Shown: positions 1 through 39,054 of the stretch, in pieces | How positions within the stretch are numbered: position 1 is the first letter of the stretch | Layout: every line of letters starts with the position of its first letter | Assembly: GCA_937138415.1 (NCBI GenBank) | Contig: CAKZPA010000028.1 | Coordinates: forward strand, 1-39,054 | Direction of reading: 5' to 3' | Length of the DNA stretch: 39,054 nucleotides | Origin: an uncultured Nitrospiraceae bacterium | Lineage (GTDB): Bacteria > Nitrospirota > Thermodesulfovibrionia > Thermodesulfovibrionales > SM23-35 | Notes under the pieces: generated by a model | Databases searched by the model: none | What the model was told of the DNA's origin: nothing | What the model saw: only the letters and a program-made list of their open reading frames with translations | Made by a program: the position numbers and the translations under genes

Positions 1-1
1 G

Positions 2-196
2 GGATTGACTCCGGAATACCTCGGGGTATTCAGCACCTGTTCACCGATAAGACCGAACCCTATAGGAATGTCGGTCGTGAGGGTTCTGAATATCGAAAAC
101 AATGTTATTACCGTGAAGGGCATCGACATGATAGATGGCACGCCGATTTTGGATATCAAGCCTCTCGCGGGGCTCCTGAGGGATCGAGAGGCGTGA
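2..196 (+). CDS. TrmO/TsaA-family protein, C-terminal part (5' end outside window)
   Basis: The frame is open from base 2, so the gene begins upstream of the window. The visible 64 or so residues contain the signatures of TrmO (TsaA, tRNA N6-threonylcarbamoyladenosine methyltransferase): a SPIRPNPIG motif (family form SPxRPNPIG) and DGTPILDIKP near the end. The first residues seen (STCSPIRPNP) correspond to the family's FATRSP region, so about two thirds of the protein is missing. Its TGA stop overlaps the GTG start of the next gene (GTGA), indicating an operon. A second, complete paralogue lies at 14594-15103. The family call is secure; the substrate is not provable from a fragment. Confidence 0.8.
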   Translation, partial: GLTPEYLGVFSTCSPIRPNPIGMSVVRVLNIENNVITVKGIDMIDGTPILDIKPLAGLLRDREA

Positions 197-1040
197 AGAT
201 AACGACGCTCATCGAAAACACCCCCTCTGGCAACCGAGTAGCGCTGAAAGCCGAGCACGGGCTCTCGCTGCACATAGCGTTCGGGAACGCCTCTCTCCTC
301 TTTGATATCGGTGCCTCCGCTGCATTTTCCGAAAACGCCGAGGCACTCGGTATCGATCTGAAAAACGTCGACGCCGTTGTGTTGTCACACCACCATTACG
401 ACCATGGCGGTGGGTTGAAACGCTTTCTCTCATTGAACCAGCGCGCCAACATCTACCTGAAAAGACCGCCGGACGGCGAGCTCTACTTCAAGTCACCCAT
501 ATTACCGAAAAGGTACGTAGGATTGGAGAGCGACGTCTTGCAGGCATGTACAGAAAGATATATTTTTGTCGACCGGTTGACCGAGATACTCCCCGATGTC
601 TTTATCATTACCGATATCGGCGCGACGCATCCGAAACCTCAGGGGAACAAAAACTTACATATCAAGAGACAAAACGGCTGGACCCCGGATATCTTCTCAC
701 ACGAGCTGGTCATGGTCATCAGAGAGAACGATGAAATCGTCCTCTTTACCGGCTGTGCCCACAACGGCGTCCTCAACATGATCAGTGCCGTCGAACCACG
801 TTCAGCAGATCGCCCATCAAGGCGGTCGTCGTCGGCTTCCACTTAATCGGGTCTTCAAATCCCAATGTGCCCGCTGACAGTGAGAGAGACATTCATCGCA
901 TAGCACGTGAAATCCTCGCCCGACCGATCAGAGCGGTTTACACAGGGCATTGTACAGGCCAGAGAGCGTATTCCATTTTAAAAGACGTGCTCGGAGAGAG
1001 ACTACAGCATCTACGCACCGGGATCGTTTTTCACGTATAA
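193..1040 (+). pseudogene. Metallo-beta-lactamase-fold hydrolase (COG1237-like), frameshifted
   Basis: The GTG start overlaps the stop of the TrmO-like gene. The N-terminal frame carries the metal-binding SHHHYDHGGG motif and runs to about residue 200 (GCAHNGVLNMISAVE). After about position 793 the family-like sequence continues in the next frame: PIKAVVVGFHLIG, then YTGHCTGQRAY, ending at TAA 1038-1040. One missing base between about 790 and 812, for example in the GAACC run, would restore a protein of about 282 residues, normal for COG1237 (7,8-dihydropterin-6-yl-methyl-4-(beta-D-ribofuranosyl)aminobenzene-5'-phosphate-synthase-like) proteins. The lesion is either a real frameshift or a sequencing error. 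The actual substrate is unknown. Confidence 0.75.
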
Positions 1041-1064
1041 GAAAAGCGGCCGTGACGCACCAAA

Positions 1065-1853
1065 CTATTTCGACCGTGATGTGAGTGCCTGCGAAAGCAA
1101 TTTCGCAACCTTTTGACCGGAGAGCAGCATGCCGCCGAAGATCGCTCCCATGCGAGGCCCCCCAAATGTCGCATTCGCAGCCATCCCCGCGACGTACAGC
1201 CCGGGGAACACCTCTCGGGTATTTTTCAACGTAAGGGTCTCTGCCTTATCGGACCACATCGATTTCTCTCCTTCGATCTTGCCGCTCGGGGTCTTCAGCT
1301 TCCCCGGCACCTTATTCTGCACGAGCCTGACGACGGACGTTTCGTGGCCAGTTGCGTCGATGACGAACCGCGCGCGCACAGCGAGCGGATCTACGTGGAG
1401 ATGGGCCATTTCAACCGCGGACCAGTTCAGCACGAGACCCATCACGCGTGACGGGCGCATGACGACATCCTCTGCCGTGACACAGTTAAAGATCCCCACG
1501 CCGGATTTGACGGCTCCGGCAATGAGACAGGATATCGCCTCGATCGAATCCGCGGTATAGTAATTTTCCTGGAACATTCGGTATCTGATGCCGAATTCCT
1601 CCAGTATTGGCAGCGCAGTTTTCTGCACGACAATTTCATTGAACAACATGCCGCCACCCCACATGCCGCCCCCGCAGCTCAATTTTCGCTCGATGAGGAT
1701 GACCTTCTTCCCCGTCTTCGCCAGGTAATGTCCCGCGACAAGCCCGGACGGACCCCCACCGACAATGGCGACGTCAGTAACAAGATGAGCGGTCAATTTC
1801 TCCCAAAATCGTTCGACGATCGCCTTCGTTATAACGACTTCATCCAATTCCAT
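1065..1853 (-). CDS. thi4: Thiazole biosynthesis protein Thi4, probably sulfide-dependent type
   Basis: 262 residues; makes the ADP-thiazole precursor of thiamine from NAD and glycine. An FAD/NAD dinucleotide-binding motif VGGGPSG sits at residues 31-37, the [10 protein letters not shown] signature at 60-69, and the C-terminal [20 protein letters not shown] block is intact. At the position of the sacrificial cysteine of yeast Thi4 (CMDP) this protein has His153 (LHVDP), as in methanogen enzymes that use free sulfide catalytically. ATG 1851-1853 is preceded by GGAGG. I saw no TPP riboswitch upstream. It is convergent with the MBL gene and divergent from yedE. Sulfide use is inferred from the His and implies an anoxic, sulfide-containing cell. 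Confidence 0.93.
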
Positions 1854-2118
1854 GCATTTCCTCCCTCAGTCATAGAGACATATTCACGGTACAAAAATTC
1901 TGTGGATGATTGTAAAACATTTTTTCATTGCTGTCCAAAATTTTCAGGTTCCCCTCCAATGTAGCCGCAACAAATACCCTCGCGTGTCATTCATTAAGTC
2001 TATATATGGCGAAATATCAATAGATATTAAATATTTCACTTATTCTCCCGATGCCGTTACAATTTCTCTGTAACCGCCTTTCTTTTGAAACCACTATGAC
2101 GGCAGGAGGATTCTGACC
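1854..2118. promoter_or_regulatory. Divergent thi4/yedE intergenic region with an AT-rich dyad
   Basis: This 265-bp spacer separates thi4 (minus) from yedE (plus) and must hold both promoters. A perfect 7-bp inverted repeat, GAAATAT (2011-2017) and ATATTTC (2031-2037), lies in AT-rich DNA about 80 bp upstream of yedE. It could be an operator or promoter element. I saw no convincing -35/-10 pair and no TPP-riboswitch core. yedE has a clear GGCAGGAGG ribosome-binding site just before 2119. Confidence 0.3.
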
Positions 2119-3210
2119 ATGGCCACTTTCAAAAATTTCTTCGCGACTCGTTGGGGTATCATCGGTGTTGGGGTTTTTATCGGCATTCTTGCCCCGTTGC
2201 TCCAAAAATGGGGGAACCCCGGCAACATGGGCATTTGCGTCGCGTGCTTCGACCGCGATATTGCCGGAGCCCTCGGTCTGCACAGGGCCGCCCTCGTGCA
2301 GTACATGCGCCCGGAGATCATCGGCTTTGTCCTCGGCTCTTTTTTTGCCGCATACGCGTTCAAAGAGTTCCGGCCACGGGCAGGATCGGCCCCTATCGCT
2401 CGCTTCGTTCTCGGAATTTTCGCGATGATCGGCGCGCTCGTTTTTCTCGGTTGCCCGTGGCGTGCCCTCCTTCGCCTTGCAGCCGGAGATTGGAATGCAA
2501 TCCTTGGCCTCCTGGGTCTCGTGTCGGGCGTGTGGATCGGCACGAGATTCCTGAAAGGTGGGTATAACTTGGGCCGGTCTCAACGCACGCACACATCGGT
2601 AGGATGGATACTTCCTCTGATCACGGCGGGGTTCCTCTTGATGATGCTCCTCGATCCACAGGTCGAAGGGCAAGGGAGGAGCAATGTTCTGTTCTACAGC
2701 CTGAAAGGGCCCGGTTCGATGCATGCGCCGATCGCCGTATCATTGGCGGTCGGACTAGGCGTTGGAATCCTCGCGCAGAGAAGCCGTTTTTGCACGATGG
2801 GCGCGATCCGGGATCTGATCTTGTTCCGCCAAGCCCATCTCTTTCTCGGCATCGTCGGTCTCGCCGTTGCGGCTTTCGTGACAAATCTCGTTCTCGGCCA
2901 ATTCCGTCCGGGGTTTGCCGGTCAACCCGTAGCCCATACGATGCATATGTGGAATTTCGCAGGGATGGCGCTCGCGGGTCTCGCGTTCGCTCTGGCTGGC
3001 GGATGCCCTGGCCGACAGCTCTTTCTCGCAGGCGAAGGAGATGGAGATGCGGCAATATTCGTGTCAGGAATGATCATAGGAGCCGCGTTTGCGCATAATT
3101 TCGGGCTTGCGAGCTCTCCCGCCGGGGTCGGACCCAACGGTATTCTCGCGGTCCTTATTGGGTTTGCGGTCTGTCTCGCCATTGGATTTACCATGAGAAA
3201 ATCAGTGTAA
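2119..3210 (+). CDS. YeeE/YedE-family membrane transporter (selenium/sulfur uptake type)
   Basis: 363-residue polytopic protein rich in Gly/Ala/Leu membrane segments, at least eight by eye. It carries YedE-family cysteine motifs: GNMGICVACFDRD near residue 35-47, FLGCPWRALLRL near 113-124, QRSRFCTMGAIRDL near 220-233 and GGCPGRQLFLAGEG near 295. The two halves are internally similar (GCPWR/GCPGR), typical of YeeE/YedE. The family carries thiosulfate (YeeE) or is linked to selenium metabolism (YedE). The neighbouring TusA- and DUF3343-like genes match the genomic context described for the selenium-linked branch. The substrate (selenium or sulfur) is inferred, not shown. Confidence 0.88.
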   Translation: MATFKNFFATRWGIIGVGVFIGILAPLLQKWGNPGNMGICVACFDRDIAGALGLHRAALVQYMRPEIIGFVLGSFFAAYAFKEFRPRAGSAPIARFVLGIFAMIGALVFLGCPWRALLRLAAGDWNAILGLLGLVSGVWIGTRFLKGGYNLGRSQRTHTSVGWILPLITAGFLLMMLLDPQVEGQGRSNVLFYSLKGPGSMHAPIAVSLAVGLGVGILAQRSRFCTMGAIRDLILFRQAHLFLGIVGLAVAAFVTNLVLGQFRPGFAGQPVAHTMHMWNFAGMALAGLAFALAGGCPGRQLFLAGEGDGDAAIFVSGMIIGAAFAHNFGLASSPAGVGPNGILAVLIGFAVCLAIGFTMRKSV

Positions 3211-3222
3211 GGAGGAGGCGAC

Positions 3223-3438
3223 ATGGGTACCATTGTCGATGCGCGAGGTCTCTCGTGTCCGCAACCAGTGTTGATCACGCTGGAAGAGATGAAGAAAGTC
3301 GCGGGCGGTGAATTGGTCGTTCTGGTCGATACGGATACGTCCAAAGAAAACATCATCCGTGCGGCCGCTTCACAGGGATGGACTGCGACGGACATTGTGC
3401 CGGAAGGACAAGGATATCGCATCACGATCCGGAAATAA
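3223..3438 (+). CDS. TusA-like sulfur carrier protein
   Basis: 71 residues, the normal length for TusA/SirA/YedF-N domains. The family signature with persulfide-forming Cys12 is present (DARGLSCPQPV, CPxP). It starts 12 bp after yedE with an AAGGAGGAGGCGAC ribosome-binding site. TusA-like proteins accept sulfur (or selenium) as a persulfide and hand it to partners; next to a YedE transporter it most likely receives the imported chalcogen. Confidence 0.93.
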   Translation: MGTIVDARGLSCPQPVLITLEEMKKVAGGELVVLVDTDTSKENIIRAAASQGWTATDIVPEGQGYRITIRK

Positions 3439-3443
3439 GCGAT

Positions 3444-3995
3444 ATGCCACTCTTCGGTGTGTCCAGAAAAAAAGTGAAAAAAGCACCGAGTTCCCCAAAT
3501 GCCGATCGGGGGATACTGGTATTTGAGAACACGAGCGAGGTTATTCGAGCCGAGACCATTCTCAGGCAGAGTGGATGGGCGATTCGCGTCATGGGTCCCC
3601 CGCCGGAAATACGCACTGGGTGCGATCTCGTCATCGAATTCCCCCTCATCGAAAAGCTCCACATTCTGCGGAGGCTCGAAGAAGCGCGCGTAAAACCGTT
3701 GCAGGTTCTCCCGGTGAGCGGTCCGCTGCTCAAACCGGTCGACCTTTTTCACATCAAGGACTTCGGAAAGCACTTAATGGTCAGAGCAGCAAACATGAAA
3801 CTGACCGTCGATAAAGAGACGTTGATGATCGTGAATATTTCGGGTGGTGGGTGCCCCGATGTGCCATACCTCGCGAGCTCCATGATCGGCAAACATCTTG
3901 CTGCTGCGCCTTCGCCGCGGGAAATCGGCCATACCCTTTGCGGATACGCCTTGCAGCTGGCGTACGAGGAAGCGAAAAAGAGATGCTCGCTATAG
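3444..3995 (+). CDS. DUF3343-type putative Se/S carrier with extra C-terminal domain
   Basis: 183 residues from ATG 3444, five bases after the tusA stop; upstream in-frame codons overlap tusA and are not used. Residues about 22-95 resemble DUF3343 (ILVFENTSEVIRAETIL, then Cys60 in TGCDLVIEF). The C-terminal half has a conserved-looking SGGGCPDVPYLA block (133-144, Cys137) and HTLCGYALQLAYEEAKK (Cys166). DUF3343 proteins often accompany TusA/YedE genes. The three well-placed cysteines fit redox or chalcogen transfer, but no biochemical role is established. The stop overlaps the next gene by 13 bases. Confidence 0.7.
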   Translation: MPLFGVSRKKVKKAPSSPNADRGILVFENTSEVIRAETILRQSGWAIRVMGPPPEIRTGCDLVIEFPLIEKLHILRRLEEARVKPLQVLPVSGPLLKPVDLFHIKDFGKHLMVRAANMKLTVDKETLMIVNISGGGCPDVPYLASSMIGKHLAAAPSPREIGHTLCGYALQLAYEEAKKRCSL

Positions 3996-4888
3996 TCGGA
4001 ACCATCCCCGACAGTACGTTCCCGCTCGTTTCGGGCGACGTTGCTCTCGAAAACGATAGACTGCGAAGCGGAGACTACTCTTTCCCTTTGGAGCGAGGCA
4101 CTGCGGCACTGATCGCCGCGGCAATAAAGACGCTCGATGTCTTTCACAAACCCCGACCTTTCGTCTATCTCGTCGGGGATATCGGGCGGGGTGACGGCAG
4201 CCGCAGACTTTACGAATATTTCACGCGCTCTGTTGGCGCGACAGATTTCTCGGCGATGACGTTGCACTACCTCATGCCCGATGTGGACTGGTGCAACAGA
4301 ATCGTATTCGCTCTCGAAGATATGGCGGTCCGGCCCGTTCTCATTGCCGACGCGGGAGCCATGTACATGGCCAAGATGAGCGGCAACGCCCCCCTCTTCG
4401 ATGTCTTCACGCCTGATGCCGGAGAACTCGCGTTTCTCGCTGACGAAGACGCACCCCACCCTTTCTATACGAGGGGATTCATTCTGCACGAAGAAAACCT
4501 TGTGCCTGACCTCATACAGCGCGCCTACGCACACGACAACGCTGCACGCTACCTCCTCGTCAAAGGGGAAAGAGACTATATAGCCTCGAAGGACGGCATC
4601 ATCGAGATCGTCAGTGAACCGCTCGTTCCCGCCCTCGAGCCTATCGGCGGTACCGGAGATGTTCTGACCGGCATTCTGTCCGGCCTTGTAGAAACTGGTT
4701 TGGAAATCAGCAAAGCTGCCGCTCTCGCCGCACGGGCCAACAGATTCGCCGGACTTTTGGCCCAGCCAACACCAGCAACACAGGCTGGAGCAATAATCGA
4801 ACAGATCCCGCAGGTCCTCGACCTCCTCGTCAATTCACCCGAGAAACTTGCCATGGAAGCGATCACGAACAGAGCGAATACTCTCTGA
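3983..4888 (+). CDS. NAD(P)H-hydrate dehydratase-like (YjeF C-terminal, ribokinase fold) protein
   Basis: 301 residues from ATG 3983. The open frame extends further 5', but only over the DUF3343 gene. Ribokinase-superfamily features are GDIGRGDGSRRLY (residues about 63-75), FTPDAGELAFL and the anion-hole/catalytic motif GGTGDVLTG near residue 227. It has only the C-terminal dehydratase-like domain of YjeF/NNRD; the epimerase domain is absent. Canonical members repair hydrated NAD(P)H using ADP. Its fixed place in a sulfur/selenium module suggests a different substrate, or repair linked to that pathway; this is inference. Confidence 0.75.
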   Translation: MLAIVGTIPDSTFPLVSGDVALENDRLRSGDYSFPLERGTAALIAAAIKTLDVFHKPRPFVYLVGDIGRGDGSRRLYEYFTRSVGATDFSAMTLHYLMPDVDWCNRIVFALEDMAVRPVLIADAGAMYMAKMSGNAPLFDVFTPDAGELAFLADEDAPHPFYTRGFILHEENLVPDLIQRAYAHDNAARYLLVKGERDYIASKDGIIEIVSEPLVPALEPIGGTGDVLTGILSGLVETGLEISKAAALAARANRFAGLLAQPTPATQAGAIIEQIPQVLDLLVNSPEKLAMEAITNRANTL

Positions 4889-4936
4889 TGTGCTCCGAGC
4901 GATCGGATTTCTTCAGACGTTGACAAGCAGGAAATT

Positions 4937-5161
4937 ATGAAACCCATACGCCCCGACATGACTGTTTTAGCGGTGCTTCAATGGTGTAGCCAGACTGAAA
5001 GCATCTTTAGAAACTATGAAACGGTGACAGGGAGCTGCATTCTATGCGATCATTTATTTGAACCCTTATCAAACGTTGCCGAAAAATATTCGATTGATCT
5101 TGAACAGTTATTGGCAGATTTGGAGCAGTGTAAAGGTTCTCGTTCAAGCATGTCTCCATGA
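4937..5161 (+). CDS. DUF1858-like small redox-disulfide protein
   Basis: 74 residues. The pattern MTVLAVL...SIFRNYETVTGSCILC...DLEQLLADLEQC matches DUF1858 (ScdA N-terminal / hybrid-cluster-associated redox disulfide domain): helix, then G-x-C34-x-x-C37, then an Asp-Leu-x-x-Leu-Leu helix. It follows the NNRD-like gene by 48 bases on the same strand, so probably belongs to the same transcript. Electron or chalcogen transfer is a reasonable guess only. Confidence 0.65.
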   Translation: MKPIRPDMTVLAVLQWCSQTESIFRNYETVTGSCILCDHLFEPLSNVAEKYSIDLEQLLADLEQCKGSRSSMSP

Positions 5162-5225
5162 ACATAGGTCATATATTGTGAGCTTTGTAGCAGGTTCCGC
5201 AGAGCGGTGGAAGCGGATTCTCCTT

Positions 5226-5498
5226 TCATTCCGCCTTCAATTTTTCTAGTCCGCTCGTAACATCATTTTTGGATAGAAGGCCCTCAATAAAATCAAACCC
5301 TTTTCTGTTGACCGCCATTCTTCTTTCGTAGAAGTCTCTGAAATTCTGGCAGTCCGATTTGTGATATGCACATATTTCCCGCTAATTCCGCAGCACGCCG
5401 CAAGGTATGCGCCCGCTATCCGATTCAAGGCATAGTGAGGCATCGAAAAATAATTTTTCATGAACAGTCGCACGTTTAAAAACATTTTTCGTGTTCAT
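5226..5498 (-). pseudogene. Small Cys-rich protein gene downstream of feoB with in-frame TAG
   Basis: ATG 5496-5498 overlaps the feoB TGA (TGATG), a classic coupled start. The frame runs 38 codons, meets TAG at 5382-5384, then continues open for 51 more codons to TGA 5226-5228. Both halves look protein-like: CGVLRN before the amber codon, REICAYHKSDCQNF and FDFIEGLLSKNDV after it. Together they give a 90-residue protein with cysteines clustered around the stop. Explanations are a nonsense mutation, a sequencing error, or (least likely) amber recoding. I do not recognise the family. The rest of the 5162-5225 gap between this gene and the convergent DUF1858-like gene shows nothing. Confidence 0.45.
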
Positions 5499-7483
5499 CA
5501 TATCCCTATCATGAGCGCACCGCGATACGCGACTATACCAGCCGCGTAGGACAGAAACAGCATAAAGGCAAAGGAGAGCAAGAACCACCGCCAACTGCCC
5601 ATCTCCTGCTTCATAACGACGAGCGTGGCGACGCAGGGGACAAAGAGCATCAGCATGACCAGGAAGGAGAGTGCTGTCGCGTGCCCCATGACGCTCGCGA
5701 GAATAACCCTGATGCCTTCCTCACCGACACCGTAGAGTACGCCGAGGGCAGCTATCGCATTCTCCCGCGCGGCGATTCCGGACAGTAAAGCTACGATCAT
5801 TTTCCAGTCAAGTCCCATAGGGCGACCAACAGGCTCAAGAAAACGTCCCACCGAACCGAGGATGCTGGTTTCGATATCACCTCCGGGAATGTGAGACAAA
5901 AGCCAGAGAAGAACGGAAAAGAGAACAATAATCGAGCCCGCTTTCCTGAGAAAAGCTATTATCCTCTTCCAGACAACGATGCCGATCGTTCTCGGGTTCG
6001 GCTTATGGTAAAAGGGGAGTTCCATAATAAACGGCATGTGCATTGGTGTAAAGAACAGTTTGCTCACAATCATGCCAGTGAATCCCAGTACCAGGATATT
6101 TCCAGCGATAAGTAACCACGAAATAAGGAATGCGTCTTTGCCGAAGATAGCAGCAGCGATGAGCGTAACAACCGCGAGCTTCGCCGTGCAGGGAACAAAC
6201 GGGGTCAGGAAAATAGTGAGCAACCGTATTCTGCCCGATTCTAGTATTCTGGCACCCATGACAGCCGGCACATTGCACCCGAATCCCAGGCAGAAAGGAA
6301 GGAAGCTCTTTCCGTGAAGTCCGATAAAGTGCATGAAACGGTCCATGACGAATGCCGCTCGCGCCATGTAACCCACGTCTTCGAGAAACGCCATGGCGGT
6401 AAAAAAAAAGAAAAGGACAGGGAGAAATGTGAGGACCGTTCCCGCACCTCCGACAAGGCCGTCAACAACGATACCCCTGACCCAGGGTGATTGGCCAAGG
6501 AGAGGTTCAATCCAGGTTACCAATACGCGCATCAACGATTCGAGAACCTGCTGTAAAGGCAACCCGAGACCATAGGTGATCGCAAAGACAACGGCAAGGA
6601 CACCAAAAAGGATAGGGATTCCGAGAGAAGGCCGCGTCAGGATGTCATCGAGACGGTCAGTGAAGAGAATTTGGCCTCTCTTGAATTTCGATGTCGCGGA
6701 ACGGACCGCGCCTTCGATCCAGTCGTAGCGACCTCGAACGACCGCCAGGAGAGAGTCTTCATGTTCACGGAGGACTGCCTGCGTCCTGCGCCATACGTCG
6801 GCCGGCACAGACTGTGCCATTCTTTCCGTGACGTCCGGATCGCCTTCCATAATTTTCGTGATCGTCCATCTTATTAGATAAGGCGGGTCGATATACGGTT
6901 CAAGCAGTGCCGCTAGTTCGGCAAAGATGTCCCGGTGATCCTCGGCGACATCCGCGAGCGATGGATTGAAATTGTCGCCTTTTTCCGAAATGTGGAGGAT
7001 CGCCGAGACCAGTTCCTTGATCCCCTTGTTCTTCGAAGCGACCATCGGGACGACGGGAACCCCGAGATACTTCTCGAGCATCCGGACCTCGATGCGAACT
7101 CCCTGCTGTTCTGCGACGTCCATCATGTTGAGGGCAACGACGACGGGGACATTCAGGAGGAGAAACTCCGCGAGGAGGTAGAGACTTCTTTCGACCGCGG
7201 AAGCGTTCGCGATGAGCACGATCGCGTTGGGACGCTCGTTGATGATGAAATCCCTCGCGATCTTCTCTTCTTCAGAGTAAGCCGTTAAACTGTAACTCCC
7301 CGGAAGATCGACGATGCGGATTCTTCTTCCGTCGATGGAATAGTATCCTTCCTTTTTTTCGACCGTCTTGCCCGGCCAATTTCCCACGTGCTGGGAGAGG
7401 CCGGTCAAGATGTTGAAGACTGTCGATTTGCCGACGTTCGGTTGCCCGGCAAGGGCGACGAGAAGTTCGCCGTCTGCCGTCAC
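5498..7483 (-). CDS. feoB: Ferrous iron transport protein B
   Basis: 661 residues, within the normal range. The N-terminal G domain has G1 GQPNVGKST, G2 GNWPGKTVEKKEG, G3 DLPGSYSL and G4 NMMD. The C-terminal half contains the FeoB gate regions, with GFGCNVPAVMGAR and TPFVPCTAKLAV as family signatures, and many membrane helices. GTP-dependent Fe2+ uptake across the cytoplasmic membrane. GTG start overlaps the feoA TGA by four bases (GTGA). Part of fur-feoA-feoB; likely iron-repressed through the Fur operator at 8191-8207. Confidence 0.98.
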   Translation of the reverse strand: MTADGELLVALAGQPNVGKSTVFNILTGLSQHVGNWPGKTVEKKEGYYSIDGRRIRIVDLPGSYSLTAYSEEEKIARDFIINERPNAIVLIANASAVERSLYLLAEFLLLNVPVVVALNMMDVAEQQGVRIEVRMLEKYLGVPVVPMVASKNKGIKELVSAILHISEKGDNFNPSLADVAEDHRDIFAELAALLEPYIDPPYLIRWTITKIMEGDPDVTERMAQSVPADVWRRTQAVLREHEDSLLAVVRGRYDWIEGAVRSATSKFKRGQILFTDRLDDILTRPSLGIPILFGVLAVVFAITYGLGLPLQQVLESLMRVLVTWIEPLLGQSPWVRGIVVDGLVGGAGTVLTFLPVLFFFFTAMAFLEDVGYMARAAFVMDRFMHFIGLHGKSFLPFCLGFGCNVPAVMGARILESGRIRLLTIFLTPFVPCTAKLAVVTLIAAAIFGKDAFLISWLLIAGNILVLGFTGMIVSKLFFTPMHMPFIMELPFYHKPNPRTIGIVVWKRIIAFLRKAGSIIVLFSVLLWLLSHIPGGDIETSILGSVGRFLEPVGRPMGLDWKMIVALLSGIAARENAIAALGVLYGVGEEGIRVILASVMGHATALSFLVMLMLFVPCVATLVVMKQEMGSWRWFLLSFAFMLFLSYAAGIVAYRGALMIGI

Positions 7484-7743
7484 GCAGTCTTATCTTCCTC
7501 TTCGCCCGCAGTCAGGCGCCGCACAACGATTTTTTGTGCCTGCCCCCGACCGATCGCGATCCGTGTACCATTCGTCGTGACGATAAGCGGCCCACCGATA
7601 TTCCTCACCATCCTGACCTTTATTCCAGACGTGATACCGAGCGAAGCGAGCCTGCCAATGAGCCCCGGCCCTCCCGAAACCGCCTGTATCACGCCCTCTT
7701 CACCTTCCCTAAGGGACACCAACGATACGACCTCATCTGTCAT
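7480..7743 (-). CDS. feoA: Ferrous iron transport protein A (SH3-like)
   Basis: 87 residues from ATG 7741-7743, preceded by GGAGAG. The longer open frame would run deep into fur and is rejected. FeoA/SH3 features: LIGRLASLGITSGIKVRMVRN and GTRIAIGRGQAQKIVVR. It overlaps the fur stop by 11 bases and the feoB start by four, so the three genes form one transcript. FeoA is a small cytosolic partner needed for FeoB activity. Confidence 0.95.
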   Translation of the reverse strand: MTDEVVSLVSLREGEEGVIQAVSGGPGLIGRLASLGITSGIKVRMVRNIGGPLIVTTNGTRIAIGRGQAQKIVVRRLTAGEEEDKTA

Positions 7744-8191
7744 TCGCGTTCTCTCCTTCCGAATCATGGTGCGACGCGCATACACCGCAGTATCCGCGTA
7801 TCTCGAGCGTGTGACTCTTTCCCGTAAAGTTCTTCTCGCGGCAAATCGCATCCTGCAATTTTTCGAGATGTTCCGAATAAAATTCGATGACTTTGCCGCA
7901 GCTTAAGCAGACCATGTGATCGTGGTGCTGGCGTCCGTGCCTTTGTTCGTAGATCGTCCCATGTTCCGTTTTGCTCACCTTTTCGACCAGCCCGCACTCG
8001 CAGAGCAAACTGAGGGTCCGGTACACAGACGCCCTCGATGCCTTCATCCCTCTCCTCTTCATATCAGCGTACAGAGTCTCCGGATCGAAATGCCCTTCGC
8101 AGGCAAAAGCCTCTCGAAGGATAACGGAACGCTCCTTCGTAAGGCGTTGGCCCTTTTCCTCGAGAAACCTTTTGAAAATTTCGCTATCCAT
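7733..8191 (-). CDS. fur: Fur-family metalloregulator (first copy, feo operon)
   Basis: 152 residues. Winged-helix region with SRASVYRTLSLLCECGLVEK, then the metal-binding HHDHMVCLSCGK segment and a C-terminal YCGVCASHH zinc site. Adjacent to feoAB, so an iron-responsive repressor (Fur) rather than Zur or PerR is most likely. ATG 8189-8191 has no Shine-Dalgarno in front of it; the putative operator overlaps the start codon. Autoregulation is inferred from that operator. Confidence 0.93.
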   Translation of the reverse strand: MDSEIFKRFLEEKGQRLTKERSVILREAFACEGHFDPETLYADMKRRGMKASRASVYRTLSLLCECGLVEKVSKTEHGTIYEQRHGRQHHDHMVCLSCGKVIEFYSEHLEKLQDAICREKNFTGKSHTLEIRGYCGVCASHHDSEGENANDR

Positions 8192-8207
8192 TGAGATTGA
8201 GTCTCAA
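8191..8207 (-). promoter_or_regulatory. Fur-box-like operator overlapping fur start codon
   Basis: Perfect dyad TTGAGA-N5-TCTCAA (17 bp), similar to the TGAGAATNATTCTCA form of the Fur box. It lies directly after the -10 element and reaches the first base of the fur ATG. A repressor bound here would cover the transcription start, implying iron-dependent autorepression of fur-feoA-feoB. Confidence 0.65.
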
Positions 8208-8210
8208 TAT

Positions 8211-8240
8211 ATTTTATGCTCTTGCAAGATTTATTGTCAA
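8211..8240 (-). promoter_or_regulatory. Sigma70-type promoter of fur-feoA-feoB
   Basis: On the minus strand TTGACA (8235-8240) and TAAAAT (8211-8216) are separated by 18 bp. The start site would fall near 8204, leaving a leader of only about 13 nt without a ribosome-binding site. The rest of the 8241-8432 gap up to the radical SAM gene shows no gene or clear terminator. Confidence 0.65.
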
Positions 8241-8432
8241 ACAAAAAAGAATCCGGGAAACAGAAGAAAGCGAATGCGACCTTTCAGATCGCTCCGTGAA
8301 TAGATTGGGCAATATTTTTAGGACGAGAAAAGATGCGATGCGAACGTACCGCCGAGGTGCCGGTGACGGAATGCGCTCTCCTTACTACCCTCGCTCTCTT
8401 TCCTCAGCCCGCCTCACCGATGAATTTCCTCC

Positions 8433-9383
8433 TCATGTCCTCGGAGTCTTTGCGAGGTATGAGAAATATTTTTCCCCTTTATAGAGCCGCTCTGCTAACA
8501 TGCCAGACTCCAGCAGTGTGCTTACCAACTTTTCAGCATTCACCTCCGAGGCACCAACGACACGCGCTATATCACGAAGGGTTACAGGGCGTCTTTTGGC
8601 CATCTCGACAATCGCTTCCTCGACATTTTTTGCTTGTCCGTCCGTGTGTTCGTGAAATTCAGCGATGACGTCGCACTGCCCGTCCAAATACGATCTGACC
8701 GACATCATTTTATCCCCGCTCAGATTATCCCCGCTCAGAGGTTTCGCATATGCTTCCGCAGGCGGTCTGACGACGGTATTGAGATAGATTTTGTCAGGTC
8801 GGATCTGCGATATCGCTTTTTTGAACGAAGGCAATGCATTGGGACTGTCATTGAGCCCTTGTACCAACATGATCTCGAGCCACATCTTGCCTTGATAGCG
8901 CCTTTTGAATGTGGCAAGCCCGTCGATGACCGTCCCTATCTTTAAAGACCCGTAAGGTCTGTTGATTCTTTCAAACATCTCCTGAGAAGCAGCATCGAGC
9001 GAAGGCATCACAATATCTGCCTTTTCGAGATCCTTCTGAACCTCTTCTCTGAAGAGGGATGTCCCGTTCGTCACAACGACGACCGGAATAGACGTCATCT
9101 TTTTTATCTCATTGATAAGTACGCCTATATCCGAATTCAGGGTGGGCTCGCCAGATCCGGAGAACGTTATATAATCTATGCGCTCATAGGCTCCTAACGC
9201 TTCCCGCACTTCTCTGCATACAGCGTCGATTTGTGGATACGATTTTCTTCTGATGGTCTTGCGCAGGGTCCTCCCGAGCTGGCAGTAGATAGAGTCAAGA
9301 ATGCAGGTCTTATACGGGACTATATCTACCCCGAGGGAAAATCCAAGCCTCCGGGAAGGGACGGGACCGTAAACGTAGTGCAC
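8433..9383 (-). CDS. Radical SAM protein (COG0731-like) with a substituted cluster cysteine
   Basis: 316 residues. The N-terminal YGPVPSRRLGFSLGVD and the SGSGEPTLNSD (GGE-like) motif are those of the COG0731 radical SAM family. The CxxxCxxC cluster motif is altered to Cys27-Ile-Leu-Asp-Ser31-Ile-Tyr-Cys34: the middle cysteine is Ser (TCT at 9291-9293, one base from TGT). A 15-bp tandem duplication at 8710-8739 encodes LSGDNLSGDK. The C-terminal 70 residues look like a winged helix. GTG start, three bases after the MinD-like gene, last of the orp-like run. Function is unknown; with Ser31 the canonical cluster would lack a ligand. Confidence 0.82.
   Translation of the reverse strand: MHYVYGPVPSRRLGFSLGVDIVPYKTCILDSIYCQLGRTLRKTIRRKSYPQIDAVCREVREALGAYERIDYITFSGSGEPTLNSDIGVLINEIKKMTSIPVVVVTNGTSLFREEVQKDLEKADIVMPSLDAASQEMFERINRPYGSLKIGTVIDGLATFKRRYQGKMWLEIMLVQGLNDSPNALPSFKKAISQIRPDKIYLNTVVRPPAEAYAKPLSGDNLSGDKMMSVRSYLDGQCDVIAEFHEHTDGQAKNVEEAIVEMAKRRPVTLRDIARVVGASEVNAEKLVSTLLESGMLAERLYKGEKYFSYLAKTPRT
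8710..8739. repeat. 15-bp perfect tandem duplication inside the radical SAM gene
   Basis: Two head-to-tail copies of TTATCCCCGCTCAGA (8710-8724 and 8725-8739). The length is a multiple of three, so it adds five residues (LSGDN/LSGDK) without breaking the frame. Confidence 0.9.
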
Positions 9384-9386
9384 GCG

Positions 9387-10235
9387 TTACTTGATCCTTT
9401 CCCAGAGCCGGGCGATGTCGGCGGCTATGCCATTTTTTGCGAATTCGACGAGCGGGACCCTGTGAACGATCGATTCGCTCACCTGCCGCGAAAAAGGCAG
9501 ATGCGCGATCACCTCTCTGTTGGCCTGTTTGCACATCTTTTCGGTCGCAGCGCTGTTCTTCGGGTTCAAATCACACTTATTGATCACCACTTTTGTCGGG
9601 ATTCCGAAGTGCTCGGATACCCTCGCGACCCTTTCCAAGTCGTACATGCCTGAGAGCGTCGGTTCCGTGACAATGAGAACAAGATCGACGCCGTTCATCG
9701 CTGCGATAACCGGACATCCGATGCCCGGGGGGCCATCGATGATCACGTAGTCTTTATTTTCTTCCTCGGCTATCTGCCTTGCCTTCTCCCGCACTTTGGT
9801 CACGAGTTTGCCCGAGTTTTCCTCCGCGATCCCCAATCGTGCATGCACGAGCGCGCCGTATTTTGTCTCGGAGACGAACCATTCCCCCGAAATATTCTCT
9901 TCCATGAGCACAGCGCCGGCAGGACAAACACGGCTGCAGACAGCACATCCCTCGCATGAAACAGAGTCGACAATATAATCCTGACGTATCGCATCGAAGC
10001 GACAAACCGACAAACACTCGCCACATTGCTGGCAGGCATCTTTATCTATACCGGCGGTGGCACCACTTCTGAATTCGTACCGTTCCCGGATCTCCGGCTT
10101 CAGGAGAAGGTGAAGATCCGCCGCATCGACATCGCAGTCCGCCATGACCTTGTTACTGGCGAGCGATGCGAAGGAAGCCGTCAAGACCGTCTTCCCCGTG
10201 CCGCCTTTTCCGCTGATGACCACGATCTGTTTCAC
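9387..10235 (-). CDS. MinD/ParA-family ATPase with inserted two-cluster ferredoxin domain
   Basis: 282 residues. Deviant Walker A GKGGTGKT at residues 9-16, Walker B VIIDGPPGIGCP near 164-175. Between them, residues about 68-105 hold two 4Fe-4S motifs (CQQCGECLSVC, CEGCAVCSRVCP). This architecture is that of the MinD-like proteins encoded with the orange protein (ORP) of Desulfovibrio. Likely a cytosolic Fe-S ATPase acting on metal-cluster assembly or positioning. Paralogous to the upstream gene, which it overlaps by four bases. Confidence 0.92.
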   Translation of the reverse strand: MKQIVVISGKGGTGKTVLTASFASLASNKVMADCDVDAADLHLLLKPEIRERYEFRSGATAGIDKDACQQCGECLSVCRFDAIRQDYIVDSVSCEGCAVCSRVCPAGAVLMEENISGEWFVSETKYGALVHARLGIAEENSGKLVTKVREKARQIAEEENKDYVIIDGPPGIGCPVIAAMNGVDLVLIVTEPTLSGMYDLERVARVSEHFGIPTKVVINKCDLNPKNSAATEKMCKQANREVIAHLPFSRQVSESIVHRVPLVEFAKNGIAADIARLWERIK

Positions 10236-11098
10236 GCTGGCTCTCTCTCCGCCGCCGCCTCAATGCTCCCGATCATATCCTTAAACTGCCGACGATAGTG
10301 TTTCTTCTCAGTGACGAAGGGGATGCCGTTCGAGTAGAGATACGCGATCTCCTCGTCAAAAGGGATCTCCATGAGGATTGGGATGTGTCTGTGCCGGCAA
10401 AAATCGCGTACTCCGCTGTCCCCGATATCGCACCGATTGATGACCACCCCGGAAGAAATCCGCATTTTGTCCAGCACCTCGACTGCAAGAACGAGGTCGT
10501 GCAAGCCAAAAGGGGTCGGCTCGGTGACGAGGACGCAAAAATCGCTCCCTTTCACCGAGCCGATAACAGGACATGAAGTCCCAGGAGGAGCATCGATTAT
10601 AACGGTACGTGAACGGTCAATATATTGCTTCACCTGCCTGATCAACGGTGGTGACATAATCTCACCGATATTCAGTTTGCCGTGAGCAAAAAGCATATCA
10701 CCAGACACACCTGTCTGAATCACACCGATCGGCTTACCCACTTCGTGGATCGCCTTCCGCGGACAAAGGAGCGCGCAGCCCCCACAGGCATGACAGAGGT
10801 GGGGGAAAATAAGAACGCCTCCGCTCCGTTTTTTTTCGTCACCCGGGAAAACGGCAATCGCATTATACGCGCAGACCTCCCGACACGTTCCACAGTAATC
10901 GCAGAGTGATTCATCGATCTCCGGGATCGGAATCATAGCAACTTTCTCCATAAGTATTTTCAGATTCAGAAAAAGATGCGCATTTGGTTCTTCCACGTCG
11001 CAGTCCACTAACTGGACGTTATTCAGGGATAGTGCAAGATTTACCGCGACGGTTGTCTTCCCGGTGCCACCCTTACCGCTTGCAACGGATACGATCAT
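10232..11098 (-). CDS. MinD/ParA-family ATPase with inserted two-cluster ferredoxin domain (paralogue)
   Basis: 288 residues; same architecture as the downstream gene. Walker A SGKGGTGKTT (residues 7-16), 4Fe-4S motifs CDYCGTCREVC and CHACGGCALLCP (about 66-105), switch region VIIDAPPGTSCP. Sequence differs enough from its neighbour that the two may form a heterodimer. Starts 24 bases after fmdB-like. Confidence 0.92.
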   Translation of the reverse strand: MIVSVASGKGGTGKTTVAVNLALSLNNVQLVDCDVEEPNAHLFLNLKILMEKVAMIPIPEIDESLCDYCGTCREVCAYNAIAVFPGDEKKRSGGVLIFPHLCHACGGCALLCPRKAIHEVGKPIGVIQTGVSGDMLFAHGKLNIGEIMSPPLIRQVKQYIDRSRTVIIDAPPGTSCPVIGSVKGSDFCVLVTEPTPFGLHDLVLAVEVLDKMRISSGVVINRCDIGDSGVRDFCRHRHIPILMEIPFDEEIAYLYSNGIPFVTEKKHYRRQFKDMIGSIEAAAEREPA

Positions 11099-11122
11099 CC
11101 CGATTATTCCTTCCTCCGCTTC

Positions 11123-11365
11123 TCACGTATCGCAGGGACGGGTTTCACACGGACTACTCCTGCCGCAGCAGGTCTTTTCCCTGCCGCACTGGATGCTCCT
11201 GTCTTTCTGATGGGAGCCTTTCATAATGAACCCCGCTCCCCCGGAAATAATCCTCTTGGCGCTTCCCTTGCACTCCGGGCAGGACACCGCTGGTTTTTCA
11301 TTCATTGCATGGTGTACTTCGAATACATAGGCACATGACGCGCATTTATACTCATATACAGGCAT
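11123..11365 (-). CDS. FmdB-family zinc ribbon protein
   Basis: 80 residues. Starts MPVYEYKCASC, then SCPECKGSAKRIISG, the CxxC...CxxC zinc ribbon of the FmdB/CxxC_CxxC_SSSS family. The C-terminal tail is unusually Cys-rich (QCGREKTCCGRSSPC), suggesting a second metal site. Starts three bases after mrp with a GGGAG site inside the mrp 3' end. Role unknown. Confidence 0.85.
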   Translation of the reverse strand: MPVYEYKCASCAYVFEVHHAMNEKPAVSCPECKGSAKRIISGGAGFIMKGSHQKDRSIQCGREKTCCGRSSPCETRPCDT

Positions 11366-11368
11366 GAT

Positions 11369-12268
11369 TCATTCTCCCGATGGCGCCTTTTCTTTAGAAG
11401 AATCGAGTAGAAGCAGCGACTCTATTACTTTATTGAACGCCTTTGCGGTTTCCGACTCGCAATTATACTGATAATAAGGCCGCCCGCTGTCGCCGGCTTC
11501 GACAATCTTCGGTTCGAGCGGTATCCGCCTGAGAAACGGCACCCCCATATCGGAGGCCATCGACTCGCCGCCACCCGTTTTGAATATATCCACCGTTTTG
11601 CCGCCATGCGGACAGACAAAACCGCTCATATTTTCGATAACGCCCAGAATGGAGAGCTTGACGTGGCGGCAGAACATTATTGCCTTCCGCACGTCTATAA
11701 GCGCGACATCCTGCGGCGTGGTCACGATGAGAGCCCCGTCGGCGTCTTTAATCATCTGAGCAACGGAAAGAGGCTCATCTCCCGTTCCCGGCGGAGAGTC
11801 GATAATGAGATAATCAAGTTCTCCCCATTGCACATCGGCAAGAAAATCTCTTACGAGCTTATGTTTGAGCGGTGCCCTCCAGATAACCGCATCATTCTGG
11901 CTCCGCAGGATAAAACCGATAGAAATCACCCTCAGATTGTTGCTGTATACGATGGGTATAAGACCCGTCTCTGAACCTCTCAGCGCGCAGCCTTCGAGTC
12001 CGAGCATTTTAGGTATACTCGGGCCGTGGATATCAATATCCATCAGTCCGACTTTCTGTCCTTTGGCGGACAAGGCAACTGCTATGTTCGTAGCAACCGT
12101 ACTCTTGCCGACACCACCTTTGCCCGAGAGAACGATGACTTTGTGTTTGATACGCGCCATAGTATCCTGGAGCGCGAGTTCTCCCCGGATTTCCTCAATT
12201 TCTTCCCGTGTCGGGAGTGTATGTTTCGTCTGGATCTCATGCGTTTTGCATTCCTGTTCGTTACCCAC
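11369..12268 (-). CDS. mrp: Mrp/NBP35-family Fe-S cluster carrier ATPase
   Basis: 299 residues from GTG 12266-12268, chosen because it overlaps the preceding gene's stop and follows GTGAGGTG; the track-long frame would bury that gene. Walker A LSGKGGVGKSTVATN, DIDIHGPSIPKMLG, and IIDSPPGTGDEPLS are typical of Mrp/ApbC. The C-terminal CxxC usual in NBP35 is not obvious: NMSGFVCPHGG has a single Cys. Binds and transfers Fe-S clusters; in this context it probably serves the ORP-like assembly system. Confidence 0.92.
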   Translation of the reverse strand: MGNEQECKTHEIQTKHTLPTREEIEEIRGELALQDTMARIKHKVIVLSGKGGVGKSTVATNIAVALSAKGQKVGLMDIDIHGPSIPKMLGLEGCALRGSETGLIPIVYSNNLRVISIGFILRSQNDAVIWRAPLKHKLVRDFLADVQWGELDYLIIDSPPGTGDEPLSVAQMIKDADGALIVTTPQDVALIDVRKAIMFCRHVKLSILGVIENMSGFVCPHGGKTVDIFKTGGGESMASDMGVPFLRRIPLEPKIVEAGDSGRPYYQYNCESETAKAFNKVIESLLLLDSSKEKAPSGE

Positions 12269-12647
12269 GTCGCACCTCACTCTCCGTCTGCTCATCGATA
12301 CGCTCGTACACCGCAAAGGCATCCTTCGCGAGACACACACCGGGAGGAAGCCGGCACTGCCCCTCTTTTTTCTGCCGTATCGGATTGTCGGGAACTTTGA
12401 GTTCTGACAGTACTCTGTATATGTGAAGGAACAACTTCCGGGTTTCTTCCCGTATCGTTCCTTCTCTTCCGAAGACCTTCTCGATGATCAAGAATTCCGT
12501 CGATTTTTCGAAAACCTTACTAAAATTACTGCATCAGCCGCACAACGGCTCATGCTGTACGTACGAAAGCAGAGCAAAAATATAACCGATGGCCCTGAGC
12601 TGACTAGCTTCTTTCGTCCGAAGAGATTCTGTTTCGAGCATCGCCAT
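12261..12647 (-). CDS. Candidate selenoprotein (in-frame TGA at codon 38), unknown family
   Basis: ATG 12645-12647 shares a base with the upstream TAA stop (TAATG) and follows GAGGG. The frame meets TGA at 12534-12536, then stays open to TAA 12261-12263, overlapping the mrp GTG by eight bases. Read through, it is a 128-residue protein that exactly fills the space in a tightly packed operon. TGA falls in Cys36-Gly37-TGA38-Cys39, a typical setting for selenocysteine; Cys98 and Cys105 lie near the C-terminus (QCRLPPGVCLAKDAF). Before the stop: SLRTKEASQLRAIGYIFALL; after it: NFSKVFEKSTEFLIIEKVFG. A hairpin resembling a bacterial SECIS follows at 12478-12514. The alternative is a nonsense mutation or base-call error. 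I do not recognise the family. Confidence 0.6.
12478..12514 (-). promoter_or_regulatory. Candidate bacterial SECIS-like hairpin after the in-frame TGA
   Basis: On the transcript, UUUUCGA pairs with UCGAGAA (7 bp, one G-U), then an AAA/CA internal loop, then AUCGA pairs with UUGAU (5 bp, one G-U), closing an 8-nt loop CGGAAUUC with G at positions 2 and 3. The apical loop begins 34 nt after the UGA, within the range accepted for bacterial SECIS elements. Folding was done by eye; the sequence is also coding, so chance cannot be excluded. Confidence 0.4.
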
Positions 12648-12871
12648 TATTCCCTCACCATTTTCGTTCCACAGCGTGAGCAGGATACGGAATAGCAAGG
12701 AACCCCACGCTGATGGGCGATTTTCTCTCCACAATTCGGGCAAACACAATTCCCCCTGGGACCTCCGCGCTTGGAGCCTCCCATTCCACCCCCACCCGCA
12801 CCTCTGCCTCTTCCCACTCCTCTGCCGGCACCGGCAGCCATGCCGGTACCCCGACCTTGTCCTCTCGGCAT
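12647..12871 (-). CDS. Gly/Arg-rich zinc ribbon protein
   Basis: 74 residues from ATG 12869-12871 with an AGGAGG site 8 nt upstream. The first half is low complexity (MPRGQGRGTGMAAGAGRGVG, then Gly/Arg repeats); the second half is a zinc ribbon, CVCPNCGEKIAHQRGVPC followed by CSRCGTKMVRE. Proteins of this type recur beside NifX-like/ORP and Mrp genes in anaerobes. Its stop overlaps the TGA-containing gene. Role unknown; possibly an assembly scaffold or metal donor. Confidence 0.8.
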   Translation of the reverse strand: MPRGQGRGTGMAAGAGRGVGRGRGAGGGGMGGSKRGGPRGNCVCPNCGEKIAHQRGVPCYSVSCSRCGTKMVRE

Positions 12872-12883
12872 CACGATCACCTC

Positions 12884-13252
12884 CTATTTCCCGTGCGTCA
12901 TCATAGCGCCGCTCGTTGGTCCCTGTGCCGCTATAAATTCACCATTTTTAAACCGCTCTACTGCCTCTCTCACCGTACCCGTTGCACCCGTCATAACAGA
13001 AATACCGGCCACATTCAGAGTCTGAAAAGCGTTCGGCCCCACATGCCCAGTGAGAACCGCTTTCACCTGTTTTTCAGCCATGACCTGACCCGCTTGAATA
13101 CCCGCACCTCCTGCGGCATCGATATTCGGATTCTTGATTGCCTCAAACTGGAGAGTCTCCGCGTCAACGATCACGAAAAATTGACATCTGCCAAAACGCG
13201 GGGCGACCGGAGAGTCCAGAGTATCCCCTTGTGCTGTCACGGATATTTTCAT
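12884..13252 (-). CDS. NifX/NifB-C-like 'orange protein' (ORP) homologue
   Basis: 122 residues from ATG 13250-13252 (AGGTGATCAAC upstream; ten extra upstream codons lack support). PF02579-type fold: MKISVTAQGDTLDSPVAPRFG, FFVIVDAETLQFEAI, GAGIQAG, VLTGHVGPNAFQTL and AGISVMTGATGTVREAVE. Such proteins bind Fe-Mo or Mo-Cu-S clusters; in Desulfovibrio the ORP member works with MinD/ParA-like partners. The gene sits in the same type of neighbourhood here. Cluster identity is inferred. Confidence 0.9.
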   Translation of the reverse strand: MKISVTAQGDTLDSPVAPRFGRCQFFVIVDAETLQFEAIKNPNIDAAGGAGIQAGQVMAEKQVKAVLTGHVGPNAFQTLNVAGISVMTGATGTVREAVERFKNGEFIAAQGPTSGAMMTHGK

Positions 13253-13463
13253 GTTGATCACCTTTCTCCTCAGGTCTCTCAAAAAGCGCGCATCTCGCGA
13301 GCGTTGCCGCCATCATCGCGAGTCTCTTCGGAGACGCTTTCGCGCCACTAATCAACTATCGTAAAAATAGTAACAATAAGTGTCTTTCAAAACGTTTTCA
13401 AACGGATTGCCGCACTGCCGATTTTGCATAACTACGTCATCGCCGATCTACCGTTCGGAATTC

Positions 13464-13557
13464 AAAAAAGGGGTGATTGCGATTCACGTTCAGAACAGGT
13501 CCTCTTTTGACACCTGCCTTTGCTCGAGGAAGGGGGAGCAGGATCGCAATGACACCC
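13464..13557 (-). terminator. Long-stem structured terminator between DUF5320 and ORP-like genes
   Basis: On the transcript GGGTGTCATTGCGAT (13543-13557) pairs with ATCGCAATCACCC (13471-13483): 13 bp with a 2-nt bulge, followed by T6 (13464-13469). The roughly 60-nt interior has further pairing potential (CCTGC/GCAGG, CAGGT/ACCTG). It ends the DUF5320 transcript or attenuates read-through into the ORP-like operon. The remaining 13253-13463 gap contains a small palindrome CGTTT-TC-AAACG (13389-13400) but no obvious promoter. Confidence 0.6.
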
Positions 13558-13570
13558 GTTCTTCACGCTA

Positions 13571-13900
13571 TCAGTCCCGTTTTTCCGAGCCTCGCATACT
13601 GCTGATACGATTTTGAACCTGTTCAAGCCGCTTCCTCAGAAATTCAGCCTCGTTCCTGAGAAAAGAGAGTTCGTCTTCAGCAGTGAAAACCGGTCCACGG
13701 GAATAAGCAAAACCCTCGCGTCTCCAGGCAGGGATCCCCGTCGCATAATACCGGTTACTCCATCCGCGGCCGAAGCCAAATCCCGCTCCGCCAAATACAG
13801 GATTCACCGAGCCTGGTGCGCCATAGCCTGCGCAATAACCAGCTCCCCTCCCTGTCCTCGGCCCTAAGCCCCGAGGTCCTGTTCCGTCACCAAATGGCAT
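13571..13900 (-). CDS. DUF5320 protein
   Basis: 109 residues. N-terminal MPFGDGTGPRGLGPRTGRG followed by Gly/Tyr-rich GYCAGYGAPGS, then a C-terminal coiled-coil-like segment (AEDELSFLRNEAEFLRKRLEQVQNRI). This layout defines DUF5320, small proteins found next to ORP/NifX-like and MinD genes. Function unknown. Preceded by a Fur-box-like site at 13931-13952, so probably iron-repressed. Confidence 0.88.
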   Translation of the reverse strand: MPFGDGTGPRGLGPRTGRGAGYCAGYGAPGSVNPVFGGAGFGFGRGWSNRYYATGIPAWRREGFAYSRGPVFTAEDELSFLRNEAEFLRKRLEQVQNRISSMRGSEKRD

Positions 13901-13930
13901 TGCTCATCACCTCATTTCGCAAAGTATGCA

Positions 13931-13952
13931 AATGATAACCATTTTCATCATT
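13931..13952 (-). promoter_or_regulatory. Fur-box-like site upstream of DUF5320 gene
   Basis: Dyad arms AATGAT (13931-13936) and ATCATT (13947-13952). The core TGATAACCATTTTCA matches 13 of 15 bases of the classical TGATAATCATTATCA. It lies in the short fur2-DUF5320 spacer, suggesting a separate iron-controlled start for the orp-like genes. Confidence 0.55.
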
Positions 13953-13967
13953 GGAGAAAAATTTTTT

Positions 13968-14438
13968 CTAACACCCTAAACACTCTCTGCACACTCCATA
14001 AAACTGGATTACGTGGTGTGTAATGTGAAAGTCGTATTTTTTTGAAAGTCCACGCTCAGTTTTCTGCAAGAGATCCTTTTCTTCATCGATAAAATCCTGG
14101 TAATCGATAATACGACGGCACCTGGTGCAAACAAGGTGGTGATGGTGTCCAATCCCCTTTGGATTTTCAGATAATTCATATCTGGCTCTGCCGTCACCAA
14201 AGTCGAACTTGAACACCATCCCACTTTGCACCAGCAATTCCAACGTCCGGTAGACAGTCGTCAACCCAATTGCTGGATGCACCTTGTGTACCTTGAGATA
14301 AATGTCTTCCGCTGAAAGATGCTCGGCCGTACCAGCCAGAACATCCAGAATGGCTTGCCGTGGCACGGTCAACCGGAAGCCGCAGCCCTTGAACTTTCCT
14401 TCCAGCCAGGGCGGCCCCGTTCCATCTCTCCACGGCAT
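13968..14438 (-). CDS. Fur-family metalloregulator (second copy) with DUF5320-like N-terminus
   Basis: 156 residues from ATG 14436-14438 (AAGGAGGAG upstream); 13 extra upstream codons are rejected because the Shine-Dalgarno lies inside them. DNA-binding helix TTVYRTLELLVQSGMVFKF, metal segment HHHHLVCTRCRR, C-terminal YGVCRECLGC. The first 11 residues, MPWRDGTGPPW, resemble the start of the neighbouring DUF5320 protein (MPFGDGTGPRG), an unusual N-terminal extension for Fur. Own promoter carries a Fur-box-like site. Heads the minus-strand run of DUF5320 and orp-like genes and is probably their regulator. Confidence 0.92.
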   Translation of the reverse strand: MPWRDGTGPPWLEGKFKGCGFRLTVPRQAILDVLAGTAEHLSAEDIYLKVHKVHPAIGLTTVYRTLELLVQSGMVFKFDFGDGRARYELSENPKGIGHHHHLVCTRCRRIIDYQDFIDEEKDLLQKTERGLSKKYDFHITHHVIQFYGVCRECLGC

Positions 14439-14455
14439 GAATGACTCCTCCTTCT

Positions 14456-14470
14456 TGATAATGATTTTCA
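14456..14470 (-). promoter_or_regulatory. Fur-box-like operator of fur2
   Basis: TGATAATGATTTTCA matches 13 of 15 bases of the classical Fur core. It overlaps the expected start site (about 14469) just downstream of the -10 box, a position that would block initiation. Confidence 0.6.
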
Positions 14471-14475
14471 GTTTC

Positions 14476-14505
14476 ATTATAATAAGACGGTGATTCCGTT
14501 GTCAA
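14476..14505 (-). promoter_or_regulatory. Strong sigma70 promoter of fur2
   Basis: Consensus TTGACA (14500-14505) and TATAAT (14476-14481) with an 18-bp spacer on the minus strand. A ribosome-binding site and the fur2 ATG follow at 14438. Confidence 0.8.
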
Positions 14506-14593
14506 CCAAGACGATACCTCACGATTACAATCGTTGACTGCCCGATAAAAGAAGTCTGCGCTCGTGCGCAAGACTCAAGGGAGATACAATGAC

Positions 14594-15103
14594 ATGAAGG
14601 GAAACATACCGCAAGAAATACCCCACGAGATAAGGTATCAGCCGATAGGTACTATCCATTCCCCTTTTCAGGATCTTTCAGGGATGCCGATACAACCGGC
14701 GGGGGCTAAAGGTATAGTGGGAACCGTAGAAGTGAGAGAGGAGTTTTCGGAGGGTCTAAGAGACCTGAGCGGATTTTCACACATCATATTGATCTATCAT
14801 TTCCACAAATCGCAAGGTTATGCTTTATCCGTTACCCCTTTCCTCGACACCGTGCCTCGCGGCGTCTTCGCGACCAGGGCTCCGAGGCGTCCGAATCCAA
14901 TCGGGATATCAATAGTCGAACTGACAAAGGTGGAGGGCAATATCCTTCATATCAAAAACGTCGATATCGTGGACGGAACCCCCCTGCTCGATATCAAACC
15001 TTATGTCCCGGAGTTCGACATCCATGAAGGAGTTCGCATAGGGTGGCTCGCGGGGAAAACGGGCAAAGCAGAAAAGACGAAATCGGATCGCAGGTTCACA
15101 TAG
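14594..15103 (+). CDS. trmO: tRNA (N6-threonylcarbamoyladenosine(37)-N6)-methyltransferase TrmO
   Basis: 169 residues from ATG 14594 with AGGGAGA upstream; a GTG ten codons earlier is possible. YQPIGTIHSPF at the start, ATRAPRRPNPIGIS in the middle and DGTPLLDIKPYVPEFD near the end are the TrmO/TsaA signature (SAM-dependent methylation of t6A37 in tRNA). Length matches small bacterial and archaeal TrmO proteins without the C-terminal extension of the E. coli enzyme. Lone plus-strand gene, divergent from fur2, convergent with the cytochrome gene. Confidence 0.92.
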   Translation: MKGNIPQEIPHEIRYQPIGTIHSPFQDLSGMPIQPAGAKGIVGTVEVREEFSEGLRDLSGFSHIILIYHFHKSQGYALSVTPFLDTVPRGVFATRAPRRPNPIGISIVELTKVEGNILHIKNVDIVDGTPLLDIKPYVPEFDIHEGVRIGWLAGKTGKAEKTKSDRRFT

Positions 15104-15125
15104 ACGCCTCCTCAAAAAGCAGGTC

Positions 15126-16181
15126 TTACTTCTGCATGGGAACCGCCATTCTCTTTAACTGCTCTTTGGTAAGGGGTTTCCCGTATCCACTGTACTGAAT
15201 CATGGGAGGTGGCGGACTGTCGATCGGAAACCACTTACCATCCTTGTAATTCTGATACACACAATCGTATGAAACCCCTTCGACCACCGGGATGACGCCT
15301 TTGAGGTTTCTGAGCTCATTGTTTTCGAGCCAAGTGAGTTTCACCTTGGCACCGAGCGCCTGTCTGACGATATCGGTACCGTGGCATTCGCCACATGTCC
15401 TGCCTCCCCGCATAATGGAATGGCTGTTCTGCGGCGCGAAGAGGAGAAACGTCTTGTCACCCGGCGCAACGAACGTCTGCGTGTTGGCAGACGTCACTTT
15501 CCCCTCATAGTTCATGAGAAAAACCCATCCAGAGACTTTGATATCCACCCGTTTCCGTTCGTTCACGATCGTCTCGAAATGACAATTCTGGCAACTCACC
15601 ACGTGCTGTACGTGACATGCTTTGCAGTCGAGTTTCCCCTCATGAACCCTATGGGATATGCTTTCGGGGACCGAAGGATGGCACCGTTCGCATTTCGCCG
15701 TGATCGCTCCGGGTTGCTTCATGGAGTGATACTCCTGACCATCGCCGTGGATGTCTTTCCCCGAGTGGCAATCCACACAGATCATCCCCTTGCCGGCATG
15801 GACATCCAGGCGATTGGCATCTTGATCGATCTTCATGATCGTCTTCTCCCGCTTATGGCAATTCAGACATATGTCCTGATTCCGGGCGGCGTTCACTGAG
15901 TACGCCATTGCGTCGCCCGATATCGTTTTGTGACAGACATCGCAAGACTTCACATGGCAGTTGATGCAATCCAGATTCTCGCTCGCATAAGGTATTCCCG
16001 TGAGCGTTTCCAGTCCGCCGTTCGCCTTATCGTACCAGTACGCCATTCCTTTCGTCGTATAGTGGAGACTCGACAAATAGAAGCAATCCTCCTTTTTGAT
16101 ATCCACCGCATATCCACGACCGGCGAGTAACGTAGAGATAAAGACAGTAAACAACGAAAAGAATATCGCTTCGCGCTTCAT
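15126..16181 (-). CDS. Periplasmic octahaem c-type cytochrome
   Basis: 351 residues. N-terminal signal peptide (MKREAIFFSLFTVFISTLLAGRGYA) cleaved after Ala25. Eight CxxCH haem motifs: CINCH, CDVCH, CLNCH, CVDCH, CERCH, CKACH, CQNCH and CGECH. The C-terminal 80 residues lack haems and contain a possible globular or membrane-associated domain. Probable electron transfer role; redox partner unknown. Downstream of hemB, fitting a haem-demanding context. Not a recognisable NrfA, Hao or OTR by sequence order. Confidence 0.9.
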   Translation of the reverse strand: MKREAIFFSLFTVFISTLLAGRGYAVDIKKEDCFYLSSLHYTTKGMAYWYDKANGGLETLTGIPYASENLDCINCHVKSCDVCHKTISGDAMAYSVNAARNQDICLNCHKREKTIMKIDQDANRLDVHAGKGMICVDCHSGKDIHGDGQEYHSMKQPGAITAKCERCHPSVPESISHRVHEGKLDCKACHVQHVVSCQNCHFETIVNERKRVDIKVSGWVFLMNYEGKVTSANTQTFVAPGDKTFLLFAPQNSHSIMRGGRTCGECHGTDIVRQALGAKVKLTWLENNELRNLKGVIPVVEGVSYDCVYQNYKDGKWFPIDSPPPPMIQYSGYGKPLTKEQLKRMAVPMQK

Positions 16182-16274
16182 TTACCGTTTCCTCCAAATA
16201 GTCTCAAGTAAGTGCAATGCCTCTCCATTCTACTGCGCGGAGGAAAAACGGTCAAGGAGAAAAAGTCGGAGTGC

Positions 16275-17255
<981 letters not shown>

Positions 17256-17582
17256 TCATTCTCCGCAGGAACTGCAGCCTGAGCCGCCCGTCCCGCAAGC
17301 TGGTGCTCCGCCGGTGAAGACAAACCCTTCGCCCTCTTCTCCAACGTAGTAATCGAGTTCACGACCCGCGAGGGTTGTCATCGTGTATTTGTCCACAAAC
17401 ACCTTGAGGCCGTTCTTTTCGACCACCTCGTCATCGGGGAGTTCCTTTTCCTGCATATCGAGACCGTAGGACAGACCGCAGCAGCCCTCTCCTGCCACGA
17501 ATATCCGTAATCCCCAGTTCGGTTTCCCCTCCCCCGACAAAATTGCGAGGGCTTTTTCTGCAGCCTTATCTGTAATCGTCAT
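17256..17582 (-). CDS. IscA/ErpA-type iron-sulfur cluster assembly protein
   Basis: 108 residues, HesB/IscA fold. The three expected cysteines are present: Cys in EGCCGLSYGLDM and a C-terminal ACGTGGSGCSSCG. A-type carrier that delivers Fe-S clusters to apoproteins. Cotranscribed with hemB. The next gene upstream (nrpR) ends 81 bases away. Confidence 0.93.
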   Translation of the reverse strand: MTITDKAAEKALAILSGEGKPNWGLRIFVAGEGCCGLSYGLDMQEKELPDDEVVEKNGLKVFVDKYTMTTLAGRELDYYVGEEGEGFVFTGGAPACGTGGSGCSSCGE

Positions 17583-17663
17583 CTTGTTCTACCTCCAAAA
17601 ATGTAATGTTTTAGCATAGTGGATCATTTACATAAAAAGCAAACTCTCCGCTGTAACACTGTT

Positions 17664-18638
17664 TCAGAGGATCTCCTGAAAAGGGATCAGCTCGGAAAAC
17701 GGATAGAGGGTGGACATCGCCTTCGTTACCGTCTGGATACCGGCTTCTTCGAGCGCGGCAATAGGGTTCAGACCGCCGACGATGACCATGCCGGCTCTAT
17801 CGATCCCGACGGGCATTTCGAGAAGCGGCTGATTCGGATTCCCGATGAGGAGAATGCCGCCGAGACCCTTATGGTGCAACGTTTCTCTCAGCGTCGCCGC
17901 TCTCTCGACGCTCACGATCGGAATCTCCCGAAAGCTTGCGAGAATCTTCCCCCTATTGTGCGTCACCGCCCCCTCGACATCGGTCATTCGGCTCCTGATG
18001 AATACTTCGAGGGGATCGAGCGATGATCCCTCGTACGCGATGAGCGCTGTGAAACGAACCGGCTCCGAATTGATCTGGAGCACTCCTCCGAAACGCGAGG
18101 TTACCGGAATACCCGCCTTGAGAAAGATTCCATTGACGGTCACGCTGCATACCGTGCCGAACCCGACGTATTTCTCCGGGACGACAGCCTCACCGATTCT
18201 CTCCCCGGCCCGTTTCAAAATGACCTTGTTTGACATGACATAGGGCGATGTGAAGACCGGCTTCATCAATCCCAGCGCAGGTTTCAAATGCTCTTCCGGG
18301 AAAAACGATATGTTGAGAATGATATTTCCCCGAGACGTATCGAGATCGAGATCGGTGAGGTATGACAGCGTCTCGATCCTGCTTATGACAAAACCAATTT
18401 TTTCGGAAACAAGGGCCTGCTGCAGTTCTTCCCTCCCCTTTGGCGTGATCATTCTCCCTTCCTTGCCGAATACCTTTGTAAATCCCCGCTCGTCAAGGAT
18501 CCTGAGGTGATAGCGAACCGTCCGCTCGCTGAGGTCGATACCGTGCGCCTTAAGGTGTTTCGAAAGCGCGCGCGAACCGACAATCTCGCCCGGATATGCG
18601 TCGAGCACTTTGAGAATCGCCAACATCGTCTTCGTCAT
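17664..18638 (-). CDS. nrpR: NrpR-type (DUF128) transcriptional regulator
   Basis: 324 residues from ATG at 18638 (MTKTMLAILKVLDAYPGEIVGSR); seven upstream codons also open. N-terminal winged helix (residues about 1-75: GSRALSKHLKAHGIDLSERTVRYHLRILDERGF) and one NrpR/DUF128 domain (about 80-320). In methanogens NrpR represses nitrogen genes and is released by 2-oxoglutarate. Here the gene follows a glutamate-synthase-like gene by 67 bases on the same strand, and another glutamate synthase operon lies at 26.1 kb. The spacer has an inverted repeat GCGGGG-N14-CCCCGC of unknown role. One-domain NrpR occurs in some archaea. Confidence 0.9.
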   Translation of the reverse strand: MTKTMLAILKVLDAYPGEIVGSRALSKHLKAHGIDLSERTVRYHLRILDERGFTKVFGKEGRMITPKGREELQQALVSEKIGFVISRIETLSYLTDLDLDTSRGNIILNISFFPEEHLKPALGLMKPVFTSPYVMSNKVILKRAGERIGEAVVPEKYVGFGTVCSVTVNGIFLKAGIPVTSRFGGVLQINSEPVRFTALIAYEGSSLDPLEVFIRSRMTDVEGAVTHNRGKILASFREIPIVSVERAATLRETLHHKGLGGILLIGNPNQPLLEMPVGIDRAGMVIVGGLNPIAALEEAGIQTVTKAMSTLYPFSELIPFQEIL

Positions 18639-18705
18639 GAAATGTCCCGTCCTCTCCATACCGTGGCGTGCGGGGTACCTGAACCGGCGCCCCGCCAGTC
18701 TTCGC

Positions 18706-20307
18706 TCAGATTCTCACCCTTGCCATATCCGCGGAACCGAACAGGATTCTATCCGCTTCCTCCATGTCAGACTCCATAACATAGGGAATGCCCGTCACCT
18801 CTGCGGCCTCCCTCGTGAGCGAGACGAGATCGGAACGATCAATGTACTGAATCGCAAATTTTCTCGCGCCGGCCATGAGCTGCTGGAGTCCGAGCTGCAA
18901 ACGATCGCAGAATGTGTACATGCCGATAGCCCCGAGAGGTATCTTTTTGTACGCTTTCCCGTACTTCGCTTTCAGGGTTTCCGCGCTCACGAATATCTTT
19001 TCCGGCGTGTCGCCATATTTCTTTATTTCGGGGGGAAGCTTGTCTTCCTGTATCCAACGGCCGATATTCTTTGCGACCATCGCCGGTATCATCGTCGCGC
19101 GCCCCATGCAGACCGCTTTCACGAATGGCGAGCCGAGCGCAATTGCTTTGAACACGTGGTCTTCGAGGGAAAAACCTCCCGCCATAGCGAGGTCGGGAAC
19201 GTATTTCCCCCTCGCCCTCAATTCCTGAGCAAATTTATAGGCCAAAGCCTCCAAATAGATGGTCGGGATCCCCCACTCGTTCATCATCCTCCAGGGACTC
19301 ATGCCGGTCCCTCCTCCGGCGCCATCGATTGTGAGAAGATCTATTTCCGCATCGGATGCGAATTTTATCGCGCGCGCGAGATCCGCGACACGATAGGCAC
19401 CGGTCTTCAGTGAGACGAATTTCGCTCCGATCTTTCTGAGATACTCGACGCTCTTCATGAAATTGTCGTACTCGACCATTCCGAGACGGGAATGCCGCTC
19501 GAATTCCTTGAACGCTCCCTCCTTGAAGGCCTTTTGCACAACGGTATCTTCAGGATCCGGCAGCACGACGTAGCCTCTCCTCTTCAACTCGAGCGCTCTA
19601 TCGAGGGTCTTCAGTTTGACTTCGCCGCCGATGTTCTTCGCGCCCTGTCCCCACTTCAGTTCGAGACATTCGACCCCGAGTTTCTGGACTGCGTACTCGG
19701 CCGAGCCGAGCCTCGTATCTTCGACGTTCTGCTGCAGAATAATGGTGCCGTACCTATCCTTCCATTCGTGGAACGTCTTGACGCGCCGTTCCAGTTCAGG
19801 GGAGTTGACCACTTTACCATTCTTCAGCTCCGCGTCAGGATCCATTCCGACGATATTTTCCCCGATCACCACGATAATGCCCGAGATCGCCGCTCCGACG
19901 GCGAGGCCTTCCCAGTTGTCTCTTGCGATATTCGTCGAGCCGAGCGCACCGGTAAAGATCGGCACGCGGAGGGCCACCTTATGCTTGTTGCCGAGCGTCA
20001 CCTCGGTTGAAACGTTCGTAAAGAGTGCCTTATCGGAATCCGGATCGATGCCCACGGCGCCCACGCACGTTCCCTGGATATTCAGGTGAGAATAGTCGAC
20101 GGGATACTCTTTGACTGCGCCCGCCGTGACTTTACCGAATGGTTGAGGGTAAAGGACTTCCCTTCCTCTAAAAGAAGATTTGCCGATTTCGCAGATTCCC
20201 GGGCAGCCGTCGAGACAGACCGAACAGATACCTGAATAGGGTGCCGGATCCGAAACCCTATTTTTTGTTCCCGTTGCGGTGCTTGCGTTCGGTTTACCGT
20301 AATTCAT
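18706..20307 (-). CDS. Glutamate synthase-like FMN-domain protein
   Basis: 533 residues, archaeal-type GltB FMN domain without an N-terminal glutaminase. An N-terminal Cys cluster, CSVCLDGCPGICEIG (residues about 29-43), is a likely Fe-S or metal site. Typical central motifs: LKWGQGAKNIGGE, TIDGAGGGTGMSPWRMMNEWG, and CMGRATMIPAM. Lacks the GXGXG structural domain. May use ammonia or partner subunits, or may not make glutamate; only the fold is certain. ATG preceded by GAGGAGGAG. Confidence 0.88.
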   Translation of the reverse strand: MNYGKPNASTATGTKNRVSDPAPYSGICSVCLDGCPGICEIGKSSFRGREVLYPQPFGKVTAGAVKEYPVDYSHLNIQGTCVGAVGIDPDSDKALFTNVSTEVTLGNKHKVALRVPIFTGALGSTNIARDNWEGLAVGAAISGIIVVIGENIVGMDPDAELKNGKVVNSPELERRVKTFHEWKDRYGTIILQQNVEDTRLGSAEYAVQKLGVECLELKWGQGAKNIGGEVKLKTLDRALELKRRGYVVLPDPEDTVVQKAFKEGAFKEFERHSRLGMVEYDNFMKSVEYLRKIGAKFVSLKTGAYRVADLARAIKFASDAEIDLLTIDGAGGGTGMSPWRMMNEWGIPTIYLEALAYKFAQELRARGKYVPDLAMAGGFSLEDHVFKAIALGSPFVKAVCMGRATMIPAMVAKNIGRWIQEDKLPPEIKKYGDTPEKIFVSAETLKAKYGKAYKKIPLGAIGMYTFCDRLQLGLQQLMAGARKFAIQYIDRSDLVSLTREAAEVTGIPYVMESDMEEADRILFGSADMARVRI

Positions 20308-20439
20308 CTCTTTTCTCCTCCTCGAATCAGTATTTTTAAAAGCGAACGAAACTATGTTCAGTATTGCTCACGCTCCTCTACAAAAAAACGCCCACGCATT
20401 CCCGCCGGTCAGCACACGTACGAAACGCTCATGAGGAGC
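20308..20439. other. Spacer between KaiC/HTH/cupin regulator and glutamate-synthase-like gene
   Basis: 132-bp spacer on a minus-strand run. It contains a T7 run after GC-rich sequence (minus strand, about 20380-20400) that could be a weak terminator for the regulator, and a GAAC-N8-GTTC half-dyad near 20344. No gene seen. Confidence 0.3.
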
Positions 20440-21699
20440 TCAGCGGGAGTTCAGCAAGAGAATTTCCGCGCTATCACCTCCTTCATTTTGAATGAGAGAT
20501 GCACTTTCGTGCGTGAGAAAGATAGAGTCACCCGGTCGTAGTGTATCGCGCCTGCCATTCACCACAACTGCGACGTCGCCCCTCATGACATAGAGCAACC
20601 TTTTCCCCTCGGAAGGGATCAGCGTTTGCTTGCAAAGCGCATACGGCTCGATCACAATGAGCGTCCCCGACATCGTGCCGTTCTGCGCGATACGAAACCC
20701 TTTTACTCCTGCCTCCTCATGGATGGGAGAGGCATAAATTGTTCTCTTTCTGATTATCCAATCCGCCTCGATCGGTTTCCTATCGAGCGTTTCAGAGATG
20801 CTGACGCCTAACGCGTCGCATATTTGAAGAAATGAGCCGAGCGACGGAGTAATTTGATCGTTCTCCATCTGGGAAATGAAGCTTGGGGTAAGACCTACCT
20901 TCTCAGCGAGCTCCTTCTGACTCATTCCCATTCTCATCCGCAGTTCTCTCATCCTCCGCCCAATGTCGAATGCCGGCTCACGCTTGATGGACGTTATCAG
21001 GACATTGTCCCCGACAATTTCGTACGTATGTGGTTTGAAGGCTTGCCGATTCGGGCGCCCATCGAGCTTGAGCGCCTTGATCCAGAGCCTCTCTTTCCTT
21101 TTGTACAATTCCAGCACGACTTGCGTGATATGCCTGAGGTTCGCTTTGAATTTCTGGCTATGCGCATCTTTCTCGAGTATCCAATAAGCAACGGTCCCGA
21201 AGTCGTAGAGAAGGGGACACAAATACGTAAAGAACTTGTAGGTTTTCTGTTCGTCTCCCCAAAGGTCCTGCATCCCCGTCAGGCTATCGAAGACGTACCG
21301 CCCCCCATCGCCGGTGCCCTCCTCGAGAGAAGCGAGGAGGGATATAAACTGATCGATGTCCCTGGGATCGCCGACCTTTCTCACGCGTGAGTCATGTCGG
21401 CTTCCATAGAACCTTGCAAATACGGGATCATTTTTCCCTTTCCCGGAGGTGAAACAGTCGAGCAAGACGAACTCACCTCGTAAGTCGGCGTCGCCTATCT
21501 TCTGAAGGATGGTCTGGGGCGATTGGTTGAAACTTATATAAATGACTTTTCGACCCTCCGAGAGGGATTGTCGCAGGAAACTGAGCACGAACGCCTCGGG
21601 TGCCGTTCCCGCTTCGACCTCCCAGACGACATTATCTCCCACATAGAGAGAGTCTTTGAGGTTGTCAAGATCTGTAATCCCGGAATAGATCTTCGACAT
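20440..21699 (-). CDS. Regulator: degenerate KaiC/RecA-like domain + HTH_3 + cupin
   Basis: 419 residues. Residues about 1-235 resemble KaiC/RadA-like RecA domains (TDLDNLKDSLYVGDNVVWEV; VFDSLTGMQDLW as Walker B), but the Walker A loop reads EAGTAPEAF rather than GxxGxGKT, so ATP binding is doubtful. Residues about 237-300 form an XRE helix-turn-helix (MRELRMRMGMSQKELAEKVG). Residues about 340-419 form a cupin_2 domain ending with EILLLN. XRE-cupin regulators usually sense small carboxylates. A nested inverted repeat lies 11 bases upstream of the gene, so autoregulation is likely. The target may be the LUD/PEP-binding genes. Confidence 0.85.
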   Translation of the reverse strand: MSKIYSGITDLDNLKDSLYVGDNVVWEVEAGTAPEAFVLSFLRQSLSEGRKVIYISFNQSPQTILQKIGDADLRGEFVLLDCFTSGKGKNDPVFARFYGSRHDSRVRKVGDPRDIDQFISLLASLEEGTGDGGRYVFDSLTGMQDLWGDEQKTYKFFTYLCPLLYDFGTVAYWILEKDAHSQKFKANLRHITQVVLELYKRKERLWIKALKLDGRPNRQAFKPHTYEIVGDNVLITSIKREPAFDIGRRMRELRMRMGMSQKELAEKVGLTPSFISQMENDQITPSLGSFLQICDALGVSISETLDRKPIEADWIIRKRTIYASPIHEEAGVKGFRIAQNGTMSGTLIVIEPYALCKQTLIPSEGKRLLYVMRGDVAVVVNGRRDTLRPGDSIFLTHESASLIQNEGGDSAEILLLNSR

Positions 21700-21710
21700 G
21701 GTTCGTGGGC

Positions 21711-21754
21711 GAACGGTTACCTATAGCTTTTCTACATTAAAGCTTGAACCGTTC
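21711..21754 (-). promoter_or_regulatory. Large nested inverted repeat upstream of the KaiC/HTH/cupin gene
   Basis: Outer arms GAACGGTT (21711-21718) and AACCGTTC (21747-21754), inner arms AGCTTT (21725-21730) and AAAGCT (21739-21744), all perfect and sharing one centre. The layout suits two dimers of a dyad-binding regulator; the XRE protein beside it is the natural candidate. Confidence 0.55.
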
Positions 21755-21809
21755 TTTGTCAAGAAAAGGAAAACAAAAACGACAGGAACTCACATCGACA
21801 ATCGGAGCT

Positions 21810-22993
21810 TCACATTGTAGTAAAGCCAAAGGAGATGCGATTTAAGGAAGAAAACACCTCGTGCGGTAACGAGTCGCCTCGGATTTTCCTTATCAGGGAA
21901 GGCACGTCGATCGAGAGAGGGCAATTTTGCCGGCACCTCCCGCACGTCAGGCACAATTCGAGCAGCTTCTCCTTCTCCTCGCTTACCAGACTCTTATAAG
22001 CCGGCCCCTTTCCGCCGAGATACGTGCCGTCCGTAAAAGCAGTCCCTATCGTCCCGTACAGGGGACAATGGAGGAGGCAGTTTCCGCAGTCGATGCAGAA
22101 GAGGAGTTCCCTGAACCCTTTCTCCACGAGTGTAGTTCTCCCGTTATCGAGAAGGATCACCACGACATCCCTCGGTGCGTGAACCCCCGGGCAGAACGTT
22201 TTCTCCACATCGGCAGTCTTGCTGATTCCACCGACGATCTCAACAAAGGAGGGGATCAGGCTTCCCGTCGCATTGAACGAGATGACCTTTACCATTGTGA
22301 GCGCATCCTCTATCGTCGGATAGACCTTATCGATAGCCGTAACGACGATATGCTTCTGCCTCCGTATGACTTCGAAAATATATTGCCTTCATTGTGGGCG
22401 GTAACGATAGCCCCTTCCTCCGCAGTGATCGCGTTCGCTCCAGTAATCCCGATCGCCGCTCTATCGAGATATCCTCGTATCTCCTCCCGGACAATCTCGA
22501 CAATCTCCGCCGGTTTGCTCCCAACACGCTTCCCGCAAACAGTCGTGAGCCCTTCGGAGATTGTCTTCGCGGACAGGTGCGCAATGGGCCCTGTCGGATG
22601 CGAGGGGGTACCCTTGAGGAGTTGAAGAATTCTGTCGCCAATGTCTGTCTCGATGACGGTCACCCCCTTTGATCCCAATCCAGCCGCGAGTCCGATCTCT
22701 TTCGTGACATTCGACTTCGACTTGACGACGAGCGTCTCGGCGCCGATCTCCCGCACGATTACTTCGAGGGCATCATCCTTAGTTGCCACCGGAAAGACCC
22801 GGATTCCGTTCTTTTTCAGATTCGTGACCGCTCGTTTGAGGAGGTCTTCATTCCCGACAGATGCGTGTCGGACAATCTTCAGCCGCGCTATCTTTTCATC
22901 GAGATCATCTGGTATGTTTTTCTGCTGTCGCTCTTTGACAATCGAAAAAGCCTTTCTCAACGCTTTGACTTCGTCAAAATCGATGGGGTCCAC
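21810..22993 (-). pseudogene. LUD-domain/ferredoxin (LutB-like) protein, frameshifted
   Basis: The N-terminal frame (from 22993) carries a LUD domain: KKNGIRVFPV, LVVKSKSNVTKEIGL, GPIAHLSAKT, AITAEEGAIVTAHNEGN. At about 22375 the frame shifts: the family continuation FEVIRRQKHIVVTAIDKV is found in the next frame, followed by the second open frame with CIDCGNCLLHCPLYG and CLTCGRCRQNCPL clusters. One lost T in a T-run (minus strand) restores a protein of about 394 residues. LutB-like proteins oxidise lactate or related 2-hydroxy acids with LutA/LutC-type partners, which are absent here. The 3' part ends 110 bases before the regulator. Confidence 0.8.
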
Positions 22994-23011
22994 GCAGATA
23001 TCCGATCTTTT

Positions 23012-25662
23012 TTAGTTCCTCGATTCCCCCAGAGGGAATGCCGCTTCACGAAGGAATTCTTCCAAGTATCGCCCTACCGCTTCATCATCCTCCATCAGTA
23101 CGTCCATCTGTTTCGTAAGTACGGTGAGTTTACCGAGAATCACCAACTTTTCCCGAAGGTTCTGTTGCGTATCCTTGGTAATGATGGCATCAATAATATC
23201 CTCAGCAATCTTCGAGTAAAATCCCAGTCCCCGCAAGATTCTATTAATGAGTTCGACCCGTCGCGGACGTCTTTCCCGGTCGGCCCCGCCACCTTTAAAA
23301 AAGAATCTGATGTAATTGTCGTTCAAATGTTCGCCTGCGTACGCCTCCATAACAGAGAGATGATACCCCAGTCTGATGGAAAAATTCATAATATTCCCGG
23401 GAAATGAATGCAAAACTCCTCTCGCCAATCCTCACGAGTTCTTCTTCTGGAATTGCCGCTGTATGTGCCACCATGCCAAAAAATCCTCTCACATCAATAT
23501 GTCTTGGCTCCGGCCACGGCAAGGCGGACAACCCGTCCAAAAATGCACCCAACGGCAAAGAGTGAATGTGCTCCCGGTGAAGCCCTTTTTTCGCGGAGAC
23601 CGTGATGCTCTCCCCGAGATCGATGACATCAATGCAAAGAGGAATCCCTATGCCGAGCCGATACACCTCGCTATCCTCAGGATAGTCAGACGTTATCGTA
23701 AACATCTCGTGCATTGCCTTTTGGTGCGCGAACCGCGTTATGTCGTGGAGGGTCTTGCAGCATTCAGGGCGAAAGACCTCGCCATCGGTATCCACTAACG
23801 TCAACGGAACAATGAGACCGCAAACCCTCTTTGCCAAAGTCAGGAACCGCGTTTCCGGTGCCCGCACTTTCTTTTCCCCTCCCTTGTCGACGAGTTCTTT
23901 GACGATCTCGTCATAGACGATCCCATGAATGGCGTCGACCGTCACTTCCTGATCGTTTCTGATCACGCGCGTTGCACCCCCTGTTCCGACGAGAGCGGGA
24001 ACACCAAATTCGCGCGCTATCGTCGCCATATGCATGGTTGCAGATCCGATATCCGTAACCAGGGCGCGCGCCTTTCCGATGACAGGAGCGAATCGCGTCG
24101 AGGTGTACTTTGTGGCGAGCACTGCGTTGTCGGTGAATGTTCTCAGATCGTCCATTGCGCTCACGATGGTTGCCCGTCCGCATCCAATCCCCCGGCTCGT
24201 GATCGTGCCTTTATCGAGCAGAACCCTGTAGCCCGTCAGGGGCGTGTACGGCTCCGCCTGAGCCTGCATCGATGGAATCACGAGAGGCCTGGTCTGCACG
24301 ACGAAGACGCGACCGAGATCGTCAACCGCCCATTCGATATCCTGGGGGCATCCGTAGTGATCTTCGATTGCGAGAGAAAAATCAGAGAGCTTTTTGATAT
24401 GTTTTTCGGATAGGCATGTTCTCTCCAATCCGGAATCGGGAACCGGTACCTTTTCGATATCGCCGTCCGCTCTGCAGACGAACATCTCGGTTTGTACCTG
24501 GATTTCATCCCAACGAACAACGGAAAACGGAAGCCTTGCGACACGGTATCTGACGGGGGTCGTGAGACCCTCCACTGCCAACCCGCCGAGGCCAAGGACT
24601 GCGCTGATGAGGATCGAATCTTCACCGGGACTATTCGGATCCCTCGTATACAGAACTCCGGCCGCCTTGACCTCGATCATCTCCTGGATCCCGACAGACA
24701 TCGCGATCCCGTTCTCATGATATCCCTTTGTTTTGTAACACGTGAGCGCGCCGGGAGAGTACAAGCTTGCAACGACGTCTTTGTATCGCTGGAGGATGCT
24801 ATCCCCAGGGACATTGAGGAATGTTGTGTACTGACCCGCGAAACTGAATTCTCCGTCTTCGTGGACAGCACTGCTGCGAACTGCGCCCCGAACGAGGCGC
24901 TTCTTCCCCTCGCAGAGTCGCAAGTATGCCTCGCTTATCCCCCTTTCAAGATCGGGGGGCATAACGGCCCGCGCAATTCTCGATCACAGGTCTTCGAGGG
25001 CATCGCTGAAAAAGTCGATGTCACGGGTTCGAATCTCGGAGAGGACCTTTTGCACGTCGGCAAACAGCGCGTTGTGCTCCAAAAATTTCTGGAATGCGAA
25101 CGTGCTCACGGCAAAGCCATCGGGAACTGGAATGCCAAGGTGTTTCTTGATCTCACCCAGATGCGCGTTCTTGTTGCCGAATCCGAGCACATTATCCCTT
25201 GAAATGCATCTGCATCTGAACGGTCCTGTGTACCTGCAGACCGGGATGTCGATCCGTACCGAAAGAAGATGATCGATCTTCTTCGAAATGTCCTCATATC
25301 GCTCATTGAGAATCTGATTCTGTCTTTCGAAATACGATTCAGGAGTTCGATCATCCCGCGCACTCTTTCCAGAACCTGTGAACAACCTCGCCGGAATTCC
25401 ATCCTATCGGGAGTTCCCCTCCTGACGAGTAACTTTTGATATCTGCCATCAACCTGAGGACTTCGTTATTGCGCGCAAGAAGTTCCTGAAAGGCGCGGTA
25501 TTTCCCGCCGACGTCGACCGCCACCTTCTCCCCGGGCGTCCAGGGTTTCGCAGGCTTTCTGAAAATATCGGACAGCTGCTTTAATATCTTCTCTTCATAT
25601 AGAGAACCCCCAAAGAAAAAGGCCGAGCACGCCGTGAACTCATCCTTCGGCAGCTCAGCCAT
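23012..25662 (-). pseudogene. PEP/pyruvate-binding (PEP synthase-like) protein, multiply disrupted
   Basis: About 880 codons. Pieces: 25662-25351 (start MAELPKDEF, ends at a frameshift near 25355); a segment in another frame to TGA 24984-24986; the same frame resumes directly (SRIARAVMPPDLERG) with PPDK N-terminal motif VRSSAVHEDGEFSFAGQ and the mobile-domain block DIGSATMHMATIAREFG with its His; a further single-base shift near 23390 (family-like EYMNFSIRLGYH); end 23012. The C-terminal third is not the PEP synthase TIM barrel, so this belongs to the 'PEP/pyruvate-binding domain' relatives of unknown reaction. Several lesions in one gene favour true decay over error. It heads the LUD gene. 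Confidence 0.75.
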
Positions 25663-26106
25663 CTCTTGTTTCAAGATCCGCCGCTTTCCGCAACCTTCTC
25701 GCAAAGGGTTGGCTTTATCGATGAACTCTCAAAATCTGTCTGTCTATTTCCATGACTCTCATGTGCGAAACCACACGCCCCTCTTTTCTCCTGCTCCCCT
25801 TACTTCACGTTTATCAAAAATGTCCCCCCGTGTCAACAGACCTCGGTAATATCGAGGCAAAATCACGTCGCAGACCCTCCGATCACCACCGGAGGGCCGT
25901 GAATGAGCGCGCATACCGAGTCCCGTCGTTGAACATATGAATAATCGCGGCGTAACAAGGGGGTGTGTAGTATTCCCCTTACAGTATAGGGGGAGGAAGA
26001 GATTTGATACAAAATTGTTTTTTGCTTGACAAATTTGTTTCGCTCCTTTTAGTGTAAAGTCAACGGCACACGGTTGCCGTCAAAGTAATCCCGTGAGGTA
26101 ACGACC
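25663..26106. promoter_or_regulatory. Divergent intergenic region upstream of glutamate synthase operon
   Basis: Contains several dyads: CCCTCCG-N8-CGGAGGG (25875-25896, perfect 7 bp), CCCCT-N8-AGGGG (25975-25992) and ACGGCA-N6-TGCCGT (26063-26080). A TTGACA box at 26026-26031 has no convincing -10. The glutamate synthase gene has a GTGAGG-type site before ATG 26107. No gene is seen here beyond a possible decayed 5' end of the PEP-binding protein. Confidence 0.4.
26063..26080. promoter_or_regulatory. ACGGCA-N6-TGCCGT dyad, candidate NrpR operator
   Basis: Perfect 6-bp arms separated by exactly six bases, about 30 bp downstream of a TTGACA box and 26 bp before the glutamate synthase start. 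Archaeal NrpR operators are short dyads with N6 spacers (for example GGAA-N6-TTCC). The geometry matches; the arm sequence differs. Binding by the window's NrpR is a hypothesis. Confidence 0.35.
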
Positions 26107-27216
26107 ATGTGCAGATTGGCAGCGATCACGTCGAACGATTATTTTTCCCCGATGGAGAATATTCTCGCCCTCGAGACGATGAAGGAAGGACATGATGGTT
26201 CAGGCCTCGGCCTGACGCTCAAAGACCTTGGGGGGCATTTCGAGCACCTGAAGGGCTTCCCGATTCTCTCCGGAATATGTTCAAAGAGCGGGACGAAGGT
26301 CCTCGACGACTTTATGGACAAAGCGGGCTTTCAGTTGAAAGACGTCTGGGCACCAAAAATAAAGCCCGTCAGGGGAATCAGACCGCGAGACCATTATTTT
26401 GCGCGAGTGTATGATTATCCATTTTCCTTTAAATATAAACCCTGGCGGGAAAAAGAAGACCTGCTCATGAACACGCGCATCACGTTACGAAAGATCGGGG
26501 AGCCGGACGAGTCGATCTTCGTCTTTTCTTTCTACCCAGACGTGTTGACGCTGAAGGAAGTCGGGGATCCGCTGCAAGTTGCGGAGTTTTTCGGTCTCGA
26601 TAAGGGTGGTCTGAAGGCGAAGATTATTTTTGCTCAGGGGCGGCAGAACACAAACTACGCGATCTACCTCTACGCATGCCATCCCTTCTTCATCCAGGGA
26701 TACTGCTCTATGACGAACGGCGAAAATACTGCGTTCATGCCTATCCGACAGTTCCTCACGAGCAGGGGGTTCCCAGGGTATATCGGGTATAACAGCGACA
26801 GCGAGGTTTTCACCCATATCCTGCACTACGTCGTTCGGCAACTGGGGCTTCCTCTGACATACTACAAAGATGTGATCACGCCGCTCTCTGAACGCGACAT
26901 AGAGCGGAGAACGGACAGGGAGGCCCTGCGGCTCCTGACGTATTCCTTGCGGCCGCTGTGCATTGACGGACCCAACGTCGTCATCGGATTCACCCCTGAC
27001 GGCACGTGTTTCATGGTGCATGATGCGAAAAAGCTGCGTCCTGGTGTTGTCGGCGGTGTGAAGGGGAAATATGCTCTGATGTCCGAAGAGTGCGGATTAG
27101 ACAGTGCAATTCCGAAACGAGACAAATCTTTGGACCTTTTCCCCATGAAATACGACATGGTGATCGTCAGGCCCGAGGCTGAGGAGGTAATTGTATGGAA
27201 CCAGCTCTCCCATTAG
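26107..27216 (+). CDS. Glutamate synthase, glutamine amidotransferase subunit (archaeal GltB1 type)
   Basis: 369 residues. ATG-Cys start gives the catalytic Cys2 nucleophile (MCRLAAITSNDYFSP), typical of class II amidotransferases; EGHDGSGLGLTL near residue 30 is the substrate-loop region. Hydrolyses glutamine and passes ammonia to the FMN subunit. First of three coupled genes; overlaps the next by 22 bases. Separate glutaminase, FMN and GXGXG subunits are the archaeal layout. Confidence 0.93.
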   Translation: MCRLAAITSNDYFSPMENILALETMKEGHDGSGLGLTLKDLGGHFEHLKGFPILSGICSKSGTKVLDDFMDKAGFQLKDVWAPKIKPVRGIRPRDHYFARVYDYPFSFKYKPWREKEDLLMNTRITLRKIGEPDESIFVFSFYPDVLTLKEVGDPLQVAEFFGLDKGGLKAKIIFAQGRQNTNYAIYLYACHPFFIQGYCSMTNGENTAFMPIRQFLTSRGFPGYIGYNSDSEVFTHILHYVVRQLGLPLTYYKDVITPLSERDIERRTDREALRLLTYSLRPLCIDGPNVVIGFTPDGTCFMVHDAKKLRPGVVGGVKGKYALMSEECGLDSAIPKRDKSLDLFPMKYDMVIVRPEAEEVIVWNQLSH

Positions 27217-28856
27217 ATCATAACCATCAGCTGTCGCTGAAAGAATTTCCGTATCTGATCCGCTGGCGCGACGACTGTTGCAAACGGTGCGGAAGGTGCA
27301 CCGCCGTCTGCCCGGTCAAAGCAATTGTCCCTGCCGTAAAAGTGCGGCGGATCGTCCAATCAGAATCCCCCATCCCGACCCCCACCGCGGTGAGGAAGAT
27401 CGTTCACGTCATCGAGCAGGTGCCGGACATAGAACGCTACTGTACGGGTTGCGGCACGTGCACCCTCGTCTGCCCAAACGATGCGATAGAACCAGAATAC
27501 AATCCCGTGAACAAGTTTCTGCACTTCAAGAACAGAGGGGGAGAGGGGTACAGACGTGGAGGGAGGCGAAACGATCCCGCCGTTTCGACACTCGATAGGC
27601 TGAAATTCACGAGGATCTCGATGCTGACCGACCCTGCTCTCGACGCAGGGAGACACGAATTCCGCGTCAGGACCCTCCTCGGACGGATATTGCCTCCTGA
27701 AGAGCTGCCGATCGTTGTCACGGACGGGACACTCGGTGTGGATACGACATCCGATACATTCGTCCCCCCTGTTCGCGAAATATTCCCTATCATGATCGGC
27801 AGCATGTCCGTTGGGGCGCTCTCGCCGCCGATGTGGGAAGGCCTCGCGATGGGTGTTGCCTACCTGAACGAAGTGGAAAACCTCCCGGTTGTCATGTGCA
27901 CCGGTGAAGGTGGCGTGCCCCCGAGGCTCCTCAAATCTCGTTTTCTGAAATATATGGTGCTCCAGATCGCATCCGGTTATTTCGGCTGGGACGAGATCAT
28001 TCACGCAATCCCTCACATGGTGGAAGATCCGGCCGCGATCGAGATCAAATACGGGCAGGGTGCGAAGCCGGGCGATGGGGGTCTCCTCATGGCGCAGAAA
28101 GTCATGAAACTCATTGCGAGCATCCGCGGAGTGCCCCAGTTCGTTGACCTGGCGTCGCCCCCGACCCATCAAACGAAATACTCCATTGAAGAGGCGGTTG
28201 CCAAAATGATTCAGTCGATGTCGATGGCGTGGGGATTCAGGGTTCCCGTCTATCCAAAAATCTCCGGTACGAAGACGGCGAGAGCCGTCCTCAACAATCT
28301 CGCGCGCAATCCTTACGCTGCAGCGCTCTCGATCGACGGCGAAGACGGTGGTACGGGGGCTGCTTACAATGTCTCGATTGATAAGATGGGACATCCCATC
28401 GCTTCGAATCTGCGGGAGTGTTATCTTGATCTCGTACGGCAGGGAAAGCAGAATGAACTGCCGCTCATTGCAGCTGGCGGAATCGCAAAAAAAGGTAATC
28501 TTGCGGCCAATGCGGCTGCCCTGATCATGCTCGGCGCCTCGGCCGTCTCTATCGGGAAATACATGATGCAGGCAGCAGCCAACTGCTTTGGCGATGAATA
28601 CAACCGATGCAACATTTGCAATACCGGGAAGTGCCCGAGGGGCATCACAACTCAGGACCCGAAGTTGTTCCGGAGACTGGACCCGGACAAGGTGGCTGAG
28701 CGTGTCGTCGAAATATTCAAAGCCGCAAACGTCGAACTGAAAAAAATCTTCGCGCCGATGGGCAGAAGTACGGAACTGCCTATCGGAATGTCCGACGGTC
28801 TGAGTGTCGACGACAAAGCAATTGCGGAGCGACTGGAAATAAGCTATGCGTGCTAA
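27195..28856 (+). CDS. Glutamate synthase, FMN-binding subunit with N-terminal ferredoxin domain
   Basis: 553 residues, ATG 27195 with GAGGAGG upstream. Residues about 29-95 hold two 4Fe-4S motifs (CCKRCGRCTAVCPV, YCTGCGTCTLVCPN). The FMN barrel follows: IKYGQGAKPGDGGLL, SIDGEDGGTGAAY, and the 3Fe-4S motif CNICNTGKCPRGI near residue 473. Catalyses 2-oxoglutarate plus ammonia to glutamate. The ferredoxin domain is an electron entry point. Eleven-base overlap with the next gene. Confidence 0.95.
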   Translation: MEPALPLDHNHQLSLKEFPYLIRWRDDCCKRCGRCTAVCPVKAIVPAVKVRRIVQSESPIPTPTAVRKIVHVIEQVPDIERYCTGCGTCTLVCPNDAIEPEYNPVNKFLHFKNRGGEGYRRGGRRNDPAVSTLDRLKFTRISMLTDPALDAGRHEFRVRTLLGRILPPEELPIVVTDGTLGVDTTSDTFVPPVREIFPIMIGSMSVGALSPPMWEGLAMGVAYLNEVENLPVVMCTGEGGVPPRLLKSRFLKYMVLQIASGYFGWDEIIHAIPHMVEDPAAIEIKYGQGAKPGDGGLLMAQKVMKLIASIRGVPQFVDLASPPTHQTKYSIEEAVAKMIQSMSMAWGFRVPVYPKISGTKTARAVLNNLARNPYAAALSIDGEDGGTGAAYNVSIDKMGHPIASNLRECYLDLVRQGKQNELPLIAAGGIAKKGNLAANAAALIMLGASAVSIGKYMMQAAANCFGDEYNRCNICNTGKCPRGITTQDPKLFRRLDPDKVAERVVEIFKAANVELKKIFAPMGRSTELPIGMSDGLSVDDKAIAERLEISYAC

Positions 28857-31275
28857 AAAGGTCAAGAGCCAGAAGTCAAAAAAGACATCCGCCTCCCATC
28901 ATATTCCCTCGAGGCAAGAGGATAAAGGACTGAGAGAAGACGTCGAGTTCAAAGGGATAACGATCGACGGGATCGTCGACGGAAAGCGTGTGTCCTCCCG
29001 TATTCTTGAAGAACAGATTCAACAGGCGGTCAAGGACGGAGCTCGACTGATACGCATCATCGCCGACGGACAGCATGGTATCGGCGGAAGAATATGGCCA
29101 TGCGGTGAAACCGTCACAATTACGGTGGACGGCCCCGTAGGCCAGAGGCTCGGGAGCATGGGCATGATCGGGACCGAAATCATCGTGAATGGAAGTGCGT
29201 CGGATGATGTCGGCTGGCTCAACTGTGGAGCCAAAATTACCGTCCTGGGCGACGTTACGAACGGCGCGTTCAATGCTGCCGCACAAGGAATACTGTATGT
29301 TCAGGGGAGCGGCGGTGCGCGGTGCGACACGATGACGAAACACAACCCCCGCTTCGATCCACCACAGTCATGGTATTTCAGGAACGTGGGAGATTCATTC
29401 GCCGAATTCAAAGCCGGCGGGGTCGCCGTCGTATGCGGCGTCGATTCGAGGAACCCCCGGAACATCCTCGGCTATCGGCCGTGCGTCGGCATGGTGGGCG
29501 GGACGATCTATTTCAGAGGTCCGATCGAGGGGTATAGCGAGCGGGATGTGAAACTCCTCGACCTTACCCCTCAAGATTGGGAATGGCTCACAACAAATAT
29601 GAAACCATACCTTGAGGCAATTGACAGGATGGCGTACTATCGCGAGCTCACACGTTCTCCGGACGAATGGAAAAAATTCATCGCGTACACGCCGCAGGAA
29701 AAACGCTCCCGGCGATGGTTCAAGATGACCACCGTCGATTTCAGAAAAAACATCTGGGAAAAGGAAGTTGGGCAAGGAGGAATCTTCGCCCCCTACTTTG
29801 ACCACGATCTGACGGTCCTCCCCTACATTACAACCGGAAAGGACAGGAGGAACAAACCGGTATGGGCGAACGAGAAATATCTTCCACCGTGCACCTACAA
29901 TTGTCCGACGCATATCCCGTCGCACAAGAGGGCTTCGCTCGTCAGGCAGGGGAAACTCCACGAGGCGTTGGCGCTCGTGCTCGAGTACAGTCCTCTCCCC
30001 GCCACGGTCTGCGGTCAGATATGCCCGAATCTCTGCATGCAAAGTTGTACGAGGAAGAAACTCGATAAACCACTCGGAATCGACCAGTTCGGCAGGCTCG
30101 CTCTCGACCTCCCCGCCCCGAAAAGAGCCGAACCGACCGGTCATACGATCGCGGTCATCGGCGGAGGACCCGCGGGGCTGAGCGCCGCGTGGCAGCTTGG
30201 GCTCAGAGGACATACCGTGCACCTCTTCGAAGCTGCGGACAAGCTCGGCGGTAAACTCGAACTCTGTATTCCGAGAGAACGGCTTCCGCAAGAGGTCCTC
30301 CAAAGAGAACTTTCGCGGTTCATGGAAATCGGGGTCACGGTCCACCTGAATGCGCGAATCGATCAGCGGAAGTTCGAGGAAATGTACCGCGATCACGAGA
30401 TCGTCGTCATCGCGTGCGGCGCCCACAAACCGAGAATTATTCAGTTCCCCGGTTCGGAGCACGTTATTTCGGCCTACGATTTCCTGAGAGGGATGAACAG
30501 GGGAGATGTCCCCGACCTTCAGGCGAAAAAGGTGGTTATCATAGGTGCAGGAAACGTGGGGATGGACGTCGCGTCGCAGGCGTTCAACTGCGGTGCGTCA
30601 ACGGTCGTAGCGGTGGATATACAGAAGCCCGCTGCGTTCGGGAAAGAGATGGACACGGCCCTCGCCAAAGGGACACAGATCCTCTGGCCTAAGTTCACGG
30701 ACCGTTACGATCACGAGGAGAAGAAGCTGTATTTCAAGGATGGATCGTTTCTCGAAGCCGACGTCGTCGTAATGTCCGTCGGTGATGTCCCCGTCCTCGA
30801 CTTCTTGCCGCCGACCATCCATACGGAGAGAGGGTGGATCGCGGTCAATGAGATCGGACAAACTTCGGATGTGAAAGTCTTTGCGATCGGAGACGCCACT
30901 CGCCTGGGGCTCGTCACCCACGCGATCGGACAGGGGAGAATCGCTGCCGAGACGATTCACTATCAGCTCATGCACGCGCCGCGATGGCCGGAGATCAAGC
31001 AGGTCATCCCCTACGAGCGCATCCGAACGGAATACTACGATGTCTGCCGCGGCGATTTCACCTCTCCCGAGCAGGAGGCGAATAAGTGCATGTCGTGCGC
31101 TACCTGCCGTGACTGCCACATGTGCGAGGCGACCTGTTACTGGGGCGCGATTCAACGGGTCCAACACGAAAACGGATCGTACGAATACGTCGTTGACGAT
31201 GAAAAGTGCATCGGGTGCGGATTCTGCGCCGGCATCTGCCCGTGCGGCGTCTGGGAGATGGTGGAGAATGTATGA
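28846..31275 (+). CDS. Glutamate synthase GXGXG domain fused to GltD-like oxidoreductase and ferredoxin
   Basis: 809 residues. Residues about 25-235: GXGXG structural domain (IADGQHGIGGRIWP, GMVGGTIYFRG). Then a GltD-type N-terminal Fe-S region (CTYNCPTHIPSH, CGQICPNLCMQSC), an FAD-binding motif AVIGGGPAGLSAAW near 430, a NAD(P)-binding motif VIIGAGNVGMDVA near 565, and a C-terminal double ferredoxin (CMSCATCRDCHMCEATC, CIGCGFCAGICPCG). So the structural domain, the NAD(P)H dehydrogenase subunit and extra clusters are one chain. Supplies electrons to the FMN subunit. Last of the three-gene operon. Confidence 0.95.
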   Translation: MRAKKVKSQKSKKTSASHHIPSRQEDKGLREDVEFKGITIDGIVDGKRVSSRILEEQIQQAVKDGARLIRIIADGQHGIGGRIWPCGETVTITVDGPVGQRLGSMGMIGTEIIVNGSASDDVGWLNCGAKITVLGDVTNGAFNAAAQGILYVQGSGGARCDTMTKHNPRFDPPQSWYFRNVGDSFAEFKAGGVAVVCGVDSRNPRNILGYRPCVGMVGGTIYFRGPIEGYSERDVKLLDLTPQDWEWLTTNMKPYLEAIDRMAYYRELTRSPDEWKKFIAYTPQEKRSRRWFKMTTVDFRKNIWEKEVGQGGIFAPYFDHDLTVLPYITTGKDRRNKPVWANEKYLPPCTYNCPTHIPSHKRASLVRQGKLHEALALVLEYSPLPATVCGQICPNLCMQSCTRKKLDKPLGIDQFGRLALDLPAPKRAEPTGHTIAVIGGGPAGLSAAWQLGLRGHTVHLFEAADKLGGKLELCIPRERLPQEVLQRELSRFMEIGVTVHLNARIDQRKFEEMYRDHEIVVIACGAHKPRIIQFPGSEHVISAYDFLRGMNRGDVPDLQAKKVVIIGAGNVGMDVASQAFNCGASTVVAVDIQKPAAFGKEMDTALAKGTQILWPKFTDRYDHEEKKLYFKDGSFLEADVVVMSVGDVPVLDFLPPTIHTERGWIAVNEIGQTSDVKVFAIGDATRLGLVTHAIGQGRIAAETIHYQLMHAPRWPEIKQVIPYERIRTEYYDVCRGDFTSPEQEANKCMSCATCRDCHMCEATCYWGAIQRVQHENGSYEYVVDDEKCIGCGFCAGICPCGVWEMVENV

Positions 31276-31344
31276 ACGCAGGGGTCAAGGGTTCGAGGGA
31301 TCGAGAGCGGTAAGGGCACGGTTTCGACGTGATATGAAGAGGGC

Positions 31345-32862
31345 ATGGCACAGTCATTAGCACGGGAAAATAAAATTCTCGCGGCCCTCCTCGAGGTAAG
31401 CAGGGTCCTCAATTCATCGTTCGACCTCGAACGCAATCTGTCGAGGGCGATGTCCGTCCTCGGAGACATCCTCGAGATGGAGCGCGGATCCGTATTTCTC
31501 CTCGATCACACGTCGAGGGAATTGAAGATCGTCGCCGCCCACGGCCTCACCAAAGAACAGATCCGGAGGGGGATTTACAAGATCGGGGAAGGAATCGTCG
31601 GTCGCGTGATCGAGAAGGGAATCCCAATGGTCATTCCCAACGTCGGGGAAGAACCGCTGTTTCTCAACAAGACAGGGGCTCGAATCGGCAAGAGCGGTAT
31701 CTCGTTCCTCTGCGTCCCCATCGTATTCAAAGGGGAGCCGATCGGCGTCCTCAGTGTCGATAAAATTTTCAAAGACCACGCGGTCACGATCAGCGAAGAC
31801 ATCCGTGTTCTCGAGATCATCGCGTCCATCATCGCCCAGTATATCATCTTGTGGAAGCATTTCAGGGAATCCGAAGAAGAGAAGGAGCACCTGAAATTGC
31901 AATTGAAGTGCAAGTACAGTCTCCCGAACATCATCGGGACGTCCGACAAGATGAGGGAGATTTTCGAAGCGGTCAGCCGTGTTGCGGACTCGAGGGCGAC
32001 GGTCATCCTCTACGGCGAGAGCGGCACGGGGAAAGAGCTGATCGCAAAGTCGATTCACTACATGAGTCCGCGGGCAAAGGCGCCGTTCGTCAAATTCAAC
32101 TGCGCATCGATTCCCGAAGGGCTCCTTGAATCGGAGCTCTTCGGTCACGAACGCGGAGCCTTTACCGGTGCAATCAATGTCAGGAAAGGGCGTTTTGAAA
32201 TCGCCCATACGGGGACGATTCTCCTCGACGAGATCGGTGATCTCCCCCTCAATCTCCAGCCGAAAATACTCCGAGTCCTCCAGGAGAGGGAGTTCGAAAG
32301 GGTTGGCGGCGAGAAGACGATAAAAGTGGATGTGCGGCTGATAGCGGCGACCAGCAGAAACCTCGAGGAACTCGTATCGAAGGGGAAATTTCGCGAAGAC
32401 CTCTTTTACCGGCTGAACGTCGTCCCGATATTCATGCCGTCTCTGCGGGAGAGGAAGGAGGACATACCCTTGCTGGTCGACTTTTTCCTCGCCCGGTTCA
32501 ACCGTGAAAACGGCAAGAATGTGGCTATCTCACCCGAAGCCCTCCGTGTGCTCATGAAGTATGCGTGGCCCGGAAATGTGAGAGAACTCGAGAACACGAT
32601 AGAACGACTCGTCGTGATGGCCGGCAGAGACGTGATTAGGGCAACGGACCTCCCGATCACCCTGAAATTACCCCCTCCGGAAGATATCCTCCAGAAGGAA
32701 TCGCTCAAAGCGGGCATCGAGGATATCGAAAAAACGAGCATCCGCGAGGCACTCGAGAGAACGGGGTGGGTTCAGGCAAAAGCGGCGCGACTGATCGGGC
32801 TGACCCCGCGGCAAATCGGCTATAAGATAAAGAAATACGGCCTGACAGAACGCGCCAGCTGA
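31345..32862 (+). CDS. GAF-domain sigma54-dependent activator (NifA-like)
   Basis: 505 residues. GAF domain about 18-170; AAA+ domain about 190-425 with Walker A GESGTGKE, sigma54-contact loop GAFTGA and Walker B ILLDEIGDLP; C-terminal Fis-type helix-turn-helix (AKAARLIGLTPRQIGYKIKKYG). NifA and relatives have this layout; position directly after the glutamate synthase operon suggests nitrogen control. Ribosome-binding site AGAGGG before ATG 31345. NifA proper is not certain since no nif genes are in view. The 69-base gap to the previous gene holds no terminator. Confidence 0.92.
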   Translation: MAQSLARENKILAALLEVSRVLNSSFDLERNLSRAMSVLGDILEMERGSVFLLDHTSRELKIVAAHGLTKEQIRRGIYKIGEGIVGRVIEKGIPMVIPNVGEEPLFLNKTGARIGKSGISFLCVPIVFKGEPIGVLSVDKIFKDHAVTISEDIRVLEIIASIIAQYIILWKHFRESEEEKEHLKLQLKCKYSLPNIIGTSDKMREIFEAVSRVADSRATVILYGESGTGKELIAKSIHYMSPRAKAPFVKFNCASIPEGLLESELFGHERGAFTGAINVRKGRFEIAHTGTILLDEIGDLPLNLQPKILRVLQEREFERVGGEKTIKVDVRLIAATSRNLEELVSKGKFREDLFYRLNVVPIFMPSLRERKEDIPLLVDFFLARFNRENGKNVAISPEALRVLMKYAWPGNVRELENTIERLVVMAGRDVIRATDLPITLKLPPPEDILQKESLKAGIEDIEKTSIREALERTGWVQAKAARLIGLTPRQIGYKIKKYGLTERAS

Positions 32863-32891
32863 ACACGCTTTACATTTCACACCGCCTCCTG

Positions 32892-32922
32892 ATGACACTT
32901 TTGTAGCGCTTTGTTATATAAT
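32892..32922 (+). promoter_or_regulatory. Promoter giving a nearly leaderless transcript for the next gene
   Basis: ATGACA (32892-32897) and consensus TATAAT (32917-32922), spacer 19 bp. The ATG at 32928 is five bases after the -10 box and no Shine-Dalgarno precedes it, so the transcript would begin at or beside the start codon. Confidence 0.45.
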
Positions 32923-32927
32923 ATCCA

Positions 32928-34223
32928 ATGCTGAACCTCCTGATCATCTCCGACGAGGCGAAAGATTTGTATTCCCTCTTCAAATCCGTTAGATTCACCC
33001 AGCAGAATTCAGAACAAAAAACCAATTCAGCGCGAAAGAAATATGCGGAAAGCGGCAAATATGACTTGGCTTTTCTTGACCTCGACACCGAAAACTGGCA
33101 GCAGAGACTCCTGGAGCTGCGTCAGCAAATGCCCGTCATCGCTTTTTCAAGGGCTGATATTAAGACCGCAGTTGAAGCAATGAAACTCGGCGCAAGCGAT
33201 TTTTTGGCCAAGCCTTTTACCAGCGAGGTCCTAAGCGATGTAATTAACAGGCACAAAAAGAAAATCCTCTCCCATACATACGGTTTTGATGAAATCATGG
33301 GAACGAGCGCACTCATGCAGAAGATTTTTGGTCTCATAAAAAAGGCGGCCGTCAGTGAGAGTAACGTATTAATTACAGGCGAAAGCGGTTCAGGCAAAGA
33401 GCTTGTTGCAAGAGCAATTCATAAATGGGGACCGAGAAATGCAAAACCTTTTATGACGATCAACTGCAGCGCCATTCCCGACACCCTTCTCGAGTCGGAA
33501 CTCTTCGGTTTCGAAAAGGGCGCATTTACGGGAGCGAACTATACGAAGAAAGGACTCCTTGAGATGGCGGACGGAGGGACCTGTTTCTTTGATGAAATTG
33601 GAGATGTCTCGCCGTTATTCCAGGCAAAGATCCTGCGGTTGCTTCAGGAAGGCGAAATTATGAGGATCGGAGGTTCACACCAGATAAAAGTTGATGTGAG
33701 AATTATTGCCGCTACGAATAAGGACTTGTCACACGCCTGCAGAAGCGGGACGTTCAGGCAGGACCTCTTCTATCGTTTGAATGTCATCAATATCCATCTC
33801 CCGCCCCTCAGGGAGAGGATGGAGGACGTACCCCTTCTGGTTGACCATTTTATAAAGAAACATGCGCCGAAAAGAAAAGACATGCTGATCAAAGGCATTA
33901 CGGACGGCGCGATGAATGTCCTGATGAACTATTCATTCCGGGGCAACGTCAGAGAGCTTGAGAACATCATTGAACGCGCGATTTCGTTCACAAACAGCCC
34001 CGAAATACTTCCTGCCGACCTGCCGTCATATTTACTACAGTCTGCTTCCCCTAAAAGAAAAGCAATTCCGTGGCTGAAGGAGCAACTCGCGTCTGTTGAA
34101 AAAGAATTAATATGGTCCGCCCTGCAGGAATCCCGCGGTAATATATCAAAAGCGGCGGCCTCCCTCGGCATCCGCCGTCAGCAACTCCAGAGAAAAATAC
34201 GCAACCTGAAAATAGCAACATAA
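32928..34223 (+). CDS. Sigma54-dependent response regulator (AtoC/NtrC type)
   Basis: 431 residues. Shortened or divergent receiver domain (residues about 1-115: LLIISDEAKDL, DLAFLDLDTEN, FLAKPF with the usual Lys); AAA+ domain with GESGSGKE, GAFTGA and FFDEIGDV; C-terminal Fis helix (NISKAAASLGIRRQQLQRKIR). No histidine kinase adjacent. A sigma54-type promoter lies 280 bp downstream, before the TauE operon, which is its probable target. Richer in A+T codons than the preceding activator. Confidence 0.92.
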   Translation: MLNLLIISDEAKDLYSLFKSVRFTQQNSEQKTNSARKKYAESGKYDLAFLDLDTENWQQRLLELRQQMPVIAFSRADIKTAVEAMKLGASDFLAKPFTSEVLSDVINRHKKKILSHTYGFDEIMGTSALMQKIFGLIKKAAVSESNVLITGESGSGKELVARAIHKWGPRNAKPFMTINCSAIPDTLLESELFGFEKGAFTGANYTKKGLLEMADGGTCFFDEIGDVSPLFQAKILRLLQEGEIMRIGGSHQIKVDVRIIAATNKDLSHACRSGTFRQDLFYRLNVINIHLPPLRERMEDVPLLVDHFIKKHAPKRKDMLIKGITDGAMNVLMNYSFRGNVRELENIIERAISFTNSPEILPADLPSYLLQSASPKRKAIPWLKEQLASVEKELIWSALQESRGNISKAAASLGIRRQQLQRKIRNLKIAT

Positions 34224-34296
34224 ATTCTCGCTGCAACATTTCTTTGCATCTTATCCCGGCAAAGAGCATCCGCTTAATAATTTATAACCCACCATC

Positions 34297-34437
34297 TTAC
34301 AGGTTGACCGCGGAATTCATAAATTTTTGATTAAATTGAATTCCCGCCACCGCAGGGATACCGGCTCTATTCAGAATCCGCTGATTATAGCCGAACTCCC
34401 CTAACAGCCGCTGCACCGAAATTTTTTCAAACAGCAT
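34297..34437 (-). CDS. Possible small protein (46 aa), opposite strand
   Basis: ATG 34435-34437 to TAA 34297-34299. Translation looks protein-like (ISVQRLLGEFGYNQRILNRA, then GIPAVAGIQFN) with no low complexity. It has no clear ribosome-binding site and I do not recognise it. It could be a remnant of a larger gene. Remaining sequence of the 34224-34581 gap is AT-rich and holds the sigma54 promoter. Confidence 0.3.
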   Translation of the reverse strand: MLFEKISVQRLLGEFGYNQRILNRAGIPAVAGIQFNQKFMNSAVNL

Positions 34438-34500
34438 CGTTTTATTGCACAAGAGATCCTAGGCGCATTCTATTCCCTTATATATCAATATTTTATCAAA

Positions 34501-34515
34501 TGGCATATTTCTTGC
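34501..34515 (+). promoter_or_regulatory. Sigma54 (-24/-12) promoter
   Basis: TGGCATATTTCTTGC: GG and GC separated by ten bases, matching TGGCAC-N5-TTGC with one mismatch. It faces the operon from 34582 on, and a sigma54 activator gene ends just upstream. Confidence 0.65.
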
Positions 34516-34581
34516 CTGCATCCTAATGGAATTTAAGATTTCATCAGATATACATAATACACTAAAAAAATATATGTTGAC

Positions 34582-34866
34582 GTGAAAAAACTGATGAAAA
34601 AATTCAAGGATATGAAGGTCAAGATTACGTTCGCCGAATCGCAAGAATATGATTCGGTTAAAGAGATACTCATAGGTAAAACCGCCGATACACGCGTTGC
34701 CGCGGGGGATAAACCGGGGGCGCGTCTCTCATCAAAGAGGAAAAAAATGCAGATGCGGGAGGATAGAGCACCCAGCGAAAAAAAAGCAGATCAGCACCTC
34801 AAAAAACGACATGTTACCGCAAAAATAAAGAAAAACAGGACTTCCGCAGGCAAAATAAAACAATGA
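34582..34866 (+). CDS. Small highly basic protein, unknown
   Basis: 94 residues from GTG 34582 (ATG at 34594 also possible; no Shine-Dalgarno for either). N-terminal KVKITFAESQEYDSVKEILIGK looks folded; the C-terminal half is Lys/Arg-rich (SSKRKKMQMREDRAP, KKRHVTAKIKKNR) and probably disordered or nucleic-acid binding. Follows the sigma54 promoter as first gene of the operon. I do not recognise a family. Confidence 0.45.
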   Translation: MKKLMKKFKDMKVKITFAESQEYDSVKEILIGKTADTRVAAGDKPGARLSSKRKKMQMREDRAPSEKKADQHLKKRHVTAKIKKNRTSAGKIKQ

Positions 34867-34960
34867 ATGGTTGGCTGGATCAAGTGGAAGTTGTACTTTC
34901 AACAAAATATATTGACGTATCTGATCGCGTGTTTCAAATATAGAAAAAGGAGGGATTAGT

Positions 34961-35374
34961 ATGAAGCTATTGGTTGCAACGGACGGTTCGGAACCCGCCA
35001 TGAAGGCAGTGAAAAAAGGGCTGGAGATGGCGGAAAAAGAAGGGGCACAGGTTACAGTGATATCGGTGGCTTACTACGCAAAGTCAGACTTCGACGAGAT
35101 GCCTCCGGGAATTCAGGAAAGGCTGGAATCCCAGGCCACGGATGCCCTGAAAAAAGCAAAGGCACTCTTCGATGAGAAGGGCATCAAGGTTGATTTGGTG
35201 CTGGAAGCAGGTGTTGTCCCGGCCAATAATATCATTAGGCGGGCGAACGAGGGGAAGTTTGACTGGATTATTATGGGAAGCACGGGTATTTCGGGTATTG
35301 AAAGGGTTCTTATGGGTAGTACGGCGTCGAAAGTGGTGGCAAATGCCCCTTGCAGTGTGAGCATAATCAGATAG
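34961..35374 (+). CDS. Universal stress protein (UspA family)
   Basis: 137 residues, single Usp domain. N-terminal MKLLVATDGSEPA and ATP-binding loop MGSTGISGIERVLMGSTAS fit the ATP-binding Usp group. GGAGGG site before ATG 34961. Likely cytosolic; often accompanies transporters in anaerobes and may sense ATP for the TauE-type permease. Confidence 0.95.
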   Translation: MKLLVATDGSEPAMKAVKKGLEMAEKEGAQVTVISVAYYAKSDFDEMPPGIQERLESQATDALKKAKALFDEKGIKVDLVLEAGVVPANNIIRRANEGKFDWIIMGSTGISGIERVLMGSTASKVVANAPCSVSIIR

Positions 35375-35493
35375 ATGTATGTAAGCTTAAATACACAAAA
35401 CAAAGGAGGTGATCGGAGAGATTTTTATAGAAGTTTCCGGCACGTCAAATTTTCGGAAAACAATAAAAAATTAACAGTAGGAGGTAACAGGAA

Positions 35494-35790
35494 GTGTTTA
35501 AGGGATGGAAAAAACTGATCGGTTTGGTAGTCTTTGGTATTTTGGCTTTGCCCGGCATTGCCATCGCAGCCGGCGAGAAGGCAGCTCCACTGGTCATCGT
35601 TGCGGATACCCGCAGATTTACGGGCTGGGAGGCGTGGTTAACTGACCTCTATAACGAGAGCCATCTGTATTTTGCACTCCTGACAGTAGTGACCATACCC
35701 ATCGTCGGCATTATTCTCGGTGTTCTGGCCGATATCGTTATGAGCCGGATAGGCATTGACCTGAAACACAGGGACCTGGCTGAACACTAA
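35494..35790 (+). CDS. Small two-helix membrane protein paired with TauE/SafE permease
   Basis: 98 residues from GTG 35494 (AGGAGGTAACAGGA upstream). Helix 1 about 8-26 looks like a signal or anchor (KLIGLVVFGILALPGIAIAAG), then a 30-residue outer loop, helix 2 about 58-82 (LYFALLTVVTIPIVGIILGVL) and a short charged tail. 24 bases before the permease; probably its accessory subunit. No named family recognised. Confidence 0.7.
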   Translation: MFKGWKKLIGLVVFGILALPGIAIAAGEKAAPLVIVADTRRFTGWEAWLTDLYNESHLYFALLTVVTIPIVGIILGVLADIVMSRIGIDLKHRDLAEH

Positions 35791-35814
35791 AACAATTTCT
35801 CAAGGAGGGGTATT

Positions 35815-36870
35815 ATGGAATTCTTCTATGTTCTCATGCCAATATCAGGGGTAAGCGTATTCTGGCCCGGCCTCATCATTCTCGGATTGGGCGTTGGCGT
35901 CATTGGCGGCTTCTTTGGAATGGGGGGCGCCTGGATGATAACGCCGGGGCTGAATATTCTTGGCTTCCCCATGGCCTTCGCAATAGGGACCGATATCGCG
36001 CACATGGCGGGGAAATCGCTCGTTTCCACGATGCGGCACGGCAAGTTCGGAAACGTTGACTACCGGCTCGGCGTGATCATGATTATTGGCACCGTCGCGG
36101 GCTTCGAAGTCGGCGCCCAGATGATCATGTGGCTTGAGCGCCTCGGCAAGGTGGACCTTTATGTCCGCTGGATGTACGTGATTCTCCTGTTCCTCATCGC
36201 ATGGATGGTTTTCACTGACGTGAGGAAGAGGATATCCAAGGAAAAAGAGGCAAAGGAAGCAGGCAAGGAGATAGACAAACTCGCAACAGGCATCGAGTGG
36301 CACAAAACAATTCATAAGCTTCCCATTCCCCCGATGATGCACTTCAAAGCTGCCGGTTTTACCTGTTCCATATGGATACCTATCTTCCTCAGCTTTCTGA
36401 CCGGCTGGCTGGCCGGCATTCTGGGAATCGGCGGAGGCCTCATCCGTATGCCGATGCTTATTTATTTTGTCGGCTGTCCCACCCACATTGCCGTCGGGAC
36501 AGACCTGTTTGAGGTTATGATATCCGGCCTTTATGGGGCAGGCACATACACCTATAAGGGAAGGACAGAACTTGTTGCCGCCATGATCATGCTCGTAGGC
36601 GCCTCCGTCGGAGCGCAGATGGGTACCGTTGCGACCAAGTACATTAAGGGGTATGGCATACGAATCGCCTTCGGCATAGCTGTTGTCGGCTGTATGATAT
36701 CCATCATCATGAAGCTCATACCGAGTTACGTTGCGGGAACGAAGGCATTAATGGATATGATGTCGACAGTGCTCATTCTCGGTCTGGTCAGCTTACTGTC
36801 TCTCTATATCGCGTTCAGGATGGTACAGGGCGCACGGCGCGAAGTTGCCGAGAAGAAAAGGAGGTCATAG
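35815..36870 (+). CDS. TauE/SafE (DUF81) family permease
   Basis: 351 residues. Two DUF81 repeats: GLGVGVIGGFFGMGGAWM near 20-38 and GWLAGILGIGGGLIRMPML near 198-216, each with the Gly-rich motif, separated by a charged cytoplasmic loop (about 138-175: RKRISKEKEAKEAGKEI). Family members export or import sulfite, sulfoacetate or thiosulfate-like anions. Context with Usp and small membrane protein resembles clusters in sulfate reducers. Substrate inferred as a sulfur anion. Confidence 0.92.
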   Translation: MEFFYVLMPISGVSVFWPGLIILGLGVGVIGGFFGMGGAWMITPGLNILGFPMAFAIGTDIAHMAGKSLVSTMRHGKFGNVDYRLGVIMIIGTVAGFEVGAQMIMWLERLGKVDLYVRWMYVILLFLIAWMVFTDVRKRISKEKEAKEAGKEIDKLATGIEWHKTIHKLPIPPMMHFKAAGFTCSIWIPIFLSFLTGWLAGILGIGGGLIRMPMLIYFVGCPTHIAVGTDLFEVMISGLYGAGTYTYKGRTELVAAMIMLVGASVGAQMGTVATKYIKGYGIRIAFGIAVVGCMISIIMKLIPSYVAGTKALMDMMSTVLILGLVSLLSLYIAFRMVQGARREVAEKKRRS

Positions 36871-36872
36871 CT

Positions 36873-37487
36873 ATGAGGAGGAGACATGCCATGATGAGGA
36901 AGATAGGACTGATCGCTCTTCTGCCGGTACTGTCGCTGGCCCTTCTTACTGGCTGTGGCGAGCTGGGCAGGGTGGATCAGGGAAGGGTGATCGCCTATGA
37001 CAAGGAGAAGGGACTGGTAACAATAATCGCAGACAGGAATTATGCAGACCCGAAAAACCCTGACTACAGTATCTTGCCTCCCCACGTGTACAGAATTCCC
37101 GAAAAAAAGAGTGAGATGGGGCCGGAGCCAGCGGTCGGAAAGAGGATGAAGCTCGACATGGAACGGAAGGAGATCATTATTTTTGACGACGCTACACAGG
37201 ACTTCAAGGCTATCCCTATTACCGTCATCGACGACAGAAAGGGGGTGGAAGCGGAGGACCCTCTGGTCGCGGATAAAAAGTTCCCCTTAATCGACCCGGA
37301 GAAAAAGACCATCACAATCTATTCAAGGAGGCTGAAACACTATGTGGTCTTTTCCGTGCCTGAGGAGGATTTCAAGCGTCCCCCGGAAACCTGGATCGCC
37401 GGGGATGAAATCCGCATCTACTTTAAGGAAAAAGGAAAGGCCCTGAGGCTAATGAATATCACCAAGACGGATATCTTCAAAAAGTAA
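36873..37487 (+). CDS. Lipoprotein, DUF4881-like
   Basis: 204 residues from ATG 36873 (GGAGG at 8 nt; ATG 36891 is a possible alternative). Signal peptide with lipobox LLTGC, so lipidated and extracytoplasmic. The body begins GRVIAYDKEKGLVTIIADRN and is rich in charged beta-type segments. I associate this with DUF4881 proteins near TauE permeases in anaerobes, from memory. Probably part of the permease system; role unknown. Confidence 0.7.
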   Translation: MRRRHAMMRKIGLIALLPVLSLALLTGCGELGRVDQGRVIAYDKEKGLVTIIADRNYADPKNPDYSILPPHVYRIPEKKSEMGPEPAVGKRMKLDMERKEIIIFDDATQDFKAIPITVIDDRKGVEAEDPLVADKKFPLIDPEKKTITIYSRRLKHYVVFSVPEEDFKRPPETWIAGDEIRIYFKEKGKALRLMNITKTDIFKK

Positions 37488-37506
37488 CCGTATTGCCTGA
37501 ACTCCG

Positions 37507-37545
37507 AAGCCCCTAGCAACAGCATGAGTGCCAGGGGCTTTTTAT
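37507..37545 (+). terminator. Rho-independent terminator after the TauE operon
   Basis: AAGCCCCT (37507-37514) pairs with AGGGGCTT (37533-37540), loop of 18 nt, followed by T5ATTT. It ends the sigma54 operon, so the next gene is transcribed separately or by read-through. Confidence 0.8.
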
Positions 37546-37583
37546 TTATGCTAAAATGCATCGAGGGGGGGGAAAAGCCACAA

Positions 37584-38711
37584 GTGAATAAAAGGCAGAG
37601 GATAGCACAGGTCATCCTGAACGTCCTGATCATTGCCGAACTGTGCGTAAGCGTAGTTCTGGCAGGTAGGGAACCGGAATTATTCACCATCATTTTTTTT
37701 AAATACTTCTTTATGATGCTCATCCCAACCGTTATTCTCGGCATATTTGCTCTTAAACTGCTCAGAACAAGGGAACCACAGACCGGGACAGCGGGTCATG
37801 CCGCCGAGCGGGAAATGCCAAAGGCTACCAAGACTGCCTCCCGCATCAGACAGAGGAACCCTGCGTCCGCGTATGCAATACCAAAGATTCTCGCCCGAGG
37901 GCATGGGGAATTCGCTCGGATGTCACAGTGGAAGAATGTATTGCTGAAGGGCGCGGCTCTGTTCCTGTTCATAACGTTCGTGTCCCTGATTGACTCGTGC
38001 CAGTCCAAGTTCAGAACACCCCTGAATGTCTTCCATGTCCTTCCTGGTGCAGCTATGGAGATTTCGGGTCCGCTGGAGAAAATAGTGCCCATCGGGGAGC
38101 TGACATATATAAGCACTTCAGACCTTATACGGCTTTCCATCAGTGAGGTCCGGACAGGCATCTGGTTTGGGGGCACCATGTGGATTGGGCGTTTGACGGT
38201 GAGCCGGGATATCATGCCGGGAGAATACCGGCTGATGGTCATCCCGGAAGGGTACAGACCAGAGCCGGAAAAACCCGTGCCCGTCATGCTCGTAAACGTT
38301 TACCAGGACCATCGCAGCCTTCGCCAAAGCTTCAAGTCGTTCATCCGGCGGGTATCGGGCATCCCCCCATGGGGGTTTGTGGCCTTTTGCCTGCCATTGG
38401 CAGGTCTTTCCTTGGGCGCGGTATTCCTGATCTCCCGGAAAATAGAATACCTACTCGCTCGGGAAGGGATGGCAGAAGTCTACCGGGTGAGACAGGGAGA
38501 AACGAGGTATGAGATCGCCTTTGGCCTCGGGAAGAGACATGGTGTCGCAGTGGACAGGCGCCTTGCCCTCCTCGATAAGAGGGGCCAGTTTGTCGGAACC
38601 GTAGTGGTCCAGAATGTATCGGAAACCGACTCTCTGGCTATAGCTGACTTTAAATCAGAGGTCATGCCTGGGTATATTGTGTCAATGAGTAATAATCAAA
38701 GCCCGAAATAA
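37584..38711 (+). CDS. Uncharacterised membrane protein
   Basis: 375 residues from GTG 37584 (a G-rich site 10-18 bases upstream); the open frame reaches back into the terminator and ATG 37548 is an alternative. Membrane helices at about 8-25, 33-55 (FFKYFFMMLIPTVILGIFAL), 120-138 and 275-298. The region 140-265 lies outside the membrane and contains beta-rich segments; the C-terminal 80 residues look like a small beta domain (QGETRYEIAFGLGKRHGVAV). Not recognised. Clearly coding by codon use and length. Confidence 0.7.
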   Translation: MNKRQRIAQVILNVLIIAELCVSVVLAGREPELFTIIFFKYFFMMLIPTVILGIFALKLLRTREPQTGTAGHAAEREMPKATKTASRIRQRNPASAYAIPKILARGHGEFARMSQWKNVLLKGAALFLFITFVSLIDSCQSKFRTPLNVFHVLPGAAMEISGPLEKIVPIGELTYISTSDLIRLSISEVRTGIWFGGTMWIGRLTVSRDIMPGEYRLMVIPEGYRPEPEKPVPVMLVNVYQDHRSLRQSFKSFIRRVSGIPPWGFVAFCLPLAGLSLGAVFLISRKIEYLLAREGMAEVYRVRQGETRYEIAFGLGKRHGVAVDRRLALLDKRGQFVGTVVVQNVSETDSLAIADFKSEVMPGYIVSMSNNQSPK

Positions 38712-38809
38712 GAAATGCGGGGGAAATAACCATAGTCTTGTATTGTGCAATGTGCTTTCCTAATGATATCTTATGTCGAAAAATGATTTAACATGATAAG
38801 GCGATAACA

Positions 38810-38923
38810 ATGTTTATCGAGTATTTAATTATAATCCTGCTTGTCGTCTTGTCTTTGTTAATAGGGATACGTATCGGCAACTATCTGAGAAACCTCAAAA
38901 AAGATAGACATAGGAAAAAGTAA
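38810..38923 (+). CDS. Tiny single-helix membrane protein (37 aa)
   Basis: ATG 38810-38812 to TAA 38921-38923. MFIEYLIIILLVVLSLLIGI forms one membrane helix, followed by a basic tail (NYLRNLKKDRHRKK), so the C-terminus is probably cytoplasmic. Weak AAGGCG site upstream. Follows the 37584 gene by 98 bases. Confidence 0.5.
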   Translation: MFIEYLIIILLVVLSLLIGIRIGNYLRNLKKDRHRKK

Positions 38924-39054
38924 TAAACCTGTCTTTGCACGGTGCATTGAGACACTTCTAGTTTTAATCAAGAAAGAGTCAATCCCATTTCTCGTTGAAA
39001 TTCAGTCGGGGCCCCCTGCTGCATATCAGGCAGCCACTGTCTCCTTTCCCTTTG
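38924..39054. other. Terminal segment, no feature recognised
   Basis: 131 bases to the window end. No open frame of note, no direct repeat. GGGGCCCC near 39010 is a short palindrome only. Confidence 0.5.

What the first reader, a model, noticed from the sequence alone, without database searches (positions are those of the whole stretch)
20440..21699. Three-part regulator: degenerate KaiC/RecA domain, XRE helix and cupin
The RecA-like domain lacks a P-loop, so it may be a sensor or oligomerisation platform instead of an ATPase. I know of KaiC-like and XRE-cupin regulators separately, not commonly as one chain.
Basis: partly seen in the sequence, partly recalled or inferred. Interest (0 to 1): 0.55.

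Follow-up and report, generated by a model that had tools for sequence, protein, structure and literature searches.

The report
P-loop-less KaiC nitrogen gene regulator
A bacterial gene switch built from a clock-protein-like domain that has lost its ATP-binding loop, a DNA-binding helix and a sensor barrel sits almost always next to the same glutamate-synthase-like gene, which suggests that the dead ATPase was turned into a sensor for nitrogen metabolism.

Summary
The 419-aa ORF at 21699-20440 (-) has a KaiC/RecA-fold N-domain (AlphaFold2; 217 residues on PH0284, Z 24.2), an XRE helix-turn-helix and a cupin. The P-loop is absent: the Walker A Lys position is Lys in 0 of 85 relatives covering it. 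The domain is not decayed: 13 residues never vary from bacteria to methanogens.

The three-part protein ('KaiX') is in 45 of 295 sampled genomes of its phylum and in nine deltaproteobacterial loci. In 44 of 45 it lies directly upstream, same strand, of a PF01645 glutamate-synthase-like gene (42 by coordinates, 2 across contig breaks). An NrpR-type site, GGYAACCGNTTRCC, lies directly before kaiX in 18 of 24 tested NrpR+ genomes and 0 of 5 NrpR- ones. Two AATACTNAA-type boxes 30-32 bp apart precede the glutamate-synthase-like gene.

Best reading: a nitrogen-regulon transcription factor whose non-hydrolysing KaiC domain and cupin sense or oligomerise, controlling the neighbouring gene. That KaiX binds the boxes is inferred; two kaiX-less genomes keep them. 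Ligand and sign are unknown. In methanogens and Verrucomicrobia the same P-loop-less domain is fused to a PEP-synthase-type PPDK_N domain. New variant of a known kind.

The parts
20440..21699 (-). kaiX: KaiC-like domain without P-loop (aa 1-241), XRE HTH (aa 245-302), cupin (aa ~325-419)
20977..21699 (-). KaiC-like P-loop-less domain, aa 1-241
20794..20967 (-). XRE/HTH_3 DNA-binding domain, aa 245-302
20443..20727 (-). cupin barrel, aa ~325-419; in this member the usual motif-1 His and Glu positions are Thr359 and Arg367 (motif recalled, register by eye)
21708..21721 (-). GGTAACCGTTCGCC, putative NrpR-type operator just before the kaiX start codon (one letter off the pattern GGYAACCGNTTRCC)
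21734..21763 (-). TTGACA (21758-21763) - 18 nt - TAATGT (21734-21739), candidate kaiX promoter read by eye; the second hexamer is weak and the promoter scan did not call it
20318..20392 (-). gltS leader element R1: T-tract G followed by two AATACTGA boxes
   Evidence: E 8.5e-10 in G000; the window is one of the 29 training sequences
20358..20365 (-). box 1, AATACTGA (candidate KaiX operator)
20327..20334 (-). box 2, AATACTGA, 31 bp downstream of box 1
18706..20307 (-). glutamate-synthase-like protein (PF01645), the conserved downstream neighbour of kaiX ('gltS' in this report)
17664..18659 (-). NrpR-type nitrogen repressor (PF01995 NRD1_2 + HTH_12)
26065..26078 (-). second NrpR-type site (1 mismatch) upstream of the candidate split-GOGAT cluster
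   Evidence: ten such matches in the window, 5.5 expected by chance
26107..31275 (+). candidate split glutamate-synthase cluster: 26107 (no Pfam or NCBIfam match; GATase-like by eye), 27195 Glu_synthase+Fer4, 28846 GXGXG+GltD-like

Best explanation
KaiX is a transcription factor of the nitrogen-assimilation network. Its N-domain is a KaiC/RecA fold that can no longer bind or hydrolyse ATP in the usual way and most likely works as an oligomerisation and ligand-sensing platform (inferred). The XRE helix binds DNA (inferred from the family). The cupin is a second small-molecule sensor (inferred; no complete metal site in this member). NrpR, the 2-oxoglutarate-sensing repressor encoded two genes downstream, probably represses kaiX through the GGYAACCGNTTRCC-type site at the kaiX start (inferred from co-occurrence). 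KaiX then acts on the adjacent glutamate-synthase-like gene, most likely as a dimer pair on two AATACTNAA-type boxes 30-32 bp apart. I lean to repression (about 60:40), because the boxes lie close to the start codon in Nitrospirota and, by eye, overlap or follow promoter-like hexamers in two deltaproteobacterial genomes. Shown: architecture, predicted fold, loss of P-loop, conservation, gene linkage, motif distributions. Not shown: any binding, ligand, oligomer or regulation.
For: Fold and domains. Strong constraint despite the lost P-loop: G7, D12, G21, N23, W26, C161, P162, L164, Y172, H180, Q193, K211, R215 unchanged in all of the 84-86 unique sequences with a residue there, and seven more in the 72 that have an extra segment; mean column identity KaiC domain 0.67, HTH 0.71, linker plus cupin 0.48 over 38 proteins. 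Linkage: kaiX in 45 and gltS in 50 of 295 genomes, both in 44; 42 of 45 kaiX have gltS 77-278 bp downstream on the same strand; G194 and G080 are the same across contig breaks; only G217 lacks gltS. NrpR site: exact motif directly before kaiX in 18 of 24 NrpR+ kaiX+ genomes and somewhere in the genome in 22 of 24, against 0 of 5 NrpR- kaiX+ (p 0.004 and 0.0002). Leader element R1: of 43 hits with E<1e-4, 42 lie within 200 bp upstream of a listed gltS and the last, in G194, before the gltS start at a contig end; among kaiX+ genomes not used for training 13 of 22 have such a hit, against 2 of 35 kaiX- genomes; second gltS paralogues in 5 genomes also carry it, once on another contig. In two of nine genomes where kaiX and gltS are not adjacent, the gltS upstream region carries TTAAGTGTGACTTAA (12/12) or GTTAGTAATACTTAA (10/12), shuffle p 0.003 and 0.027, not corrected for nine tests.
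Against: G186 and G271 keep the R1 element before gltS without any KaiX N-domain at E<=0.001, so the boxes may belong to another factor. The kaiX+/kaiX- contrast is confounded with gltS: only 6 of the 35 kaiX- genomes have gltS. Among gltS+ genomes the element is in 36 of 44 kaiX+ and 2 of 6 kaiX- (p 0.024), and 23 of the 44 gave training sequences. The other seven deltaproteobacterial kaiX genomes show no box near gltS above shuffles, and 24 of 42 Nitrospirota intergenic regions have shuffle p>0.05 for the best single palindrome. In kaiX- genomes the NrpR site is not significantly tied to NrpR (9/21 versus 5/22, p 0.20), and G217 has a near-match site but no NrpR found. In archaea the fused domain and gltS do not co-occur more than expected (4/9 versus 20/36). 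Genomes are related, so p-values overstate independence. No sigma-70 promoter was called in the window stretch.
Confidence: 0.5

Rival explanations
1. KaiX regulates nitrogen genes, but the AATACTNAA boxes and T-tract are a promoter or leader read by another factor; KaiX acts elsewhere or by protein contact with the glutamate-synthase-like enzyme.
For: G186 and G271 have the element before gltS but no KaiX N-domain at E<=0.001. The element follows gltS: 42 of 43 strong hits lie within 200 bp upstream of a gltS. The T-tract and fixed spacing look like core promoter or leader parts.
Against: Among gltS+ genomes the element is commoner with kaiX, 36/44 versus 2/6, partly trained; gltS of G203 and G209, which lack kaiX, have an NrpR-type site upstream and no element there; L032 keeps a weak copy (E 4e-5) after kaiX where the next gene is not gltS.
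Confidence: 0.3
2. The leader element is a structured RNA (riboswitch or leader) of gltS and KaiX is only a passenger.
For: Hairpins around box 1 in some subclades (seen by eye); the element lies close to the ribosome-binding site.
Against: RNAalifold predicts 0 pairs on 29 sequences; no Rfam match in these leaders (11 leaders searched).
Confidence: 0.07
3. The KaiC-like domain is a vestigial ATPase with no function beyond spacing or folding; the protein works as an ordinary XRE-cupin repressor.
For: Walker A and the catalytic Glu pair are lost; proteins matching only the XRE-cupin part also occur in the phylum.
Against: Residues invariant from bacteria to archaea, and conservation close to that of the HTH; the same P-loop-less domain is reused in fusions with PPDK_N.
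Confidence: 0.13

Closest known systems
KaiC / KaiC-like RecA-family ATPases (PF06745; PH0284 2dr3, KaiC 7s65)
   Same: Predicted fold over residues 1-241 (Z 24.2 and 23.5); Walker-B-like FDSLTG; an invariant Lys in a KaiC K-L-R-like place (aligned by eye, KaiC letters recalled).
   Different: No Walker A Lys, no catalytic Glu pair; single domain joined to HTH and cupin.
XRE-cupin transcription factors (1y9q, PuuR model NF007408; HppE 1zz6 has the same HTH-cupin order)
   Same: HTH_3 followed by cupin; profile match to 1y9q over positions 243-406 (E 2e-11).
   Different: Extra KaiC-like N-domain; the window's cupin lacks the usual metal ligands. PuuR model score 52.7 against a cut-off of 211.
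P-loop-less RecA-fold proteins such as Elp4 (PAXNEB; its nature recalled)
   Same: 13 of 38 KaiX members match PAXNEB at E<=0.001; RecA fold without P-loop (Elp4: recalled).
   Different: The window protein is not among the PAXNEB matches; Elp4 is a tRNA-modification subunit (recalled), not a DNA-binding regulator.
NrpR nitrogen repressor of methanogens
   Same: A neighbouring gene is an NRD1_2 protein; the 14-bp inverted site resembles the NrpR operator pattern (operator letters recalled).
   Different: Here in bacteria, and linked to KaiX.

Membership tests
KaiC family ATPase | RecA/KaiC fold | tested here: met
   AlphaFold2 model aligns to PH0284 and KaiC, Z 21-24 in the 50 rows shown
KaiC family ATPase | Walker A GXXXXGKT (definition read in passages of PMC5520375) | tested here: not met
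   Lys at position 34 in 0 of 85; no GK[ST] in the region in 86 sequences
KaiC family ATPase | catalytic Glu pair (same paper) | tested here: not met
   position 58 is N/A/D/T in 84 of 85, Glu in 1; window SFNQSP
KaiC family ATPase | Walker B acidic residue | tested here: met
   D138 in 79 of 86, E in 7
KaiC family ATPase | ATPase activity and hexamer | not testable with these tools
   no assay; no complex prediction made
XRE-cupin regulator | HTH_3 then cupin in one chain | tested here: met
   HTH_3 38 of 38, Cupin_2 37 of 38 members at E<=0.001
XRE-cupin regulator | Cupin_2 above curated cut-off in the window protein itself | tested here: not met
   19.2 bits versus 27.2; strands of a barrel are predicted
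XRE-cupin regulator | metal ligands of cupin motifs 1 and 2 (motifs recalled; to my knowledge not required in all such regulators) | tested here: not met
   window T359 and R367; relatives H359 27/38 and E367 27/38; the motif-2 His position (register by eye) is W in 29/38
XRE-cupin regulator | sequence-specific DNA binding | not testable with these tools
   only motif distribution available
NrpR regulon (for kaiX) | NrpR-type site in the promoter, present only with NrpR | tested here: inconclusive
   directly before kaiX 18/24 NrpR+ versus 0/5 NrpR-; in kaiX- genomes 9/21 versus 5/22 have it anywhere; G217 has a near-match site but no NrpR found
structured RNA leader of gltS | conserved covarying structure | tested here: not met
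   RNAalifold 0 pairs in 29 sequences; no Rfam match in the 11 leaders searched
Elp4/PAXNEB | PAXNEB profile match | tested here: inconclusive
   13 of 38 members at E<=0.001, window not listed

The most novel reading that the evidence does not exclude
A P-loop-less KaiC-like domain is an ancient metabolite sensor for glutamate and nitrogen metabolism shared by bacteria and archaea. It lost ATP hydrolysis but kept a set of invariant residues (N23, W26, H180, Q193, K211, R215 among them) that may form a new pocket for a different ligand, and it has been plugged into two outputs: an XRE-cupin DNA-binding module in bacteria and a PPDK_N module in methanogens, Verrucomicrobia and relatives.
Probability: 0.3. 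Interest if true: 0.72.

Novelty: new variant of a known kind. Interest (0 to 1): 0.5.

Why it matters
Pseudo-ATPases are rarely caught with a clear genetic context. Here the loss of the P-loop, the reuse of the fold in two unrelated fusions, and a near-fixed place upstream of one metabolic gene make a testable case of an ATPase fold turned into a sensor. It would also add a second layer to nitrogen control in little-studied Nitrospirota, between NrpR and a glutamate-synthase-like enzyme.

Tried and rejected
RNA leader hypothesis for the gltS upstream element: RNAalifold found no consensus pair, Rfam no match in the 11 leaders searched. PPDK neighbour in the window as a conserved partner: the window PPDK pieces gave no hit at E<=1e-8 in the 56 loci, so the nearness of that gene to kaiX is not conserved there; only the fusion in other lineages links the two. 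Archaeal co-occurrence of fused domain and gltS: no enrichment, 4/9 versus 20/36 (36 of the 70 genomes without the domain were tested). gltS lies under 200 bp before the fusion gene in 5 of 8 archaeal loci; the genomes of the other three have no gltS match. A hidden KaiX in G186 and G271 that would explain their boxes: none at E<=0.001. Similarity of gltS to solved GOGAT structures: phmmer gave only designed proteins, so 'glutamate-synthase-like' rests on Pfam alone. Sigma-70 promoter around kaiX in the window: the scan called none, and no terminator between kaiX and gltS. Dropped before counts: only hits of 464 bits and above were counted as KaiX (three of the 45 are cut by contig ends); XRE-only or XRE-cupin-only hits of 111 bits and below were not. 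In one search I gave 72 genomes: 24 of 39 NrpR+ kaiX+, 5 of 6 NrpR- kaiX+ (G213 left out because its NrpR shows at a contig end), 21 of 23 NrpR+ kaiX- (G072 and G087 left out), 22 of 227 with neither.

Full report
What is there. The finding's coordinates are exact: a 419-aa ORF on the minus strand, ATG at 21699 and stop at 20440. Pfam finds KaiC (PF06745, residues 6-203, E 1.9e-6), HTH_3 (250-303, E 1.3e-15) and a sub-threshold Cupin_2 (about 366-414, E 1e-3). AlphaFold2 on a 38-sequence alignment gives mean pLDDT 84.9 and pTM 0.57; segments under pLDDT 50 are 239-243 and 306-311, the two linkers. Over residues 1-241 the model superposes on PH0284 (Z 24.2, 217 residues, 2.4 A) and KaiC (Z 23.5); Foldseek also returns the HTH-cupin proteins HppE and 1y9q.

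The P-loop is gone, not hidden. In the profile alignment to PH0284 the GPGTGKT segment falls on EAGTAPE of the window, and the KaiC FEESP segment on SFNQSP (register by eye). Of 86 unique N-domains, 85 cover position 34 and none has Lys; position 58, which stands opposite a KaiC catalytic Glu, is Asn, Ala, Asp or Thr in 84 of 85 and Glu in one. The Walker-B acid is Asp in 79 and Glu in 7 of 86. Thirteen residues never vary in the 84-86 sequences with a residue there: G7, D12, G21, N23, W26, C161, P162, L164, Y172, H180, Q193, K211, R215; seven more never vary in the 72 that carry an extra segment around residues 81-98. So the domain is under strong constraint for something other than canonical ATP hydrolysis. 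In the 38-protein alignment mean column identity is 0.67 for the KaiC part, 0.71 for the HTH and 0.48 for linker plus cupin. In the window the cupin lacks the usual motif-1 His and Glu (T359, R367), which 27 of 38 members have at each position.

A conserved family. The genome scan returned 56 loci. Forty-three (L001-L043) carry the family protein in full or cut form: nine deltaproteobacterial (L032, L035-L042), the rest mostly titled Nitrospirota or Thermodesulfovibrionales, two only 'uncultured bacterium'. L044-L056 match the N-domain: L051 (Solirubrobacterales) also reads into an HTH by eye; the other twelve are reading frames of 541-901 aa, L055 cut. Three tested (L044, L050, L056) carry PPDK_N (PF01326) behind the domain. 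In the phylum sample 45 of 295 genomes have KaiX (three cut by contig ends), with a clean gap to the next hits (464.6 versus 111 bits). Loci and genomes overlap in part, so they are not independent samples.

Gene context. In the window kaiX is followed by a glutamate-synthase-like gene (18706-20307) and an NrpR-type repressor (17664-18659), and preceded by a split LutB-like pair. Divergently lie a candidate split glutamate-synthase cluster (26107-31275), a NifA (31345, above the NCBIfam cut-off) and an NtrC-like gene (32928). In the 295 genomes gltS (E<=1e-100) is in 50, kaiX in 45, both in 44; the Fisher p of 1e-44 is inflated by relatedness. NrpR is in 62 of 295 and in 39 of the 45 kaiX genomes. 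In 42 of 45 gltS starts 77-278 bp behind kaiX on the same strand. Of the other three, G194 shows the start of gltS at the contig end, G080 has the kaiX C-terminal piece and gltS side by side on a second contig, and G217 has no gltS. All nine deltaproteobacterial kaiX genomes have a gltS match, not adjacent; in L032 it lies 3.5 kb downstream. In five of eight archaeal loci gltS lies under 200 bp before the fusion gene, but across the order the two do not co-occur beyond expectation (4/9 versus 20/36).

Regulatory sites. Upstream of kaiX most Nitrospirota loci have TTGACA, a weak second hexamer, and then a GGYAACCGNTTRCC-type site right at the start codon. The exact motif lies directly before kaiX in 18 of 24 tested NrpR+ kaiX+ genomes. 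It occurs anywhere in 22 of those 24, 0 of 5 NrpR- kaiX+, 9 of 21 NrpR+ kaiX- and 5 of 22 NrpR- kaiX- (the 72 genomes were chosen by me from 295; reversed-pattern controls matched in 7 of 72). This fits an NrpR operator. The operator's letters are recalled; passages of PMC9765008 and PMC8809328 state a specific NrpR operator and 2-oxoglutarate-dependent repression in methanogens, without letters. gltS of G203 and G209, which have no kaiX, have this site upstream. Between kaiX and gltS lies a regular element: a T-tract ending in G, about 16 nt, an AATACTNAA-type box, a second box 30-32 bp on, then a GGAGG-type ribosome-binding site. A sequence-only model of it (29 sequences, 23 of them from the 45 kaiX+ genomes) was searched in 80 genomes: hits with E<1e-4 are in 36 of 45 kaiX+ (13 of 22 not used in training) and 2 of 35 kaiX- genomes; 42 of 43 such hits lie within 200 bp upstream of a gltS, including second paralogues in G140, G178, G219, G281 and G283. 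Because gltS itself tracks kaiX, the fair contrast is among gltS+ genomes: 36 of 44 with kaiX, 2 of 6 without (p 0.024). In the window two AATACTGA copies with this spacing occur once and in 0 of 100 shuffles (the pattern was chosen after seeing the site). The consensus palindrome TTAAGTNNNACTTAA also appears near gltS in two of nine genomes where kaiX is not adjacent (p 0.003 and 0.027 by shuffling, uncorrected), but not in the six Desulfoluna-like ones nor before gltS in L117; in Nitrospirota 18 of 42 intergenic regions reach p<=0.05 for one palindrome.

Mechanism proposed. Under ammonium excess NrpR would hold kaiX and the GOGAT cluster down; on nitrogen limitation 2-oxoglutarate would release them. 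KaiX then tunes gltS through the two boxes, with its KaiC-like domain and cupin reading metabolites. The NrpR part follows NrpR biology known from methanogens plus the motif correlation; the KaiX-box part is inference from linkage and distribution, weakened by G186 and G271. The sign is a guess leaning to repression.

Known or new. XRE-cupin regulators and KaiC-like proteins are known; the joined, P-loop-less form was not seen in the listings of the eight paper searches, all in an open-access library (the mBio 2017 survey of archaeal KaiC-like proteins, cited in a passage of PMC13286277 is not held). I file it as a new variant of a known kind.

Noticed in passing
window 23295-25385 (-): PEP-synthase-like (PPDK_N + PEP-utilizers) gene is interrupted by an in-frame TGA at 24984-24986; decay, recoding or sequence error cannot be told apart.
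   Followed up: partly
window 25645-25722 (-): c-di-GMP-I-GGC riboswitch-like match, 40.8 bits (gathering 59), E 1e-6, upstream of the PEP-synthase-like gene.
   Followed up: no
window 21810-22993 (-): LutB-like protein split into a LUD ORF and a Fer4 ORF; the same pair precedes kaiX in L002, L004 and L010.
   Followed up: partly
L044, L047, L053 right of the fusion gene: The archaeal KaiC-PPDK fusion is followed by genes that look like an F420:NADP oxidoreductase and a glutamate dehydrogenase (named by eye).
   Followed up: no
L091 435-528: tRNA-Sec just upstream of kaiX in G158.
   Followed up: no
L104 (G087): kaiX appears eroded: only its C-terminal part is found before gltS.
   Followed up: partly
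window 31345-34223 (+): NifA and an NtrC-like sigma-54 activator next to the candidate split glutamate-synthase cluster.
   Followed up: no
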